NCBI RefSeq assembly: GCF_001418005.1 | Contig: NZ_LIOL01000002.1 | Span: forward strand, 366,990-430,989 | Length of the DNA: 64,000 bases | Source: Chelatococcus sambhunathii | GTDB taxonomy: Bacteria > Pseudomonadota > Alphaproteobacteria > Rhizobiales > Beijerinckiaceae | Direction: 5' to 3' | Shown here: one piece after another, positions 1 through 64,000 of the stretch | Layout of the letters: each line of letters opens with the position of its first letter | How positions within the stretch are numbered: position 1 is the stretch's first letter | Position numbers and translations under genes: made by a program | The notes under the pieces: generated by a model | What the model saw: the letters and a program-made list of their open reading frames with translations, nothing else | The model's database searches: none | Told to the model about the DNA's origin: nothing

Positions 1-1718
1 CTCCGACCGGCACCATCGGCCTCGTCATGGATTGCGACACCACCGGCATCGAGCCCGACTTCGCTCTCGTGAAGTTCAAAAAGCTCGCAGGCGGCGGCTA
101 TTTCAAGATCATCAACCGCGCCGTTCCCGACGCCCTGCGCGTTCTCGGCTATTCCGAGGCCGAGATCGCCGAGATCGAGGCCTATGCGGTCGGCCACGGC
201 TCCATTGCCCAGGCGCCCGCCATAAATCACGGCTCCCTGCGTGCCAAGGGCTTCATGGAAGAGAAGATCGCTGCCGTCGAGGCGGGCATGAAGTCGGCCT
301 TCGACATCAAGTTCGTCTTCAACAAGTGGACGCTCGGCGAGGACTTCCTGCGCGACACACTCAAGGTGCCGGCCGAGAAGCTGAGCGATCCGGCTTTCGA
401 GCTTCTGCCGTTCCTCGGCTTCTCCAGGGCCGAGATCGAGGCCGCCAACATCCACGTCTGCGGGGCGATGACGCTCGAAGGCGCGCCGCACCTGAAGGCG
501 GAGCACTATCCGGTCTTCGACTGCGCCAATCCGTGCGGGCGCATCGGCAAGCGCTACCTCTCGGTAGAGAGCCACATCCGCATGATGGCGGCGGCGCAGC
601 CGTTCATCTCGGGCGCCATCTCCAAGACCATCAACATGCCCAACGATGCCACGGTCGAGGACTGCAAGAGCGCCTATCTCCTCTCCTGGCGCCTGGCGCT
701 GAAGGCCAACGCCCTCTACCGCGACGGCTCCAAGCTGTCACAGCCCCTCAATGCTGCCCTCATCGCCGATGAGGACGAGGACGAGGACGATGCGGTCGAG
801 ACGCTCGTCGCCCAGGCTCCGGTGGCGCGAGCGGCTCAGGTGGCCGAAAGGATCGTCGAGAAGGTGATCGAGCGCGTCGAGCGCGTGCGCGAGCGCGAGA
901 AGATGCCCGACCGGCGCACCGGCTATACCCAGAAGGCCATCGTCGGCGGCCACAAGGTCTATCTGCACACCGGCGAATATGCCGACGGTCGCCTCGGAGA
1001 GATCTTCATCGACATGCACAAGGAGGGCGCCGCCTTCCGGGCGATGATGAACAACTTCGCCATCGCCGTGTCGCTCGGCCTGCAGTACGGCGTGCCGCTC
1101 GAGGAATATGTCGAGGCGTTCACCTTCACGCGCTTCGAGCCGGCCGGCTTCGTGCAGGGCAACCAGTCGATCAAGAATGCGACGTCGATCCTCGACTATG
1201 TCTTCCGCGAGCTCGCCATTTCCTATCTCGGCCGCCACGACCTCGCCCACATCGATCCGGGCGAGATCGGCCACGACGTGCTCGGCGGCGGCGTCGCCCA
1301 GGGCAAGGCCCCTGCCCCGCAGGCAACGGCGCCGCAGGTGGTCTCGCGCGGCTTCGTGCGCGGCCGGGCGACGAACTTCCTGTCGATCGCCGGTGGCGGC
1401 GACAGTCGCCCCGCTCCCACTGCCGGCCGTGGCTCCACGGTTGTCGCTCTCGCCTCCGGCGCGACGGCCCTGAAGGGCGAACCCGCCTTCGAGGAGGACG
1501 AGGAAACCGTGGGCGAGGCGCAGATGGCCGAGCTCGGCTTCGCCGCCCCCTCCCAGCCTGCGACGGGCACCGGGCGCTCCCTCGCTGACCGTCGCGCCGA
1601 AGCTCGCATGAAGGGCTACGAGGGCGAAGCCTGCCCCGAATGCGGTAACTTCACGCTCGTCCGCAACGGCACTTGCATGAAATGCGACACGTGCGGCGGC
1701 ACGACGGGTTGCTCGTGA
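1..1718 (+). CDS. nrdJ: Vitamin B12-dependent ribonucleotide reductase, C-terminal part (5' end outside window)
   Basis: Adenosylcobalamin-dependent class II ribonucleotide reductase, which makes deoxyribonucleotides in the cytoplasm. The frame is open from base 3, before the first Met codon at 27, so the gene enters from the left and only about 570 C-terminal residues are visible. The visible part has the typical alphaproteobacterial NrdJ tail: a substrate-barrel segment, a highly acidic linker (EDEDEDD, about residue 250 of the visible part), the conserved [17 protein letters not shown] stretch, and a terminal zinc ribbon with paired CPEC and CMKCDTC cysteines that re-reduces the active site. 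It ends in TGCS, followed by a terminator at 1735. Family assignment is secure; the catalytic cysteines and B12 site lie mostly upstream of the window. Confidence 0.95.
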
Positions 1719-1734
1719 GCGGTGGGTGGTTGGT

Positions 1735-1756
1735 GGAACCCTCGGGGTTCCGTTTT
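1735..1756 (+). terminator. Rho-independent terminator after nrdJ
   Basis: Perfect 7-bp stem GGAACCC / GGGTTCC with a three-base loop, followed by GTTTT, starting 16 bases after the nrdJ stop codon. A second GC-rich hairpin (1781-1789 with 1795-1803, 9 bp, five-base loop) follows without a T run and may back it up. Confidence 0.6.
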
Positions 1757-2080
1757 CGGACCCAAAGTTCCGGATCTGTCGGGGGGCGCGATGAGCGCCC
1801 CCCACGCTGTAAATTTGTCATTCAGATTGCCGCATTGACGCAACAGTCCGCCGCGGTCACATGCGTCGGGGCTGCAACTGTCGGCAGTGGAACCGACCTG
1901 AGACCCTATTTTCCTCCGGCTTGAGAGAGCGTTCTGGTTTTCATTCATCCATAGTGGAGAAACGGCCGTCGCCGCATGGCCCATATGACGATGGGCGGCT
2001 GGTTGGGCGGCAGCGACGCGGGCGACGGCGACGAGGATGACCGTTAACCCAGAATTGCGGCCGGGCCGGTAAAGGCGCTC
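1757..2080. other. Intergenic region between nrdJ and the copper operon
   Basis: No conserved gene is seen. It holds the second hairpin at 1781-1803 and a 24-codon Met/His/acid-rich reading frame (1976-2047, separate entry). The copper-responsive promoter starts directly after it. Confidence 0.4.
1976..2047 (+). CDS. Possible 23-residue Met/His- and Asp-rich peptide
   Basis: ATG at 1976 opens 24 codons ending in TAA. The product would begin MAHMTMGGW and end GDGDEDDR. Met/His spacing at the N-terminus and the acidic tail would suit metal binding, and it lies 34 bases upstream of the CueR-type operator of the copper operon. There is no convincing ribosome binding site at normal distance (GGAGAAACGG is about 15 bases away), so this may be chance. 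Included because it is too short for usual gene finders. Confidence 0.2.
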   Translation: MAHMTMGGWLGGSDAGDGDEDDR

Positions 2081-2111
2081 TTGACCTTCCCATGGTGGGA
2101 AGGCGCAGAGA
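2081..2111 (+). promoter_or_regulatory. CueR/MerR-family copper-responsive promoter
   Basis: A -35 element TTGACC (2081-2086) overlaps the inverted repeat ACCTTCC-N7-GGAAGGC (2084-2104), the classical CueR operator of copA/cueO promoters. The expected -10 sits after the long 19-bp spacer of MerR-type promoters (about 2106-2111) but matches TATAAT poorly. It lies 34 bases before the chosen start of the chaperone gene. No merR/cueR gene is in the window, so the regulator must be elsewhere. Confidence 0.7.
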
Positions 2112-2144
2112 TGGCGCATGGTCCCTGAAACGGAGAGCGAGTCC

Positions 2145-2402
2145 ATGTGCGGGTGCAATGCTCATCAGTCGCAGACAAACGTCGTTCCGCAGCCCGGCCG
2201 TGAGGTCCTGAGCCTGCGGGTGGAGGATATGACGTGCGGCCACTGTGCCGCTGCCATCAGCAAGGCGATCGAGACGGGCCTGCCGGGGACGCAGGTTGCG
2301 GTAGATCCGGCCTCCAAGCTCGTTTCCGTGCGAGGCGGAACAGACATCGCGGCGATCAAGGCGCTCGTGATCAAGGCGGGCTACACCCCGTCCACGGTCT
2401 GA
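2145..2402 (+). CDS. CopZ-like heavy-metal-associated (HMA) copper chaperone
   Basis: Small cytoplasmic metallochaperone of 85 residues. The HMA fold carries the metal-binding motif MTCGHC at about residues 31-36, followed by the usual AISKAIE helix and a GYTP-type C-terminus. The N-terminus adds a second thiol pair (MCGCNAHQ), not part of the core HMA domain. ATG 2145 is preferred over ATG 2118 because GGAGAG at 2132-2137 gives a 7-base spacing and because 2118 would fall at about the transcription start of the CueR-type promoter. First gene of the copper operon; it probably hands Cu(I) to a partner or regulator. Copper specificity is inferred from operator and neighbours. Confidence 0.8.
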   Translation: MCGCNAHQSQTNVVPQPGREVLSLRVEDMTCGHCAAAISKAIETGLPGTQVAVDPASKLVSVRGGTDIAAIKALVIKAGYTPSTV

Positions 2403-2518
2403 GGCAGTCCTTGCCCGGTCGCGAGCCTCGCACGTCTCCGCCGCCTCAATCCTGATATGCTGTGGCGACCGCGTCACCGCCGCCAGAATTCCGGTCGGAC
2501 GAAGTGTCCAGCCTTGCC

Positions 2519-2983
2519 ATGACCAAGATCGCACTTATCGTTCATCCGATGCTGCAAGCATTTCGCAGATTGGTGATCCTCATCGCCGCCCTCGCCTTCT
2601 CGGCGACGAGCGTCGGCTGGGGCTATGCCAATACGCCCGGACAAATGCCTGCAGCAGGAGGCGCTGTGGCGGAGACGCCGCGGCATGCGCACGTTCATCA
2701 CGGCCATGGCCAGGATGCCGACAGCGATCACGGCCCGGCCGCCGGCCAGGCCTGCCCCGCCACGAACGATGGCTCGTGCAAATCCGAGAGGCACCAGGGC
2801 GCTGGCATGAACTGCTGCGCCTTCGCCTGTCATCTCGCCATACCGTCGGCCGTTTGCACGTCGTCTCCGCACAGGATCGTCGGCGCCACCGAGCCGGCCT
2901 TCTTTCGCGTCGGCATCAAGGAAGCCCTCGCGGCACGCCTCGAGCGGCCGCCGCGATCGGGCAGCGCGCAAGCGTCGGCCTGA
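2519..2983 (+). CDS. Secreted Cys/His-rich protein, probable periplasmic metal binder
   Basis: About 154 residues, beginning with an N-terminal hydrophobic segment (QAFRRLVILIAALAFSATSVGWGYA) that looks like a signal peptide. The mature part has a His-rich stretch (HAHVHHGHGQDADSDHG) and a cysteine cluster (CPATNDGSCK, NCCAFACH). This resembles small CopL/DUF2946-like proteins found beside copper operons, but I cannot assign a named family. No convincing ribosome binding site marks the start: ATG 2519 or ATG 2549 (directly before the signal peptide) are both possible, as is GTG 2462. It follows the chaperone gene by 116 bases in the same direction. Role in copper binding is inferred from composition and context. 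Confidence 0.6.
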   Translation: MTKIALIVHPMLQAFRRLVILIAALAFSATSVGWGYANTPGQMPAAGGAVAETPRHAHVHHGHGQDADSDHGPAAGQACPATNDGSCKSERHQGAGMNCCAFACHLAIPSAVCTSSPHRIVGATEPAFFRVGIKEALAARLERPPRSGSAQASA

Positions 2984-3143
2984 TTCCGGCACCGGACCAC
3001 AAGCGGTCCACCACATTCCCCGGATCCTGGCCGACCTCTTTCGCCGGTAGCCGTGTCACGTGCTGTCGTTGAGCGAGTGGTTCGTGGCGCGCCCGCGCCA
3101 CCCGCGCCACCCGCGCCCTCGTCGGCCTGTCCGAGGTCCAATC

Positions 3144-3362
3144 ATGAAAGCCTTTTTTGCGACGGCTTGCGCCGTCCTCCTGTCCGCATGTTCCGGCCCC
3201 CCTCCCATCACGGCGGGTGCCGATCCGGCCGATCCCGGCGCGCGGGTGCCGCCCCTGCGCTACGTGCCGGTGACGGCCGGCACGGCCGATTACCAGCCCG
3301 TCGCACCCCGGGCGTGGTCCAGGAGCAACGAGAGCGTCGCTCCCCGCGGGAGGAGCGAATGA
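3144..3362 (+). CDS. Small lipoprotein of the copper operon
   Basis: A 72-residue protein. MKAFFATACAVLLSACSG is a type II signal peptide with lipobox LSAC, so the mature protein is lipid-anchored at Cys16. The rest is short, Pro-rich and has no recognisable domain. ATG 3144 has GAGG about 8 bases upstream; the longer frame back to 3060 lacks a signal. Its stop overlaps the start of the TolC-like gene (ATGA at 3359-3362), so the two are translationally coupled. Function unknown. Confidence 0.65.
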   Translation: MKAFFATACAVLLSACSGPPPITAGADPADPGARVPPLRYVPVTAGTADYQPVAPRAWSRSNESVAPRGRSE

Positions 3363-4810
3363 CGTCAGTAGCCCAACCCGATCCTGCCGTGCCGATGAAG
3401 CGCCTCGCCGCGGCCGGCGCGCTCGCCTTCGCCCTCGGCGGCTGCGCCGCCTTCACGCCAGACGGCGGCATGGGGCCTGTCGCGGCGCGGGTCTCCGCCG
3501 ACCTCGGCAAGGACACGATCAAGATTGCCTCCGCAGCCGATGCCGCAGCGGCGCAGCAACGCGTCAAGGCACTGCTCGCCCGGCCGCTGACGGCAGATGG
3601 CGCCGTGCAGGTCGCGCTTCTCAACAACCGTGGCCTGCAGGCGGCGTACAATACTCTCGGCATCTCGGAAGCGGCCTTCGTTCAGGCGAGCCTGCCGCCG
3701 AACCCCGTCATCGGCATCGAGCGCCTGTCGACGGGCGGCGAACTCGAGATCGAACGGCGCCTCGTCGCCAATATCCTCGCGCTTCTCACGCTGCCGGCGC
3801 GCAGCGACATCGCGAAGACCCAGTTCGAGGCAGCCCGGCAGCGGGCCATCGAGGCGACCTTCCGCATGGCGGCAGAGACGCGGCGGGCCTATTATCGCAC
3901 TGTCGCGGCGCGGCAGACGGTCGCTTTCCTCGACGAGGCCCGCACCTCGGCCGACGCCGCCGCCGACCTCACCCGCAAGCTCGGCGAGACGGGCGCCGCC
4001 AACAAGCTCGACCAGGCCCGGGCCGGCGCCTTCTACGCGGAGATATCAAACCAGCTGGCCGAGGCGCGCCTCGCGGCGGCGACCCAGCGCGAAGCTCTGA
4101 CGCGCCAACTCGGCCTCTGGGGCGCGGACATCAACTACAGGCTGCCGGGGCAACTGCCGCCCCTGCCGCGGCTGAGGACGGCGAGACAGGTCGAGGAGGA
4201 GGCGGTGCGCCGGCGCGTCGACCTCATCGCGGCCCGCCTCGAGCTCGAGGCCATGGCGAAGGGCCTCGGGCTGAGCGAGGCGACGCGCTTCGTTTCCATG
4301 CTCGATGGCAGCCTGCGGCGGAACTACGAGCGCGTCACCGAGGACGGGCACAAGGAGAAGGCCTACCCGAAGGGCTTCGAGCTCGAGATCGAGATCCCCA
4401 TCTTCGACCTCGGCGAGGTGAAGGTGCGGCAGGCGCGCGAGACCTACATGCAGGCGGTCAACCGCCTGCTGGAGAAGGCCGTCAACGTGCGGTCCGAGGC
4501 GCGCGAGGCCTATCTCGCCTATCGCGGCCGCCACGACATCGCCCGCCAGTATCAGAGCCGCATCCTGCCCCTGCGCAAGACGGTCAGCGAGGAGGCGCTG
4601 CTGCAATACAACGGCATGCTCATCGACGTCTTCGAGCTCTTGACGACCGTGCGCGAGAGCATCGCCAGCAACGTCGCGGCGATCGGCGCCAGGCGCGACT
4701 TCTTCCTCGCATCGGTCGATTTCGACACCGCCATCATTGGCGGCGGCGCCTCCGGCGGAGCCGGAGAAGGCCCCGTCGCGCTTGCGGCCGCCGAGGCCGG
4801 CGAACACTGA
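3359..4810 (+). CDS. TolC/CusC-like outer-membrane efflux lipoprotein
   Basis: Outer-membrane channel of the OEP family, 483 residues. After a lipoprotein signal (LALGGC-type lipobox, Cys around residue 30) come the two alpha-helical hairpin repeats of TolC proteins, including the family-typical LLNNRGLQAAYN segment early on and a second helical repeat around residues 330-440. ATG 3359 has GGAGG a few bases upstream and overlaps the previous gene by 4 bases. There is no RND pump or membrane fusion protein here. In this operon type (multicopper oxidase plus OEP) it probably helps move copper or oxidase products across the outer membrane. Partner identity is inference. Confidence 0.85.
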   Translation: MTSVAQPDPAVPMKRLAAAGALAFALGGCAAFTPDGGMGPVAARVSADLGKDTIKIASAADAAAAQQRVKALLARPLTADGAVQVALLNNRGLQAAYNTLGISEAAFVQASLPPNPVIGIERLSTGGELEIERRLVANILALLTLPARSDIAKTQFEAARQRAIEATFRMAAETRRAYYRTVAARQTVAFLDEARTSADAAADLTRKLGETGAANKLDQARAGAFYAEISNQLAEARLAAATQREALTRQLGLWGADINYRLPGQLPPLPRLRTARQVEEEAVRRRVDLIAARLELEAMAKGLGLSEATRFVSMLDGSLRRNYERVTEDGHKEKAYPKGFELEIEIPIFDLGEVKVRQARETYMQAVNRLLEKAVNVRSEAREAYLAYRGRHDIARQYQSRILPLRKTVSEEALLQYNGMLIDVFELLTTVRESIASNVAAIGARRDFFLASVDFDTAIIGGGASGGAGEGPVALAAAEAGEH

Positions 4811-4824
4811 GAAAGGCAAAGCTC

Positions 4825-6210
4825 ATGACGGTTTCCCGTCGATCGTTCCTCGGTGCCTCGGCCGCGCTCGTCAGCGCCGGTGCCGTCTCCGGCCGCGCCG
4901 CGGCCGCCTCCATCCCCGAGGCTCCCACCATGAAGGAGGCGGTGACGCAGCCGCCGCTCGTGCCGACGACCGGCCCGGACTACCAGCCGGTCGTCACGCT
5001 CAACGGCTGGACGCTGCCCTGGCGCATGAACGGCGAGTGGAAGGAGTTCCATCTCGTCGCCGAGCCCGTCGTGCGCGAGCTCGCGCCGGGCATGGTGGCG
5101 CATCTGTGGGGGTACAACGGCCAGTCGCCCGGGCCGACTATCGAGGCGGTGGAAGGCGACAAGGTGCGCATCTTCGTCACCAACAGGCTGCCCGAGCACA
5201 CCACGATCCACTGGCACGGACAGATCCTGCCCAACGGCATGGACGGCGTCGGCGGGCTGACGCAGCCGCACATCAAGCCGGGCAAGACCTTCGTCTACGA
5301 GTTCGTGCTGACGAAGAGCGGCACCTTCATGTACCACCCGCATGCCGACGAGATGGTGCAGATGGCCATGGGCCTGATGGGCTTCTTCGTCGTCCACCCG
5401 CGGGATCCCGCCTTCCGCCGCGTTGACCGCGACTTCGTCTTCCTCATGTCCGCCTACGACATCGAGCCGGGCGCCTATGTGCCGAAGGTGGCGGAGATGA
5501 CCGACTTCAATCTCTGGACCTGGAACAGCCGCGTCTTCCCCGGCATCGACCACATCGTGGCGGCCAAGGGCGACAAGGTGCGCATCCGCTTCGGCAATCT
5601 CACCATGACCAACCACCCGATCCACATGCACGGCTACGACTTCAAGGTCTCGTGCACGGACGGCGGCTGGGTGCCGGAGGAAGCCGCCTGGCCGGAGGTG
5701 ACCATCGACTGCGCGGTGGGCCAGATGCGCGCCTTCGATTTCGTCGCCGACAAGGAGGGCGACTGGGCCATCCACTGCCACAAGTCGCACCACACCATGA
5801 ATGCCATGGGCCACGACCTCAGGACCTTCATCGGCGTCGACAAGAGGGAGGTGGCGAAGAAGATCAGGAAGCTCGTGCCCGACTACATGCCCATGGGCAC
5901 GGCCGGCATGGCGGACATGGGCGAGATGGAGATGCCGCTGCCCGACAACACGCTGCCGATGATGACGGGCTTCGCCCAGTTCGGCGCCGTCGAGATGGGC
6001 GGCATGTTCTCGGTGGTGAAGGTGCGCGAGGGGCTGGCGCGCGATGACTACAAGGACCCGGGCTGGTTCGAGCACCCGCCCGGCACCGTCGCCTACGAAT
6101 GGACGGGCGCGCCGCCCGGTGCCGAGCGCGCCACACCCGCACCGACAGAAGGCGCTGCCGAATTCCGGGCCGTGAAGCCCGGCGGCGCATCCTCCCACGG
6201 CAACCACTGA
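4825..6210 (+). CDS. Tat-exported multicopper oxidase (copper resistance)
   Basis: Laccase-like oxidase of 461 residues. A twin-arginine signal (SRRSFLGASAAL, residues 4-15) sends the folded protein to the periplasm. Copper-site motifs are complete: HWHG (129-132), HPH (171-173), NHPIHMHG (263-270) and HCHKSHH with Met328 (317-328), giving the type 1 and trinuclear centres. A Met-rich stretch (MGTAGMADMGEMEM, about 350-370) before the C-terminus is typical of cuprous oxidases and could collect Cu(I). Likely role: oxidation of Cu(I) to less toxic Cu(II). It lies 14 bases after the TolC-like gene with AAAGG as ribosome binding site. Substrate preference is inferred. Confidence 0.92.
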   Translation: MTVSRRSFLGASAALVSAGAVSGRAAAASIPEAPTMKEAVTQPPLVPTTGPDYQPVVTLNGWTLPWRMNGEWKEFHLVAEPVVRELAPGMVAHLWGYNGQSPGPTIEAVEGDKVRIFVTNRLPEHTTIHWHGQILPNGMDGVGGLTQPHIKPGKTFVYEFVLTKSGTFMYHPHADEMVQMAMGLMGFFVVHPRDPAFRRVDRDFVFLMSAYDIEPGAYVPKVAEMTDFNLWTWNSRVFPGIDHIVAAKGDKVRIRFGNLTMTNHPIHMHGYDFKVSCTDGGWVPEEAAWPEVTIDCAVGQMRAFDFVADKEGDWAIHCHKSHHTMNAMGHDLRTFIGVDKREVAKKIRKLVPDYMPMGTAGMADMGEMEMPLPDNTLPMMTGFAQFGAVEMGGMFSVVKVREGLARDDYKDPGWFEHPPGTVAYEWTGAPPGAERATPAPTEGAAEFRAVKPGGASSHGNH

Positions 6211-6236
6211 CCCCGATCATCGACCCCGGAGCAGAC

Positions 6237-6707
6237 ATGAAGATCCAGACGATCCTTGCCGCCCTTGCGGCCCTTTGCATACCGGCCGCGGCGCTCGCCG
6301 ACGCCGGCCATTCCCGTGGCGACGAGCGCGCCTACGGCCAGCCGGGCGATCCGAAGAAGCCCGCCCGTATCGTGCAGGTGACAATGCGCGAAGCTGACGG
6401 CCGCATGGAGTTCGTGCCCCGCACCATCGAGGTGCGCAAGGGCGAGCAGGTGAAGTTCGTGCTGCGCAACAACGGCGCGATCGACCACGAGATCGTCGTC
6501 GCGACGCTCGCGGAAAACCTCAAGCATGCCGAGGAGATGCGCAAGAACCCTGACATGGAGCACGAGGATCCCAATGCCCGGCGTCTCGCCCCCAGGAAGA
6601 CCGGCGAGATGGTGTGGAAGTTCACCAAGGCGGGCGAATTCGACTTCTCCTGCCTCATTCCCGGCCACCGCGAAGCCGGCATGACCGGCAAGATCATCGT
6701 CAAGTGA
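6237..6707 (+). CDS. Periplasmic cupredoxin-domain protein
   Basis: A Sec signal peptide (MKIQTILAALAALCIPAAALA) precedes a single plastocyanin/azurin-like domain, 156 residues in all. Type 1 copper ligands are visible: His in AIDHEI (around residue 84), Cys in FSCLIPGH with the following His (around 140-145), and Met in EAGMTG. It probably binds copper as an electron carrier or sink beside the multicopper oxidase. ATG 6237 follows the oxidase stop by 26 bases with GGAG upstream. Similar proteins (CopI-like) occur in many proteobacterial copper operons; that it is the partner of the oxidase is inference. Confidence 0.88.
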   Translation: MKIQTILAALAALCIPAAALADAGHSRGDERAYGQPGDPKKPARIVQVTMREADGRMEFVPRTIEVRKGEQVKFVLRNNGAIDHEIVVATLAENLKHAEEMRKNPDMEHEDPNARRLAPRKTGEMVWKFTKAGEFDFSCLIPGHREAGMTGKIIVK

Positions 6708-6724
6708 CGAGAACCGAAGGAAGG

Positions 6725-7030
6725 ATGACAAGGATGCGCAAATTCGCGATCGCCATAATCCCGTTTCTGTCCCTGTCCCTCGCCCCTGTCCTCGCGCTGG
6801 CGCAGGCTGCCCCTGTCGACGGTCAGGTGACGAAGATCGACCCGGCGCAGAACAAGGTCACCCTCAAGCACGGCCCGATCAAGAACCTCGACATGGATGC
6901 CATGACCATGGTCTTCGTGGTGGCCGACCCCGCCATGCTCAAGACCGTCAAGGTCGGCGACAAGGTCCGGTTCGAGGCCGACCGCATCAATGGCCGCATC
7001 ACCGTCACGAAGATCGAACAGGCGAAGTGA
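6725..7030 (+). CDS. CusF-like periplasmic copper-binding protein
   Basis: Signal peptide (to about residue 26) followed by the small CusF/YdeI beta-barrel, 101 residues. The Cu(I)-binding set is recognisable in KHGPI and DMDAMTM: one His and two Met. The Trp that caps Cu(I) in E. coli CusF (sequence WPEMTM) is replaced by Met here (MDAMTM). ATG 6725 has AAGG just upstream. Last gene of the operon, followed by a hairpin terminator. Probably shuttles periplasmic Cu(I); its partner is not in the window. Confidence 0.85.
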   Translation: MTRMRKFAIAIIPFLSLSLAPVLALAQAAPVDGQVTKIDPAQNKVTLKHGPIKNLDMDAMTMVFVVADPAMLKTVKVGDKVRFEADRINGRITVTKIEQAK

Positions 7031-7040
7031 CCGCGCCATC

Positions 7041-7065
7041 AGGGGCGCTACCGGCGCGCCCCTTT
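7041..7065 (+). terminator. Putative terminator of the copper operon
   Basis: Perfect 8-bp stem AGGGGCGC / GCGCCCCT with a seven-base loop, directly followed by a short T run (7063-7065), 10 bases after the CusF-like stop codon. Confidence 0.5.
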
Positions 7066-7440
7066 CCGCGGCGAAGACGTCGTCGAGCGGATGCCGGGCG
7101 AGTGGTGTCTTTCGAGTGATCCCGAGTCGCGGGCGGCGCGACGCCTTGCGCAGTTTCAATCCGGCCGGCGAACGCTGATGGTCGCGCGTTCCCGACCGAG
7201 GCGGGGCTGGCATGGCCGCAATCGAATCCGGAGCCCCTCGTTAGTGCTCAGGCCATAGGCCATGGGTGCATCTTAAGGAGTAAACGGCACACAGATGCGC
7301 AGGAAATGTTTGAATTGGTCATACCAATCATTCCGTTGTAAAGTAGAGTTATTTTCGAACGAAAGCGACAGCATATATTTGTATTGCCTTCCATGTAACC
7401 TTCGGAAATCCTGCGCTGCCACACCGCACAGGAGGCTGCC
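7066..7440. other. Intergenic region upstream of the RTX gene
   Basis: No gene seen. The right half (about 7300-7400) is much richer in A+T than its surroundings and contains TATATT at 7374-7379, a possible -10 element, but no good -35 at 17 bases. The ribosome binding site AGGAGG of the next gene lies at its end. Confidence 0.4.
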
Positions 7441-9249
7441 ATGCCCGTGGGAACCGATGATGATGACAGGCTTTACGGAACCAGGTTTGCCGATGTTCTT
7501 GAAGGTCTTGGAGGCAATGACGATCTCGTCGGCTATGCCGGCGACGACAGCCTTTTCGGCGGGGATGGCAACGACCGCCTGTGGGGTGGTCCCGGCGCCG
7601 ACCTGCTCGATGGCGGCGCCGGCCGCGACACGGCGGTCTATCTCTCTTCGCTCGCCGGCGTCACGGTCGACCTGCGCCTCTCCGGACCGCAGGGGAGCGC
7701 CGGCGACGCCGCAGGCGACGTTCTTGTCGGCATCGAGAACATCACCGGCTCGCGCTTCGACGACGTCCTCATCGGCGATTCCGGGAACAACACGCTGCGC
7801 GGCGGCGCTGGAGCGGACATCATCGATGGCGGCGATGGCATGCGCGACAGGGCGAGCTACGCCTTCTCGCCTGAGGCCGTCGACGTCAACCTCGACCGCC
7901 CGGGACCGCAGATCGGCGGCGATGCCCAAGGCGACATGCTTTACAATATCGAGGACCTGACGGGCTCCAGCCATGACGACCGGCTGACCGGCGACAACCG
8001 GGACAACGTCATCAATGGCGGCGCCGGAGCCGACATCATCGACGGGCGCGGCGGTTCCGACACGGTGGAATACACCGGCTCGCCCAAGGGCGTGAACGTC
8101 GACCTGACGCGCAGCGGCCCGCAGATCGGCGGCTATGCCCAGGGCGACGTGCTGATCTCCATCGAGAACGTCTACGGCACCGAGCACGACGACTACATTG
8201 CCGGCAATTCCGGCGCCAACCGCCTGTCCGGTGGAGCCGGAAACGACGTCATCATCGGCGGGACCGGCTGGGGCTACGATCACATCAATGCCGGCACCGG
8301 CGACGACCTCGTGGTGCTGAACGGTGTAGGCCGCGCCGACGGCGGCGAGGGCATCGACCACCTCGTCCTCGACTTCCGCGCCGCGCAGACCCAGCTCGCG
8401 CCGGGCCCAGGTGGCAATTGGGAGTTCGTCGGCTTCAGCGCCACCCATAATGCCGATACGGGCGAGATCTACCTGTCGAGTCTCGGCGTCGGCAAGTCGG
8501 GAGCTGCGGTCGGTTTCGAGCAGCTGACCATCGAAGGCTCGACCGGCCGCGATTCCTTCATCGGCACCCCGGGCGCCGACGTGATCCGCGGCCATGAGGG
8601 CAACGACTTCATCAGCGGCGGCGGCGGCGCCGACTTCCTCGATGGCGGCACGGGCTTCGACCGGCTCATGATCGACGAACGCGATGCGACCGACGACCTC
8701 CTCGTCGACGTTGCCTCCGGCATCATCCCCGGCGGAGCGACGGCGATCGGTTTCGAGCACCTCGTCGTCATGACCGGATCCGGCAACGATACCGTCTACG
8801 GGCTCGACGGCGACAGCGGCCTCGGCAACCTGGCCGGCGTCACGCTGACGGGCGACTATTTCCTCCTCGGCGACGGCGATGACGTCGCCTATGGCGGCGC
8901 CGGGGGCGATCGCCTCGACGGCGAAGCGGGCAATGACCGGCTGTATGGTGAAGCCGGCAACGACCATTTTTACGGCGGCGACGGCGACGACCAGCTGTGG
9001 GGCGGCACCGGGGCGGACGTGTTCAATTACGTCGGCAACGAGACCGGCTACGACCGCATCGAGGATTTCGAGGACGGCAGCGACCGGATCCGCTTCCTCG
9101 GTGGACCTCTCACGAATGTCGACGAGGTCCTCGCCGCCTCGCGCGAGGTCGACGGCGGCGTGGCGATCGACTTCGGCGATGGCGGCATCTTCATCGCCGG
9201 CATCGAGCTGTCCGACCTCGATGCCGGAGGTTTCCTGTTCGGCTATTGA
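7441..9249 (+). CDS. RTX / hemolysin-type calcium-binding repeat protein
   Basis: A 602-residue acidic protein with no N-terminal signal, built almost wholly from Gly/Asp-rich nonapeptides (GGxGxDxLx), as in proteins exported by type I secretion with a C-terminal signal. Repeat blocks lie at about residues 24-62, 115-135, 190-205, 255-275, 375-400 and 480-525. Residues 63-272 form three related modules (separate entry). The C-terminus (about 530-602) is the usual non-repeat tail of this group. No enzymatic domain is recognisable, so it may be a surface, matrix or adhesion-type protein. ATG 7441 has an excellent AGGAGG. No type I secretion genes adjoin it; Ca2+ binding is inferred from the repeats. 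Confidence 0.88.
   Translation: MPVGTDDDDRLYGTRFADVLEGLGGNDDLVGYAGDDSLFGGDGNDRLWGGPGADLLDGGAGRDTAVYLSSLAGVTVDLRLSGPQGSAGDAAGDVLVGIENITGSRFDDVLIGDSGNNTLRGGAGADIIDGGDGMRDRASYAFSPEAVDVNLDRPGPQIGGDAQGDMLYNIEDLTGSSHDDRLTGDNRDNVINGGAGADIIDGRGGSDTVEYTGSPKGVNVDLTRSGPQIGGYAQGDVLISIENVYGTEHDDYIAGNSGANRLSGGAGNDVIIGGTGWGYDHINAGTGDDLVVLNGVGRADGGEGIDHLVLDFRAAQTQLAPGPGGNWEFVGFSATHNADTGEIYLSSLGVGKSGAAVGFEQLTIEGSTGRDSFIGTPGADVIRGHEGNDFISGGGGADFLDGGTGFDRLMIDERDATDDLLVDVASGIIPGGATAIGFEHLVVMTGSGNDTVYGLDGDSGLGNLAGVTLTGDYFLLGDGDDVAYGGAGGDRLDGEAGNDRLYGEAGNDHFYGGDGDDQLWGGTGADVFNYVGNETGYDRIEDFEDGSDRIRFLGGPLTNVDEVLAASREVDGGVAIDFGDGGIFIAGIELSDLDAGGFLFGY
7627..8256 (+). repeat. Three tandem ~72-residue modules inside the RTX protein
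   Basis: Residues 63-136, 137-207 and 208-272 share one pattern: an aromatic start (AVY, ASY, VEY), then V.VDL, SGPQIGG-type turn, AQGDVL..IENITG, HDD, a G-S/N-G-N turn and GGAGADIIDGG. The spacing is about 71-74 residues. The modules place one RTX turn after a beta-rich linker and probably arose by internal duplication. Confidence 0.75.
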
Positions 9250-9581
9250 TTCCCGGCGGGTCCGCCGGTCGGGGCACCGCGTCCTCGCGCCGGCGGAACC
9301 GGCACCTTCGTCGGCAGGGGCCGGCTGACGAGGTTCATCAGGATCTGCTCTGCCCGTCGGCCGATGGTGACCTCGCCGATCTCCGGCGTCTCGAACACCC
9401 GCTCTTCAGCCACGAGCGCGACCAGCTGGCGTGCGTTGTCGACCGTCACTTCGATGCGCCTGTAGGCCGCCACGCTCAGCGCCTGGGCCGCAATCACCTG
9501 GGCGATGAGGTCCTTGATGACGATCTTCTGTCGCATGTCCCCCTTGAAGGCCCCGTCCAGCATATTGATCGTCAACAGCAT
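9243..9581 (-). CDS. Small conserved-looking hypothetical protein
   Basis: A 112-residue soluble protein of unknown family. The core (about residues 17-90) alternates hydrophobic and charged residues with predicted helices (KDLIAQVIAAQALSVAAYRR, TIGRRAEQILMNLVSRP), and the tail is Gly/Pro-rich. ATG 9581 is preferred to GTG 9587 because GGGAGG lies 7 bases upstream. It is convergent with the RTX gene and their 3' ends overlap by 7 bases. No signal peptide or membrane segment. No function is proposed. Confidence 0.5.
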   Translation of the reverse strand: MLLTINMLDGAFKGDMRQKIVIKDLIAQVIAAQALSVAAYRRIEVTVDNARQLVALVAEERVFETPEIGEVTIGRRAEQILMNLVSRPLPTKVPVPPARGRGAPTGGPAGNQ

Positions 9582-9732
9582 TGCCACGCCTCCCGCTTGC
9601 CCGCTGACCCTAGGAGGCCGTTTTGCCGGCGGCAGAACAAGTCAAATGCGCGCCATTTTCTTTACCGAGCGGAACCGGAGCGCCGCCGCCTGAAGAAGCC
9701 GACATGGTCGGCGCATGCCGGCCCCTGTCACG

Positions 9733-9948
9733 CTAGGAGGCCAAAACGTCCTCGATGCGGACCGGCAGGTTGCGCACGGATGCCGTCGCGTGGAAGATGG
9801 CATTGGCGATGGCCGGGGCCATGCCGACGAAGGCGATCTCCCCGATCCCCTTGACCCCGGGCGGATTGACGTGCGGGTCGACCTCGTCGACGAAATGCGC
9901 TTCCAGGTGCGGGATGTCGAGGTTCACCGGCATCAGGTAGTCGGCCAT
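9733..9948 (-). pseudogene. C-terminal remnant of a molybdenum-hydroxylase large subunit (XDH/aldehyde oxidase type)
   Basis: About 71 residues match the extreme C-terminus of xanthine dehydrogenase/PaoC-type molybdopterin-binding subunits: MADYLMPVN, then DEVDPHVNPPGVKGIGEI, then MAPAIANAIFHAT and NLPVRIEDVL before the natural stop. In frame upstream there is a stop codon about 40 bases before the match, and no further homology. The remaining 600-700 residues are missing. It is not part of the Ior-type enzyme at 15560, which belongs to a different branch. A 10-base repeat CTAGGAGGCC occurs at its stop codon (9733-9742) and at 9610-9619. Confidence 0.7.
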
Positions 9949-10290
9949 GTACCCAGGATCCCTTCTGGGCGCGAGGGTCTATTGGCTGCTCGTCGGCGGT
10001 GGCGTTATCGGGGTCCTCGCCCGCGCTGCGGGCTGGTGGAGCTTGCCGAGGTGCGCCGTGCACGTCGGATGCATCGTCTGGGCGCGCGGCCCCGGCCATC
10101 TCGCCGTCCTCGTCCGGACAGGCGTGAACGTCTATATTCGCGCGGGTTGCCTCGCGATGGCCGTCGGCGTCACCGGCTCGCACGGCGCTGTCCCAGTAAG
10201 CTTCCCGGGAAGCTCCCCAGGGACATCCGGCCGAATAGGCGCCGAGCCTCGCCGCGATCAACGCTCGGCAACGGGTGACCGGAGTCCGCC
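9949..10290. other. Intergenic region between the XDH remnant and the polyketide synthase gene
   Basis: No coding signal recognised. It contains a perfect 16-base palindrome AGCTTCCCGGGAAGCT at 10199-10214, which may be a protein-binding site, and GGAG before the start at 10291. The missing upstream part of the XDH gene is not found here. Confidence 0.35.
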
Positions 10291-11337
10291 ATGGCCAATG
10301 TCAGCCTGTTGTCGACCGCCACCGCCGTCCCGCCCTACACCCTCTCCCAGGAGGAGATCGCGCGCGCCGCCTGCGAGGTCTTCGCCCCGCAGATGCCCGA
10401 CTTTGCGCCGCTCGCCGCAGTCTTCCACACGGCGGGCATCACCAAGCGCCACGTCACGCGGCCCCTCCAGTGGTTCCTCGAACCGCGCGGCTGGGCCGAG
10501 CGTAATGCGGCCTATCTCGACATGGCCTGCGACCTTTTCGTGGAAGCCGCGGCGACCGCGCTCGCGAGGGCCGGAATCACGCCACAGGATGTCGGCACCG
10601 TGGTCACCGTCTCCTCGACGGGCATCGCCACGCCCACGCTCGAGGCCCGTGTCGCCGGGCGGCTCGGGCTGCGGCCGGATATCGAACGGGTGCCACTTTT
10701 CGGTCTCGGCTGCGCCGGCGGCACCTCGGGCCTATCGGTGGCGGCACGCCTTGCCGGCTCCCGCCCCGGCGAGATCGTGCTCATGGTGACCGTCGAGCTC
10801 TGCAGCCTCGCCTTCCGGCTCGACAAGCTGACGAAGGAAAACATCGTCGCCACCGCCCTCTTCGGCGACGGGGCGGCTGCCTGCGTCCTCGCCGCGGACC
10901 GGGACGGCCTGGCTGTCATCGAGGCCTCGGGCCAGCATACCTGGCCGGACACGCTCGACATCATGGGCTGGAAGGTCGAGACGGAGGGCCTCGGGGTCAT
11001 CTTCGACCGCTCGATCCCGCCCTTCGCCGAGGAGAATGCCGCCGCCGCCATCGGTGCCGTCCTGGCGCGCGGCGGCCTGGCACTTGCGGACATCGACCGA
11101 TTCATTTGCCATCCGGGCGGCGCCAAGGTTGTCACGGCGCTCGAAGCATCCCTCGGGCTCGCTCCCGGCAGCCTCGATGCGGAGCGTGATGTCCTCGCCG
11201 ATTATGGCAACATGTCCGCCCCCACCGTCTTCTTCGTGCTGGAGCGCATCCTCGCCCGTGGCCTGCCGTCGCGCGCCGCCCTCACCTCCATGGGACCGGG
11301 CTTTTCGGCAAGCTGCGTCGCGCTGCGCGCCGCATGA
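10291..11337 (+). CDS. Type III polyketide synthase (alkylpyrone/alkylresorcinol synthase type)
   Basis: Homodimeric chalcone-synthase-fold enzyme of 348 residues that extends an acyl-CoA starter with malonyl-CoA units. The Cys-His-Asn triad is complete: Cys141 in GLGCAGG, His274 in FICHPGG, Asn307 in YGNMSAP. Length is usual for bacterial members. The start has GGAG 6 bases upstream. Its stop overlaps the start of an ICMT-like methyltransferase by 4 bases, the same pairing as Bacillus BpsA-BpsB. The likely product is therefore an alkylpyrone or phenolic lipid that is O-methylated. Starter chain length cannot be read from the sequence. Confidence 0.92.
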   Translation: MANVSLLSTATAVPPYTLSQEEIARAACEVFAPQMPDFAPLAAVFHTAGITKRHVTRPLQWFLEPRGWAERNAAYLDMACDLFVEAAATALARAGITPQDVGTVVTVSSTGIATPTLEARVAGRLGLRPDIERVPLFGLGCAGGTSGLSVAARLAGSRPGEIVLMVTVELCSLAFRLDKLTKENIVATALFGDGAAACVLAADRDGLAVIEASGQHTWPDTLDIMGWKVETEGLGVIFDRSIPPFAEENAAAAIGAVLARGGLALADIDRFICHPGGAKVVTALEASLGLAPGSLDAERDVLADYGNMSAPTVFFVLERILARGLPSRAALTSMGPGFSASCVALRAA

Positions 11338-11828
11338 CGCCGGCGATCATCATCCTCGCCCTCGTCACCGCCCAGCGGCTCGGAGAGCTCTGGCTCGCCC
11401 GGCGCAACACGCGCCGCCTCCTCGCCCGCGGCGGCCGGGAGCACGCGGCCGGCCATTATCCGCTCATCGTGCTGCTGCATGCCGCCTGGCTCGCGGGGCT
11501 CTGGTTCCTCGCCCACGACGCCCCGGTCGCACTGCCCTTGCTTGCCCTCTTCCTTGTCCTGCAGGGGCTGCGCCTCTGGATCATCGCGACGCTCGGGGAG
11601 CGATGGACGACGCGCATCATCGTCCTGCCCCCCGGGAAGCCGCTCGTCCGCTCCGGGCCCTTCCGCTTCATGGCGCATCCGAACTATGCGGTGGTCGCGG
11701 CCGAGATTGCCGTACTTCCGCTCGTCTTTGGCCTCGGCTGGTATGCGCTCGTTTTCTCGCTGCTCAACGCCGCCGTTCTCGCCATCCGCATCCGGGCCGA
11801 GAACGCCGCCCTGCGCTCGGTCGCCTGA
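11334..11828 (+). CDS. ICMT-family membrane methyltransferase, partner of the type III PKS
   Basis: A 164-residue integral membrane protein with about four hydrophobic segments. The family signature lies near the C-terminus: FRFMAHPNYAVVAAEI followed by RIRAENAAL, as in isoprenylcysteine carboxyl methyltransferases and BpsB/YpbQ. It uses S-adenosylmethionine. Translational coupling (ATGA overlap) with the PKS suggests it O-methylates the PKS lipid rather than a prenylated protein; this is inferred from the known BpsA-BpsB pair. Confidence 0.85.
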   Translation: MTPAIIILALVTAQRLGELWLARRNTRRLLARGGREHAAGHYPLIVLLHAAWLAGLWFLAHDAPVALPLLALFLVLQGLRLWIIATLGERWTTRIIVLPPGKPLVRSGPFRFMAHPNYAVVAAEIAVLPLVFGLGWYALVFSLLNAAVLAIRIRAENAALRSVA

Positions 11829-11839
11829 CGGCGGCTGCC

Positions 11840-13261
11840 TCAGCCGACCCGCGGCAGGCTGATGACCGCCCTGAGACCGCGCTGGCGGTTGGTGAGCACG
11901 ACGTCACCGCCGTGATGGCGGGCGATGGCGCGGGCGATCGACAGGCCGAGGCCGACCCCGCCCGTCTCGCGGTTGCGCGAGCGCTCCATGCGGAAGAAGG
12001 GGGCGAAGACGCGCTCGACATCCTCGCGCGGGATGCCCGGCCCGTCGTCCTCGATGACGATATCGATGTTCTCGGCCGAGCGGTCGAGGTGGACACGCGC
12101 GCGCTCGCCGTAGCGGACGGCATTCTCGACGAGGTTGCGGATGGCGCGGCGCAGGGCGTCGGGCCGGCAGCGATAGCGGATCCGCGCGCCGTCGACGAAG
12201 GTGACGTCCTGGCCAAGCTCGGCGAGGTCGTCGCACAGGCTTTCCACCAGCGCCGAGAGATCGACCGTGCGCGTCGCCTCGACGGTCGCCTCCTCGCGGG
12301 CGAAGGCGAGCGTCGCCTCCGTCATGGTCTGCATCTCGCCGATCGTGTTCAGCATCTTCTCCTGCACCTCGGTGTCGGAGACGAATTCGGCGCGCAGCCT
12401 GAGCGACGTGAGAGGCGTGCGCAGGTCGTGGCCGATGGCCGCGAGCATGCGCGTGCGATCCTCGACGAAGCGCTGCAGGCGCTCCTGCATGCGGTTGAAG
12501 GCAACCGCCGTCTGGCGGATGTCGTCCGGCCCGGATTCCGGCAGCGGCGGCACGGATTCCCCGCGCCCGAGAGCCTCCGCCGCAACGGCGAGCCGGCGCA
12601 TCGGCCGGGCGATGCCGCGCGCGACGAACATCGCGATGATCGACAGCACGCCGGCGGTGATGGCGAGCGAGACCATCGATTGCGAGGTCCAGATCGAGCC
12701 CGGCATGGCCTTGGCGTAGGCCGCGTTGAGCCAGGTGCCGGTATCGAGCCCCACGGCAAGCCCCATGCCATTGCCGTCGTCGAAATAGAGAAACTTCGCC
12801 GGCCGCGACAGTGGCCACGCATGGGCCGGCAGGTTGACCCAGGGGCCCGGCGCGTCTGCGGCGATGGCGGCGATGTTGCCCGCCCTCGCCTCCTCGACGC
12901 CTTGCGGCGCCGGCAGCGCCTTCGGGCGGCGCATCAGTGTCGGCAAGGGCGTGGCGAGCCGCACCTGCGCGTCGCGCTGCCAAGCGAGCGTGTCCGCCGG
13001 CTCGTCGCCCGAGATCCAGAAGCGCGTATAGGCCGTGGCGCTGGCGCTCAGGATATCGTCCTTGAGCGAAGCGGGCGTTGCCTCGAGCACGCGGGCGAGC
13101 GAGGCGGCACGGCTCAGGAACTCGCTCTTGGCCGCGGCCTTCAGCGCCTGGCTGCGCTCGTCCCAGGAGATCAGGAAGCCGATCCCCTGCGACAAGGCGA
13201 GCGCCAGCAGCATCAGGACGATGATCTGGGCAGCGAGGCTGCGCGCCCACAAGCGGCTCAT
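11840..13261 (-). CDS. EnvZ-like sensor histidine kinase
   Basis: Inner-membrane sensor of 473 residues. Transmembrane segments at about 10-32 and 193-214 enclose a periplasmic sensor of about 160 residues; a HAMP region follows (RPMRRLAVAAEALGRG). The HisKA box AAIGHDLRTPL carries the phosphorylated His278, and the ATPase domain has the N box (NLVENAVRYGE) and G boxes (DDGPGIP, GVGLGLSIA). ATG 13261 is chosen because it overlaps the response regulator stop by 4 bases; the longer frame is unlikely. It forms a kinase-regulator pair next to and divergent from the cytochrome/ior/sox genes. The signal is unknown. Confidence 0.93.
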   Translation of the reverse strand: MSRLWARSLAAQIIVLMLLALALSQGIGFLISWDERSQALKAAAKSEFLSRAASLARVLEATPASLKDDILSASATAYTRFWISGDEPADTLAWQRDAQVRLATPLPTLMRRPKALPAPQGVEEARAGNIAAIAADAPGPWVNLPAHAWPLSRPAKFLYFDDGNGMGLAVGLDTGTWLNAAYAKAMPGSIWTSQSMVSLAITAGVLSIIAMFVARGIARPMRRLAVAAEALGRGESVPPLPESGPDDIRQTAVAFNRMQERLQRFVEDRTRMLAAIGHDLRTPLTSLRLRAEFVSDTEVQEKMLNTIGEMQTMTEATLAFAREEATVEATRTVDLSALVESLCDDLAELGQDVTFVDGARIRYRCRPDALRRAIRNLVENAVRYGERARVHLDRSAENIDIVIEDDGPGIPREDVERVFAPFFRMERSRNRETGGVGLGLSIARAIARHHGGDVVLTNRQRGLRAVISLPRVG

Positions 13262-13980
13262 GCCTCCTCCACTTCGGCGGCGAAACTGTAGCCGCCCCCC
13301 CAATGGGTCTTGATCAGCATAGGGTTCTTCGGATCGGCCTCGATCTTCTTGCGCAGGCGGCTGACCTGGTTGTCGATGCTGCGGTCGAAGCTCTCCGCGG
13401 CGCGTCCCACGGTGAGGTCGAGCAGCTGGTCACGGCTCAAGACCATGCCGACATGATCGAGAAAAGCCTTGAGCAGGCGGAACTCGGCCGTGCTCAGGGC
13501 GACCGCGACGCCATCCTCGCCCACGATCTCTCGCCGGCCGACGTTGAGGACCCACCGGTCGAAACGGAGCGTGCGCGCCTGCAACCGGTCGCGCCGCTGC
13601 GGCGGCAGGCTGTTGACGCGCCGCAGCACCGCCTTGATGCGGGCGAGCAGCTCGCGCGGGTTGAACGGCTTCGTCAGATAGTCGTCGGCGCCGATCTCGA
13701 GGCCGATGATGCGGTCCGTCTCCTCTGCCATGGCCGTGAGGAGGATGATCGGCAGGTCGGTGGTGCTGCGTAGATGCCGGCAGACGCTGAGCCCGTCCTC
13801 GCCCGGCATCATGATGTCGAGCACGACAAGATCCGGCGCGCCGCGTTCGAGCAGCCGGCGCAGCGCAGTCGCGTTCTCGGCCACGCTGATGCGATAGCCG
13901 TGCTGGGCGAGGTACTTGCCGACGAGATCACGGATGTCGCGATGGTCGTCGACGACGGCGATGTGCGGTGTCGGTTCCAT
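13258..13980 (-). CDS. OmpR/PhoB-family response regulator
   Basis: A 240-residue DNA-binding regulator. The receiver domain has acidic residues VVDDH (9-13), phospho-acceptor Asp55 in LVVLDIMMPG, and the LTKPF lysine. The C-terminal winged helix (about 145-235) ends with the typical TAEFRLL, SFDRSIDNQVSRLRKKIE and GGGYSFA motifs. Start ATG 13980 fits the family; the frame runs 96 codons further upstream but those have no homology. It is cotranscribed with the kinase. Upstream at 14037 lies a GTAAC-N5-GTACC repeat that may be its own operator, and a similar site precedes the gene at 14836. Confidence 0.93.
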   Translation of the reverse strand: MEPTPHIAVVDDHRDIRDLVGKYLAQHGYRISVAENATALRRLLERGAPDLVVLDIMMPGEDGLSVCRHLRSTTDLPIILLTAMAEETDRIIGLEIGADDYLTKPFNPRELLARIKAVLRRVNSLPPQRRDRLQARTLRFDRWVLNVGRREIVGEDGVAVALSTAEFRLLKAFLDHVGMVLSRDQLLDLTVGRAAESFDRSIDNQVSRLRKKIEADPKNPMLIKTHWGGGYSFAAEVEEA

Positions 13981-14036
13981 GGAGCGCTCCACGCCCCCTA
14001 GATACGTTAGCCGGCTGCTGCCGCGCTCGAAAAAAG

Positions 14037-14052
14037 TGTAACAGAATGTACC
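14037..14052. promoter_or_regulatory. Candidate OmpR-type direct repeat upstream of the response regulator
   Basis: TGTAACAGAATGTACC contains GTAAC-N5-GTACC, a 10-bp-period direct repeat as bound by OmpR/PhoB-family dimers. It is 57 bases upstream of the response regulator start. A near copy (TGTAACGGAATGTGTC) stands at 14719-14734. Assignment to this regulator is inference from position and family. Confidence 0.4.
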
Positions 14053-14130
14053 CGCAGGCGCCCGGCAGCGGATCCGGGCCAGGCGCCGGCAGCAATCAGC
14101 CGGCACTCCGCTGTGCGTGCCGGGCAGCTC

Positions 14131-14198
14131 CTGCGACCCGTGGCCAGCGATACATTTCGCGACAAAAGGGGCGGGCCCGCGGCAAAGTTCTGCGACAA
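14131..14198 (+). promoter_or_regulatory. Copy 1 of a shared upstream element (cytochrome c gene)
   Basis: Contains CGCGACAAA (14158-14166), 16 bases, then CAAAGTTCTGCGAC (14183-14196); a further CTGCGAC is at 14131. The 14-base right element is identical to the one at 21400 and differs in one base from the one at 14781. It lies 116 bases before the start codon at 14313. Confidence 0.55.
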
Positions 14199-14312
14199 GC
14201 CCTGCCCATCCTGCGGCCATCGATCGGCGGCCGCCATCCAGTCTTTCCCTCGCGGCCGCGTCTCCCAAGCCCGGTATCCGGGCGCACCTGCATGAATCGC
14301 GAGAGGAAACGG

Positions 14313-14696
14313 ATGATCGCGCGAAGGATCGCCATCGCCACCCTTACTCCCTTTTTCCTCGTGCCGCTTCCCGCCGCGGCGCAACAGGCCGCCCCCGACG
14401 GCGAGCGGCTGTTCCGCACCCGCTGCGCCTCCTGCCACAGCACCGACCCCGGGCAGAACCGCATCGGCCCGCACCTCGCCGGCGTCCTCGGCCGCGATGC
14501 GGGCAGCATCGACGGCGCCCGCTATTCGCAGGCGCTCAAGGCGGCGGACATCGTCTGGGACGAGGCCACGCTCGACAGCTATCTCGCGGACCCGCGCGGG
14601 CGCGTGCCCGGCACCACGATGACGGTCGCCCTGCGCAACGACAGCGAGCGCGCCGCCGTCATCGCCTATCTGCGCGACCTGCCGGCGGCGAAGTGA
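14313..14696 (+). CDS. Periplasmic class I cytochrome c
   Basis: Monoheme cytochrome of 127 residues. A signal peptide (MIARRIAIATLTPFFLVPLPAAAQ) is followed by the heme site CASCH (about 40-44) and an axial Met in PGTTM; the fold resembles mitochondrial-type cytochrome c (IGPHLAGVLGR, KAADIVWDEATLDSYLADP). ATG 14313 is favoured over ATG 14292 because GAGAGG lies 6 bases before it. It is the first gene right of the two-component system and probably the electron acceptor for the molybdenum hydroxylase or Sox enzymes encoded next to it; that pairing is inference. Confidence 0.9.
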   Translation: MIARRIAIATLTPFFLVPLPAAAQQAAPDGERLFRTRCASCHSTDPGQNRIGPHLAGVLGRDAGSIDGARYSQALKAADIVWDEATLDSYLADPRGRVPGTTMTVALRNDSERAAVIAYLRDLPAAK

Positions 14697-14718
14697 ACCC
14701 GCGAACGCGGCCGCTGAA

Positions 14719-14734
14719 TGTAACGGAATGTGTC
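14719..14734. promoter_or_regulatory. Second GTAAC-type direct repeat, upstream of the ior/sox genes
   Basis: TGTAACGGAATGTGTC contains GTAAC-N5-GTGTC and matches the site at 14037-14052 in 13 of 16 positions. It begins 22 bases after the cytochrome stop codon and 102 bases before the small gene at 14836, so it could place the operon under the adjacent response regulator. Confidence 0.4.
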
Positions 14735-14760
14735 GAGGAGCCCATTCCGTGACAGGCCGC

Positions 14761-14795
14761 GACAAAGCCGTCGGCAGAGACAACGTTCTGCGACA
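14761..14795 (+). promoter_or_regulatory. Copy 2 of the shared upstream element (small secreted protein / ior-sox operon)
   Basis: CGCGACAAA ends at 14766, then 14 bases, then CAACGTTCTGCGACA at 14781-14795. It ends 40 bases before the start codon at 14836. The two parts are 2 bases closer than in the other copies. Confidence 0.55.
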
Positions 14796-14835
14796 GCTGC
14801 GCCCTAGGCTTCTCTCGTCAACCCTGGAGGAACCC

Positions 14836-15000
14836 ATGATGAAGCACATCGCAGCGGCTGTCGCCGCCCTCGGGCTCGCCGCCTTCGCCACCGGAGCCCT
14901 TGCCCAGGGGCAGGGCTGCGCCTGGCAGGCGTCCGCCGGCGTGGACAAGGAGGCGCCGGCCCAGTCCGCCGCGGCCTCCACGGCCGACAAGAAGAGCTGA
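14836..15000 (+). CDS. Small secreted protein with one cysteine
   Basis: A 54-residue product. [23 protein letters not shown] is a clear signal peptide, leaving about 31 mature residues (starting near GQGCAWQ) that are Ala/Ser/Lys-rich with a single Cys. No family recognised. GGAGG stands 5 bases before ATG 14836, and the shared 14-nt element is 40 bases upstream, so expression is likely. It is followed by a 12-bp perfect hairpin and then the ior/sox operon. It could be a periplasmic accessory peptide or a leader gene; function unknown. Confidence 0.6.
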
Positions 15001-15010
15001 TCGCGGCTCG

Positions 15011-15047
15011 GCCGGCACGCGCTTGTCGCCCACCGGCGCGTGCCGGC
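15011..15047 (+). other. Strong hairpin between the small secreted gene and the ior operon
   Basis: Perfect 12-bp inverted repeat GCCGGCACGCGC / GCGCGTGCCGGC with a 13-base loop, 10 bases after the small gene's stop codon. There is no T run, so it may be an RNA-stabilising or partial attenuation element that sets the ratio of the small gene to the downstream operon, rather than a full terminator. Confidence 0.55.
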
Positions 15048-15080
15048 GCCCTCCGCCCTTTCGCCCGAAGGAGTTCCTCC

Positions 15081-15548
15081 ATGGCCCGCCTGACCATCAA
15101 CGGCACTCAGCGTGACATCGACGTCGAGCCCGATACGCCCCTGCTCTGGGTGTTGAGGGAACAGGCCGGGCTGACCGGCACCAAATACGGCTGCGGCGTT
15201 GCCCAGTGCGGCGCCTGCACGGTCCATATCGACGGCGTCGCCACCCGCTCCTGCGTCATGCCGGTGAGCGCGATCGAGCCCGAGCAGCAGATCGTCACCA
15301 TCGAGGGCCTGTCTCCCGACGGCTCGCACCCCGTGCAGAAGGCCTGGCTCGCCCTCGACGTGCCGCAGTGCGGCTACTGCCAGGCGGGCATGATCATGGC
15401 CGCCGCCTCGCTCATCGCCCAGAACCCGAGCCCGACCGACGCCGACATCGACGCCGAGATCACCAACATCTGCCGCTGTGGCACCTACAACCGCGTGCGG
15501 GCCGCCATCAAGGCCGCGGCCGACGGCAGCGCCACGAGCAACGGCTGA
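15081..15548 (+). CDS. Ior-type (2Fe-2S) small subunit of a molybdenum hydroxylase
   Basis: A 155-residue iron-sulfur subunit of the isoquinoline 1-oxidoreductase/aldehyde dehydrogenase family. Plant-type [2Fe-2S] ligands are Cys38, Cys43, Cys46 and Cys58 ([11 protein letters not shown]); the second cluster uses Cys97, Cys100, Cys131 and Cys133 ([14 protein letters not shown]). It passes electrons from the molybdenum cofactor of the large subunit to a cytochrome. ATG 15081 has GAAGGAG. It has no signal and is presumably exported as a complex with the Tat-signal large subunit 11 bases downstream. Substrate unknown. Confidence 0.93.
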
Positions 15549-15559
15549 GGAGGCGAACC

Positions 15560-17725
15560 ATGACGATCGTTCAGAGCGTATCGCGCCGCAATTTCCTCGT
15601 CGGCTCTGCGGCCGCCCTCGGGGGCCTTTCCCTCGGCTTCCACCTGCCCCTACCCGGCAAAGCGCTCGCCGCCGACGCCGCGCCCGAGATCAACGCCTGG
15701 GTGGTGGTGAAGCCGGACGAGACCGTGGTGATCCGCATCGCCCGCTCAGAGATGGGCCAGGGCACCCTCACCGGCCTCGCCCAGCTCGTCGCCGAGGAGC
15801 TCGATTGCGACTGGGCGCGGGTGACCACCGAATATCCGACGCCCGGCGAGAACCTCGCCCGCAGCCGCGTCTGGGGCAACTTCTCGACCGGCGGCAGCCG
15901 GGGCATCCGGGAATCGCACGACTACGTGCGCCAGGGCGGCGCCGCCGCCCGGCAGATGCTGATCGCCGCCGCAGCCGCCGACTGGGGCGTGCCGGCCGGC
16001 GAATGCACGACCGACAAGGGCACCATCACCCATGCCGCGAGCGGCCGCTCGACCACCTACGGCAAGGTGGCGGACGCGGCCGGCCGCATGACGCCTCCCG
16101 CCGAGGTGACGCTGAAGGACCCGAAGGACTGGACCATCGCCGGCCAGCCGCTGCCGCGGCTCGACACGGCCGACAAGCTGACCGGCAAGCAGATCTACGG
16201 CACCGATCTCCAGCTCGACGGCATGCTGAACGCCGCCATCAAGGCCTGCCCGGTCTTCGGTGGCAAAGTCCAGAGCTTCGACGCGGCGGCCGTCGCCGAC
16301 ATGCCCGGCGTGCGCAAGGTGGTGCAGGTTGGCGAGACCGCGCTCGCTGTCGTCGCCGACACCTGGTGGCGCGCCAAGACGGCGCTCGACGCCCTGCCGA
16401 TCGTCTGGGACGAGGGCCCGAACACGGGCGTCACCAGCGCCACCATCGCCGCCATGCTCGAAGAGGGGCTCGATGCGGACGAGGCCTTTATCGGCCACCA
16501 GCGCGGCAATGCGCGCGAGGCGCTTGCCGGCGCGGCGCGAATGGTCTCGGCCGTCTATGGCTTCCCCTACCAGAACCACGCGACCATGGAGCCGATGAAC
16601 GCCACGGCTCTCTACACCCCCGAGAAATGCGAGGTGTGGGTGCCGACGCAGAACGGCGAGGCGAGCCTCGCCGCGGCGGCCGAGGCCTCCGGCCTGCCGG
16701 TCAACCAGTGCGAGGTCTACAAGATCCACCTCGGCGGCGGCTTCGGCCGGCGCGGCATGCAGGACTACGTCACGCAGGTCGTCCACATCGCCAAGGAGTT
16801 CCCCGGCACGCCGGTGAAGCTCATCTGGTCGCGCGAGGAGGACATGCTGCAGGGGCGCTACCACCCCGTCACGCAGGGCAGGCTCACCGGCGCGCTCGAT
16901 GCCGATGGCAATCTGACAGCGCTGCACATGCGCATCTCGGGCCAATCGATCCTGGCGGCCGTCATGCCCCAGCGCATGCAGGACGGTATGGATCCGCTCA
17001 TCTTCCAGGGGCTCACGGTCGACAGCCCGGAAGGGCATCTCGGCTACACCATCCCGAACCTGCTCATCGACCACGCCATGCGCAACCCGCCGGTGCCACC
17101 CGGCTTCTGGCGGGGCGTCAACCTGAACCAGAACGCCATCTACCTCGAATGCTTCCTCGACGAACTCGCCCATGCGGCGGGGCAGGACCCCCTCGCCTTC
17201 CGCCGCAAGCTGATGGCGAACCATCCGAAGCATCTCGCCGTGCTCAATGCGGTGGCCGAGCGCATCGGCTGGGATGAGCCGGCGCCCGAGGGTCGCCACC
17301 GCGGCCTTGCCCAGATCATGGGCTTCGGCAGCTATGTGGCGGCGGCGGCGGAGGTCTCGGTCACGGACGGCCGGCTCAGGATCCATCGCATCGTCGCGGC
17401 GACCGATCCCGGCCACGCCGTCAATCCGGCCCAGATCGAGCGCCAGGTCGAAGGCTCCTTCGTCTACGGCCTCTCGGCCTGCCTCTATGGCGAATGTACC
17501 GTGAACGGCGGACGCATCGAGCAGGAGAACTTCGACACCTACGAGGTGATGCGCATGGCAGACATGCCGGCGGTGGAGACCATCGTCATGCCCTCCGGCG
17601 GTTTCTGGGGCGGCGTCGGCGAGCCGACGATCGCGGTCGCCGCGCCGGCCGTGCTCAACGCCATCTTCGCGGCCACAGGCAAGCGCATCCGCCAGTTGCC
17701 GCTGAAGAACCACTCGCTCGTGTGA
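15560..17725 (+). CDS. Ior-type molybdopterin-binding large subunit
   Basis: Molybdenum hydroxylase large subunit of 721 residues. A Tat signal (VSRRNFLVGSAAALGG, about 7-22) makes it periplasmic. Family motifs: SEMGQGTLTGLAQLVAEEL near the N-terminus, GNFSTGGSRG, QNHATMEPMNATA, GGGFGRRG in the middle, PPGFWRG, and the C-terminal GGFWGGVGEPT, where xanthine dehydrogenases carry the catalytic Glu. Members hydroxylate N-heterocycles or oxidise aldehydes and lack a FAD subunit, handing electrons to cytochromes. It shares an operon with flavocytochrome c and Sox genes (3-base gap to the next cytochrome), an unusual partnership; its substrate cannot be read from the sequence. Confidence 0.92.
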   Translation: MTIVQSVSRRNFLVGSAAALGGLSLGFHLPLPGKALAADAAPEINAWVVVKPDETVVIRIARSEMGQGTLTGLAQLVAEELDCDWARVTTEYPTPGENLARSRVWGNFSTGGSRGIRESHDYVRQGGAAARQMLIAAAAADWGVPAGECTTDKGTITHAASGRSTTYGKVADAAGRMTPPAEVTLKDPKDWTIAGQPLPRLDTADKLTGKQIYGTDLQLDGMLNAAIKACPVFGGKVQSFDAAAVADMPGVRKVVQVGETALAVVADTWWRAKTALDALPIVWDEGPNTGVTSATIAAMLEEGLDADEAFIGHQRGNAREALAGAARMVSAVYGFPYQNHATMEPMNATALYTPEKCEVWVPTQNGEASLAAAAEASGLPVNQCEVYKIHLGGGFGRRGMQDYVTQVVHIAKEFPGTPVKLIWSREEDMLQGRYHPVTQGRLTGALDADGNLTALHMRISGQSILAAVMPQRMQDGMDPLIFQGLTVDSPEGHLGYTIPNLLIDHAMRNPPVPPGFWRGVNLNQNAIYLECFLDELAHAAGQDPLAFRRKLMANHPKHLAVLNAVAERIGWDEPAPEGRHRGLAQIMGFGSYVAAAAEVSVTDGRLRIHRIVAATDPGHAVNPAQIERQVEGSFVYGLSACLYGECTVNGGRIEQENFDTYEVMRMADMPAVETIVMPSGGFWGGVGEPTIAVAAPAVLNAIFAATGKRIRQLPLKNHSLV

Positions 17726-17728
17726 GCG

Positions 17729-18055
17729 GTGGCGTCCGTGGCCACCACGCGCCATCGCCGCCTGATGCGTGGAGGGCTTGCCCTCCTCGCCGCCCTCTGG
17801 GCCGCAAGCCCCCACGCGGCCCAGAGGGCGCCGCTGCCGGCACCGGCCGGCGCCACCGCCTGTTCGGGCTGCCACGCGCCCGCGGGCAACGGCCCGGTCC
17901 CGGGCCTTGCCGGCCGGCCCGCCGCCGAGATCGCGGACGCCATGGCGGCCTTCCGCAACGGCGAGCGGCCGGCCACCGTCATGGATCGAATTGCGAAGGG
18001 CTTTTCGGATGAGGAAGCGCGCGCCATCGCCGAGTGGATCGCGGCCGGGCCTTAG
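17729..18055 (+). CDS. fccA: FccA-like cytochrome c subunit of sulfide dehydrogenase
   Basis: A 108-residue monoheme cytochrome. After a hydrophobic leader (GGLALLAALWAASPHAA) comes the heme site CSGCH and a C-terminal RPATVMDRIAKGFSDEEARAIAEWIA segment whose Met is the axial ligand; this ending is characteristic of flavocytochrome c cytochrome subunits. GTG 17729 is taken as start; ATG 17765 is possible, and neither has a good ribosome binding site, suggesting coupling to the upstream gene (3-base gap). It overlaps the flavoprotein gene by 47 bases. It accepts electrons from FccB in the periplasm. Confidence 0.8.
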   Translation: MASVATTRHRRLMRGGLALLAALWAASPHAAQRAPLPAPAGATACSGCHAPAGNGPVPGLAGRPAAEIADAMAAFRNGERPATVMDRIAKGFSDEEARAIAEWIAAGP

Positions 18056-19319
18056 CACGCTCAGCCGCAGGACCGTTGTGGCCGGGCTCGCCACCGGCGC
18101 TGCCGCGCTCGCGGCCCCGCGCGTTCTCGCCCAGGCCCCGCCCCATGTGGCCGTCGTCGGCGGCGGCTTCGCGGGGGCGAGCGCGGCCCGTGCGCTGAAA
18201 CGGCAGGGCGCGGATATCCGCGTCACGCTCGTCGAACCCAAGGCCCGCTACACCGCCTGTCCATTCAGCAACGCCGTCCTCGCCGGCCTGCGCGACCTCG
18301 ACGCCCAGTATTTCGGCTATGACGGCATGAAGCGCGACGGCATCGACGTCGTTGCCGCGAGCGCAACCGCGATCGATGCCGAAGCCCGCCGGCTGCGGCT
18401 CGACGACGGTTCCGGCCTCGCCTTCGACCGCCTCATCCTCGCGCCCGGCATCGACCTGATGCTCGACGCGATCCCCGGCTATGGCGCCTCGGGCGCGGAG
18501 GTGATGCCGCATGCCTGGCAGGCTGGTGAGCAGACGGCGCTGCTGCGCCGGCAGCTCGAAGCCATGGACGACGGCGGCCTCGTCGTCATCGCGGCGCCGG
18601 CCAATCCGTTCCGCTGTCCGCCCGGCCCCTACGAGCGGGCGAGCCTCGTCGCCCATTACCTGAAGGCGCACAAGCCACGCTCCAAGCTCCTCATCCTCGA
18701 CGCCAAGGATAGCTTCTCCAAGCAGCGCCTCTTCGAGGAGGCCTGGGAGCAGCTCTATCCGGGCCTGATCGAATGGGTCTCGCTGTCCTTCGGCGGCCGG
18801 GTGACGGAGGTCGACGCCGCAACGAAGACGCTGACGACCGAGTTCGGCAGCCACCAGGCGGCCGTCGCCAACGTCATCCCGCCCCAGCGCGCCGGCGCCA
18901 TCGCCGCGGCCGCCGGCGTCGCCGACCGCACCGGCTGGTGCCCGATCGATTCCGTCACCTTCGAATCCCGGCTCCGGCCCGGCATCCACGTCATCGGCGA
19001 TGCGGCCATCGCCGGCGCCATGCCGAAATCCGCCTTCTCGGCCAATGCCCAGGCCAAGGCCTGCGCCGCTGCCGTTGCCACCTTGCTTGCGGGCGGGCAG
19101 CCGGCTGCGCCGAAGCTCATCAACACCTGCTACAGCCTCGCCGCGCCCGACTACGGCATCTCCATCGCCGGCGTCTACGAGCCGCGCGAGGGCCTTCTCG
19201 CCGAAGTCGCGGGCGCCGGCGGCGTGAGCCCGCTCGATGCCTCCGCCGATGTCCGCGCCAGCGAGGCGGCCTATGCGGAAGCCTGGTTCGACACCATCAC
19301 GGGCGAAGTCTTCGGATGA
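18009..19319 (+). CDS. fccB: Sulfide dehydrogenase (flavocytochrome c) flavoprotein subunit
   Basis: FAD protein of 436 residues, oxidising sulfide or polysulfide in the periplasm. A Tat signal (LSRRTVVAGLATGAAALA) precedes the Rossmann motif VVGGGFAG (about 49-56). Family-specific sequences are present: CPFSNAVLAGL, FRCPPGPYER with Cys203, NVIPPQRAG, and NTCYSL with Cys374; the two cysteines match the redox-active disulfide of the Allochromatium enzyme. ATG 18009 lies inside the fccA reading frame but is needed to include the Tat arginines, and GAAGGGC precedes it. The gene overlaps soxX by 4 bases. Confidence 0.92.
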   Translation: MRKRAPSPSGSRPGLSTLSRRTVVAGLATGAAALAAPRVLAQAPPHVAVVGGGFAGASAARALKRQGADIRVTLVEPKARYTACPFSNAVLAGLRDLDAQYFGYDGMKRDGIDVVAASATAIDAEARRLRLDDGSGLAFDRLILAPGIDLMLDAIPGYGASGAEVMPHAWQAGEQTALLRRQLEAMDDGGLVVIAAPANPFRCPPGPYERASLVAHYLKAHKPRSKLLILDAKDSFSKQRLFEEAWEQLYPGLIEWVSLSFGGRVTEVDAATKTLTTEFGSHQAAVANVIPPQRAGAIAAAAGVADRTGWCPIDSVTFESRLRPGIHVIGDAAIAGAMPKSAFSANAQAKACAAAVATLLAGGQPAAPKLINTCYSLAAPDYGISIAGVYEPREGLLAEVAGAGGVSPLDASADVRASEAAYAEAWFDTITGEVFG

Positions 19320-19756
19320 GGTGGTGGAACGGCCTCTGCGTGCTTGCGATGCTCGCCCCCTCTGCGGCGGCCGAGCCGCTGCGGCCCTACGTGGTGGAGG
19401 GGGACGCCATCACCCGCTCCCTCACCGGCCGCCCCGGCGATGCGGAGAACGGCCGGCGCCTCGTCATGGACCGGCACAGGAGCCTGTGCGTGCTCTGCCA
19501 TGCCGCTCCCCTGCCCGATCCGCACCTGCAGGGAACCCTGGCGCCGGCGCTCGCCGGCGCCGGCAGCCGCCTGAGCGAAGGGCAGATCCGCCTGCGCATC
19601 GTCGACATGAAACGGCTCGTCCCCGACAGCATCATGCCGGCCTATTATCGCACCGACGGACTCACGCGGGTCGCCGCCTCGTTCCGCGACCGGCCGATCC
19701 TGACGGCCGAGGAGATCGAGGACGTCGTCGCCTTCCTCGTCACGCTGAAGGAGTGA
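19316..19756 (+). CDS. soxX: SoxX, monoheme cytochrome c of the SoxAX complex
   Basis: A 146-residue protein. Signal peptide to about residue 19, heme site CVLCH (58-62), and axial Met107 in DSIMPAYY. The sequence between (LAPALAGAGSRLSEGQIRLRIVD) fits SoxX. With SoxA it forms the cytochrome that conjugates thiosulfate to the SoxY cysteine in the standard Sox pathway. Start overlaps fccB (ATGA) and a 3-base gap separates it from soxY, so translation is coupled. Confidence 0.92.
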   Translation: MRWWNGLCVLAMLAPSAAAEPLRPYVVEGDAITRSLTGRPGDAENGRRLVMDRHRSLCVLCHAAPLPDPHLQGTLAPALAGAGSRLSEGQIRLRIVDMKRLVPDSIMPAYYRTDGLTRVAASFRDRPILTAEEIEDVVAFLVTLKE

Positions 19757-19759
19757 GCC

Positions 19760-20233
19760 ATGCGGGACAAAGCGACCACCAGCGGCCTCCGCCGGCGCGA
19801 TCTCGTCGCCGGCAGTGCCGTGCTGGCCCTGACGCTCGTCGCGCCGCGCGCTGCCCGCGCCCGCCCGACGCTGGAGGAGGCCATCCGCACCTTCACCGGC
19901 GGTGCCGACGTGAAGACTGGGCGGGTGCAGCTCGCGGTGCCGCCGCTCGTCGAGAACGGCAATGCGGTCGGTCTCTCGGTCAAGGTCGAGAGCCCGATGA
20001 GCGAGACCGACCACGTGCGGCGCATCGCCCTGTTCAACGAGAAGAACCCGCAGGCGGATGTCGCGGTGTTCCACATCGGCCCACGGACGGGGCGAGCCGA
20101 AGTCGCCACGCGCATCCGCCTCGCCACCTCCCAGACCGTGGCGGCCATCGCCGAGATGAGCGACGGCAGCTTCTGGTCGCATCGCGCCGACGTGATCGTG
20201 ACGTTGGCGGCCTGCGTCGAGGACCTCCTATGA
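19760..20233 (+). CDS. soxY: SoxY sulfur-carrier subunit with an atypical C-terminal arm
   Basis: Sox carrier protein of 157 residues with a Tat leader (RRRDLVAGSAVLAL) and the SoxY immunoglobulin-like domain (PPLVENGNAVGLSVKVESPM, FHIGPRTGRAEVATRIRLATSQTV). Normal SoxY ends in GGCGG, the flexible arm whose Cys carries the sulfur intermediate. Here the protein ends TLAACVEDLL: Cys152 is in the expected place but the flanking glycines are lost and four residues (EDLL) extend the tail. GAAGGAG precedes ATG 19760, and the end overlaps soxZ by 4 bases. The carrier may accept another substrate or partner; this is inference. Confidence 0.9.
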   Translation: MRDKATTSGLRRRDLVAGSAVLALTLVAPRAARARPTLEEAIRTFTGGADVKTGRVQLAVPPLVENGNAVGLSVKVESPMSETDHVRRIALFNEKNPQADVAVFHIGPRTGRAEVATRIRLATSQTVAAIAEMSDGSFWSHRADVIVTLAACVEDLL

Positions 20234-20550
20234 CCCGCGCCCTCATCAATGCGCCGAAGACGGCGCGCCGCGGCGAGATCGTCGAGATCCGCGCCATGCT
20301 CGCCCATCCGATGGAGACCGGCTTCCGCACGGGCACCATGGGCAAGGCGATCCCGCGCGATATCATCAACCGCTTCGTCTGCACCTGGAACGGCGAGGAG
20401 ATCTTCTCCGCCGACCTCTTCCCCGCGATCGCGGCCAATCCCTATCTCGCCTTCACCGCGGTTGCGACCGAGAGCGGCACCATCGCCTTCGCCTGGACCG
20501 GCGATGACGGCGAGACGCGCACGGCCGAGACGGAGATCACGGTGACATGA
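20230..20550 (+). CDS. soxZ: SoxZ, partner subunit of the SoxYZ carrier
   Basis: A 106-residue protein of usual SoxZ length without a signal peptide; it is exported bound to SoxY. Family features include the start RALINAPKTARRGEIVEIRAMLAHPMETGFR, IPRDIINRF, and the ending FAWTGDDGET..TAETEITV. It forms the heterodimer that presents the SoxY cysteine to Sox enzymes. Overlaps of 4 bases with soxY and with soxA show tight coupling. Confidence 0.93.
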   Translation: MTRALINAPKTARRGEIVEIRAMLAHPMETGFRTGTMGKAIPRDIINRFVCTWNGEEIFSADLFPAIAANPYLAFTAVATESGTIAFAWTGDDGETRTAETEITVT

Positions 20551-21329
20551 CGGGGCGCGCGCCGCGTCTCCTCGTCGGCCTCCTTGCCGCCTGCCTTGCC
20601 GGCTCCTCGGCGCCCGCCGGCGACATGGTCGACAAGCGCTCGGGCGCCGACTTCATGAGCCCCGAGAACCGCGCCATGCAGGCGGACGACATGAGCAATC
20701 CCGGCATGTTCGCCGTCCTCGACGGGGAACAGCTGTGGAACCGCCCGGAAGGCGCGAACGGGCGCAGCTGCGCCGGCTGCCACGGCGAGGCGGCGACAAG
20801 CATGCGCGGCGTCGCCGCCCGCTACCCTGCGTTCGACGAAAGAAGCGAACGCCCCATCGACCTTGCCGGCCGCATCGGCGAGTGCCGCCGGACGCGGCAG
20901 GAGGCATCGCCCCTGCCGCACGAGAGCCCGGAACTCATCGCGCTGACGGCCTATGTCGCCCACCAGTCGCGCGGCATGCCGATCAGCCCGCCGCAGGACG
21001 AGCGGCTGGCCCCGTTCCGCGACAACGGCCGCCGGCTCTACGAACGGCGCATCGGCCAGCTCGACCTCTCCTGCGCCTCCTGCCACGACGCGCGCTCGGG
21101 CGAGCGGCTCGGCGGCAGCGTCATGCCCCAGGGCCACCCGACGGCCTATCCGCTCTACCGGCTGGAATGGCAGGCCGTCGGCTCCCTGCAGCGGCGCCTG
21201 CGCAACTGTATGATCGGCGTGCGCGCGGAAGCCTTCGCCTTCGGCGCGCCGGAGATCGTCGAGCTCGAGCTCTATCTCATGGAGCGCGCGGCGGGCCTGC
21301 CCCTGGAGACGCCGGGCGTGCGCCCCTGA
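20547..21329 (+). CDS. soxA: SoxA, diheme cytochrome c of the SoxAX complex
   Basis: A 260-residue periplasmic cytochrome with signal peptide (to about residue 24). Two heme sites are present, CAGCH (75-79) and CASCH (176-180), so this is the diheme form. Cys221 in RNCMIGVRAE is the conserved thiolate ligand and active-site cysteine. It would transfer sulfur to the SoxY cysteine with SoxX. Last gene of the coupled ior-fcc-sox operon: soxB and soxCD, normally next to these genes, are not in this window. Confidence 0.93.
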   Translation: MTGRAPRLLVGLLAACLAGSSAPAGDMVDKRSGADFMSPENRAMQADDMSNPGMFAVLDGEQLWNRPEGANGRSCAGCHGEAATSMRGVAARYPAFDERSERPIDLAGRIGECRRTRQEASPLPHESPELIALTAYVAHQSRGMPISPPQDERLAPFRDNGRRLYERRIGQLDLSCASCHDARSGERLGGSVMPQGHPTAYPLYRLEWQAVGSLQRRLRNCMIGVRAEAFAFGAPEIVELELYLMERAAGLPLETPGVRP

Positions 21330-21377
21330 GGAAATGTTTGTCGAGATGTCGCAAGCCCGGGAGCCGACACGTCCTGT

Positions 21378-21413
21378 GACAAAATCGGCCCCTGACGGGC
21401 AAAGTTCTGCGAC
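21378..21413 (+). promoter_or_regulatory. Copy 3 of the shared upstream element (membrane peptide gene)
   Basis: GACAAA (21378-21383), 16 bases, then CAAAGTTCTGCGAC (21400-21413), identical in the right part to the copy before 14313. ATGTCGCAAG just upstream (21346-21355) is a further inverted partial match. It ends 44 bases before the start codon at 21458. Confidence 0.55.
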
Positions 21414-21457
21414 GGCAGGCGCCGACAATGCGGCCGCTTCATCACCGAGGAGCCGTC

Positions 21458-21754
21458 ATGAGCAGCCGCCTGCCCTTTCACGACGACGAGGCGTTCGCGA
21501 GCTGGTCCGAGATCAGCGACCATCTCGCCGCCAATCCCGTCGACACCGTGCTCAACACGCTCGTTCTCCTCAGCGTCGCCGTCCTCTTCGTCGTTGGTCT
21601 CTTCGCGGGCCCCAAGAGCGACTGGAGCCCGGCCCACGCGGAGCCGGCGAGCTTCTTCGGCCCCGCCAAGACCGACGAGAGCTGGCGGCCGGCGCCGAAC
21701 AAGCAGGAACTCCTGTCATGGTCGTGCGAGGGCCGGTCCCCGCTCACGATCTGA
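21458..21754 (+). CDS. Small single-span membrane protein linked to the sox operon
   Basis: A 98-residue protein. An acidic N-terminal third (LPFHDDEAFASWSEISDHLAANP) precedes one strongly hydrophobic segment (about 31-50, TLVLLSVAVLFVVGLFAG) and a polar Pro-rich tail. No family recognised. GAGGAGCC lies before ATG 21458, and the shared element copy 3 is 44 bases upstream, tying it to the cytochrome/ior/sox regulon. It could be a membrane tether for one of the cytochromes; this is speculation. Confidence 0.55.
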   Translation: MSSRLPFHDDEAFASWSEISDHLAANPVDTVLNTLVLLSVAVLFVVGLFAGPKSDWSPAHAEPASFFGPAKTDESWRPAPNKQELLSWSCEGRSPLTI

Positions 21755-21777
21755 GGAGACTGCGCCCGCCGGCCCCG

Positions 21778-22230
21778 TCAGCAGGTGACGAGGTCCGTGT
21801 GCCCGAAGCCCCTGGAATAGTCGAGCACCGAGATGACTGTCGGCGTCAGCCGGAAGATGCGCACGTCGTCGGGCGTCGGCATGGGAAACGGCAATGGCCC
21901 CTGCTCGGGATATTTCAGCGGCAGGAGGCCGAGAACCTTCTCGGCTTCGGCCCGATCCGTCACGGGATGGGCATGGGCCGCCATGGAGAGACCCGAGATC
22001 GCCATCAGGTCCGACGTGTCGTGGTCGATCGTCAGCGACACGCGGTCGTCGGCGGCGAGGTTCGCCGCCTTCTGGCTGTCGGGTCCGCAGAGGAAATAGA
22101 GCGTGAGGCCGTCGTTCACATAGCCGACCGTCGTCGCCTGGGGCCAGCCGTCCGGCCTGAGCGTGGCGACCGTCATGATGCGATGCTCGTCGAGCAAGGC
22201 CAGTATCGTCTTCCTGATCGCTTCGTCCAT
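21778..22230 (-). CDS. Pyridoxamine 5'-phosphate oxidase-like (FMN-binding split barrel) protein
   Basis: Cytoplasmic split-barrel protein of 150 residues. The start MDEAIRKTILALLDEHRIMTVATLRPDGWPQATTVGY is typical of the PNPOx-like/general-stress group, followed by LTLYFLCGPDSQKAANL and a conserved HPVTDRAEAEKV segment. It may bind FMN, F420 or heme; the exact substrate is not predictable. ATG 22230 has GGGAGG 7 bases upstream; the longer frame to 22308 is not supported. It stands alone between the sox region and the ybaK remnant. Confidence 0.8.
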   Translation of the reverse strand: MDEAIRKTILALLDEHRIMTVATLRPDGWPQATTVGYVNDGLTLYFLCGPDSQKAANLAADDRVSLTIDHDTSDLMAISGLSMAAHAHPVTDRAEAEKVLGLLPLKYPEQGPLPFPMPTPDDVRIFRLTPTVISVLDYSRGFGHTDLVTC

Positions 22231-22304
22231 CGATCGCCTCCCGCGCTGAAGAGCACCGGCGAGAACGAGCGTAACGGCCGCGCCGCCTCCCGCCTTGACC
22301 GGCA

Positions 22305-22448
22305 TCAACAGGAACGTGCGGCTCGCGGCATCAGCTGATCACCCGCGCCACGCGGGCACTCGGCATAGGGATCGTGGGCGTAGCTGTGCGGCGTGAAGGC
22401 GATGCCCACCTCTTCAAGCATCTTCGTCGCGGGCGTCGCCTTCGCTAT
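22305..22448 (-). pseudogene. N-terminal remnant of a YbaK/EbsC-type aminoacyl-tRNA deacylase
   Basis: One reading frame gives AKATPATKMLEEVGIAFTPH, then SYAHDPYAE, the usual N-terminus of YbaK-family Cys-tRNA(Pro) deacylases. The codon where the start would be is ATA (22446-22448), and the frame diverges after PYAE and stops within about 20 residues. The rest of the domain (about 120 residues) is absent. The fragment overlaps, in another frame, the 3' end of the tetR gene. The match is short, so this rests on pattern recognition of one motif block. Confidence 0.5.
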
Positions 22449-23082
22449 CCTGGTCTCCTGTAGCCGTCGGGGCGCCATTCGGCCTGTCCTTCTCGCGGCC
22501 GGTGGCGAGCCTTGCCCGAACCAGGCTGGCCGCCGCCGCGCCGGCTGCCTCCATATAGCCGGGATCGCGGTGGAGCAGCACGACGGAGAAGGCCCCGTCG
22601 ATGAGCAGGATGACCTGCCGCGCGAGCTGCCGGGCATCCGGTCCCTCGATGCCGGCCTCCACGAACACGCCGCACAGCCAGTCCTCCACCCGCTTCTTGT
22701 GCGCCCGGCCGGCGACGATGGCCGGGTGGCCCGGCATGTTGATGAGCTCCACCGACGTGCGCAGGAAGCCGCAGCCCTTCCACTTCGGGTGGCGCGCCGA
22801 GCGGGCGAGGTTCTGGAAGATCGCCTCCACTCGGTCGGCTACATCGCCCTTGGCCTCGTCGAACCATTGCCTGAACACGACGAGATTGGGCTGGTCGCGG
22901 GTCTCCAGATAGGCCGCGATCAGATTGTCCTTGCTGCGGAAGTGATAGTAGAGCGTGCGCTTGGTGACGCCGGCCTTCGCTGCGACGGCATCGACGCTGA
23001 CGGCGCGGATCCCTTCGCCGTGGAAGAGCTTCACCGCCGCCTTGATGATGCGCTCGCGCGTCGTCACCGACCTTTCGCCCAT
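22414..23082 (-). CDS. TetR-family transcriptional regulator
   Basis: A 222-residue repressor. The N-terminal helix-turn-helix (TTRERIIKAAVKLFHGEG, AVAAKAGVTKRTLYYHFRSKDNL) is canonical; the C-terminal ligand domain is helical. The last 25 residues (after GREKDRPNG) run into the ybaK remnant and may be non-native. ATG 23082 faces the divergent hydrolase gene across a 60-base gap that holds an inverted repeat (23090-23113). It probably represses itself and the hydrolase. Confidence 0.9.
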   Translation of the reverse strand: MGERSVTTRERIIKAAVKLFHGEGIRAVSVDAVAAKAGVTKRTLYYHFRSKDNLIAAYLETRDQPNLVVFRQWFDEAKGDVADRVEAIFQNLARSARHPKWKGCGFLRTSVELINMPGHPAIVAGRAHKKRVEDWLCGVFVEAGIEGPDARQLARQVILLIDGAFSVVLLHRDPGYMEAAGAAAASLVRARLATGREKDRPNGAPTATGDQDSEGDARDEDA

Positions 23083-23089
23083 GGCCCAA

Positions 23090-23113
23090 TGTATACCGGC
23101 CAGTGAATATACA
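23090..23113. promoter_or_regulatory. Operator-like inverted repeat between tetR and the hydrolase
   Basis: TGTATA (23090-23095) and TATACA (23108-23113) are perfect inverted half-sites around a centre containing CCGGCCAGT, itself partly palindromic. The repeat lies 7 bases from the tetR start codon and 29 bases from the hydrolase start, as expected for a TetR-type operator controlling both. Confidence 0.55.
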
Positions 23114-23142
23114 CAACGCGCCCCGCCCCCTATCCTCCCGGC

Positions 23143-24063
23143 ATGAACGAGCGAGCCCATTTTCCTTCTGTCGAGGACGGCGAGGCCTGCGAGATCGTCT
23201 GCACGGACGGCGTGCGGCTCGGCGCGCGCCTCTGGCCGGCGCGCGCGGACAGCGCCGGAAGCGTCATCATCAATCCGGCCACGGGTGTCCTCGCGCGCTA
23301 TTACCACCGCTATGCCCGCTTCCTCGCCGGGCAGGGCTTCGAGGTGCTGACCTACGACTACCGCGGCATCGGCGCATCGCGGCCCCAGAAGCTGAAGGGC
23401 TGCGGCTACCGCTGGCGCGACTGGGGCGAGCGCGACATGGATGCCGCCATTCGCCTGATGCACGCCCGCCGGCGGACGGGACCGCTGATGGTGGTCGGCC
23501 ACAGCATCGGCGGCTTCCTGCCCGGCCTTGCGCGCAGCGCCCCGCTCATCGACCGGATGCTGACCGTCGGCGCCCAATATGCCTGGTGCGGCGATTATGC
23601 GCCGGAGCGGCGCCTGGCCCTGTTCCTCAAATGGCATATCGCCATGCCGGCCCTGACGGCCGCCTGCGGCTATTTCCCCGGCCGCCGCCTCGGCTGGCTG
23701 GAGGACCTGCCGGCCGGCGTTGCCACCGAGTGGAGCTTCCGCCGCCCGCGTTTCGAGCTGAGCCATCCGCGGTCCGAGCGGCCCGACGTCCTCGCCCGCA
23801 TGGCGGCGGTGACGGCGCCTATCCTCGCCGTCACCATGGCGGACGACGAATTCGGCACCGTGCCGGCGATCCGCCGCGCGCTCGGCTATTATGCCGGCGC
23901 CGCACGAACCGCCGTGCGTCTCGCGCCCGCCGATTACGGCCGCGAGGCCATCGGCCATTTCGGCCTGTTCCACGACAGCCACGCCTCGGGCTTCTGGCTC
24001 GACACGCTCCTGTGGCTGCGCGAAGGCCGCAATCCCTGGCCCGGCCGCGTCATCGCGGTCTGA
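23143..24063 (+). CDS. Alpha/beta hydrolase
   Basis: A 306-residue alpha/beta-fold hydrolase. The nucleophile elbow GHSIGG (about 120-125) is clear, with TYDYRGIGAS before it, an acid candidate in TMADDEFG and a His in EAIGHFGLFHDSH. There is no signal peptide. It belongs to the lysophospholipase/serine aminopeptidase-like group. It is divergent from tetR and likely controlled by it through 23090-23113. Substrate unknown. Confidence 0.85.
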   Translation: MNERAHFPSVEDGEACEIVCTDGVRLGARLWPARADSAGSVIINPATGVLARYYHRYARFLAGQGFEVLTYDYRGIGASRPQKLKGCGYRWRDWGERDMDAAIRLMHARRRTGPLMVVGHSIGGFLPGLARSAPLIDRMLTVGAQYAWCGDYAPERRLALFLKWHIAMPALTAACGYFPGRRLGWLEDLPAGVATEWSFRRPRFELSHPRSERPDVLARMAAVTAPILAVTMADDEFGTVPAIRRALGYYAGAARTAVRLAPADYGREAIGHFGLFHDSHASGFWLDTLLWLREGRNPWPGRVIAV

Positions 24064-24084
24064 GCCGGGCGCTGCCAGCCCGCG

Positions 24085-25083
24085 TCAGACGCCTTCCCAG
24101 GCCCCGCTTTTCGCCGACCGGTAGAGCGCATCGAGGATGCGCATGTTGGTGACGGCATCCTCGATGCCGGCCGCGAGCGGCGCGACGCCCCGCACGGCCC
24201 GGGAGAAGGCTTCGCCCTGCAGCGTGTACTGGTCGCACGGCGCGATCGCCACGAAACGCGCCGCTGCATCGTCATGCGCAGCGCCGCTGTCGACGAGGAT
24301 GCGCGTGCCCTCCCCCTGCGGTGCATTGAAAGGAATGCGGATCTCGATGCGCCCCTTGGTGCCGAGCACCTCGACGCGCTGGAAGGGCACGAGCTGGGTC
24401 GAGACCGAGAAGACGAGCTGGCGTCCGCCGCCGAAATCGGCGAGGCCGCTCGACAGACGGTCGGTGCCGAAGGTCGGGTCGCGCTCGAGAAGGCTGACGA
24501 CGCGCTGCGGCTCCGCCTCGAACAGGAAGCGCCCGCTGACAACGGCATAGCAACCGATGTCGTAGAGCGCGCCGCCGCCGATCTCCGGCATGTTGCGGAT
24601 ATTGGCCGGGTCGACGTTGAAATAGGAAAAGAGCACGTTGACGAGGCGTAGCTCGCCGATCTCGCCGGCGCGGACCATGTCGTGCACGGCGAGCCACTGC
24701 GGGTGATGGCGGATCATGAAGGCCTCGGCGACGAGGACCTTGTCCGCCACCGCCTCGAGCTGCCGTGCCTCCGCGGCGTCGAGCGCGATGGGCTTCTCGC
24801 ACAGCACATGCTTGCCCGCCGCCGCCGCGGCGAGCGTCAGCGGCACGTGCAGATGGTTGGGCAGCGGGTTGTAGACGGCCTCGATCTCCGGATCGGCCAG
24901 AAGCTCCTCGTAGGAGCCGTAGGCTCGCTCGATGCCGAGCGCCGAGGCCATGGCGCGGGCCGCCTCGAGATCGCGCGAAGCGACCGCGACCACCTTGCAT
25001 GACGGGCTCTTCATCATGGCGGGCACGACCTTCTCCCGGCCGATCCTGGCCGTGCTCAGGATGCCCCAGCGAACAGGCTCCAC
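24085..25083 (-). CDS. Gfo/Idh/MocA-family oxidoreductase (second copy)
   Basis: NAD(P)-dependent sugar or polyol oxidoreductase of 332 residues. The Rossmann domain starts VRWGILSTARIG; the family signature CEKPIALD (about 95) supplies the catalytic-domain lysine, and FMIRHHPQW, IGGGALYDIGCY follow. GTG 25083 is chosen because AAGGGAG lies 8 bases before it and the Rossmann strand begins right after; no Met codon is available. It is last in the sugar operon, 31 bases after the first oxidoreductase. Substrate not predictable. Confidence 0.88.
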   Translation of the reverse strand: MEPVRWGILSTARIGREKVVPAMMKSPSCKVVAVASRDLEAARAMASALGIERAYGSYEELLADPEIEAVYNPLPNHLHVPLTLAAAAAGKHVLCEKPIALDAAEARQLEAVADKVLVAEAFMIRHHPQWLAVHDMVRAGEIGELRLVNVLFSYFNVDPANIRNMPEIGGGALYDIGCYAVVSGRFLFEAEPQRVVSLLERDPTFGTDRLSSGLADFGGGRQLVFSVSTQLVPFQRVEVLGTKGRIEIRIPFNAPQGEGTRILVDSGAAHDDAAARFVAIAPCDQYTLQGEAFSRAVRGVAPLAAGIEDAVTNMRILDALYRSAKSGAWEGV

Positions 25084-25114
25084 GGACCCATCTCCCTTGT
25101 TGGCCACCCGCGCG

Positions 25115-26290
25115 TCAGGCTGCGCTCGCCGTCTCCGGCAGCCCCTTCCACAGCGCGCCGGCGGCATCTTCCTCGAGGGCCGGCGGCCGGTCCAGCGCCG
25201 TGGTGATGGCGATCGCCTGCCCGGTCGCGGCGGATTCGAGGATGCGGTGCATCACCTCGAGCACATGCAGCGCGAGCCGTCCCGTCGAGCGGTGGGGCGT
25301 GCCGGCGAGCGCGGCGCTGGCGAGATCGGCGAGGCCGAGCGCCCGGTAGTTCGCCCTGTCCGGCAGCTCCGGTGCCCAGTTCGGTGAGCGCCAGTTGGGT
25401 GCCCCGAGCGCCAGGGCGCCGGCATCGTGGCCCCGCCACTCGCCGCCCCGCTCGGTGGTCTCGACTACGCCTCCGAAGAAGTTCGGGTCCGGCACGCGCA
25501 TGGAGCCCTCCGTGCCGTAGAGCTCGATGGCGGGATGGCCGTGCTTCCACACATCCCAGCTCATGGTGAAGGTCACCTGGGCGCCGGAGGCGAATTCGAT
25601 GAGCGCCATGACGCTCGTCGGCGTCTCGACGGTGATGCGCTCGCCCTTGCGCGGCGATTCAGCCGTCACGACCCGCTCGGGAAAGCCGATGCTCGCCATG
25701 GCGAAGACCCGCGCCACCGGCCCCATGAGATTGATGAGCGCCGACAGGTAATAGGGCGCCATGTCGAGGATCGGCCCGCCGCCCGGCTTGAAGAAGAACT
25801 CCGGGTCCGGATGCCAGTGCTCCATGCCGTGCGACATCAGGAAGGCGGTGCCGGACAGGATGCGCCCCACCGCGCCTTCATCCACCAGCTTGCGGGCGAG
25901 CCGCCCGCCCGCGCCGAGGAAGGTGTCGGGCGCACAGCCGAGCAGGAGCCCCCGCGCCTCGGCTTCGTCGACGAGCTTGCGCCCCTGCTCGAAATCGACC
26001 GCGAGCGGCTTTTCCGAGAAGACGTGCTTGCCGGCCTGGAGCGCCGCGAGCGAGACGCCGAAATGGGCGGCGGGAACGGTGAGGTTGACGACGAGGTCGA
26101 TATCCTCGCTGGCGAGGAGCTGGTCCACGCTCATCGCCTCGATGCCGGCGGAGGCGGCCTTCGCCTGCGCCACCTCCGGCCGCATGTCGGCGCAGGCGCG
26201 CAGGGTGAGGCCGCGATAGGCGAGGATGTTCTTCAGATAGATGCCGGAGATGACGCCGCAGCCGACGATGCCGACGTTGAGACTGGCCAT
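25115..26290 (-). CDS. Gfo/Idh/MocA-family oxidoreductase (first copy)
   Basis: A 391-residue NAD(P)-dependent dehydrogenase, longer than its neighbour. Rossmann motif NVGIVGCGVISGIYL, signature SEKPLAVDFEQG, and a substrate-domain block with HGMEHWHPDPEFFFKPGGGP and DMAPYY. ATG 26290 lies 5 bases after the isomerase stop with GAAGGG upstream. The two paralogues differ widely, so they probably act on different intermediates, for example oxidation and later reduction of a keto-sugar. That scheme is inferred from other gene clusters of this type. Confidence 0.9.
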   Translation of the reverse strand: MASLNVGIVGCGVISGIYLKNILAYRGLTLRACADMRPEVAQAKAASAGIEAMSVDQLLASEDIDLVVNLTVPAAHFGVSLAALQAGKHVFSEKPLAVDFEQGRKLVDEAEARGLLLGCAPDTFLGAGGRLARKLVDEGAVGRILSGTAFLMSHGMEHWHPDPEFFFKPGGGPILDMAPYYLSALINLMGPVARVFAMASIGFPERVVTAESPRKGERITVETPTSVMALIEFASGAQVTFTMSWDVWKHGHPAIELYGTEGSMRVPDPNFFGGVVETTERGGEWRGHDAGALALGAPNWRSPNWAPELPDRANYRALGLADLASAALAGTPHRSTGRLALHVLEVMHRILESAATGQAIAITTALDRPPALEEDAAGALWKGLPETASAA

Positions 26291-26295
26291 GGCGA

Positions 26296-27063
26296 TCACC
26301 CTTCGATGCCGTTGAGGAAGGCGAGGCTCGCCCGGGCCGTGCGGGCGGGATCGGCCGGCTTGTCGTGCTCCACCACCATCCATCTTGCGCCCGCCGCCCG
26401 GCAGATGCGCCACAGGTCGCGCCAGTCGAGAACGCCTGCGCCGACATCGGCCCAGCCGTCCTGATCCTCGTTCTGTCCGGCCGGCGCGATATCCTTGACA
26501 TGGGCGGCGGTGATCCGGTTGCGGTAGCGCTCGATCCAGGGCTTCGGGTCGACATGGCCGCGCACCAGCCAGGCGACGTCCACCTCCCACGTCAGCGGGC
26601 TCGCGCCGGCGCCCTCGAAGAGAAGTTCGAGGGCCGTAGTCGGCCCCGCCTTCGGCTGCAGCTCCCAATGGTGGTTGTGATAACCGAGGCGGATGCCCTC
26701 CTTCGCGAAGCGCTCGGCCATCTGCCCGAGCTCGCGGCCTACGGCACGCCAGCCGTCGGCTGCCATGTCCCGGTCTTCCGGCGGCACCGCCGGCATGTAG
26801 AGATCGGTGATGCCGAGGGTGCGGCAGGCCTCGACGACGGCCTCCGGCCGCTCGCGCAGGGCCGCGAGGCTGACATGGCTCGACGAGGCGGCGAGCCCAC
26901 GCGCGTCGAGCTTGGCCTTGACGCGCGCGGCGTCGTCGAGCTGGGAGCCGACGGTCTCCACCCGGCGGTAGCCGGCCTCGGCCGCCACATCGAGGATACG
27001 GTCGAGGTCTTCGAGCGAGCGCAGGGTGTAGAGCTGGATCGACAAGCAATCGGTGACGGACAT
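26296..27063 (-). CDS. Sugar phosphate isomerase/epimerase-like TIM-barrel protein
   Basis: Xylose-isomerase-like TIM barrel of 255 residues. Metal and active-site regions are visible: SIQLYTLR, VETVGS, ASSSHVSL, YHNHHWEL, WEVDVAWL, AAHVKDIAP, and VVEHDKP at the end of the barrel. Such proteins isomerise, epimerise or eliminate on sugars or cyclitols. ATG 27063 has a weak GAGG upstream. It is located between the ABC ATPase and the two oxidoreductases. Confidence 0.88.
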   Translation of the reverse strand: MSVTDCLSIQLYTLRSLEDLDRILDVAAEAGYRRVETVGSQLDDAARVKAKLDARGLAASSSHVSLAALRERPEAVVEACRTLGITDLYMPAVPPEDRDMAADGWRAVGRELGQMAERFAKEGIRLGYHNHHWELQPKAGPTTALELLFEGAGASPLTWEVDVAWLVRGHVDPKPWIERYRNRITAAHVKDIAPAGQNEDQDGWADVGAGVLDWRDLWRICRAAGARWMVVEHDKPADPARTARASLAFLNGIEG

Positions 27064-27123
27064 GAGAGCCTCATGCGTGGCGGAAAGGCCGGCGCGGAAC
27101 GCCCTTGCCGGCCGAGGGAGGGT

Positions 27124-28203
27124 TCACAGGCGCTCGCCGGTATCGGCGGCGAAGAGGGAAACCTGTTCGGGATCGAGGCCCAGGCCGACGCGCTCGCCGC
27201 GCGTGATCCGGCTCGTCCCGGTCGTGCGCACCTGCAGGGTATGGGTGCCATCGGAGCACCACAGCACCGTGTCGGCGCCCATCGGCTCGACAATGTCGAC
27301 GCCGAAGCCCTGCCAGAGGCCCGCCTCTGCGAGCGCCAGATGCTCCGGCCGCACGCCGAGCACGACCTCCTCGCCGACGGGCGGCGCGCCGTTGAAGGCA
27401 TAGCCGGCGAGCGGCAGGCGTAAGGTGCCGGCGACGAAGGACAGCCCGCCGCCCTCGGCCTCGAGCCGGCCGTTGAGGAAATTCATCTGCGGCGCGCCAA
27501 TGAAGCCGGCGACGAAGAGATTGGCCGGCCGGCCGTAGATCTCGGCGGGCGAGCCGATCTGCTGCACCTTCTGGTCGCGCATGACGACGATGCGGTCAGC
27601 GAGCGTCATCGCCTCGATCTGGTCATGGGTGACGTAGATCATCGTCGCCTTGCCGAGGCGTGCGTGCAGACGTTTGATCTCGACGCGCAACTCGTTGCGC
27701 AGCATGGCGTCGAGGTTCGACAGGGGCTCGTCGAAGAGGAAGACGGCGGCATCGCGGACGAGCGCCCGGCCGATGGCGACGCGCTGGCGTTGACCGCCCG
27801 AAAGCTGGTCCGGCCGCCGGTCGAGCAGGTGGCCGATTTGCAGGAGTTCCGCCGCCTGCGCCACCCGGCGCCCGATCTCCGCCTTCGGAGTCTTCGCCAT
27901 TCGGAGGCCGAAGGACATATTCTCGCGCACGCTCATGCGCGGGTAGAGCGCGTAGGACTGGAAGACCATGGCGATGCCGCGGTCCTTCGGCTCCTCCCAG
28001 GTCACATTGCGGCCGCCGATGAAGATCTGGCCGTCGGCGACGTCGATGAGACCGGCGACGGCATTGAGCAGCGTGGACTTGCCGCAGCCGGAGGGGCCAA
28101 GGAGGACGACGAACTCGCCCTCCTCGATGTCGAGCGAAAGCCCGTCGAAGACGCGCACCGCCTCGAAGGCGACGGAGACGTCACGGATGGAGACAGCCGA
28201 CAT
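27124..28203 (-). CDS. UgpC/MsmK-type ABC transporter ATPase
   Basis: ATPase of a CUT1 carbohydrate importer, 359 residues. Walker A GPSGCGKST, signature LSGGQRQRVAIGRAL, Walker B VFLFDEPLSNLD and switch His in YVTHDQIEAMTL are complete, and a C-terminal TOBE/OB regulatory domain (about 240-355) is present. It energises the two permeases encoded directly before it (3-base gap) and feeds sugar to the dehydrogenases that follow. Confidence 0.94.
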   Translation of the reverse strand: MSAVSIRDVSVAFEAVRVFDGLSLDIEEGEFVVLLGPSGCGKSTLLNAVAGLIDVADGQIFIGGRNVTWEEPKDRGIAMVFQSYALYPRMSVRENMSFGLRMAKTPKAEIGRRVAQAAELLQIGHLLDRRPDQLSGGQRQRVAIGRALVRDAAVFLFDEPLSNLDAMLRNELRVEIKRLHARLGKATMIYVTHDQIEAMTLADRIVVMRDQKVQQIGSPAEIYGRPANLFVAGFIGAPQMNFLNGRLEAEGGGLSFVAGTLRLPLAGYAFNGAPPVGEEVVLGVRPEHLALAEAGLWQGFGVDIVEPMGADTVLWCSDGTHTLQVRTTGTSRITRGERVGLGLDPEQVSLFAADTGERL

Positions 28204-28206
28204 GGA

Positions 28207-29091
28207 TCATCCTTTCACTGCGCCGGCGGCGATGCCGCGGACGAACCAGCGCCCGGAGACGAAGTAGACGGCGAGCGGCACCAGCGCCGCGAGCATGGTG
28301 GCGGCCATGTCGACGTTGTAGGCGCGCTCGCCCTGGGTGGAGTGGACGATGTTGTTGAGCTGCACCGTCATCGGCAGGTTCTCGCGGCCGGCGAAGGTGA
28401 GCCCGAAGATGAAGTCGTTCCAGATGCCGGTGACCTGGAGGATGGTGGCGACGACGAGCATCGGCACCGACATCGGCAGCATGACGCGCAGAAAAATGGT
28501 CCAGAAACCGCCGCCGTCGATGCGCGCCGCCTTGAACAGTTCGATCGGGATGCCCGCGTAGTAGTTGCGGAAGAGCAGCGTCATCGTCGGCAGGCCGAAG
28601 ATGACGTGCACCAGCACGATGCAGGTGAGCGAATTGTAGATGCCCATCTGCGAGAAGATGCGCACCAGCGGATAGAGAAACACCTGATAGGGGATGAAGG
28701 CGCCGACGAGCAGCACGCCGAAGAGGACGTTGGCCCCTTTCACCCGCCAGAACGACAGGGCGTAGCCGTTCACCGCGCCAAGCGCGATGGACAGGATGAC
28801 CGACGGCACGAGGATGCGCACCGAGTTCCAGAAACCGACGCTGATGCCGTTGCAGTCGAGCCCCGTGCAAGCGGACGACCAGGCCTTGCCCCACGCTTCG
28901 AGCGTCGGCGCCATGGGCAGCGCGAGGATGTTGCCGAGCCGGATCTCCTCCATCGGCTTCAAGGAGGTGATGAGCATGATCCACAGCGGCAGGAGGAAGA
29001 AGACCGCCGCCGTGAGGAGGAAGGCATAGAGGCCGATGCGGCCGGGCGTGAGGCGGCGCGGCCGCGGGCCGCTGGGCAGCGACGCGCTCAT
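28207..29091 (-). CDS. Carbohydrate ABC transporter permease (MalG type)
   Basis: A 294-residue inner-membrane protein with six predicted transmembrane segments and the EAA loop (ELFKAARIDGGGFWTIFLRVMLP). The insertion SSACTGLDCNG after the first membrane segment resembles glucose/mannose-type (GtsC) permeases. The start codon shares one base with the stop of the partner permease (TGATG), so the two are translationally coupled. Confidence 0.93.
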   Translation of the reverse strand: MSASLPSGPRPRRLTPGRIGLYAFLLTAAVFFLLPLWIMLITSLKPMEEIRLGNILALPMAPTLEAWGKAWSSACTGLDCNGISVGFWNSVRILVPSVILSIALGAVNGYALSFWRVKGANVLFGVLLVGAFIPYQVFLYPLVRIFSQMGIYNSLTCIVLVHVIFGLPTMTLLFRNYYAGIPIELFKAARIDGGGFWTIFLRVMLPMSVPMLVVATILQVTGIWNDFIFGLTFAGRENLPMTVQLNNIVHSTQGERAYNVDMAATMLAALVPLAVYFVSGRWFVRGIAAGAVKG

Positions 29092-30023
29092 CAGCGCCTC
29101 CCCTTGCTGCGGACGTAGCGGGCGTAGATCCACGGCGCGATGATGATGACGACGGTCACCAGCATCAGCGTCGCGGCGGCGGTGCCGAGCGCGATGTTGT
29201 TGCGCTCGAAGAGGTGGTCCATGACGAACTTGGCCGGCACTTCGGTGGCGATGCCGGGCCCGCCCCCGGTCATGGCGACGACGAGGTCGTAGAGCTTCAC
29301 CACGCTGATGGCGAGGAGCACTGTGGCGGTCACTACCATCGGCCGCAGCAGGGGCAGGACGATGGAGAGGTAGTAGCGCCAGGGCGGCACGCCATCGACG
29401 CGCGCGGCCTTCCACAGGTCCTCGTCGACGCCGCGCAGGCCGGCGAGGAGGATCGCCATGGTGAGCCCCGCCCCGTGCCAGATGCCGGCGATGACGAGGG
29501 TGTAGATCGCCATCTCCTGGTTGACGAGCCAGTCGAAGGTGAAATCGGAGAAGCCCATGTCGCGGACGAGCTTCTCGAGCCCGAGGCCCGGGTTGAGGAA
29601 CCACTGCCAGGCCACGCCCGTCACCACGAAGGACATTGAATAGGGAAAGAGGAAGACGGTGCGGAAAGCACCCTCGCCCTTCACCCGTTGGTCGATGAAG
29701 ACCGCGAGCAGAAAGCCGAGCACGAGGCAGCCGGCGATGAACAGGACGCCGAAGATGACGGTGTTCTGCGCCGAGACGACGAAACGGTCGTTGAGGATCA
29801 GCCTCTCGTATTGCGCAAGGCCCACGAAGTCGAACTTCGGCAGCAGCGTCGAGCTCGTGAAGGACAGCCGCACGGTCCACAGCATGCAGCCGACATAGAC
29901 GACGAGCACGATGAGCGCCGTCGGCACGAGGGCGAGCGCGGCGGGAAGGCCTCGTCCGATGCGCGGGCGTGCCGCTGGCGCCGCAGCGCCGGTGGCAGCG
30001 GCACGGACGGTGACGGTAGCCAT
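29091..30023 (-). CDS. Carbohydrate ABC transporter permease (MalF type)
   Basis: A 310-residue inner-membrane protein with six membrane segments and the EAA loop (EDLWKAARVDGVPPWRYYLSIVLP). The Ala-rich N-terminus precedes the first segment at about 26. ATG 30023 has GGGAGGAGG just upstream; the longer frame is not needed. It pairs with the MalG-type permease. The RLSFTSSTLLPKFDFVGLAQYE loop is close to glucose-type CUT1 permeases. Confidence 0.93.
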   Translation of the reverse strand: MATVTVRAAATGAAAPAARPRIGRGLPAALALVPTALIVLVVYVGCMLWTVRLSFTSSTLLPKFDFVGLAQYERLILNDRFVVSAQNTVIFGVLFIAGCLVLGFLLAVFIDQRVKGEGAFRTVFLFPYSMSFVVTGVAWQWFLNPGLGLEKLVRDMGFSDFTFDWLVNQEMAIYTLVIAGIWHGAGLTMAILLAGLRGVDEDLWKAARVDGVPPWRYYLSIVLPLLRPMVVTATVLLAISVVKLYDLVVAMTGGGPGIATEVPAKFVMDHLFERNNIALGTAAATLMLVTVVIIIAPWIYARYVRSKGRR

Positions 30024-30137
30024 GGGACCTCCTCCCGGTTCCGCCCGCCTCCCGCAGGAGCGCGCGGCGGCTTGCGTTGGCAGAGGTTGGAACAGGCGCG
30101 AGGCCGATCCGGGCAATGGCCGGACCGGCGCCGCCGG

Positions 30138-31373
30138 TCAGCTCGCGCTGCGCATCGCCGTGACGACCTTCTCGACGAAGGCGTCCGCCGACATGGAGGA
30201 CGTGTTCCAGTACTGGGTGATGGCGTCCTGCATGGCGCCGGTGAAGTTCGGCGTGCTGATGATCTCCGTCGCTTCGACCTGGTTGGCGGGATCCTTGAGC
30301 ACGGCGTGGGACTTCTGGGCGCAGGCGTCCATGCTCGACACGTCGACATCGAGACGCACGGGGATGGAGCCCTTCTTCTTGTTGAAGGCGAGCTGGGTCT
30401 CAGGGTCGAGCAGTACCGCCGCCAGTTTCTGTTGGGCCGCCTGGGCACCGGCGTCCTTGGTCACCGGGAAGACGAAGACGTCGCCACCGATGACGAGTTT
30501 GCCCTCGCCGACGATGGTGCAGCCATATTCCTTGCCGGCCGTCTGGCCGGCGGCGATGAACTCGCCCTTCGCCCAGTCGCCGTTGAAGTGCATGGCCGCC
30601 TTGCCGGTGATGACGAGTGAGGCGGCATCGTTCCAGTTGCGCCCCGGGCTGCCGGGATCGACGAGGCCGCGCATCTTGCCGTAGAGCTCGGCCACTTCCT
30701 TGAACTTGTCGCTCTTGGCGGCCTCGACGTCGCGGGCACCGTAGATCTTGCGGAAGAGGTCCGCACCGCCATGGCCGACGAGGAGCGCGCTGAACAGGTT
30801 GCGCTCCCAAGTGGGCTGGCCGCCGAGCGCAATGGGAATGACGCCCTTGGCCTTCAGCTTCTCGCCCGTCTCGATGAGTTCGGGAAAGGTCTTCGGCGGT
30901 TCGAGCCCGGCGTCCGCGAAGATCTTGGTGTTGTAGAACATCCAGTTCTGGCCGTGGATGTTGACGGGCACGGCGTAGAACTTGCCGTCGCGGACGGTCG
31001 CCTCGATGATCGGCTTCGGCATCAGCTCGCGCCATTTGCCGGCCTGGGCGATTGCCTCGACGTCGACGAGGAGGCCGTTCTCGATGAGTTCGTCGAACTG
31101 CTTGCCAGTGTTGAACTGCGCCATGGTCGGCGGATTGCCGCCCACCATGCGGTTGACCGTTGCCGCGCGGGCGTTGACGCCGCCGGCGATGGCGTTGTCC
31201 ACCCAAGTGCCGCCGGCCTTCGTATAGGCGTCGGCGAAGACCTTGACCGCGGCGGATTCACCGGCCGAAGTCCACCAGTGCATCACCTCCGCCTTCTCCT
31301 GTGCAAGGACGGGCGTGCTGCAGAGCAGAGTGAAAGCAAACGTGCACGCTGAAAAGCGTGAGAACGAACCCAT
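30138..31373 (-). CDS. Periplasmic sugar-binding protein of the ABC importer
   Basis: Extracellular solute-binding protein family 1, 411 residues. Signal peptide MGSFSRFSACTFAFTLLCSTPVLA; the mature start AEVMHWWTSAGESAAVKVFADAY is close to glucose/mannose-type binding proteins (GtsA). ATG 31373 has GGGAGGAAG. First gene of the operon, 32 bases downstream of a LacI-type palindrome (31406-31419). Glucose or a glucoside as ligand is a reasonable guess from the family resemblance, not proven. Confidence 0.93.
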   Translation of the reverse strand: MGSFSRFSACTFAFTLLCSTPVLAQEKAEVMHWWTSAGESAAVKVFADAYTKAGGTWVDNAIAGGVNARAATVNRMVGGNPPTMAQFNTGKQFDELIENGLLVDVEAIAQAGKWRELMPKPIIEATVRDGKFYAVPVNIHGQNWMFYNTKIFADAGLEPPKTFPELIETGEKLKAKGVIPIALGGQPTWERNLFSALLVGHGGADLFRKIYGARDVEAAKSDKFKEVAELYGKMRGLVDPGSPGRNWNDAASLVITGKAAMHFNGDWAKGEFIAAGQTAGKEYGCTIVGEGKLVIGGDVFVFPVTKDAGAQAAQQKLAAVLLDPETQLAFNKKKGSIPVRLDVDVSSMDACAQKSHAVLKDPANQVEATEIISTPNFTGAMQDAITQYWNTSSMSADAFVEKVVTAMRSAS

Positions 31374-31405
31374 GGCTTCCTCCCAGAAGCGTTGCGATCG
31401 ATGTT

Positions 31406-31419
31406 TGTAATCGATTACA
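31406..31419. promoter_or_regulatory. LacI-family-type operator before the sugar operon
   Basis: Perfect 14-base palindrome TGTAATCGATTACA with a central CG, as in many LacI-family operators, 32 bases upstream of the binding-protein start. No LacI-type regulator gene is present in the window, so the repressor is encoded elsewhere. Confidence 0.65.
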
Positions 31420-31723
31420 TTTTTTCAGCAGGTTGGGACGGAAGCCGGCTGGTGTCAAGCGTGAATCGATGCTCCGGGTCGGCTCGCCCGGCCCTGTCCT
31501 CGGTCTCGGCGACGCTCATCGGGGCTCGTGGCGAAAACCGCCGGCTCGCACAGACGTTTGTTGGCCCGGATGAAACCCGTGCGCGGGTTGGGCGGCTGGT
31601 GTCCAGGGCGGCCATGCCGGCGGCAGATGCTGGTGCAAGGTGCAACGAGCGCTATAGTTCTCCGCGGCGGGGGCGCCGGCAGGTTTGCTCCCGATCACGG
31701 CCTCTGCGTTCGAAAGGCTCGGA
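31420..31723. other. Intergenic region right of the sugar operon
   Basis: No gene recognised. TATAGT at 31653-31658 is a possible -10 for the gene at 31724 but lacks a clear -35. Confidence 0.35.
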
Positions 31724-32353
31724 ATGATCGTCTCACTGCCGGGCATCAGCACAAGGCGCGGTCGCCTGCGATCGCTCCTCCTGCTCCTTTGCGCGCTGTC
31801 TGCCATGGACAGCGCCAGCCGCCCGGCCGTTGCGCAAAACGTGATCCACGTCTGCCATGGCTATGGCTGCTGGTTCAGGGCCAGCCTTGTCCTCGATGCC
31901 GCCGATACCCGGCGCTTCGCTGCCATCCTCGCGAGGGGACGTCGATCCCCGGCCGCCGAGCGCGCCGCGATTTCGGACGCCGTGCGCCATTTCGAGCGCC
32001 GCGCCTTCGACGTGATCGGCATCCGCGATGAGCCGCGCTCGCGCTTCGGCGCCTCGGGCGAGCCGGGTCAGATGGACTGCATCGACGAATCGACCAACAC
32101 GCGCGCCCTCCTCCTCTATCTCGCGGAGCACGATCTCCTGCGCCATCACACGGTCCGATCCGTTGCCTCGCGCGGCTTCCTCATCGACGGCCGGTATTTT
32201 CATTCCACCGCCGTCATCCGCGATACGGGCGGCACCGACTGGGCGGTCGATTCCTGGTACGCCCCGATGGGGGGAGCGCCCGACATCCTGCCGCTCAGCG
32301 AGTGGAGGGTGCAGGGTCTTTCCAGCCAGGACGCACGGCGGCGAACCGGTTGA
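31724..32353 (+). CDS. Secreted protein with a possible transglutaminase-like Cys-His-Asp set
   Basis: A 209-residue protein with a signal peptide (cleavage near residue 38, PAVAQ). The mature domain starts IHVCHGYGCWFR and contains GQMDCIDESTNT (Cys119), GRYFHSTAVI (His160) and TDWAVDSWYAPMGG (Asp172/Asp176). Cys at a helix start followed by His and Asp on later strands is the order of transglutaminase-like cysteine proteases. I do not recognise a named family. ATG 31724 is chosen because the signal peptide starts there. It stands alone next to the HD-domain gene. Enzymatic activity is inference. Confidence 0.65.
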   Translation: MIVSLPGISTRRGRLRSLLLLLCALSAMDSASRPAVAQNVIHVCHGYGCWFRASLVLDAADTRRFAAILARGRRSPAAERAAISDAVRHFERRAFDVIGIRDEPRSRFGASGEPGQMDCIDESTNTRALLLYLAEHDLLRHHTVRSVASRGFLIDGRYFHSTAVIRDTGGTDWAVDSWYAPMGGAPDILPLSEWRVQGLSSQDARRRTG

Positions 32354-32513
32354 CCTGCAGGCGCAACCTATCGCAGGAACGCTCCCGGGGATTCCACACG
32401 ACCCCGACGGTGTCGAGAATGCGTCGGAACGATCGGCCATCGAGAGATTCGGCACCCCGTGAGACCGAAACCGCCCGGTGCCGGTGCAGAACGACGGCGT
32501 GAAGGACAGCGGC

Positions 32514-33110
32514 ATGCAACCCGTGATCGACAGCGAAAGGCTCACCGGCATTATAGACTTCATCCAGGCGGCCGAGCGGCTGAAGGACACGCTGCGCAGC
32601 GGCAGGACGTCGAACGGCCGTGCCGAAAGCACCGCCGAGCACAGCTGGCGCCTGTGCCTGCTGGTGATCATGTTCGAGAAGGAACTGGCCGGCTGCGATC
32701 TGCATCGCCTGCTCAAGCTGTGCATCGTGCACGATCTCGGCGAGGCGATCGCGGGCGACATCCCGGCGATCGCCCAGCGCGCCGACGACGGCAGGGCCAG
32801 CCGGGAGCGAGCGGACCTGATGCAGCTCTGCGCGCCCCTGCCCGCGGACCTTAATCGCGACATCCTCGCCCTGTGGGATGAATACAATGCTGCCGCGACG
32901 CCGGAAGCCATACTGGCCAAGGGCTTCGACAAGCTGGAAACGATGCTCCAGCACAACGTCGGCCGCAATCCGCCCGGCTTCGACTACGCCTTCAATCTGG
33001 ACTATGGCGTGCAGCATACCGCCCGCCACCCGCTTCTGGCGGAGATACGCGCTCTGGTGGATGCGGCGACCCGAGCGCGCATGCGCGTGTCCGGCGACAT
33101 CGCACGCTGA
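32514..33110 (+). CDS. HD-domain protein, YfbR/HDDC2-like 5'-deoxynucleotidase
   Basis: A 198-residue cytoplasmic HD hydrolase of the YfbR/HDDC2 type, which removes phosphate from deoxynucleoside monophosphates. Metal motifs: AEHSWR (about 40-45), HDLGEAIAGD (about 72-81), and a late Asp in KGFDKLETM. Substrate residues RTSNGRAESTAEHSW agree with the family. ATG 32514 has GAAGGA upstream; GTG 32478 is less likely. Length matches the family. Confidence 0.85.
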   Translation: MQPVIDSERLTGIIDFIQAAERLKDTLRSGRTSNGRAESTAEHSWRLCLLVIMFEKELAGCDLHRLLKLCIVHDLGEAIAGDIPAIAQRADDGRASRERADLMQLCAPLPADLNRDILALWDEYNAAATPEAILAKGFDKLETMLQHNVGRNPPGFDYAFNLDYGVQHTARHPLLAEIRALVDAATRARMRVSGDIAR

Positions 33111-33145
33111 TCGAGCTGACGGGCGACATGCAAGAGGGAGTGCCG

Positions 33146-33859
33146 ATGACCGAAGGATGGCCGGAATCAGCCGAGGCGTGGGTCGCCAGCCTTGGCGAGC
33201 GTGGCGACTTCGGCCGGGTATTCGTGCTCGACGGGCCCATGCTGGAGCGTGTTCGCGGGCGAGGCTTCGCACGCGCGCTTGATGTCGGCTGCGGCGAAGG
33301 CCGCTTCTGCCGCATGCTGGCGGAGCTTGGCATCCGCGCGGTTGGCATCGACCCGACGCGGGCGCTCCTCGAGGAGGCGCGGCGCCGTGACCCGGGCGGG
33401 GATTACAGGTCGGGGCGGGCGGAGCAACTCGCGTTTCCAGACGCCGCTTTCGACCTCGTGGTGAGCTATCTGACACTGATCGACATCCCGGACGCCGCGG
33501 CCGCCATCGCTGAAATGACGCGGGTGCTTCGGCCCGGAGGGACGCTGCTGATCGCCAATCTCAACAGCTTCAGCACGGCCGGCCTGCCGGACAGCTGGCA
33601 ACCTGATGCGAGCGGACAACTCCGCTATGCGATCGACAATTATCTGGAAGAGCGCGCCATCTGGGTCAGCTGGCGCGGCATCCGCATCCGCAACTGGCAT
33701 CGCCCCCTCAGCACCTATATGGGCCTGTTGATTGAGAACGGGTTGACCCTGAAACATTTCGCTGAACCGGCACCACACGGCGGCCCGACGGAGACGGCCG
33801 ATCGCTACAGGCGGGTGCCCTATTTCCATATCATGGAATGGGAAAAGCCGACGGCCTGA
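33146..33859 (+). CDS. Class I SAM-dependent methyltransferase
   Basis: A 237-residue UbiE/type 11-like methyltransferase. SAM-binding motif I is ALDVGCGEGRF (about 43-53), motif II region AVGIDPT, and VLRPGGTLLIANLNSF follows. GAGGGAG precedes ATG 33146. It follows the HD-domain gene by 35 bases and may be cotranscribed. The acceptor substrate is unknown. Confidence 0.88.
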   Translation: MTEGWPESAEAWVASLGERGDFGRVFVLDGPMLERVRGRGFARALDVGCGEGRFCRMLAELGIRAVGIDPTRALLEEARRRDPGGDYRSGRAEQLAFPDAAFDLVVSYLTLIDIPDAAAAIAEMTRVLRPGGTLLIANLNSFSTAGLPDSWQPDASGQLRYAIDNYLEERAIWVSWRGIRIRNWHRPLSTYMGLLIENGLTLKHFAEPAPHGGPTETADRYRRVPYFHIMEWEKPTA

Positions 33860-34164
33860 CGGAGGCGACTCGTTTCGCCATCACCGCGCGAACCGGCAAC
33901 GGTGGCAAGTCCAATGCGTGCTGGTGAGGCGGGCCCGACGATCGAATTGCAGGCGCCGCAGCTGTTGGCCGTGAACAAGGCCGCCAGCGCTCCTCCTCGG
34001 CGCTCGCCGTTACCCGCGCGTGCGAAGCGAGCTGTGGCGCCCCCGAAAGCGCCTTAACGCCCCGCATTCCCACGGTCGCAGGACGCCTTTCCACGCTCGC
34101 TCAAACGCCGGCTCCCATGTGGAGCCCCGATTGAAGGGGGACCACTCCTCGGGAGCAGGACCTC
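33860..34164. other. Intergenic region before the MFS transporter
   Basis: No convincing coding sequence, repeat or promoter seen. It ends with GGGAGCAGGA, the ribosome binding region of the next gene. Confidence 0.35.
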
Positions 34165-35433
34165 ATGCAGATGCAGCAATCCGTGCCCGGCACCCCTAGC
34201 GGCAAGGTCGCTCCGGCGCCGTTGCGTGCCCTCCTGGCCGCGGCCGGTGCAACGACCGCCATGGCCTTCGGCTTCGGCGCCCTCGCGCTGCCGTCGGTCT
34301 TCATCCGGCCGCTCGAGGCCGCGTTCGGCTGGTCGCGGGCGGACCTCAGCCTCGCCTATACGCTGTCCACGGTCGGCATGGCGCTGGGCGGGCTCTTCTG
34401 GGGGCGCCTGTCCGACCGGCTCGACGCCCGCATTCTCCTCGCCTTCGGCTCGGCCGCGATGGTCGCCGCGCTCGGCGCCTTCGCCTTCGCTCAGTCGCTC
34501 TGGCATCTCTATGCCGCGAGCCTCGTGCTCGGCGGGCTCGGCTTCGCCTGCCTCTATGCACCGGTGCTGTCGGTCACTGCCCTTTGGTTCGAGCGTCGCC
34601 GCGGCCTCGCCATGGGCATCGTCACCGCGGGCGGCGCGCTCGGCCAGGGCGTGATGCCCTACACGGCCAACCTGCTCATCGACAGCGTCGGCTGGCGGCC
34701 GGCCTATGCGATCCTCGCCGCAGCGACCCTGGTGGCGCTTGGCCTCCTCATGCCGTCCGTCCGCCGCCCGCCGGTCGCCATGGCTCCGCCGGCACTGGCT
34801 GCCGGAACGGGATCAAGCGGCGATGGCCGCCCCTCGCCCGTCCTGCTGCTTGCGGCCGCGGCCTTCCTGTGCTGCGCGTGCATGGGCTTTCCGCTCGTGC
34901 ACCTCGCCAGCTTCGTCACCGCGGTCTGCGGCTCGTCCGATCTCGGATCGACGAGCCTGCTCGTGGCGATGCTGTTCGGCACCGTCGGGCGCGTCGTCTT
35001 CGGCCTCCTCGCCGATCGGATCGGCAACCTGCCCGCCTATGCGACGGCCTCGTTCATGCAGACGGCATGCGTCGCGATCTATCCCCTCCTCGACAACCAG
35101 ATCAGCCTTCTCGCGCTCTCGGCGGTGTTCGGCTTCGGCTTCGCCGGCAACATGACCTGCCTCATCCTGTGCGTGCGCGAATTGGTACCGGCTGGACGCT
35201 TCGGCCAGGCCCTCGGCACGGTGATGATGGTGGCCTGGGCCGGGATGGGGGTCGGCGGCTATCTCGGCGGACTCGTCTACGACGGCTTCGCCAGCTACAC
35301 GCTCGCCTTCCTCATCGCCTTCGCGGCCGGCGTCGCCAATCTCGCCACCATCGCCATGCTGGCCGCCGGCACGACGACGCGCGGCAAGGCCACCCCGAGC
35401 GGCCTCGCGCCGGCCCCGTGGACGAGCCGTTGA
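34165..35433 (+). CDS. Major facilitator superfamily transporter (monocarboxylate-like)
   Basis: A 422-residue transporter with 12 predicted membrane segments in two halves and the between-helix 2-3 motif GRLSDRLDAR (repeated as GLLADRIGNL in the second half). The sequence resembles the monocarboxylate/oxalate-formate branch. GGAGCAGGA precedes ATG 34165. A 40-base gap separates it from the cysteine synthase-glutaredoxin gene, so the two may share a transcript ending at 37012. Cargo unknown. Confidence 0.88.
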   Translation: MQMQQSVPGTPSGKVAPAPLRALLAAAGATTAMAFGFGALALPSVFIRPLEAAFGWSRADLSLAYTLSTVGMALGGLFWGRLSDRLDARILLAFGSAAMVAALGAFAFAQSLWHLYAASLVLGGLGFACLYAPVLSVTALWFERRRGLAMGIVTAGGALGQGVMPYTANLLIDSVGWRPAYAILAAATLVALGLLMPSVRRPPVAMAPPALAAGTGSSGDGRPSPVLLLAAAAFLCCACMGFPLVHLASFVTAVCGSSDLGSTSLLVAMLFGTVGRVVFGLLADRIGNLPAYATASFMQTACVAIYPLLDNQISLLALSAVFGFGFAGNMTCLILCVRELVPAGRFGQALGTVMMVAWAGMGVGGYLGGLVYDGFASYTLAFLIAFAAGVANLATIAMLAAGTTTRGKATPSGLAPAPWTSR

Positions 35434-35473
35434 GCCCCCTTCGACATCGACACTCCAGACAAGGATGATGGCA

Positions 35474-36970
35474 ATGACATCAGTGCCTTACGAGAGCATC
35501 CTCGACACGATCGGCAACACGCCCGTCGTTCGCCTCACCCGCATTCACGAGGGCGGCGGTGCGCTCTTCGCCAAGCTCGAGGCGTTCAATCCGGGCGGCT
35601 CGGTCAAGGACCGGCTGGCCTCGGCGGTCATCGCCGAGGCCGAGCGGACCGGCGCGCTGCAGCCGGGCCAGACAGTGGTGGAAGCGACAAGCGGCAACAC
35701 GGGCATCGGCCTCGCCATGGTCTGTGCCCGCAAGGGCTACCCGCTCGTCATCGTGATGCCGGAGAACGCGAGCCTCGAGCGGCGCAAGCTGATGCGCTTC
35801 TTCGGCGCGCGGGTGGTGCTGACGCCAGCCGTCGAGCGCGGCAGCGGCATGCTCGCCAAGGCGATCGAGCTGGCCGAGACGCACGGCTGGTTCCTGTGCC
35901 GGCAGTTCGAGACGCCGGTCAATGCCGCCATCCATGCCCGCACGACGGCGCGCGAGATCCTCGAGGCTTTCCGCGACCGTCCGCTCGACTACTGGGTCAC
36001 GGGCACGGGGACCGGCGGCACGCTCGCGGGCGTGGCGAGCGTGCTCAAGCGCGAGCGGCCGCAGACGCGCATCGTCGTCTGCGAGCCGGACAATTCCACG
36101 CTCCTGTCGAGCGGCATCACGCAGACCTTCGACGAGCGCGGCATGCCGACCCGGGCGCACACGCGCTTTCGTCCCCATCCGATGCAGGGCTGGAGCCCGG
36201 ATTTCATCCCGCAAATCGTCGGCAAGGCGATGGCAGAGGGCCTCGTCGACGAGATCGTGCCCGTCTCCGGCGGCAGTGCCCTCGCAGCCGCCCGCCGGCT
36301 CGCCACGGACGAAGGCATCCTTGCCGGCATCTCAGGCGGGGCGACGCTCGCCGGCGCCATCGAGGTGGCGCGCCGGGCCGGGCCGGGCCGGAACGTCCTG
36401 TGCATGCTGCCCGACACGGGCGAGCGCTATCTGAGCACCATCCTGTTCGACCACATCGCGGAGGACATGTCGCCGGAGGAGGAGGAGATCTCCCATTCGA
36501 CGCCCGGCTACCGCTTCGACCGGTCACCGTCCTTCGCGGCCTCTCCGGCGACTCCCGGCGAGGTCAGCATCGACCCGGCGGCCCATGCCTTCGTCGACGA
36601 GGCCATCGGCGATCCTGACCATCCGGTCGTGATGTTCGCCCTCACGTGGTGCGAGTTCTGCTGGAGCATCCGCAAGCTGTTCGACCGCGCCGGCATCGCC
36701 TACCGGTCCATCGACATCGATGCGCCCGAACGGCAGAGAAACGCCATGGACGGGGAGATCCGCAAGGCGCTCCGGGCGCGCATCGGCTCGCCGACCATCC
36801 CGCAGGTCTTCGTCGGCGGCCGGCACGTGGGCGGCTGCACGGATACGCTCGCCGCCTGGAAGGACGGCTCGCTCAGCGCGCGCCTTGCAGCGGCGGGCAT
36901 CGGCCACGATCCCGGTGCCTGTCCCGATCCCGACAGCCTCCTGCCGCTATGGGCGCGCGCAAAGGCCTGA
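35474..36970 (+). CDS. Cysteine synthase-glutaredoxin fusion
   Basis: Two enzymes in one 498-residue chain. Residues 1-330 are a PLP-dependent cysteine synthase of the CysK/CBS fold: PLP lysine Lys45 in GGSVKDR, SGNTG (73-77), GTGTGGT (177-183), SGG (288-290). After a linker, residues 380-470 form a glutaredoxin with active site TWCEFCW (Cys393, Cys396) and cis-Pro motif SPTIPQVFVGG. Such a fusion could couple O-acetylserine or another beta-replacement reaction to dithiol/glutathione chemistry. ATG 35474 has AAGGA 8 bases upstream; ATG 35465 is the alternative. A strong terminator follows. Exact substrates cannot be read. Confidence 0.9.
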   Translation: MTSVPYESILDTIGNTPVVRLTRIHEGGGALFAKLEAFNPGGSVKDRLASAVIAEAERTGALQPGQTVVEATSGNTGIGLAMVCARKGYPLVIVMPENASLERRKLMRFFGARVVLTPAVERGSGMLAKAIELAETHGWFLCRQFETPVNAAIHARTTAREILEAFRDRPLDYWVTGTGTGGTLAGVASVLKRERPQTRIVVCEPDNSTLLSSGITQTFDERGMPTRAHTRFRPHPMQGWSPDFIPQIVGKAMAEGLVDEIVPVSGGSALAAARRLATDEGILAGISGGATLAGAIEVARRAGPGRNVLCMLPDTGERYLSTILFDHIAEDMSPEEEEISHSTPGYRFDRSPSFAASPATPGEVSIDPAAHAFVDEAIGDPDHPVVMFALTWCEFCWSIRKLFDRAGIAYRSIDIDAPERQRNAMDGEIRKALRARIGSPTIPQVFVGGRHVGGCTDTLAAWKDGSLSARLAAAGIGHDPGACPDPDSLLPLWARAKA

Positions 36971-37011
36971 GGCGGCGCCCGGGGGCTTGGCGTCCCCTCC
37001 GGCGAACCAGG

Positions 37012-37044
37012 AAAAGGGGAGCGGCCTTCGCCGCTCCCCTTTTT
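37012..37044 (+). terminator. Strong rho-independent terminator
   Basis: Perfect stem AAAAGGGGAGCGGC / GCCGCTCCCCTTTT with CTTC loop, ending in five T residues, 41 bases after the fusion gene. Confidence 0.9.
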
Positions 37045-37213
37045 CACGCTTTGCGCGCCGCGACCTGGATTCCAACGTTTCCGCCTCCCGAGGCCGGCGT
37101 GACGTCGCATTTTCCACCCTTGTTCACACGGCGCGTCACACGGCGATGGCCGAGACATGACGATGGCCGCGGCGAGACCCGGCCGCCAGTTCCTCCCCAC
37201 CCCGGAGCGCGAC

Positions 37214-37822
37214 ATGCACACCACGACGCACACCACCGCCATGACGATGGACAAGCCGGCCCGGAAGGAGCCGCCGCCGCCGCGCAACGGCGTCGACACG
37301 CCGACGCTGTTCGCCACCATCAATGCCGTGGCCGGGCAGGCGGAACTGGCGCGGTTCCGCTTCCGCGCCCGCAGCCGCTGGGTATCGGGCACGCACAGCG
37401 TCAGCACGATGAAGGACTTCTTCGGCGCCGGCGCCGAGCAGTCCCACGCGACCGCCCACGAAGCCCATGGCGACCATCCGGCCGTCCTGTGCGGGGCGGA
37501 CCAGGGCCCGACACCGGTCGAGTACCTCCTGAGCGCGCTTGCCGCCTGCCTCACCTCGGGCATCGCCAATATCGCAGCCGCCCGCGGCGTCACGCTGCAC
37601 AAGGTGGAAGCGACCGTCGAGGGCGACATCGACCTGCGCGGCATCCTCGGCCTATCGAAGGAGGTCCGCAACGGCTACGAGGGCATCCGCGCGCAGCTCA
37701 CCGTCGCCGGTGACGCGCCGAAGGAAAAGCTCGAGGAGATCGTGGCGCAGGCGCGTGCCCGCTCGGCCGTGTTCGACGTGCTGACCAACGGCGTGCCGGT
37801 CACCGTCGGCATCAGCGCCTGA
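37214..37822 (+). CDS. OsmC/Ohr-family protein
   Basis: A 202-residue OsmC-like protein with thiol peroxidase-type cysteines: one in HPAVLCGADQGPTPVEYLL (about 95) and one in LSALAACLTSG (about 113). A polar tail with His/Thr (HTTTHTT) precedes the domain. ATG 37214 has CGGAG 7 bases upstream; the frame could start at 37157. Typical roles are organic hydroperoxide or redox detoxification, here next to a glutaredoxin fusion and a flavoprotein, but on a separate transcript after the terminator. Confidence 0.85.
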   Translation: MHTTTHTTAMTMDKPARKEPPPPRNGVDTPTLFATINAVAGQAELARFRFRARSRWVSGTHSVSTMKDFFGAGAEQSHATAHEAHGDHPAVLCGADQGPTPVEYLLSALAACLTSGIANIAAARGVTLHKVEATVEGDIDLRGILGLSKEVRNGYEGIRAQLTVAGDAPKEKLEEIVAQARARSAVFDVLTNGVPVTVGISA

Positions 37823-37901
37823 CGCATTCGCGACAAGCACCCTCCCCCCTCGCCGGCGCTATTGCCATGGGGCCGGCGATTTTCCGCGGGGCCCTCCTCT
37901 C

Positions 37902-39146
37902 ATGCGTTACACCGATATCGTCATCATCGGCGCCGGTCAGGCCGGCCTCGCCATGAGCCACTGCCTGAGTGCGCGCGGCATCGACCATGTCGTTCTCGAA
38001 CGGGGACGTGTCGGCGAACGCTGGCGCAGCGAGCGTTGGGATTCGCTCAGACTCCTGACGCCGAACTGGATGACACGGCTTCCCGGCGGCGGCTACGACG
38101 GGCCGGATCCCGACGGCTTCATGACCATGCCGGAGACCGTCCGGTTTCTGGAGAATTATGCGCAGCGCATCGCCGCGCCGGTCGAAAGCGGCGTCGATGT
38201 CAGATCCGCACGGCGCGTGAGCGCCGGATATCGCATCGTCACGGATGCGGGGGAATGGGCCGCGCGCGGCCTGGTGATCGCCACCGGCCACTGCGACCTG
38301 CCACGCGTTCCCGCCATGGCATCGCGCCTTGCGCGGCATATGGCGCAGGTCGTGCCGCGCGACTATCGCCGAGCCGACCAGCTTCCCGAAGGTGGCGTCC
38401 TCGTGCTCGGCGCCTCGGCGAGCGGCATCCAGCTCGCCGAGGAGATCCACGCCTCGGGGCGGCCCGTCACGCTCTCCGTCGGCCATCACACGCGGCTGCC
38501 GCGCCGCTACCGCGGGCACGACATCCTGTGGTGGCTCGATCGGCTCGGCAGCCTGCGCAAGGCGAAGGCGGAGATGCACCCTCACGCCACCCTGCGCGAA
38601 GAGCCGTCGCTGCAGCTCGTCGGCAGCTCCGACCATCGCTCGATCGATCTCGCGATCCTGCAGCGCAGGGGCGTGCAGCTCGTGGGACGGGCAATCGGTG
38701 CCTGCGGCCGGCGCATGCGCTTTGCCGGCGACCTGTCGCAAACCACGGCCGCGGCGGACCTGCGCCTCATCCGCATCCTGAACAGCATCGACGAAATGGT
38801 CGAGAACGGAACCTTCCGCCGGGCGACAGCGCACGAGCCGGCCGAGCCGATCCTGCTTCACGATGGCGGTGCCGAGATCGACCTCGACCGGGCAGGCATC
38901 AGGACCGTCGTCTGGGCGACGGGCTACCGGCGCAGCTATCCGTGGCTGCACATGCCGGTTCTCGATGCCCGCGGCGAGATCGTCCACGACGGCGGCATCT
39001 GCCCGCTCGCCGGGCTTTACGTGCTCGGCCTCCACTTCATGCGCCGGCGCAACTCGAGCTTCATCGACGGCGTAGGGGCGGATGCCGAGGCGCTTGCCGC
39101 GCACATCGCATGCCATCTCGGCGTGCGCCGCCGCACTGCGGCATGA
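37902..39146 (+). CDS. FAD-dependent oxidoreductase, flavin monooxygenase-like
   Basis: A 414-residue flavoprotein. The FAD motif is IIGAGQAGLAM (about 8-18), the second nucleotide motif VLGASASGIQLAEE (about 165-178), and VWATGY (about 335) is the usual monooxygenase-family triad sequence. It resembles putative flavoprotein involved in K+ transport/FMO-like enzymes. ATG 37902 is the family-typical start. Substrate not predictable. Confidence 0.85.
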   Translation: MRYTDIVIIGAGQAGLAMSHCLSARGIDHVVLERGRVGERWRSERWDSLRLLTPNWMTRLPGGGYDGPDPDGFMTMPETVRFLENYAQRIAAPVESGVDVRSARRVSAGYRIVTDAGEWAARGLVIATGHCDLPRVPAMASRLARHMAQVVPRDYRRADQLPEGGVLVLGASASGIQLAEEIHASGRPVTLSVGHHTRLPRRYRGHDILWWLDRLGSLRKAKAEMHPHATLREEPSLQLVGSSDHRSIDLAILQRRGVQLVGRAIGACGRRMRFAGDLSQTTAAADLRLIRILNSIDEMVENGTFRRATAHEPAEPILLHDGGAEIDLDRAGIRTVVWATGYRRSYPWLHMPVLDARGEIVHDGGICPLAGLYVLGLHFMRRRNSSFIDGVGADAEALAAHIACHLGVRRRTAA

Positions 39147-39267
39147 GGAGAAGAAATCCAACAGTCATACCGCAGAAACCGACGTTCTCTTCAACGGTCA
39201 CGCTCACGTTCAACCCGGATAAGTGTCGCATCGGCGCCCTTCAGCGCCCCGAAGAATGGAGACGACC

Positions 39268-39507
39268 ATGAGTGTCCTCGACCATGTCACGCCGTTTCAC
39301 GCCAGCCGGCATGCTCGCTTTCCGTCTCTTCGCATCGTGGCGGGAGCCTTTGCCGACATGCGCCGCTTCTTGCGCCTGCGGCAGGCCCGGCGGGACCTCC
39401 ACGAGCTGCCCGACTACCTGCTCCTGGACGTCGGCATCGACCGCTCGCAGATCGACGACGTGACGGCCTTCAGCGAACACGGCCTCTCCGGCCGCGACCG
39501 GTACTGA
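39268..39507 (+). CDS. DUF1127 small protein
   Basis: A 79-residue protein with the DUF1127 domain at its C-terminus (RQARRDLHELPDYLLLDVGIDRSQI), an arginine-rich short domain common in alphaproteobacteria; some members act in phosphate, RNA or stress regulation. GGAGA is 6 bases before ATG 39268 (39256 is possible). No further partner visible; the hydrolase gene follows by 12 bases. Confidence 0.85.
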   Translation: MSVLDHVTPFHASRHARFPSLRIVAGAFADMRRFLRLRQARRDLHELPDYLLLDVGIDRSQIDDVTAFSEHGLSGRDRY

Positions 39508-39519
39508 GGAACGGCCTCC

Positions 39520-40341
39520 GTGAAGATGGCATCGCACCCCGGCCACCTTGCCGGCCACGTCGTCGCCCTGCACTGCTCCGGCGGCGGAGGCCGGCAGTGG
39601 CGCAGGCTCGCAGAGCGCCTCGCCCCCGACCATCGCCTCATCGCGCCCGATCTCATCGGCTCCGACGGAGGCGGCGCGTGGGAAGGCCAGGCAATCTTCT
39701 CCCTGGCGGACGAGGCGGCGAGCATCATCGCCCTTATCGACCGCCTCGAGGGGCCGGTGCATCTCGTCGGCCATTCCTATGGCGGGGGCCTGGCGCTCCA
39801 CATCGCCGCCCGGCGGCCCGAGCGGCTGGCGAGCCTCAGCCTTTACGAGCCGTCCGCATTTCATCTCTTGAGGACGATGGGCCCACCCGGCCGAGCGGCG
39901 CTTCGGGAGATCCAGGCGATCGCAGGCGCCATCCACACGGGCCTCTCCGAAGGCTCCTACCGGGCGGCGGCGGAGCGCTTCGTCGACTACTGGAACGGCG
40001 CCGGCGCCTTCAGCACCATGCGCCCGGACCTGCAGGCGAAGCTTGTCGGCTACCTGCCGAAGGCGAGCCTCGACTTTCGCGCCCTCATCCACGAGTCGAC
40101 GGCGATGAGCCGGTATCTTGGCTTCCCCTTCCCGGTCCTCCTCCTGCGCGGCGAACATGCGCCGGCACCCACGCGGCTCATCGCCGAGGAACTCGCCTCG
40201 CGCCTTGCGGCCACGGCCCTGGAGGTGGTGGCCGGCGCCGGGCACATGGGTCCCGTAACCCACGAGACGCTGGTCGCGGAGCGAATCGTCCGTCATGTCG
40301 TGCTGGCTGGCGCAGCCGCTACCCGGTCGCAAGCCGCATGA
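39520..40341 (+). CDS. Alpha/beta hydrolase
   Basis: A 273-residue alpha/beta hydrolase. Nucleophile elbow GHSYGGG, oxyanion HCSGGGG, acid in RGEHAPAP region and His in GAGHMGP. No signal. GTG 39520 has GAGGA 9 bases upstream; ATG 39526 is the alternative. It is convergent with the large regulator gene (51-base gap). Substrate unknown. Confidence 0.83.
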   Translation: MKMASHPGHLAGHVVALHCSGGGGRQWRRLAERLAPDHRLIAPDLIGSDGGGAWEGQAIFSLADEAASIIALIDRLEGPVHLVGHSYGGGLALHIAARRPERLASLSLYEPSAFHLLRTMGPPGRAALREIQAIAGAIHTGLSEGSYRAAAERFVDYWNGAGAFSTMRPDLQAKLVGYLPKASLDFRALIHESTAMSRYLGFPFPVLLLRGEHAPAPTRLIAEELASRLAATALEVVAGAGHMGPVTHETLVAERIVRHVVLAGAAATRSQAA

Positions 40342-40392
40342 TCGGGCTCGGCCTCGCCCGGTCCCCGAAAAATCGTCGGGCGTCGGGCGGTG

Positions 40393-43300
40393 CTACGTCG
40401 TGATCGCCCTCGCGGCATGATCCTCGGCGGCTCTTTGCACCGTCCGCCGCTCCGAAGCGCCGGCGAGGCGCTCGCGCAGGCCCATCTCGCCATAGAGCGC
40501 GTTAGCCTCCGCGAGGGTCGCGGCGGCGAGAGCGGGATCGATCCTGCGCTGGGCGTGTCCGAGGGTTCGCAGCGAGCGGGCAAGTTCAGGCCGCAGTTCG
40601 CGCCGCCGTGCAAGGGCGCAGGCCTCTTCCAGCCAGGTCACAGCGGACCGCGCCGGCTTCAGCGCGGCGAAGCCGCGCAGCACGAGGATCTCGCTCCACG
40701 GGTCGTCGCGCTGGCGGGCGAGTTCACGCGCATGGGCGAGATTGGCCGCGGCCTCCGGCTCGCCCAGGCGTGCGCGCAGGCCGGCCAGCACGGCCCGGGC
40801 GTGACATTCGAACTGCGGCAGGTCTATCCGCTCGGCCTCGGTGATGGCCTTCTCGAGCGTGACATAGGCTGTCTCCATCTCGCCCAGCATGAATTCCGCG
40901 TGGCCGAGAATGGCGAGCAGCCATCCCTGCACGAGCAGCCGCCCGCTGCTGCTTGCCTCCGACACAGTCTGCCGCAGACGCTTCACGACCTGCGCGTCGG
41001 GACCGCGCAGGACCTCGACGACCCCGGTGAAATAGACTTCCGCGCAGCTGTCGACGGGCCGCGCCACCTCGCTGACCACTTGACGCAGCTCGGCGAGCGT
41101 CAGGTCGGCCGCATCGAACAGGCCGAGGCGGGCCTGCGCCTGGGCACGATGGCCGAGATACCAGACTGATCGCGCGCCGATCTGCCCGAAGCGCTCCAGG
41201 CGCCAGAGCCTGGTGAAGCGTTCCTCGTGCGGGGCAAGGCGCTCCAGCACCTGCCGCGCCCTGCTGCGCAGGATGAGGGCCTGCGCGGCGGCGAGATCGG
41301 ATTCGCTGATGCAGCGCTCGACGCCGTTGGCCGTGGCCGCGCGATTCAGCGTCTCCGCAGGCTCCAGCGCCTCCTCGAAGCGGCCGTGCGAGCTGTTGAG
41401 ATAGCTCAGATGGAGGAGAACGTCGGAGATGCGCTGCGGATCCCCTAGCTCCATCGCGAGCTCGCGCGCCTCCAGGAGCGGGCCGAGAGCCTTGTGATAG
41501 TCGCCGAGTGCGCCATAGGCCGGGCGCATGCGCACGCGCAGGTCGATCGCCTGGGCGAGCGTCTCCGGCGTCCGCGGCAGGGCCGCGATGGCCTTGCGTG
41601 CCTTCTCGAGGAACCGCGCCGCCGCCGCATAGGCCGAACGCTCCTCGGCCCGGCCCGCGGCGATGAGCAGGTAGTGCGCGGCCGGCTCCCACTGCTCGGC
41701 GCGAAACGCATGTTCGGAGAGCTGCTCGATGTGGTGGGTCAGCGAGCCGGCATAGAGCCGTTCCATCGCCGCAAAGACGCTTCGGTGCAGTTGCCTGCGG
41801 TCCTCCAGCAGCAGCGAGTCGTAGGCGACGTTGAGGGTCAGGGCGTGCTTGAAGGTGTATTCGACATGCGGGAAGCTCTGCACCTCGAAGAGGAATTCGA
41901 GCTCTTGCAGGCGGGTGAGCGCCGCATCGAGATAGGCCCCGGCCATGAGGTGCTGCAGCAGCGGGCGCGGCACGTTGCGGCCGATGACGGCGGCAACCTG
42001 CAGCACCTGGCGCTCCGTATCGCCGAGCTGCTGGATGCGGGCGGCGATAACCGACTGCACCGATGAGGGGACGACCACGTCGGTGACGGGGCTTCTCGCC
42101 TCGAAATGGCCGGGCTGGCCAATGAGGGCGCCGCTCGCGGCCAGCGCCCGCACCATCTCCTCGAGGAACAGCGGCGTGCCATCGGCCCGCTCGGTCAGGA
42201 GCGCGCGCAGGTCCCCGAGGCTCGGGTCGGAGCCGAGCAGCGCCGTCAGGAACGCGTCCATCTCCTCGCGCACGAAACGCTCCAGCCTGATCTGCTGGAA
42301 CGAGCCCCTGCGTGCCCAGCCGTGCCGGTAGTGCGGCCGATAGGTGGCGATGAGCATGATGCGGTTGGCGCCGATCGCATCGACGAGGCGGTTCACGATG
42401 GCCTCGCTCTCCGCATCGATCCAGTGCAGATCCTCCACCAGCAGGGCGAGCGGCGCCTGCCGGCTCACGGCGATGAGGAAGGCGCTCATCGCCGCGCAGA
42501 CGCGGGCCGTCCGCTCGCGCGCATCGAGCCGGTGCCAGGCCTCGTCCTCGACCGGCATGTCGGCGAGAAAGGACAACGGCGCGCCGTGACCCGGGTCGAG
42601 CGCAAGCTCCGCCTGCCGGCGCAGGAGGCGATAGCGCGCCTCCTCCAGCGTGTCCTCGCCGCGGATGCCGCAGGCGGACAGCAGCAGCTTCTTGGCGACG
42701 CCGAGCGAGACGCTGGCATCGAATTCATGGCCGCCGCTTTCGAGAACGGCAAAGCCGGCGACCTCGTCGAGGGCGAGGAACTCGTGCGCGAGGCGCGACT
42801 TGCCGAGGCCGGGATCGGCAACGATGCCGACGACCTGCCCATGGCCCTCGCGCACGCGCCGCCAGGCCGTGATGAGGCTCTTGAGCTCGGCCTCGCGCGC
42901 GACGAGGCCGGTCAGTCCGCGGTTCGCCCTGAGATGCCAGCGGGACAGGGCGTGGTTCTCGCTGACGAGCTCATAGGCCCGCTCGTCCCGCCCGAGTTGC
43001 GGGTGTTCGGCATGGCGCATCCGCTGCATCTGGAGATAGCCGCCGGCTGCCGTTCGCGCCCGGGCCGTCGCGGCGATGGTCGCTCGCCGCAGCGCGCGCA
43101 TCAGGCGGTTCGCGGACCGCGTGGCGACGCCGTTCACCTCGACCCGGATGCCGTCCGGTCCGGGCGTCTGGCGCACGATGACCTCGCCCGTGTCGATCCC
43201 GGCCCTCAGCCGCGCACCGCCCTGCGACAGCTCCTCGACCGCGAGCCGCGCCGCAAGCGCCGCCCGGCAGGCGAGGAAGGCGTGGTCCTCCGTCGCCCGT

Positions 43301-45096
43301 GCCAGGCCGAAGGTCGCGCTGACCATGCCGTCGAGATTGGCCGTGACGACGCCGCCGTGCTCCTCGATCACCGCCACCAGGCGGTCGTAGATCGGCTGCA
43401 GCTCGCACTCCGCGGTCTCGGGATCGACGGTCTCGACGGCATCGAGCGGGCTGACGACCTCGGCAGCCAGCACCGTGACGTACTGGCGGGACCGGTCGAT
43501 ACCGAGACGCGCCGGCGGCTGGGAAAGCTTCTGCGTTTCTTCCGGATCGGCAAGGAAGCGGCGCGTCTCCTCGAGGAAAGTGGCGAAGGCCGGCTCGTGC
43601 GCCAGGAGCACGTGGTTGGCGCTGTCGAGCGCGAGGAAGCGCGCACCCGGCATGCTGGCGGCGAGCGCCTTGCCGTGCTCGAAGGGGATCACCGCGTCGC
43701 GGGTGGCATGCATGACGAGCGTCGGCACGCGGATCCGCGGCAGGAGATCCGTCACGTCGATCTCGCCGCCTTCCTCGAAGATCCGGTGCGCCACCTCGGG
43801 CGAGACGGTGTCCCGCTGCAGATCGTTGTACCAATCCTTCTGCTCGGGCGTCGCCTCGGGGATGAACATGGAGGTGAACATCTGGCGGAAGACCGGGTCG
43901 TCCTGTCCCCAGCCCTCGCGCATCAGGGCACTCATCGCCTCGCGGCGCGCCACCTCGCGCGGGTCCCCGCGCCTGCGCCAGCCCTGGCTGAAGCCGCCGT
44001 AGAGCACCATGCCGGCCACGCGCTCGGGATGGCGCGCGGCATAGGCGATCGACGTGGCGCACCCGTGCGAGATGCCGAGCAGGAAGACGCGGCGCAGGCC
44101 CGCGGCGTCGATGATGCTCTCGAGATCGGCGATCATCGCCTCGAAGGTGAGATCGGCCGGGTCGCGGTCCGACAGGCCGTTGCCGCGCTGGTCGTAGCGC
44201 ACCAGCCGGAAATTGGCCGAGAGCCCCTCCATCCAGTGCTTCCACACCGGGCTGTCCCAGTCGCGCTCCAGATGCGACATCCAGTGGGCGGCGCGGACGA
44301 GGGGCGGCCCCTGGCCGCTCAGCGCATAGGCCAGCCGCACGCCGTCGGGCGTCGCGCAGCGACGGATTTCCTGGGCCAGCGGCGTGGCTGCGGCCGGGCC
44401 CTGCGGCTCCGCCTCCCTCTCCTCGCGGGCCTCGACAGGCGCAGCCTCGCCCTCCCTGGCCTGCCGCGGCTGGACCATCGCGATCCGGCGGGCAGCCTCT
44501 CCGAGCCGGCGGATGTCCGTGCGCACCGTCTCGTCGTCGGGCTCGAGGGCCTGCAACATGCGGGCGTGGACGAGCGCGCGCTCCGGCTCGTCCGCCAGAC
44601 GGTCGATCAGGATGCGCAGGAGACGCAGGCGCGTGACGTCGAGCTCGTCGCCGACGGCGATGCGCCAGGCCTCGAACTCCGGGCAGCGCGGCAGCGAGAG
44701 ATCGTCGAGGAAGCGGCCGCGGAAGGCGCCGGCGAGCGCCTCCAGGCTTTCGGTGCCGAGCGCTTCGATATCGCGGATGCCGAGGCCGCGCAGCGGCGCC
44801 GCATCGAGGACCAGAACGTCCTTGTTGAGATAGACCGTGTTGCGGTCGGCCTCCAGAACGCCGCCCTCGCCGTTCTCGACGATCTGGCGGATCTTCGACA
44901 GGCTCCAGCGCAGCGCACCGCGCGGGTCGTCCGGGATTTCCCAGAACATCTCGCACAGCCGCTCGCGCCGCTGCGGCCTGTCGGTCATGGCGAGATAGGC
45001 CAGCAGCGCCCGCGTCTTGCGCGACGGCGGCAGGGACACGGCCTCGCCGGCGCGAAGGACCGTCAGGTCTCCAAGAACGCGGATATCGAGCGACAC
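40393..45096 (-). CDS. Multidomain regulator: SARP/BTAD, alpha/beta hydrolase, degenerate cyclase, AAA ATPase, TPR-like tail
   Basis: A 1567-residue cytoplasmic protein with no membrane segment. Domains in order: winged helix (1-95) and bacterial transcriptional activation domain (96-205), as in SARP regulators; Glu-rich linker (205-240); alpha/beta hydrolase (about 245-520) with Ser343 in GISHG, Asp467 and His495; class III cyclase-like domain (about 538-690); AAA/STAND ATPase from 728 (GLVAREAEL) with P-loop DPGLGKS (761-767) and Walker B LALLVEDLHWIDA; helical repeats (about 1110-1567). In the cyclase region the usual FAD metal Asp is AAE, GDG is LDG, and the N-x-x-x-R loop is altered, so it is probably inactive. 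GTG 45096 is the only sensible start. It may sense a small ligand processed or bound by its hydrolase; this is inference. Confidence 0.85.
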   Translation of the reverse strand: MSLDIRVLGDLTVLRAGEAVSLPPSRKTRALLAYLAMTDRPQRRERLCEMFWEIPDDPRGALRWSLSKIRQIVENGEGGVLEADRNTVYLNKDVLVLDAAPLRGLGIRDIEALGTESLEALAGAFRGRFLDDLSLPRCPEFEAWRIAVGDELDVTRLRLLRILIDRLADEPERALVHARMLQALEPDDETVRTDIRRLGEAARRIAMVQPRQAREGEAAPVEAREEREAEPQGPAAATPLAQEIRRCATPDGVRLAYALSGQGPPLVRAAHWMSHLERDWDSPVWKHWMEGLSANFRLVRYDQRGNGLSDRDPADLTFEAMIADLESIIDAAGLRRVFLLGISHGCATSIAYAARHPERVAGMVLYGGFSQGWRRRGDPREVARREAMSALMREGWGQDDPVFRQMFTSMFIPEATPEQKDWYNDLQRDTVSPEVAHRIFEEGGEIDVTDLLPRIRVPTLVMHATRDAVIPFEHGKALAASMPGARFLALDSANHVLLAHEPAFATFLEETRRFLADPEETQKLSQPPARLGIDRSRQYVTVLAAEVVSPLDAVETVDPETAECELQPIYDRLVAVIEEHGGVVTANLDGMVSATFGLARATEDHAFLACRAALAARLAVEELSQGGARLRAGIDTGEVIVRQTPGPDGIRVEVNGVATRSANRLMRALRRATIAATARARTAAGGYLQMQRMRHAEHPQLGRDERAYELVSENHALSRWHLRANRGLTGLVAREAELKSLITAWRRVREGHGQVVGIVADPGLGKSRLAHEFLALDEVAGFAVLESGGHEFDASVSLGVAKKLLLSACGIRGEDTLEEARYRLLRRQAELALDPGHGAPLSFLADMPVEDEAWHRLDARERTARVCAAMSAFLIAVSRQAPLALLVEDLHWIDAESEAIVNRLVDAIGANRIMLIATYRPHYRHGWARRGSFQQIRLERFVREEMDAFLTALLGSDPSLGDLRALLTERADGTPLFLEEMVRALAASGALIGQPGHFEARSPVTDVVVPSSVQSVIAARIQQLGDTERQVLQVAAVIGRNVPRPLLQHLMAGAYLDAALTRLQELEFLFEVQSFPHVEYTFKHALTLNVAYDSLLLEDRRQLHRSVFAAMERLYAGSLTHHIEQLSEHAFRAEQWEPAAHYLLIAAGRAEERSAYAAAARFLEKARKAIAALPRTPETLAQAIDLRVRMRPAYGALGDYHKALGPLLEARELAMELGDPQRISDVLLHLSYLNSSHGRFEEALEPAETLNRAATANGVERCISESDLAAAQALILRSRARQVLERLAPHEERFTRLWRLERFGQIGARSVWYLGHRAQAQARLGLFDAADLTLAELRQVVSEVARPVDSCAEVYFTGVVEVLRGPDAQVVKRLRQTVSEASSSGRLLVQGWLLAILGHAEFMLGEMETAYVTLEKAITEAERIDLPQFECHARAVLAGLRARLGEPEAAANLAHARELARQRDDPWSEILVLRGFAALKPARSAVTWLEEACALARRRELRPELARSLRTLGHAQRRIDPALAAATLAEANALYGEMGLRERLAGASERRTVQRAAEDHAARAITT

Positions 45097-45323
45097 GGCA
45101 TGTTGCCTCTACTCGTTTCAAAATGTACCAATTGCAGCGGAGGGCTGAAAGTTATCATTCGGCCAGCGCTGCCGGGGTGTGCCGCAGCGCACCCGACGAA
45201 ACCCGCACCCCGTGCGCCGGAGTGGGAACGCTCGCCGGCTCGGCGGCTCGCCAACACAGTCGAGGAAGGATGGCGCCAAGATATTGACGCTGCCGCTCGC
45301 GATCGGCACGCTATCTAGTAGTC

Positions 45324-45503
45324 ATGGTCTCTCGAATCGTCCTGAAACGAGAGCTAAGAGGGAATCCGGTGCGCCGAGCGGCAAGGCCGGAGCTGCCCCC
45401 GCAACTGTGAGCGGCGAGCCAATCGTCCATCTCGTGTCACTGGAGCCCGCGGGCTCCGGGAAGGCCGGACGAAGGCGACGACCCGCGAGTCAGGAGACCT
45501 GCC
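45324..45503 (+). ncRNA. Cobalamin riboswitch without an intact gene downstream
   Basis: Complete B12-riboswitch signature on the + strand: GAGGGAATCCGGTGCG, CCGGAGCTGCCCCCGCAACTG, CACTGG, GGGAAGGCCGGACGAAGGCGACGACCCG and AGTCAGGAGACCTGCC. These are the core three-way junction, the receptor box and the 3' pairing element. Normally such an element precedes btuB or B12/cobalt transport genes. No + strand gene follows within 3 kb; the next genes lie on the - strand. Upstream (45097-45323) there is no gene; TTGACG at about 45287 may be part of its promoter. Confidence 0.93.
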
Positions 45504-45959
45504 GTGACTGGAACGAAACGTCCTCGGGCGGGGTGTCCCGGTGGGTCGCTTGGGTCGTCGGGACCACGGCGTGAGCCGTCGACGCCATCCTCGCATCCGC
45601 CCGGCCTTTGCCCCCGATAATGGGATTTGAAGCCGGTGTCTTTGTCCGTGGAAACCGAACGCCATCAACCAGATCAGGTCCGAGAACCCGCATCTGTGGA
45701 CCGGCGCCTTCCAGGACGAGTTCAGGACGATGCTGAAGCAAGCGGCCGAGAGCGAGGCAGCCTGCGGGACGGGACACCATACCGCGCGGCTTCCTCGGGC
45801 TGAACGCGCCGCCGTGCGACCAGCATGCACTTCATCGCCAACCGCTGCTACGCAGCCACCTGTGTATGGCGCGAATGCCGTGCAAACGATCTTGCGCCGG
45901 TACCCGGCGTGACATAGTGAATGTTATAACATTTCATTTTGCTGCGACGCGCCCTGCTT
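45504..45959. other. Region between the riboswitch and the broken permease, with coding-like fragment
   Basis: No intact gene. On the + strand about 45631-45912 an open frame without a start reads like protein ([15 protein letters not shown], then [13 protein letters not shown]), but I do not recognise it. It could be the 3' part of the gene once controlled by the riboswitch. The right edge holds the Zur-like palindrome. The composition changes to more A+T after about 45900. Confidence 0.4.
45920..45933. promoter_or_regulatory. Zur-like palindrome
   Basis: AATGTTATAACATT is a perfect 14-base palindrome flanked by GTG and TCA; it closely resembles proteobacterial Zur boxes (ATGTTATA..TATAACAT type). 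On the + strand it precedes AAAAAGGACC-ATG at 46029, a good start context whose frame runs only 14 codons before a likely junction near 46070. Zur assignment is by pattern only. Confidence 0.45.
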
Positions 45960-46607
45960 TCAGCCATCTGCGCCGCTCCCGCACGGGATGGACGGCAAAA
46001 CCAGATGGCCTGTTTCCCAAAAAGGACCATGACCTTGCCAACCAGCTTCCTCCGTCCCTTCCTCGGGGAGGAGTGCGATGCCGCCGAGCACCAGCATCTC
46101 GGGCGAGGCGTCGCGCGTCTGGCCGATGGCGTAGACGCCGGCGCAGGCGAGCGCGGCGAAGAGGAAGGCCATGACGGGAACGGCATAGGCCTCCGGCACG
46201 GGCAGCGCGACGCCGATGACGATGACGAGCGCCGCGCCGAAGCCCGCACCCGCCGAGACGCCGAGCGTGTAGCTCGACGCCAAGGGGTTGTTGAGGATGG
46301 TTTGCATGATCGCCCCCGAGAGCCCGAGCGCCGCGCCGACGACGAGCGCGACGAAGGCGACGGGCAGCCGGATCGACCACACGATGGCATCGACCGAGCG
46401 CTCCACCGCCATACCGGCGAGGGAGCGCACGACATCGGCCGGCGAGAGGAAGGCCGGGCCGGTCGCGACATCGAGGACGAGGCTCGCGACGAGCCCGAGG
46501 CTGCCGGCGAGGAGGACCATGGCGCGGCGCCGCGCGATGGCGCCGTGCAGGGCCGCGATGCCTTCGGCCCGGGGTTGCGCCAGCGGCGCGAGGAGCACGT
46601 CAGTCAT
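45960..46607 (-). pseudogene. FecCD-family ABC permease, truncated after its N-terminal half
   Basis: Residues 1-179 match iron-siderophore/cobalamin permeases (FecCD/BtuC): RLPVAFVALVVGAALGLSGAIMQ, NNPLASSYTLGVSAGAGFGAAL, and EMLVLGGIAL. After GGIAL, near 46070, homology stops and the frame continues 36 unrelated residues to a stop. Such permeases need about 330 residues and 9-10 membrane segments, so it is non-functional. ATG 46607 overlaps the binding protein stop by 8 bases. The transporter ATPase gene is also missing, implying a deletion or inversion. Confidence 0.8.
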
Positions 46608-47724
46608 GGCCGTAGTCCAGCATCCAGGTGCCGCTGAAGGGGATCGGCAGGTACTTCTCGTGGTAGTCCCGGAAGGCCCCGACCGGATCGACGTCGGCGA
46701 AGGCGGCGGGATAGAGCAGCTTGCCGATGAACTGCATCGCGACGAAGTCGTAGAGCGTGCGGCACAGGCCGTGCTCGATGGCGGCGATCCGCCCCTCGCG
46801 GATGGCGGCAAGGTCGGACCAGCCGGCCCGCTCGGCATAGGGGCGCAGGGTGGCGCGCGTGCCGTCCGGCGTCATGTCATAGCCGGTGCGCACGGCCTTC
46901 GGCCGGTTCACCCAGGACGAGCCGGCAATGAGGATGAGGTCCGGGTCCTCGGCGATGACGGTCTCGGGATTGAGCTGCCCCCACGGCCCCGGCAGCCGGC
47001 CCTCGGCGAGGTTCTCGGCGCCGAGGAGCGTGATGATCCGGCCCCACATGGTGCCGTTGTAGGTGTTGCCCACGGTGTCGGCGCCGCCCTGCCCCAGTTC
47101 CACATAGACCTTGGGGCGTGGCTTGCCGACCCGCTCGCTTCTGGCCCGCTCCACCCTAGCCATGACGTCGGCATATTCGCGCCGATAGAGGTCGGCGAGC
47201 TCTTCCGCGCGTTCCTCGGCCCCCATGACCCGGCCGATGGCCCGCGTCGAGGCGACATGCCGTTCGAGCTCCTGGGCGTTGTAGTCGATGACGACGATGG
47301 GGATGCCGGCGCCCTCGATCTGGTCGCGGGCCGTCGTCAGCGCCTTGTAGGCCCATTCGGAGAGGAAAAGGACATCGGGCTTCAGCCCGATCACCTTCTC
47401 GGCGCTGAAGCTGCCGTCGTCGGTGTGGCCGATATCGGGCATGTCGGCGAGGTTGGGGATGACCGCCTTGTAGCGGGAGAAGATGGCCGGTCGCCAGCCT
47501 TCCCACGGCGCACGCGAGATGCCGACGACGCGGCGCCAGCCTTCGAGGCCGGCCACTGCCGTGAATTCCTCGAAGTTGAAGTTGACGGCGACCCGCGCGA
47601 CGGGAAGCTCGACCGTGACCTTGCGGCCGAGCGCATCGGTGATTTCGGTAGGGGCCGCGCCCGCCGCGAGCGGACAAGCGATGACGACGGCTGCCGCGAG
47701 CAGCCTCGAAACGGTTCTGAACAT
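46600..47724 (-). CDS. Periplasmic metal-chelate (siderophore/cobalamin-type) binding protein
   Basis: A 374-residue ABC solute-binding protein of the PF01497 type. Signal peptide MFRTVSRLLAAAVVIACPLAAGA; mature TEITDALGRKVTVELPVARV is typical, with IGLKPDVLFLSEW and LNPETVIAEDPDLILIAGS. ATG 47724 is the start with a signal. It is intact but its permease partner is truncated and no ATPase is adjacent, so transport would need an unlinked system. Ligand could be a ferric siderophore, heme or cobalamin; the riboswitch 1.1 kb away hints at B12 or cobalt, but it points the other way. Confidence 0.88.
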   Translation of the reverse strand: MFRTVSRLLAAAVVIACPLAAGAAPTEITDALGRKVTVELPVARVAVNFNFEEFTAVAGLEGWRRVVGISRAPWEGWRPAIFSRYKAVIPNLADMPDIGHTDDGSFSAEKVIGLKPDVLFLSEWAYKALTTARDQIEGAGIPIVVIDYNAQELERHVASTRAIGRVMGAEERAEELADLYRREYADVMARVERARSERVGKPRPKVYVELGQGGADTVGNTYNGTMWGRIITLLGAENLAEGRLPGPWGQLNPETVIAEDPDLILIAGSSWVNRPKAVRTGYDMTPDGTRATLRPYAERAGWSDLAAIREGRIAAIEHGLCRTLYDFVAMQFIGKLLYPAAFADVDPVGAFRDYHEKYLPIPFSGTWMLDYGHD

Positions 47725-47838
47725 GGATGCCTGCCTTGCCGGCCGTGCTGGCCGGCGCTGTTCCGGGAAGACACGCAACGTGGCGCTTCGGGTGGGAAGG
47801 CGTTGCGATGGGACAGGGGGACGGGCGCTGTCGCCCGT

Positions 47839-48231
47839 TCAGGCAGCGGCCGGCGGCCCGCGTGGACAGGCGGGAGAATGCCAGGCGAGGAAGCCGCGCG
47901 GCTCGTCGCGATGGTTCGCGAAGGCGATGCGGTCCTCGATGCGGTAGGCGACGGGAGTGAAGGCGTTCGCTGCCGGCGGCACGGCGCTGCCCGCCAGGGA
48001 ACATCCGACGATGCAGCAGTTGAAGCGCCCGTCCGTCGCAGGGGTGCCCTCGTCCTGCTGCATATCCATGGTGCCGGGAGCGCAGAGCATGAAGGCAATG
48101 TCGCCGTCCGGGCCTGAGACGGCATGGACCTCGACGGCAAGGCCTGTAAGGAGCGACTGCAAAACGAAGAGATAGGCCACGACGACCGCTATCCAGCGTC
48201 GCGTTCCCGTCTCCTGCCGTCTGCGCCTCAT
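47839..48231 (-). CDS. Small membrane-anchored Cys-containing protein
   Basis: A 130-residue protein with one N-terminal hydrophobic segment (about 10-33, WIAVVVAYLFVLQSLLTGLAVEV) after an Arg-rich start, and cysteines in MLCAPG and FNCCIVGCS. It is similar in style to DUF2946-like proteins and to the Cys-rich protein at 2519. It is upstream of the binding-protein gene in the same direction (114-base gap). ATG 48231 is chosen; GTG 48237 is possible. May bind metal; unproven. Confidence 0.6.
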   Translation of the reverse strand: MRRRRQETGTRRWIAVVVAYLFVLQSLLTGLAVEVHAVSGPDGDIAFMLCAPGTMDMQQDEGTPATDGRFNCCIVGCSLAGSAVPPAANAFTPVAYRIEDRIAFANHRDEPRGFLAWHSPACPRGPPAAA

Positions 48232-48961
48232 TTGCACGCACCGTCCCCCGGTTCACCGGCGACATTAGCATCGCGCCGGTGCGGCTCAACAGGACCTCGC
48301 TGCGGCCCAACGCCGCCTCGCCCTTTGACATATGCTTAGCACTGGGAGCGCGAGCGTAATTGATGTCGCGCAACCGCCAGGGAGAGAGTTATGTCATTAG
48401 ATAAAGCAATTTTTAAATAATGTCCGACAAGCCACTTATATAAAATCATAATTCATTCTTTGAACGCGAACCGATCGCATTTAATGGAGGCGATCGCGCC
48501 AGAGCCGTCCGGCAGGTCTCTTGTGCCTCTCCAGCGTGTCAACAATCGAGGAGACCGCAAGGGATGGGTCCCCTAACCGCCGCAAAGGCTGATGCCCCCA
48601 CGCTGCTCGGATCTTCATCGGCGAGGACGAGCGCTTCAATGGTCGCCCGTCTACGCGGATATCATGCTGAAAGCCCGCTCACCCTTCTCCTCGATCACCC
48701 TGTGGTGGCCCGCGCTCCATCTGGAGCCGTCGTCCTCCTGTCGCTCGGCGCCGTCTTTGCGGGCCATGCGCCCGCCGCCCGGCTCAACAGCTGGCAAGAG
48801 CGGGAACGGCATTGCGCAAAGGCAAGCACTCGAGCGAGTGGTAGAAATCGCATGCTCCACTGCCCGGCAAATTGAGGCAGGAATTCCCGCGCACCGCGCT
48901 ATGATCGGCAGCCGGCGCCGGAAATGCGCCGGTGTGTACAAGGAATCTTTCGGGAGACGAC
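48232..48961. other. Intergenic region with A+T-rich patch and broken DUF190 gene
   Basis: From about 48380 to 48490 it is far more A+T-rich than the genome around it, and carries a nine-codon frame (ATG 48391 to TAA, encoding MSLDKAIFK) with GGGAGAGAG upstream. Next, 48592-48683 is a DUF190 remnant (separate entry). After that a patch with GAVVLLSLGAVFAGH (about 48726-48770) weakly resembles NuoL/MrpA-type proteins. The rest shows nothing. The ribosome binding site GGGAG for 48962 ends the region. Confidence 0.45.
48592..48683 (+). pseudogene. DUF190 gene fragment with frameshifts
   Basis: RIFIGEDERFNGRP is read in one frame (48608-48649) and PVYADIMLKAR in another (about 48651-48681), together giving the characteristic DUF190 N-terminus. 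ATG 48592, with AAAGG 3 bases upstream, is in the second frame, so at least two shifts are present (near CCCCC/CTCGG at 48595-48610 and at CCGTC about 48648). Homology stops after KAR. A pseudogene is most likely; single-base sequencing errors could explain the shifts but not the missing 3' end. Confidence 0.55.
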
Positions 48962-50047
48962 ATGAAGGTTGCCATTCTCGGGACCGGGGGTATCGGTCTT
49001 GCCACCGCCGCCTGGCTTGCCCACCACGGCCATGTGCCGGTGCTCTGGTCGCCGTCGGGCGCGGGCACGCGCGAGCTCGCGGCGGGGGAGAGCCTGCGCT
49101 ACAGCGGCAAGATCGAGGGCGAGTGCCGGCCGGAGGTCGCTTCGAGCGCGGCCGGGGCTGTCGCGGATGCCGACGTCATCCTCGTCGCTGTTCCCGGCAA
49201 CGGGCATCGCACCGTGATGGAAGCGGCGGCCCCGCACATCCGGCCCGGCCAGGTGGTCGTCATCAGTTCGTTGTGCTCGCTGAGCGCGCTCTACCTGTCG
49301 CGTCTCCTCGCCGAGCGGGGCGTCGAGGTGCCGATCGCCACCTGGGGCACCACGGTGCTGACGGCGCGCCGGCGCAGCGGCACCGACGTCGCGATCATGA
49401 CGGTGCGCACCAGCCTGCATGTCGCCACCCTGCCCGTCTCGCAGGCCGCCGTAGGCCTCGAGACCTGCCGGACGCTCTTCGGCGACCGCTTCCTCGCGCA
49501 GTCCGACGTGCTCGCCACCTCACTCATCAACATCAACCCGGTGGCCCATCTCGGGCTGGCGCTCGGCAATCTCACGCGCATCGAACGCGGCGAGAACTGG
49601 CCGCAGTACCATTACATGACGGATTCCGTCAGCCGGCTGATCACGACGCTGGACCACGAGCGGCTCGCCGTTGCCGATGCCTTCGGCCTGAGGATCCATC
49701 CCATCGAGGAGCATTTCCACCGCTCCTTCGACGTGCCGATGACGGACCTCGCCGAGATCGCGCGGACGATCCATGCGCGGCGCGGCGGCCCGCCCGGGCC
49801 GACCTCGCTCGATACGCGCTTCATCCTGGAGGACGTGCCCTATGGTCTCGTCTTCGCCGAGGCGGTGGGCAAGATCGCCGGCGTCGACACCTCGGTGCAT
49901 GCGGCGGCGATCACGCTCGTCTCGGCCATCTGGGGGCGCGACTTCCGGGCCGAGAACGACCTCCTGCCCGTGCTCGGCCTCGACGGCCTGTCGAAGGACG
50001 AACTGCTGCAGCGCGCCCGCCACGGCTGGCCGGCGGCCAAGGCATAG
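48962..50047 (+). CDS. NAD/NADP octopine/nopaline dehydrogenase family protein
   Basis: Opine-type dehydrogenase of 361 residues. The N-terminal Rossmann domain begins MKVAILGTGGIGLATAAWLA; the helical C-terminal domain contains NPVAHLGLALGNLTRIERGENWPQYHYMT, the usual substrate-side block with His. Family members reductively condense an amino acid with a keto acid, or the reverse. GGGAG is 8 bases before ATG 48962. An Lrp-type regulator follows after 14 bases, so the pair is probably an amino-acid-responsive operon. Confidence 0.88.
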   Translation: MKVAILGTGGIGLATAAWLAHHGHVPVLWSPSGAGTRELAAGESLRYSGKIEGECRPEVASSAAGAVADADVILVAVPGNGHRTVMEAAAPHIRPGQVVVISSLCSLSALYLSRLLAERGVEVPIATWGTTVLTARRRSGTDVAIMTVRTSLHVATLPVSQAAVGLETCRTLFGDRFLAQSDVLATSLININPVAHLGLALGNLTRIERGENWPQYHYMTDSVSRLITTLDHERLAVADAFGLRIHPIEEHFHRSFDVPMTDLAEIARTIHARRGGPPGPTSLDTRFILEDVPYGLVFAEAVGKIAGVDTSVHAAAITLVSAIWGRDFRAENDLLPVLGLDGLSKDELLQRARHGWPAAKA

Positions 50048-50061
50048 CAGGCGGACAGCCC

Positions 50062-50538
50062 ATGGCGATCGACGAATTCGACCGTCGCATCCTTGCCGCC
50101 CTGCAGGGCGATGCGACCCTCTCCATCGCCGAGATCGCGGAGCGGGCGGGCCTGTCGCCCACACCGTGTTGGCGGCGCATCCAGAAGCTGGAACGGGCCG
50201 GCATCATCCGCAAGCGCGTCGCCCTGCTCGACCGCAAGCAGCTCAACGCCGGCGTCACCGTGTTCATCGCGGTGCGCACGAGCCAGCACACGCTCGCCTG
50301 GCTCGAGAAGTTCCAGAAGGCCGTGGCCGATATCCCGGAGATCGTCGACGTCTATCGCATGAGCGGCGAGATAGACTATCTCCTGCGCGCCCTCGTCACC
50401 GACATTGCGGCCTATGACGCGGTGTACAAGAAGCTCATCAGCCGCGTCGATCTCACCGACGTCTCCTCCATGTTCGCCATGGAGGAGATCAAGTCGACGA
50501 CCGAGATACCGCTCGACTACGCCCTCGCCTCGGAATGA
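50062..50538 (+). CDS. Lrp/AsnC-family transcriptional regulator
   Basis: A 158-residue regulator with N-terminal helix-turn-helix (DEFDRRILAALQGDATLSIAEIAERAGLSPTPCWRRIQKLE) and C-terminal RAM ligand domain. It likely senses an amino acid and controls the upstream dehydrogenase gene (14-base gap) and maybe the convergent TTT transporter. Start ATG 50062 matches the family. Its end is 19 bases from the tctA end. Confidence 0.93.
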   Translation: MAIDEFDRRILAALQGDATLSIAEIAERAGLSPTPCWRRIQKLERAGIIRKRVALLDRKQLNAGVTVFIAVRTSQHTLAWLEKFQKAVADIPEIVDVYRMSGEIDYLLRALVTDIAAYDAVYKKLISRVDLTDVSSMFAMEEIKSTTEIPLDYALASE

Positions 50539-50548
50539 GCGGGCCGAG

Positions 50549-50568
50549 CGGCGGCCTTCAGGCCGCCG
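50549..50568. terminator. Hairpin between convergent lrp and tctA ends
   Basis: Perfect 8-bp stem CGGCGGCC / GGCCGCCG with TTCA loop, overlapping the tctA stop codon and 10 bases after lrp. No T run on either strand; it may still act on both transcripts. Confidence 0.4.
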
Positions 50569-52060
50569 CCGGCTTGCGCTGCCGCTCGCGCCAGGCCCGG
50601 TAGAGCGGCGTCACCAGCACGAGGGCGGTCAGCAGCGCGATGATGATCGACACCCAGGACGACACCAGCACGGCCGGGTTGCCCTGGGAGATGGTGAGCG
50701 AGAGCCGCAGCTGGCTCTCGGCCATCGGCCCGAGGATGAGCCCGAGCACGACGGGCGCCTGCGGATAGCCCAGCTTCTCCATCACATAGGCGACGAGCCC
50801 GACGCCGACGAGGATGTAGAGGTCGAACATCGCGTTGTTGACGGCATAGACGCCGATGGCGACGAAGAGGATGATCAGCGGCGCCAGCACCACGCGCGGC
50901 AGCCGCAGCACCTGGCCGAAGATGCGCGTCGCGGCAAGGCCGCCGACGACGAGCAGCAGGAAGGCGGACAGGAGCATCTGCAGCATGAAGCCATAGACGA
51001 CGTCCGGATGGTCGCGGAAGAGCTGCGGCCCCGGCCTGAGGCCATGCACCAGCAACCCGCCGAGAATGACGGCCGCGACGCCCGAGCCCGGAATGCCGAG
51101 CGACAGGGCCGGAATGAGCGCGGCTGCATTGTCCGCGCCGTTGCCGGCCTCCGAGGCCGCGACACCCTCCGGGTTGCCCTGCCCGAAGGTTTCCGGGCTG
51201 CGCGCCACGCGCTTGGCGTCGTTATAGGCGAGGAAGGACGACATGCTGCCGGCGGCGCCCGGCATGATGCCGATGAAGACGCCGATGGCGGAGCTGCGCA
51301 GCCAGACGGGCAGGAAATAGCGCCACTCGCGCAGGACGGAACGCTGTTTCCTGAATTTCAGGGCCGCTGCCGACATGCCTTCCTTGATCGATTCCTCCGC
51401 CATCTGGAAGACCGGCGGCAGGGCGAAGAGCCCGGTCAGCAGAACCACGATGCTGAAGCCGTCCATCAGCTCCAGGCTACCGAAGGTGAAGCGTTCGGTG
51501 CCGCTCGTCAGATCCTGCCCGACCGTGCCGATGAGGAGGCCGATGAGCGAGGCCGTGACGCCTTTGACGAGGTCGTCGCCGAGCAGCGCCGAGATGGTGG
51601 CAAGGCCGAGCATCGCCAGCCAGAAATATTCCGCCGGCCCGAACAGCAGGCTCACCTTGACGAGCGGCGGCGCGAAGAGGATGAGCGCGACAGCCGAGAG
51701 GGCACTGCCGATGACGCCGGAAACGACCGCGACCTGCAGCGCATAGGCGGCCTCGCCCCGTTTCGTCATCTCGTAGCCGTCGAGGATGGTGGCGACGGAG
51801 GCCGGCGTGCCAGGCACGCGCATGAGGATGGCGGGAATGGCGCCGCCGTAGCTGCCCGCGTTGTACATGCCGGCCATCATGCCGAGGGCGAACAGCGGAT
51901 CGAGCCCGAAGGTGATGGGAATGAGGATGGCGATGCCGGTCGTCACCGTGAGGCCAGGCAACGCGCCGACGACGAGGCCGGCGACAGAGCCGATGACGAC
52001 GGCGAGAAGATTGGCCGGCGCGAAGACGTGCGGCAGGGCATGGATAAGGGCATCGATCAC
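50558..52060 (-). CDS. tctA: Tripartite tricarboxylate transporter permease, TctA family
   Basis: Large membrane subunit of a TTT importer, 500 residues, about 11-12 membrane segments. Family motifs: GLVVGALPGLTVTTGIAILIPITFGLDP near the N-terminus, MYNAGSYGGAIPAILMRVPGTPAS, and GIMPGAAGSMSSFLAYNDAKR, ASEAGNGADNAAALIPALSLGIPGSG later. GTG 52060 overlaps the tctB stop by 4 bases. Works with TctB and TctC. Cargo is probably a carboxylate. Confidence 0.94.
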   Translation of the reverse strand: MIDALIHALPHVFAPANLLAVVIGSVAGLVVGALPGLTVTTGIAILIPITFGLDPLFALGMMAGMYNAGSYGGAIPAILMRVPGTPASVATILDGYEMTKRGEAAYALQVAVVSGVIGSALSAVALILFAPPLVKVSLLFGPAEYFWLAMLGLATISALLGDDLVKGVTASLIGLLIGTVGQDLTSGTERFTFGSLELMDGFSIVVLLTGLFALPPVFQMAEESIKEGMSAAALKFRKQRSVLREWRYFLPVWLRSSAIGVFIGIMPGAAGSMSSFLAYNDAKRVARSPETFGQGNPEGVAASEAGNGADNAAALIPALSLGIPGSGVAAVILGGLLVHGLRPGPQLFRDHPDVVYGFMLQMLLSAFLLLVVGGLAATRIFGQVLRLPRVVLAPLIILFVAIGVYAVNNAMFDLYILVGVGLVAYVMEKLGYPQAPVVLGLILGPMAESQLRLSLTISQGNPAVLVSSWVSIIIALLTALVLVTPLYRAWRERQRKPAAA

Positions 52061-52530
52061 CGCACCGTCTCCCACAGGTGCATCAGGACGTCGGGCGGCA
52101 GGGGCCGCTCGAGGACGACATTGAAGATGAGGACGATCGCGGCAAGCGTGCCGAGGGCGAGCGGGACGGTGAGCGCGAGGCGCCGATAGCCGAGCACGAA
52201 CGGCAGGCCGACGGCGAGCGCGAAGCTCGGCAGCAGGTAGCCGGCGACGCCGATGGCCGCGACATAGGCGACGAGGATCACGACCGCGAGCAGGAAGCGC
52301 GGCAGATGGGCGAAGAACGGCTGCCCGCCGGCTTCGGTGCCGTGCCGGAGCTGGCGCACGGTGACGATGAGGCCGCACAGGGCGAGCAGTGCCGCCAGCA
52401 CGCGCGGGAAGGCCGCGCTCTCGGCCGGATAATCGGCCGAGAGGACGAATACCGCACCCGCGACGGCGATCAGCGCCGCCGCGAACACGATCTCGACGAT
52501 GCGTCGAGAGGGACCGGTCGTCACCGCCAC
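52057..52530 (-). CDS. tctB: Tripartite tricarboxylate transporter small permease, TctB family
   Basis: A 157-residue membrane protein with four predicted spans (about 12-30, 41-58, 79-103, 120-142). Low sequence conservation but size, hydrophobicity and position between tctC and tctA are diagnostic. GTG 52530 overlaps the tctC coding end by 10 bases, indicating coupling. Confidence 0.9.
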   Translation of the reverse strand: MAVTTGPSRRIVEIVFAAALIAVAGAVFVLSADYPAESAAFPRVLAALLALCGLIVTVRQLRHGTEAGGQPFFAHLPRFLLAVVILVAYVAAIGVAGYLLPSFALAVGLPFVLGYRRLALTVPLALGTLAAIVLIFNVVLERPLPPDVLMHLWETVR

Positions 52531-53489
52531 GGCGAGACCTTCCAGGTCGCCTCGAGGTCGGCGGTGCTCTTTTCGAGGAAGGCCTTGTAGTCACCCGAGG
52601 CAAGATAGTGTAGCGGGATCTCCGCCTTCTTGGCCGCCTCGAGGTATTCTGGATCGTTCAGAGCCTTGTCGACCGCCGCTTCGAGCTTGGCGACGATATC
52701 GGCAGGAATGCCCTTGGGCGCGGCGATGCCACGCGATGACCCGGCGACGACGTCATACCCCTGTTCGCGGAAGGTCGGCGCATCCTTCAGATAGTCCGAG
52801 CGCCCCTCGCTCATGACGCCGATGACGCGGATCTCGCCCTCGCGCGACAGCTGCAGCGCCTCGCTGAGGTTCATCGTCGCCGCGGGGATGTGGCCGCCGA
52901 GCACCGCCTGGCGCACCGGCGCCGTGCCGCCGAAGGGCGCGTGCGTCAGCTTGACGTCGGCCAGGCGCTCGAAATTGAGGATGGTGATGTGCTCGGACGA
53001 GCCGACGGCGCCGGACGTGCCGATGGCGATCGAGCCGGGCTTCGCCTTGGCCGCCTCGACGAGATCCTTCACGGACTGGTACGGGCTGTTCTTGCCGACG
53101 ACGAGCACGCCCGGGTCGTAGACGAGGTTCGCGATGGGCTGGAAGTCGTCCATCTTGAACTTGGCCTTGCCCTCGACAACGAGCGCATTGATGGCCGGTA
53201 CGTTGATGAAGCCAATGGTGTAGCCGTCCGGCTTGGCCTGAGCGACTGCCGTCCAGCCGATCTCGCCGCCGGCGCCGGGCTTGTTGATGACGGCGATGCG
53301 CGCGCCGCCGCCGAGGTGCTTCTCCATGAAGCTCGCGATCGAGCGGGCGGCAACGTCGGTGCCGCCGCCCGGCGCGAAGGCGACGATCATCTCGATCGGC
53401 TTCGTTGGATAATCTGCCGCAAGGGCGCTGCCGGACAACGCGACGGCGGCAACCACTCCCATGACCCCTGCGCGGAAAACTCGTTTCAT
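52521..53489 (-). CDS. tctC: Tripartite tricarboxylate transporter binding protein, TctC/Bug family
   Basis: A 322-residue periplasmic receptor. Signal peptide MKRVFRAGVMGVVAAVALSGSALA; mature DYPTKPIEMIVAFAPGGGTDVAARSI is the Bug-family start, with NKPGAGGEIGW, SSEHI and PFGGTAP. Bug proteins bind carboxylates and related acids. GGAG stands 8 bases before ATG 53489. First gene of the tctCBA operon, with a candidate promoter at 53553-53580. Confidence 0.94.
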   Translation of the reverse strand: MKRVFRAGVMGVVAAVALSGSALAADYPTKPIEMIVAFAPGGGTDVAARSIASFMEKHLGGGARIAVINKPGAGGEIGWTAVAQAKPDGYTIGFINVPAINALVVEGKAKFKMDDFQPIANLVYDPGVLVVGKNSPYQSVKDLVEAAKAKPGSIAIGTSGAVGSSEHITILNFERLADVKLTHAPFGGTAPVRQAVLGGHIPAATMNLSEALQLSREGEIRVIGVMSEGRSDYLKDAPTFREQGYDVVAGSSRGIAAPKGIPADIVAKLEAAVDKALNDPEYLEAAKKAEIPLHYLASGDYKAFLEKSTADLEATWKVSPWR

Positions 53490-53552
53490 CTGCTCCACTC
53501 CTCCGAAAATCCGCCGCATCGGAACGGCGGCGCACTGCCGATCTTGTTGTCC

Positions 53553-53580
53553 TCTATAACGGCCAACGTGTTCTTTTCAA
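53553..53580 (-). promoter_or_regulatory. Candidate sigma-70 promoter of tctCBA
   Basis: On the - strand TTGAAA (53580-53575), 16-base spacer, TATAGA (53558-53553), about 63 bases before the tctC start. It lies within the 327-base gap between tctC and mazG; the rest of the gap shows no gene. Confidence 0.45.
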
Positions 53581-53816
53581 CGTACAACAGAAAGACGGTT
53601 CTGCCGGCACGACGGCCTGACGATAGCGCAGGAGCAGCGGAATAGGTTTTCCTTTCACGCCGCTGCCGGCCCCTGCCCCGAAAATGCCGTGCGGACGCTC
53701 CTCCGTGGTTGAAATATTACTGTCACCCACCGTGTGGAGCCGAACAGGGGCACCGGCCGAAAATTCTGCTATTGAGGGCCCCAATCGGCCGCTGCCGCCC
53801 GACACCGAGGCTCGAC

Positions 53817-54650
53817 ATGAAACCGTCCCGCGACATCGAGGTGCTCCTTGCCATCATGGCGGCGCTGCGCACGCCCGGCACCGGTTGCCCCTGGGATCTC
53901 GAACAATCCTTCGAGACCATCGTGCCCTATACGATCGAGGAGGCCTATGAGGTGGCCGATGCGATCGAGCGGCGGGATTTCCTCGACCTGCGCGATGAGC
54001 TCGGCGATCTCCTGCTGCAGGTCGTTTTCCATGCCCGCATGGCGGAGGAAGAGGGCCTGTTCGCTTTCGGCGATGTCGTTCAGGCAATCACCGCCAAGCT
54101 CATCCGCCGCCATCCGCACGTCTTCGGCGAGGCGCGCGATCTCGCGCCGGAGGCGGTGAAGGCGCTCTGGCACGACATCAAGCGGCAGGAGAAGGACGAA
54201 CGTCGCCGCGAGCGCTCCACCGCGGGCGGGGAGGAGGACGCGCCCCGCGGCCTCCTCGCCGACGTGCCCAAGGTGCTGCCCGCGTTGACAAGGGCCGAGA
54301 AGCTGCAGCGCAAGGCGGCGACGGTCGGCTTCGACTGGACGGATCGGCGGGCCGTCGTTGACAAGATCCGCGAGGAGCTTCGCGAGGTGGAGGAGACGCT
54401 CGATTCGACCGACCGGGCGGCTCAGCAGGACGAGATCGGCGACCTGCTCTTCGCCGTCGCCAATCTCGCTCGCCACCTCGAAATCGACCCGGAGGCGGCG
54501 CTGCGCGGCACCAATACCAAGTTCGAGCGCCGCTTCCGCTTCATCGAGCAAGTCGTTGAAGGCCAGGGCGCATCCATGGCCGACGTCTCCCTCGAGGACA
54601 TGGAGGACATCTGGCAGGAAGCCAAGCGCAGGGAACGCGAGGGCGCGTGA
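53817..54650 (+). CDS. mazG: Nucleoside triphosphate pyrophosphohydrolase MazG
   Basis: A 277-residue housekeeping pyrophosphatase that removes non-canonical or excess NTPs. Two MazG domains: the first with PWDLEQSFETI and EEAYEVADAIERRDFLDLRDELGDLLLQV, the second with REELREVEETL and DEIGDLLFAVANLARHL, which carry the metal-binding Glu/Asp clusters. ATG 53817 fits the family start; TTG 53709 is not needed. It converges with hflX (3-base gap), part of the conserved hfq-hflX-mazG neighbourhood. Confidence 0.95.
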   Translation: MKPSRDIEVLLAIMAALRTPGTGCPWDLEQSFETIVPYTIEEAYEVADAIERRDFLDLRDELGDLLLQVVFHARMAEEEGLFAFGDVVQAITAKLIRRHPHVFGEARDLAPEAVKALWHDIKRQEKDERRRERSTAGGEEDAPRGLLADVPKVLPALTRAEKLQRKAATVGFDWTDRRAVVDKIREELREVEETLDSTDRAAQQDEIGDLLFAVANLARHLEIDPEAALRGTNTKFERRFRFIEQVVEGQGASMADVSLEDMEDIWQEAKRREREGA

Positions 54651-54653
54651 GGC

Positions 54654-56045
54654 TCAGGCCGCGACGCGCCGCGCGCCGGGGCAGCGCCGGGTCAGGCGTG
54701 CCTCCTTGTCGGGCGACAGGCGGATGGTCAGCGCGATGTGTCCGTCCTCGCCCTCCTCGCGCCTGAGGATTTCGGCCTCCTCATAGAGCCAGTTGAGCGT
54801 CGCCCCCTCCGTCGGGGCGAGGTCCACCCGGTAGACGGGCCTGCCGGCGGCGATGCGCGCCTCGATCTCGGCGAGCAGGGCGTCGATGCCATATCCGGTC
54901 TGGGCCGACACGAGCACCGGCTGCGGCCCTTCACCCTTGCGAACGGCGAGCGCGGCGAGGCGCTCGCGGCCCGCTTCATCGAGCAGGTCAGCCTTGTTCC
55001 AGACCTCGATGAGGCTGCGTTGGCGGGTTTCGTCGATGCCGAGCTCGCGCAGGATGGTCTCGACGTCGGCCGCCTGGGCTTCGGTATCCTCGTGCGACAC
55101 ATCGCGCACGTGCAGGAGCACGTCGGCCTCGACGACGTCTTCCAGCGTCGCGCGGAAGGCGGCAACGAGCATCGTCGGCAGATCGGAAATGAAGCCGACG
55201 GTATCGGAGAGGATGGCCTTCTCCCCGTGCGGCAGGGTGATGGCGCGCGCCGTCGGGTCGAGCGTCGCAAACAGCATGTCCTCGGCCATCACCGAGGCGG
55301 TGGTGAGCCGATTGAACAGCGTCGACTTGCCGGCGTTGGTGTAACCGACCAGCGCGATGACGGGATAAGGCACGCGCCGGCGGCTGGCGCGGTGCAGCGA
55401 GCGGGTGCGCTTGACCTGCTCGAGGTCGCGCTCGATCCGCGTCATGCGCTCCTGGATGATGCGTCGATCCGCCTCGATCTGCGTCTCACCGGGACCGCCG
55501 AGAAAGCCGAAGCCGCCGCGCTGGCGTTCGAGGTGCGTCCACGAGCGCACCAGCCGGCTCTTCTGATAGGCCAGATGCGCCAGCTCGACCTGGAGCGCGC
55601 CCTCGCGCGTCCGGGCCCGGCGGCCGAAGATCTCGAGAATGAGCCCGGTGCGGTCGATGACCTTGCACCCCCAGGCCCGTTCCAGATTGCGCTGCTGCAC
55701 CGGCGACAGCGCGCAGTCCATCACCACGAGGCCGATGTGGGAGGCCTTGATGGCTCCGGTCAGCTCCTCGACCTTGCCCTTGCCGAGATAGGTCGACGGG
55801 CGCACGTCGTCGAGCGTCACGATGAAGGCCTCGACGACGTCGAGGTCGATGGCGCGCGCGAGGCCCACCGCTTCGTCGAGCCGCGCCTGCGGATCCCGCA
55901 GGTTCGCTCCGCCCTCCTCCCGCACGCGTGCCTTGCGCGCAGGATAAGGACCGACAACGAAGGTCGCGGTCCCCGAAGCGACGGTCTTCTCAGGCTCGTT
56001 CAGGTGCGCGGCAAGCGCGCCCTTTCGGTTTTTCGGTTCGGTCAA
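54654..56045 (-). CDS. hflX: GTPase HflX
   Basis: Ribosome-associated GTPase of 463 residues. HflX N-terminal domain (RPSTYLGKGKVEEL, GCKVIDRTGLILEIFGRRARTREG, coiled SWTHLERQRGGFGFLGGPGE), then the G domain with G1 GYTNAGKST, G3 DTVGF and G4 NKADLL. No Met codon fits; TTG 56045, with AAAAGG 6 bases upstream and 1 base after the hfq stop, is taken as the start, so an N-terminus upstream is unlikely. Cotranscribed with hfq. Confidence 0.93.
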   Translation of the reverse strand: MTEPKNRKGALAAHLNEPEKTVASGTATFVVGPYPARKARVREEGGANLRDPQARLDEAVGLARAIDLDVVEAFIVTLDDVRPSTYLGKGKVEELTGAIKASHIGLVVMDCALSPVQQRNLERAWGCKVIDRTGLILEIFGRRARTREGALQVELAHLAYQKSRLVRSWTHLERQRGGFGFLGGPGETQIEADRRIIQERMTRIERDLEQVKRTRSLHRASRRRVPYPVIALVGYTNAGKSTLFNRLTTASVMAEDMLFATLDPTARAITLPHGEKAILSDTVGFISDLPTMLVAAFRATLEDVVEADVLLHVRDVSHEDTEAQAADVETILRELGIDETRQRSLIEVWNKADLLDEAGRERLAALAVRKGEGPQPVLVSAQTGYGIDALLAEIEARIAAGRPVYRVDLAPTEGATLNWLYEEAEILRREEGEDGHIALTIRLSPDKEARLTRRCPGARRVAA

Positions 56046-56046
56046 G

Positions 56047-56301
56047 TCAGGCCTTTTCGCCGCCCTCTTCGCCCTGCTCGAAGAGCTGAATCGGATGGCC
56101 TGGCATGATCGTCGAAATCGCATGCTTGTAGACAAGCTGCGAATGGCCATCCCGGCGCAGAAGGACGCAGAAGTTGTCGAACCAGGTCACGACGCCCTGC
56201 AGCTTCACGCCATTGACGAGGAAGATCGTCAGCGGAACCTTGTTCTTACGGACGTTGTTGAGAAAAGTGTCTTGCAGGTTCTGCGTGCGTTCGCCCGCCA
56301 T
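56047..56301 (-). CDS. hfq: RNA chaperone Hfq
   Basis: An 84-residue Sm-like protein that forms a hexamer and pairs small RNAs with mRNAs. Sm1 ([39 protein letters not shown]) and Sm2 ([11 protein letters not shown]) are complete. ATG 56301 has GAGG upstream. Followed directly by hflX, as in most alphaproteobacteria. Confidence 0.97.
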
Positions 56302-56390
56302 TGTTGAGCCTCGTCAGCCGTGCCGCCGCCGGTCCGCGGCGCGCTTTTGTTGTTCTTGCCCGCTGGAGAGAATCGTCCCAGGCCCAGGGC

Positions 56391-56452
56391 ATATCAGACC
56401 GGTTGGTATCATTACAAAGGCATAGGACTTTACGCGCAAGTGGTCTTGCGCG
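56391..56452 (-). promoter_or_regulatory. ntrX-hfq intergenic signals: hairpin and weak hfq promoter
   Basis: Perfect 8-bp hairpin CGCGCAAG / CTTGCGCG with TGGT loop at 56433-56452, after ntrX. On the - strand TTTGTA (56418-56413), 16 bases, TGATAT (56396-56391) is a possible hfq promoter. Neither is strong; the rest of 56302-56546 has no gene. Confidence 0.35.
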
Positions 56453-56546
56453 CATTAAGTTTGTTTATTGCGGTTTCGGGCAAGTTGCGCCGTGGAATGG
56501 AGCGTGCGCCCGAGGCCGTGGCGCGGAGTGCGCCTTGCCGGTCCGC

Positions 56547-57917
56547 TCACGAGCCGATCCCCAGCGACTTGAGCTTGCGATGCAGGGCTGAGCGCTCCAT
56601 GCCGATGAATTCGGCCGTGCGCGAGATGTTGCCCGAGAAGCGGTTGATCTGTGCGATCAGATATTCGCGCTCGAAAATCTCGCGCGCATCGCGCAGTGGC
56701 AGGCTCATCAGCTTTTCGCCGCCCGCCCCGGCCGGTGTCGTCGGCACGAGCGAGCCGATCTCGGCCGGCAGCATCTCGGCGGTGATGGAGACCTCCGGAT
56801 CGCCGCCGGCAAGAATCATCAGCCGTTCAACGTTGTTGCGCAACTGGCGGACATTGCCGGGCCAGTCGTGCGTCTGCAACACGGCCATGGCATCCTCGGC
56901 GATGAGGCGCTTGGCAAGGCCGGTTGCCGACGAGATCTGGTCCATGAAGAAGTCGACCAGTTCGGGCACGTCCTCGCGCCGCTCGGCGAGCGAGGGCACG
57001 CGGATCGGCACGACGCTGAGGCGGTGGAACAGGTCCTCGCGGAACCGGCCCGCGGCGATGGCTTCCGTCAGGTCGTGGCTCGTCGAGGAGATGATGCGCA
57101 CGTCGACATGGACGCGTGTTGCCCCGCCGACGCGCTGGAAGTTCTGGTCCACGAGAACGCGCAGAATGCGGTTCTGCGTCTCGCGTGGCATGTCGGCGAT
57201 CTCGTCGATGTAGAGCGTGCCGCCGTGGGCTTCCTCGAGCGCGCCGGTGCGGCGCGCCCTGCCCTCGCCGGCCTCCACGCCGAAGAGCTCGCTCTCCATG
57301 TTCTCGGGCGTGATTGTCGCCGCGTTGATGACCACGAAGGGTCCATTGGCCCGGCTTGAGAGGCCGTGCAGCGTGCGTGCCGTCAGCTCCTTGCCGACCC
57401 CCGGCGCGCCGGTGATGAGCACGCGCGCGTTCGTCGGCGCGGTGCGCTCCACCGCCTGCCGCAGCTGGTTGATGGCAGCCGAGCGGCCGACAATGCGGCT
57501 CGCCTGAACCGAGCGCGTGCGCAGTTCCTTGATCTCGCGCTTGAGGCGTGAGGCCTCGAGCGCGCGCTCGGCGACGAGCACCAGCCGGTCCGCCTTGAAC
57601 GGCTTCTCGATGAAGTCGTAGGCGCCGCGCTTGATGGCGGAAACGGCCGTCTCGATGTTGCCATGGCCGGAGATCATGATCACCGGAAGTTCGGGGTGGT
57701 TCTCCTTGATGTTGTCGAGAACCTGCAGCCCGTCGAGCCGGCTGCCCTGCAGCCAGATATCGAGGAAGACGAGGTGCGGCCGCCGTTGCTCGATGCTGGC
57801 CAGCGCCTCGTCGGAGCTGCCGGCGGTGCGCGTGCGGTGCCCCTCGTCCTCCAGAATTCCGGCCACGAGCTCGCGGATATCGGCCTCGTCGTCAACGACC
57901 AGGATGTCTGCACTCAT
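56547..57917 (-). CDS. ntrX: Response regulator NtrX
   Basis: A 456-residue NtrC-family regulator. Receiver domain with phospho-Asp in VFLDIWLQG, AAA domain with Walker A GAPGVGKE, Walker B GGTLYIDEIADM and arginine-finger region, and a Fis-type helix-turn-helix (RTAEFIGMERSALHRKLKSLG). The sigma54-contact loop GAFTGA, normally between ELFG and the Walker B, is absent (ELFGVEAGEGRARRTGALEE), as known for alphaproteobacterial NtrX. Start overlaps the ntrY stop by 4 bases. It acts in nitrogen, redox and cell-envelope control with NtrY. Confidence 0.94.
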   Translation of the reverse strand: MSADILVVDDEADIRELVAGILEDEGHRTRTAGSSDEALASIEQRRPHLVFLDIWLQGSRLDGLQVLDNIKENHPELPVIMISGHGNIETAVSAIKRGAYDFIEKPFKADRLVLVAERALEASRLKREIKELRTRSVQASRIVGRSAAINQLRQAVERTAPTNARVLITGAPGVGKELTARTLHGLSSRANGPFVVINAATITPENMESELFGVEAGEGRARRTGALEEAHGGTLYIDEIADMPRETQNRILRVLVDQNFQRVGGATRVHVDVRIISSTSHDLTEAIAAGRFREDLFHRLSVVPIRVPSLAERREDVPELVDFFMDQISSATGLAKRLIAEDAMAVLQTHDWPGNVRQLRNNVERLMILAGGDPEVSITAEMLPAEIGSLVPTTPAGAGGEKLMSLPLRDAREIFEREYLIAQINRFSGNISRTAEFIGMERSALHRKLKSLGIGS

Positions 57918-60193
57918 CCGTCCTGCCCCGTATGCAATGCCGCGGCTCTCGCGCGCCCGCCCTCATCGGGCGAATCTTCGGCCGCGTCGGTCATGGGAAA
58001 CCACAGCCTGACACGGGCGCCCGAGCGCCCGCGCTCGTCCGGCGGCGCATCGATGAGCTCGATGCCGCCGCCGTGGTCTTCGAGAATCTTGCCGACGATG
58101 GCGAGGCCGAGACCCGTGCCCCCCTCTCGCGTCGTCATGTAGGGTTCCAGCAGCCGCTGGCGCCCTTCGCGCGGGAAGCCCTTGCCATTGTCGGCGATGT
58201 CGATGACGACGCGCCCGCCGTCCTCGCGCGTGACGGCGACAGCAATGCGGCCGGGCCCGCGCTCCTCCTCCGGCACGGCGAGGACCGCCTCGGTGGCGTT
58301 CTTGACAATGTTCGTCACCGCCTGGGAGATCAGGCGCCGGTCGAAGCGCGCGGCGATGGAATCGGGCTCGTAGCGCTCTTCGAAGGTGATTTCGGGATTG
58401 CCGACGCGCATCAGGAAAATGACCTGCCGCACTGTCTCGACCACGTCGTCGTGGGCGAGCGAAGGTTTGGGCATGCGCGCGAAGGACGAGAACTCGTCGA
58501 CCATGCGCTTGATATCGTCCACCTGGCGCACGATGGTCGCGACGCACTGGTCGAAGACCTCCCGATCGGCAACGATGACCTTGCCGTACTTGCGCCGGAT
58601 GCGCTCAGCCGAGAGCTGGATCGGTGTCAGCGGGTTCTTGATCTCATGCGCGATACGCCGCGCCACATCGGCCCAGGCCGAGGTGCGCTGGGCAGTAACG
58701 AGATCGGTGATGTCGTCGAGGGTGACGACGAAACCCTTGTCTTGGCCAACAGCCTGCTCGCTGGTGACGCGCACCGTGAGCATGCGGTCGCGCCCGTCGC
58801 GGTTGATGGAAATCTGCCCCTGCACGAACTGCCGGTGCCGACTTGTGAGAGCCTCCTCCACGAGTTCTGCGAGCTCTGGCACCGCCTCGGCCACGGGACG
58901 GCCGACGAGGCGCGACGCTGGCTGGCGCAACAACTGTTCGGTCGAGGGGTTGACGATCGTGATGCGGCCGTGCGCATCCGTGCCCACCACGCCGGCGGAG
59001 ACGCCGGCGAGCACCGCCTCGGTGAAGCGCCGGCGCTTGTCGAGCACGTCACTCGCCTCCGTGAGGCTGTCGTGCTGCTGGCGCAGCTCGCTCGTCATCT
59101 TGTTGAAGGTCGCACCGAGATGGGCAAGATCACCCTCAGCGCGGCGGATCGGCACCTGGACGTAGAAATTGCCGGTCGCCACTTGGTCCGTGGCGTGGAT
59201 GAGGCGGCGGATCGGTGCGACGAGGCGGTTGGCGAAACTGAGGCCGAGCCATACCGCCGACAGGAGGACGATGAGCGCGACGAGCGCGAACATCGAGGCG
59301 AAGGCGATCTGGATCCCGGCCTTCTTCGCTTCGAGCGCCTGGTAATAGGCGACGCCCGCCTCGGCCTCGCCCGGGAAGGAGACGGCGCGCGGATCGACGG
59401 CCCGCGCCACGAACAGCACCGCATCGCCATAGGAGGGAAGCTTGATGACGGCGCGGAAGATGTTGCTGTTGCTCGTGATGAGGCAGTCGGCGTCGGTCGG
59501 GCTTGCCCCCGCCAGAACCTCCTTGTCCGGCAGGGTGAGGCCCTCGAGCTGTTTGGCTTCGATGCGCTCCATGACCTCGCCGTCCTGTTGGATGAGCATG
59601 GCCACGGGAAAGCCGAGATAGAGCGCCCGGGAGGTCATGAAATCCCGGTAGAGCCGCCGGTCGACGTCGAACATCGGCTTGGCGCGATTGAGGTCGTCGG
59701 CCATCAGGTAGGTCTCGCGCACCAGCGAGCGGCACTGGCTGTCGCGGTAGGCCTTGGCGATGTCCAGCGTGTTGGTCATCAGCGCCTTGAGCGAACCGGT
59801 GAACCAGGGGTCAAGCCCCCGCTCCAGCGTCACCGTGGCGACGATGGCAACGAGCACGGCCGGGAAGGCCGCGACGAGGCTGAACAGCGAGACGATGCGC
59901 ACGTGCAGCCCCGCCGCGGCGGCGCCCCGGCGCCGTGCGCGAAACAGGCTCCACGTGTCCCACAGGACGATCGCGACAAGCGCGATGACGAGCACGACAT
60001 TGATGAACAGCGCCCAGACGACGACCTCGTGCGTCGGCAGGATGGGCGTGAGGCCAGCGAGCACGAGAAAGGTGATGAGCGCGCTCGCCAGCGCCGTGAC
60101 CACGGCAATGGTGCCGACCAGCCCGGAGACGCGCGCCGAGCCCTTTTCGTCGCGCACCGTGCTGCGGGTGCCCTGGTTCGATGTTGACGTCAC
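57914..60193 (-). CDS. ntrY: Sensor histidine kinase NtrY
   Basis: A 759-residue membrane kinase. Membrane segments at about 25-47, 59-80, 98-120 and 300-322 border a periplasmic domain; HAMP (about 323-377), PAS (about 395-500), HisKA with [24 protein letters not shown] and an ATPase domain (NIVKNATEAV, DNGKGFP, GGTGLGLAIV). GTG 60193 is the start and has only a weak ribosome binding site. It overlaps ntrX by 4 bases. Between ntrC and ntrY lies an inverted repeat (60258-60272). Confidence 0.95.
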   Translation of the reverse strand: MTSTSNQGTRSTVRDEKGSARVSGLVGTIAVVTALASALITFLVLAGLTPILPTHEVVVWALFINVVLVIALVAIVLWDTWSLFRARRRGAAAAGLHVRIVSLFSLVAAFPAVLVAIVATVTLERGLDPWFTGSLKALMTNTLDIAKAYRDSQCRSLVRETYLMADDLNRAKPMFDVDRRLYRDFMTSRALYLGFPVAMLIQQDGEVMERIEAKQLEGLTLPDKEVLAGASPTDADCLITSNSNIFRAVIKLPSYGDAVLFVARAVDPRAVSFPGEAEAGVAYYQALEAKKAGIQIAFASMFALVALIVLLSAVWLGLSFANRLVAPIRRLIHATDQVATGNFYVQVPIRRAEGDLAHLGATFNKMTSELRQQHDSLTEASDVLDKRRRFTEAVLAGVSAGVVGTDAHGRITIVNPSTEQLLRQPASRLVGRPVAEAVPELAELVEEALTSRHRQFVQGQISINRDGRDRMLTVRVTSEQAVGQDKGFVVTLDDITDLVTAQRTSAWADVARRIAHEIKNPLTPIQLSAERIRRKYGKVIVADREVFDQCVATIVRQVDDIKRMVDEFSSFARMPKPSLAHDDVVETVRQVIFLMRVGNPEITFEERYEPDSIAARFDRRLISQAVTNIVKNATEAVLAVPEEERGPGRIAVAVTREDGGRVVIDIADNGKGFPREGRQRLLEPYMTTREGGTGLGLAIVGKILEDHGGGIELIDAPPDERGRSGARVRLWFPMTDAAEDSPDEGGRARAAALHTGQDG

Positions 60194-60257
60194 GAGGCCT
60201 CGAATCTTCGAGCCGAACGGCTCAGTCAGCGACTCGACTGCCCTTGTGATGCATCAA

Positions 60258-60272
60258 GACAACAGTGTTGTC
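60258..60272. promoter_or_regulatory. Inverted repeat in the ntrC-ntrY gap
   Basis: Perfect GACAACA-G-TGTTGTC (7-1-7). On the - strand it overlaps TTGACA (60274-60269), a consensus -35, with a poor -10 (CATCAC) 17 bases on, 53 bases before the ntrY start. A regulator binding here would block or position polymerase for ntrYX. Confidence 0.5.
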
Positions 60273-60298
60273 AAAATATGACAGAGCGCAGGGAATGC

Positions 60299-61744
<1,446 letters not shown>

Positions 61745-61756
61745 CTCGTTATCCCA

Positions 61757-62908
61757 TCATGTCCTTGTTGCCCGCCCGTCATGGGCGAGAAGCATCGGCA
61801 TCAGCAGGCGGAAGGTCGTACGCCGCGGGGCGGACTCGCACTCGACGATGCCGCCGTGATCGCCGATGACCTTGGCAACCAAAGCAAGACCGAGGCCAGT
61901 TCCCTGGGCCTTGGTGGTCACGAAGGGATCGAACAAGTTCGGCAGGAGGTCCTGCGGCACGCCCGGACCGTTATCCCGCACGCGGATCTCGAGCGGCAGG
62001 CTGAGCCGCTCTTCCGAGCCACGGATCTGCATGCGCACACCCGGGCGGAAGGCAGTGGCCAGCGTGATCTCGCCGTCGACTGCGTCCGGCCCGATTGCCT
62101 CGGCCGCGTTCTTCACGAGGTTGAGCAACACCTGGATGAGCTGGTCGCGATTGCCGTAGAGCGGTGGCAGCGACGGGTCGTATTCCTCGACGAAGCGGAT
62201 ATGGCGCGCGAAGCCCGAGACCGCCAGCCGCTTCACGTGGTCGAGCACGTCGTGGATGTTGACGGGGCCACGCTCTATCGGCCGCTCCTCGCCGAAGACC
62301 TCCATGCGCTCGACGAGCTTCACGATGCGGTCGCTCTCGTCACAGATGAGGCGCGTGAGCAGGCGGTCATTCTCGTTGGCCGTCGCTTCGAGCAGCTGTG
62401 CCGCGCCGCGGATGCCGGAGAGCGGGTTCTTGATCTCGTGCGCCAGCATGGAGCCGAGCGCGGTGATGGACCGGGCCGCGCCGCGATGGGTCAGCTGCCT
62501 GTCCATTTTTTCGGCAATTGTCCGTTCTTGCAGCATCAGGACGACGCGGCCACGCGGCTCGGCGAGGGGCGTTGCGAAAACGTCGACGATGCGCGAGCCG
62601 CCGAGACGCGGCGAACCGATGTCGACCCGGTATTCGCTGACGCTGGCCCCGCGCTGGCGCACCTCCTCGACGAGTGCGATGACCGGCGAACCGAACGGCA
62701 GAAGCTCGCTGAGGCGCTGCCGGCGCAGGAGGTTGAGCCCCGTCTCGAAGAAGCTCTCGGCGGCGATGTTGGCCTGGGTGATGAGCCCCTCGGCATCGAC
62801 CGTGATGACGGGAAGCGGCAGGACATTGACGATGGCATCGCCGTCCTGTTCGAAACCTCTGTTCATGAGCGGCAACTCTTCGCTCGCGACGATCTCCTGC
62901 GCGTTCAT
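61757..62908 (-). CDS. ntrB: Nitrogen regulation sensor kinase NtrB
   Basis: A 383-residue cytoplasmic kinase without membrane segments. PAS domain (about 25-135), phospho-His in [21 protein letters not shown], and ATPase domain with [18 protein letters not shown] and GTGLGLALV. It phosphorylates NtrC under control of PII. The start overlaps the dusB stop by 4 bases. Confidence 0.96.
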
Positions 62909-63909
62909 GCGGCATCCTCGAGCGGCACGTCGGCAAACATGGCGCGCAGCGCCGCGATGACGTGTTGGGGGGTCTCGGAGGTGACGATCCGCGCCCGCTC
63001 GACGCGGGCGAGCTTGCTGCCGAGCGCGATGGCATGTTCGGCATAGGCTGCAAGGTGCTTGCGAGCGTGCCTTAGACCCATCTCGCGGCCGTAGAGTGAA
63101 AGAAGCGTCTCATAATGCTCGATGGCAGCTGCGCCGCGCGTCGCGGCGTCGGGTGCCCCGCCCTGCCGGCCGGCATCCCCGGCGAGATCGCGGGCAATCT
63201 CGCCGACAAGCCAGGGCCGGCCCACGGCGGCGCGGCCGATCATGACCACATCGGCGCCCGACAGCCGCAAGGCCTCGCGGGCGTCTGCCGAGTCAGCGAT
63301 GTCGCCGTTGACGACGAGGGGCAAGGAGGTGGCAGCGCGCACAGCCGCGACCGCCGCCCAGTCGGCGCTGCCCTTGTAGAACTGCTGGCGTGTGCGCCCG
63401 TGTACGGTGACGAGGCGCACGCCGGCCGCTTCGGCGCGGCGGGCGAGCTCCGGCGCATTGCGGCTCGCGTCATCCCAACCGAGCCGCATCTTCAGGGTGA
63501 CCGGCACGCGAACGGCGGCGACGACGGCCTCCACCAGCCGTGTGGCATGGTCGAGATCCCGCATCAGCGCCGAGCCGGCCCAGCCGCCCGTCACCTTCTT
63601 CGCCGGGCAACCCATGTTGATGTCGATGATGTCGGCGCCCGCCTCCGCCGCGACGCGGGCCCCCTCCGCCATCCAGTGCGGATCGCAGCCGGCGACCTGC
63701 ACGACGTGCGGCGAGACGCCCTCGCCTTCCGCCCGCATGCGCGCTTCCTCGTCGCCGCGCGCCAGTTCCTGCGAGGCCACCATCTCGGACACGACGAGGG
63801 AGGCGCCGAAACGGCGCGCCAGCCGGCGCAGTCCGACGTCCGTCACGCCCGACATGGGCGCGAGGAAAGCACGTCCGTCGATTGCGACAGAGCCGATCGC
63901 TAAAGTCAT
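62905..63909 (-). CDS. dusB: tRNA-dihydrouridine synthase DusB
   Basis: A 334-residue FMN-dependent enzyme that reduces uridines in tRNA (also called NifR3 in alphaproteobacteria). TIM barrel start [28 protein letters not shown], catalytic Cys in [25 protein letters not shown] and [13 protein letters not shown] 63909 begins the gene with GGGCAG upstream. First gene of the dusB-ntrBC operon. The window ends 91 bases upstream, where an A/T-containing stretch with GCGCAA repeats probably includes its promoter. Confidence 0.96.
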
Positions 63910-64000
63910 CTGCCCATTTCTTGATCATACACAGCGTTGCATCAAAATTGCGCAAAATCTTGCGCTGCACAATAGGCTCGTTCGCCGCAGCCCGGTGCAT

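Follow-up and report, generated by a model that had tools for sequence, protein, structure and literature searches.

Many proteobacteria carry a Sox operon that has no soxB, encodes a SoxY with an altered C-terminal arm and lies nearly always beside a periplasmic molybdenum hydroxylase, a combination which, judging from sequence comparison, suggests an undescribed pathway for sulfur compounds bound to the carrier. In a survey of a single class, with 65 SoxY genes, the type of arm predicts the partner enzyme. The operon described here lies in a window of 64,000 nucleotides (the whole stretch of DNA analysed) from Chelatococcus sambhunathii, with its genes arranged head to tail in the order iorA-iorB-fccA-fccB-soxX-soxY-soxZ-soxA (Table 1).

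Composition of the operon

Profile matches confirmed the identities that an earlier note on this DNA had proposed for the gene products, namely IorA, IorB, an FccA-like protein, FccB, SoxX, SoxY, SoxZ and SoxA. Neighbouring genes are separated by 11 nucleotides (iorA-iorB), by 3 or 39 (iorB-fccA, with the GTG or the ATG start, respectively) and by 3 (soxX-soxY), or overlap by 4 (fccB-soxX, soxY-soxZ and soxZ-soxA). With ATG 18009 taken as the fccB start, the overlap of fccA with fccB is 47; no standard start lies nearer and still retains the twin-arginine motif of FccB, whose true start is uncertain. The response regulator gene is divergent relative to the operon. The molybdenum hydroxylase had been described as occupying the usual place of soxCD; this needs correction, as iorAB lies upstream of fccAB and the soxCD place is downstream of soxA.

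Table 1. Features of the operon region, with positions in the window and strand.
Feature	Position	Strand	Remarks
Sensor histidine kinase	11840..13303	-	HAMP, HisKA, HATPase_c (Pfam); probable regulator
OmpR-type response regulator	13258..14268	-	Response_reg, Trans_reg_C (Pfam); true start uncertain
Secreted monohaem cytochrome c (c550-like)	14313..14696	+	Optional operon neighbour
Small secreted protein	14839..15000	+	No family match
iorA, 2x[2Fe-2S] molybdenum hydroxylase subunit	15081..15548	+	Fer2 and Fer2_2
iorB, molybdenum-cofactor subunit	15560..17725	+	MoCoBD_1/2; twin-arginine signal
fccA-like monohaem cytochrome c	17729..18055	+	Cytochrome_CBB3; start GTG 17729 or ATG 17765
fccB, flavocytochrome c sulfide dehydrogenase flavoprotein	18009..19319	+	FCSD_central (PF21706), FCSD-flav_bind (PF09242)
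soxX, monohaem cytochrome	19316..19756	+	TIGR04485, 70.5 bits (cut-off 61)
soxY, AACIE-arm type carrier	19760..20233	+	TIGR04487, 215 bits (cut-off 172)
soxZ, carrier partner	20230..20550	+	TIGR04490, 90 bits (cut-off 76)
soxA, dihaem cytochrome with conserved third Cys	20547..21329	+	TIGR04484, 226 bits (cut-off 110)

IorAB shows the features of the xanthine-oxidase family: MoCoBD domains, a partner subunit with two [2Fe-2S] clusters and a glutamate, E688, which sits within a GVGEPT motif in the alignment and which we take to be the active-site glutamate of the family. E688 and R9/R10 of IorB are kept in 16 of 16 aligned sequences, and the cysteines of IorA, in whose product no signal peptide was seen, are conserved in 7. 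By sequence and by fold, the nearest solved structure to IorB is 8gy3_C (TM 0.82 over 729 alignment columns, 28% identity), by its entry title a Gluconobacter membrane-bound aldehyde dehydrogenase; unlike 8gy3, IorB here is accompanied by sox genes rather than by other partners. With flavocytochrome c sulfide dehydrogenase (FccAB), the operon shares an FccB that holds both FCSD domains and two cysteine motifs identical across 13 sequences; it differs in that fccAB lies in one operon with ior and sox genes and is optional across relatives.

As in canonical Sox (SoxXA-SoxYZ-SoxB-SoxCD), SoxX, SoxZ and SoxA score above their curated cut-offs and SoxY carries a cysteine on its C-terminal arm. The haem motifs of SoxA and SoxX, the third SoxA cysteine, the SoxX MP motif, the SoxY arm cysteine and the FccB cysteine motifs are all identical in 13 to 20 aligned sequences. 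Unlike canonical Sox, the system has no GGCGG swinging arm, neither SoxB nor SoxC was found, the SoxB hydrolase being absent at the operon, and a xanthine-oxidase-family molybdoenzyme is present instead. The C-terminus of SoxY reads VTLAACVEDLL, an AAC(I/V)E-like arm. Both its score and its AACVE sequence place it in TIGR04487, 'SoxY-related AACIE arm protein', otherwise a sequence-family name, whose model matched only once in the whole genome; with the true-SoxY model TIGR04488 it scores 102 bits, below the cut-off of 125.

The lack of soxB and soxC noted earlier held up. Searches with one reference protein each found neither soxB (best E 3.3) nor soxC (best E 0.46) in the 64,000-nt window. 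That either gene is hidden elsewhere in the genome, which the earlier note had named as a finding that would speak against its reading, was rejected, as none scored over cut-off in genome-wide profile searches: in this 100% complete genome the SoxB model gave a single match of 118 bits, against a cut-off of 550, and the SoxC model gave none. Of 14 control genomes, 10 likewise give sub-cut-off matches to the SoxB model, E. coli being one of these.

Neighbourhood of IorB and type of SoxY arm

From at least 585 relatives, the 80 best, all of them named, were taken, and their loci describe how the closest IorBs behave. In 71 of these 80 loci the IorB subfamily adjoins soxX, soxY and soxZ, six of the other nine being contig ends, and the hosts are mostly Alpha- and Betaproteobacteria. 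The coupling of iorAB to sox genes is thus systematic and not an accident of one genome, the other finding that the earlier note had named as refuting; in the class survey, the families in which iorAB adjoins soxXYZA number at least 13. Chance neighbourhood was rejected on the comparison of these 71 of 80 linked loci with 0 of 22 control IorB loci outside the Sox-linked lineages, in which none of the genes soxX, soxY, soxZ, soxA and soxB was matched; the controls were hand-picked, not blind, from below the score gap among IorBs not already known beside SoxY, and four of them have less than 2.2 kb of downstream sequence. Five below-gap IorB places of the same list do adjoin SoxY (two in G078, one each in G087, G125 and G229), and these are separate lineages of the trees. 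One control locus (L193) holds a 109-bit SoxC-superfamily match, and a rough CxxCH scan placed cytochrome genes beside 5 of the 22, a figure of little weight.

Within this set, the top 80 out of 585 or more, iorA is present in 79 loci and fccB in only 48, hence FccAB is an optional partner rather than a constant one. A cytochrome like that at 14313, which the earlier note had proposed to receive the electrons and which finds no support here as the specific acceptor, lies near the operon in 13 of the 80, on either strand, and the kinase and regulator occur together in the window and in 15. The next commonest neighbour families are the two-component system and then a cytochrome (9 loci). An ABC-ATPase-like family in 20 loci, at scattered positions, was treated as noise. 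No further conserved enzyme was seen beside the operon in these loci, no SoxB or SoxC match above 150 bits was found in the fetched flanks, and neither the 14839..15000 protein nor the frame at 21458-21754, which has no Pfam match, had a counterpart among the matches.

All 71 of the 71 operon SoxY arms read from these best 80 relatives are of the form [A/S/P]AC. In the class survey, 65 of 87 SoxY matches were classified, the 22 below 75 bits being left out, with arm and partner labels entered by hand, those for SoxB from its positions. SoxB is nearby for 0 of 33 non-GG arms versus 25 of 32 GG arms, and IorB for 26 of 30 versus 0 of 25, in genomes whose phylogenetic non-independence makes Fisher p-values overstate certainty, the trees serving as a check; some non-GG loci have short flanks (e.g., G200b, on a 4.3 kb contig), and SoxB status is at locus level only for G125, G229, G191, G286 and G075. 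The IorB comparison leaves out three contig-edge rows (G093, G071 and G127) and seven short-locus rows; G127 has no iorB in the ~2.4 kb before its contig end, and counting it gives 26 of 31. Three non-GG arms (G191, G286 and G075) have neither IorB nor SoxB nearby.

The suggestion that soxB is systematically missing stands for the locus (0 of 33 non-GG soxY loci; none in the fetched flanks of the top 80 loci out of 585 or more) and falls genome-wide, SoxB being present elsewhere in 20 of 50 named relatives' genomes and in 4 of 23 survey genomes chosen for holding the cluster. In the 20 named SoxB-bearing genomes, all 21 operon-type SoxYs read are [A/S]AC and all nine second SoxYs read are GGCGG, eight of them beside soxB. 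An Ior-linked non-GG SoxY also occurs in 4 of 27 comparison genomes, two without SoxB (G128 and G078) and two with SoxB beside a GGCGG SoxY (G087 and G200); moving these four changes the SoxB counts to 6 of 27 versus 19 of 23. Of 24 relatives, five have a SoxC that scores over cut-off, and four of these five hold SoxB as well.

In a SoxYZ tree built with the arm removed, whose deep nodes are weak, the Ior-linked G125/G229 join a GG/SoxB group on a long stem with support 100, apart from the main Ior clade. In the IorB tree, the main Sox-linked clade includes neither G125/G229 nor G078/G091b, and unlinked IorBs separate them from it; the G200 IorB in this tree (L181) ends at a contig end and its SoxY link is taken from G087. 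These topologies suggest two or more separate events in which IorAB became linked to non-GG SoxYZ. Pairwise IorB and IorA distances correlate with those of the Sox proteins at rho 0.32-0.42 and 0.14-0.38, respectively, versus 0.66-0.72 among soxY, soxZ and soxA; being only moderate, the correlation was not counted as support.

A candidate carrier pathway and its alternatives

The explanation we favour, to which we give about an even chance, is a periplasmic carrier pathway, independent of SoxB and SoxCD, in which SoxXA would load SoxY and IorAB would take the place of SoxB/SoxCD. Since SoxXA and SoxYZ are conserved, we infer that SoxXA would oxidatively link a reduced sulfur compound to the single cysteine of the SoxY arm. 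IorAB, which carries a twin-arginine export signal, would recognise the modified arm, [A/S/P/G]AC with a short, often acidic tail where canonical SoxY has GGCGG, and oxidise the carrier-bound adduct, probably with an oxygen atom from water. From Mo, electrons would cross the two [2Fe-2S] clusters, reach SoxXA, FccA or a soluble cytochrome, all of the c type, and end at a terminal oxidase, and FccAB, in those loci that have it, may handle the sulfide or sulfane side. The comparative evidence points the way of the earlier proposal that SoxYZ carries something on which the molybdoenzyme acts. One point against it is chemical: the substrates known for the xanthine-oxidase family are C-H groups or CO, and an attack on a group bound to sulfur would be novel for these enzymes. 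The moderate IorB-Sox distance correlation and the partnerless arms of G191, G286 and G075 also count against this carrier pathway, as does G091, where subfamily IorAB and AAC sox genes lie at separate places (by a scoring of at most three candidates per genome). That the molybdenum hydroxylase works on a substrate carried by the SoxY arm in a distinct protein-carrier sulfur metabolism, arm and partner having switched together more than once, we hold at slightly under even.

Further points against it come from G066, a one-contig genome with IorAB-SoxXA, no soxYZ and no SoxY match genome-wide, where IorAB may act without a carrier, and from L067, L071 and L134, where IorAB is present and the flanks hold no sox genes. 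The same loci favour a doubtful alternative in which IorAB oxidises a free small molecule and is merely co-regulated with the Sox proteins, using SoxXA or FccA as electron acceptors, in a shared response, such as one to sulfide together with aldehydes or heterocycles; that the closest solved IorB relative, 8gy3, is an aldehyde dehydrogenase fits as well. Such co-regulation, however, leaves unexplained why, in non-sister SoxYZ lineages, an altered SoxY arm goes together with having IorAB and lacking SoxB. A chemical sub-case of the carrier pathway, which we consider unlikely, has SoxYZ carrying an adduct of the organosulfur or thiol-aldehyde kind, with a C1 or heterocyclic thiol bound to SoxY and IorAB hydroxylating the carbon next to the sulfur and freeing a carbonyl product, so that a persulfide is left for FccAB. 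Hydroxylation of this kind suits molybdenum hydroxylases. Other divergent SoxYZ adjoin alcohol, methanol and formate dehydrogenases (available part of PMC11237559); yet the top 80 loci out of 585 or more show no conserved gene of carbon metabolism as a neighbour of the operon. A link to methanethiol was discarded, as co-occurrence with methanethiol oxidase (PF05694) was not raised in one test (2/24 vs 17/265 genomes, p = 0.66).

It is improbable that another hydrolase, SoxH-like or a 5'-nucleotidase relative, replaces SoxB in ordinary thiosulfate oxidation, with IorAB replacing SoxCD only. SoxH is reported to compensate for absent SoxB in Sulfurimonas CVO (cited in PMC11237559, in the part available), and the 118-bit SoxB-superfamily match in this genome could be read likewise, but the operon has no hydrolase gene as a conserved neighbour, and the frequency of such sub-cut-off matches in control genomes also weighs against it. 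The absence of soxB and soxC would equally follow if both soxB and soxCD had been lost from a Sox cluster whose remainder is decaying and beside which iorAB came to lie by drift; the conserved active-site motifs and the recurrence of iorAB beside soxXYZA, across families and in the 80 loci, contradict such decay and make it highly improbable.

Relation to known systems and significance

An altered SoxY arm tied to a non-Sox oxidoreductase is also a feature of SoxYZ-S2 and -S4, found with PQQ alcohol, methanol and formate dehydrogenases; these are SoxYZ fusions, and the survey concerned dropped SoxY sequences without a GGC motif (all from the available part of PMC11237559). In the operon described here, SoxY and SoxZ are separate proteins and SoxXA is retained. 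In Bradyrhizobium diazoefficiens, soxY2, which may be of the AAC type, is dispensable for thiosulfate oxidation, according to the part of PMC5748708 available. Within the open-licence PubMed Central literature, a scope mostly exclusive of subscription papers, we found no description of the Ior-Sox pairing, no relevant paper on TIGR04487 or 'AACIE' and no link of either to a molybdenum hydroxylase.

Annotation names turn the operon into 'partial Sox' and 'isoquinoline 1-oxidoreductase', under which a reader may credit the host with thiosulfate oxidation and miss a separate pathway. SoxB commonly serves as a marker of Sox-type sulfur oxidation. The arm rule (GGC with SoxB, [A/S/P/G]AC with IorAB) offers a simple, testable code for the enzyme that acts on the carrier. 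It is directly testable in named operon hosts in whose assemblies, of unstated completeness, SoxB does not score over cut-off: Mesorhizobium muleiense, Ancylobacter aquaticus, Microvirga massiliensis, Duganella rivi and Azorhizobium oxalatiphilum. We know of no molybdenum hydroxylase that acts on a protein-bound sulfur adduct; if the proposed pathway is true, IorAB would be the first, and an organosulfur compound may be what the pathway consumes in common bacteria of soil, plants and fresh water.

The operon and its carrier protein

On sequence grounds, the locus represents a new form of the Sox carrier system, one whose molybdenum hydroxylase partner, IorAB, was previously undescribed. Profile scans and gene steps confirm the operon arrangement proposed in the earlier note, and the tight spacing claimed there (seven steps overlapping or separated by at most 11 bases) also holds. 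Assuming that fccA starts at GTG 17729 and fccB at ATG 18009, on which the step lengths depend, neighbouring genes from iorA to soxA are successively 11 and 3 bases apart, overlap by 47 and by 4 bases, lie 3 bases apart and overlap twice by 4, the widest spacing being that between iorA and iorB.

Features of the window and of three related loci (G, survey genomes; L, individual gene-neighbourhood loci)
Feature	Location	Position (nt)	Remarks
602-residue protein built of RTX calcium-binding nonapeptide repeats	window	7441-9249	
564-residue open frame	window		opposite strand of the RTX-repeat gene
Type III polyketide synthase, then isoprenylcysteine methyltransferase-like gene	window	10291-11828	
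Two-component system (response regulator, histidine kinase)	window	11840-14268	divergent from operon, upstream side
c550-like cytochrome	window	14313-14696	upstream of operon
Small secreted protein	window		upstream of operon
iorA, iorB, fccA, fccB, soxX, soxY, soxZ, soxA	window	15081-21329	eight-gene operon, head to tail; identities by profile scans
Operon in Luteimonas suaedae record	L073	10001-16500	
Two tandem IorAB pairs, SoxY, then FccAB, SoxXA	L165 (G078 C18)	1357-12691	
IorAB, then directly soxX, soxA	L179 (G066 C1:2347001-2367000)	7848-11912	one-contig genome

Neither soxB nor soxC was found within the 64-kb window, which bears out the absence of soxB and the soxC part of the absence of soxCD noted previously. 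The whole genome (100% complete) extends this result, with no SoxB match over the cut-off (best 118 bits versus 550) and no SoxC. Sub-cut-off SoxB matches occur likewise in 10 of 14 control genomes.

The carrier here differs from normal SoxY. It scores 215 bits against TIGR04487, "SoxY-related AACIE arm protein" (cut-off 172), a profile under which this SoxY type already has a family name and which has only one match in the whole C. sambhunathii genome; against the true-SoxY model it reaches 102 bits, under the cut-off of 125. Its C-terminal arm ends in VTLAACVEDLL, versus VTIGGCGG in normal SoxY, so that the cysteine is retained and the flexible glycines are gone. The GG arm of SoxY serves entry into SoxB, and loss of the glycines would fit a release from that requirement.

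The divergent two-component system may sense the pathway substrate, since 15 of the 80 named loci (the best 80 of at least 585 IorB relatives) carry members of both its gene families. Beyond it, the polyketide synthase and methyltransferase-like genes form a pairing associated with alkylresorcinol or alkylpyrone synthesis.

Conservation of the Ior-Sox coupling

The Ior-Sox coupling is a conserved system. A TIGR04487 search of 289 genomes of the host's class gave 16 over the cut-off, 13 of them with iorB beside sox genes; contig ends truncate two of the remaining three (G093, G071), and G091 has fccAB without iorAB there. The conserved order is iorA-iorB-(fccA-fccB)-soxX-soxY-soxZ-soxA, fccAB being absent from the iorB-soxX interval in six survey loci (L035, L036, L037, L038, L041, L050).

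An IorB alignment of 16 loci retrieved relatives in named genomes, and the best 80 of at least 585 were kept, from Mesorhizobium, Ancylobacter, Azospirillum, Bosea, Bradyrhizobium, Methylobacterium, Microvirga, Duganella, Massilia, Methylibium and others. Among these best 80, iorA is found in 79 loci, soxY in 72 (one a distant weak match, L091), soxX and soxZ in 71 each, soxA in 70, fccB in 48 and fccA in 39, and no SoxB or SoxC match above 150 bits occurs in the flanks. With soxX beside IorB this often, iorAB is not a chance neighbour in one genome, a possibility that the earlier note had wished to see checked. Nine loci show no soxX; six of these break off at most about 1 kb from iorB, and the other three (L067, L071, L134) genuinely lack it.

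Scores separate this IorB subfamily clearly in the class survey, where 22 genomes reach at least 1182 bits and the next one 913. Seventeen of the 22 have iorB beside soxY, G093, G071 and G127 lie on broken or unresolved contigs, and the other two are G066, with soxXA only, and G091, with iorB at a separate place. None of 22 IorB loci outside the Sox-linked lineages, comparison loci that were not blindly chosen, has soxX, Y, Z, A or B. The operon also turns up in a record labelled Luteimonas suaedae (Gammaproteobacteria), where IorB is sister to that of the window in the IorB tree; this is either a recent transfer or contamination.

Arm type and partner enzyme

Judged from gene neighbourhoods, arm type and partner enzyme switch together. 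Of 87 SoxY matches, the 65 with at least 75 bits were classified by arm. In the class survey SoxB lies within about 6 kb of 25 of 32 GGC arms versus 0 of 33 non-GG arms, and IorB is near 26 of 30 non-GG versus 0 of 25 GGC arms at loci with enough flank. The arms of operon SoxYs in named loci, all 71 from the best 80 of at least 585 relatives, are AAC (59), SAC (7) or PAC (5). As side observations, SoxY ends in GGCST, GGCGAG, GGCGS or GGCIT at L154, L151, L157 and L168 (G203, G274, G231, G035), with no SoxB in the stretches examined.

The idea that soxB is systematically missing thus stands at the locus and fails genome-wide, where SoxB exceeds the cut-off in 20 of 50 named genomes and, within the survey, in 4 of 23 cluster-bearing genomes versus 21 of 27 comparison genomes (p = 4e-5, uncorrected for genome relatedness). 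Four comparison genomes also carry an Ior-linked non-GG SoxY (G128 and G078 without SoxB, G087 and G200 with it), and regrouping them gives 6 of 27 versus 19 of 23. SoxC is over the cut-off in 5 of 24 genomes, namely the four with SoxB and G078 (two SoxC, no SoxB). In the four SoxB-positive cluster-bearing genomes SoxB is on another contig, adjoining a GGCGG SoxY. All 20 SoxB-positive named genomes have at least two TIGR04487 matches; their second SoxYs are GGCGG in 9 of 9 read, eight beside soxB, and their operon-type SoxYs are [A/S]AC in 21 of 21 read. The two systems can therefore coexist in the same genomes yet stay distinct.

Published work describes complete sox clusters in several Bosea strains, including B. 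lupini (PMC5894208), which also has the Ior-Sox system (L086), a Bradyrhizobium diazoefficiens soxY2 dispensable for thiosulfate oxidation (PMC5748708), which may be of the AAC type, and a SAR324 flavocytochrome c beside soxYZ, noted as a possible novel mechanism (PMC4782131). A 2024 SoxY survey reports variants whose genes neighbour those of alcohol, methanol and formate dehydrogenases; it excluded sequences without GGC, so that AAC-type SoxY fell beyond its scope (PMC11237559). We found no description of the Ior-Sox pairing in searches of the open-licence PubMed Central literature.

Probable repeated origin and proposed mechanism

The association probably arose repeatedly. In a SoxYZ tree computed with the arm removed, Ior-linked G125/G229 adjoin GGCGG/SoxB genes (support 100) on a long stem, far from the main AAC clade, and G087/G200 fall on another branch, where deep nodes are weak. 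In the IorB tree, the G125/G229 and G078/G091b enzymes branch separately, unlinked IorBs standing between them and the main Sox-linked clade, to which G087/G200/G011 are sister (support 100). Together, these placements suggest at least two, probably three, recruitments. SoxY in L165 has a GAC arm with a long extra tail past the cysteine. At L169, L172 and L174 (G191, G286, G075) a further type of SoxY, with the G125-type GACS arm, lies beside SoxXA, with FccAB in two, and neither SoxB nor IorAB is near it; the arm change can thus exist without the enzyme.

Identical residues include the SoxA haem motifs and third cysteine (20 aligned sequences), the SoxX haem and MP motifs (17), the SoxY arm cysteine (20), and the cysteines of IorA (7) and FccB (13); E688 and the twin arginines of IorB are kept in 16 of 16. 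The predicted IorB structure (mean pLDDT 78) best matches the fold of Gluconobacter membrane-bound aldehyde dehydrogenase (8gy3_C, TM 0.82). We propose that SoxXA would load a sulfur compound onto the SoxY cysteine and that IorAB, instead of SoxB or SoxCD, would oxidise the bound adduct, electrons leaving via SoxXA, FccA or a soluble cytochrome. FccAB, an optional component, may either provide sulfane sulfur or use it up. As substrates, both inorganic compounds (thiosulfate, polysulfide) and organosulfur compounds would fit; one co-occurrence test, for methanethiol oxidase, was negative.

The interpretation in the earlier note is supported in part and extended. The systematic coupling and the arm-partner association favour the reading, raised there as one option, of a SoxYZ-bound intermediate oxidised by the molybdoenzyme, and the fccB count does not support FccAB as a constant partner. 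Room is left for IorAB acting on free substrate, with the Sox cytochromes as electron acceptors, because IorAB occurs without sox genes in three named loci, IorAB and sox parts lie at separate places in G091, the altered arm occurs without IorAB in G191, G286 and G075, and IorB and Sox protein distances correlate only moderately. G066 points the same way, since it pairs IorAB with soxX and soxA, without soxYZ, and has no SoxY match anywhere in its genome. Its locus (L179), the only such case seen, is a test case for the role of IorAB without the carrier.
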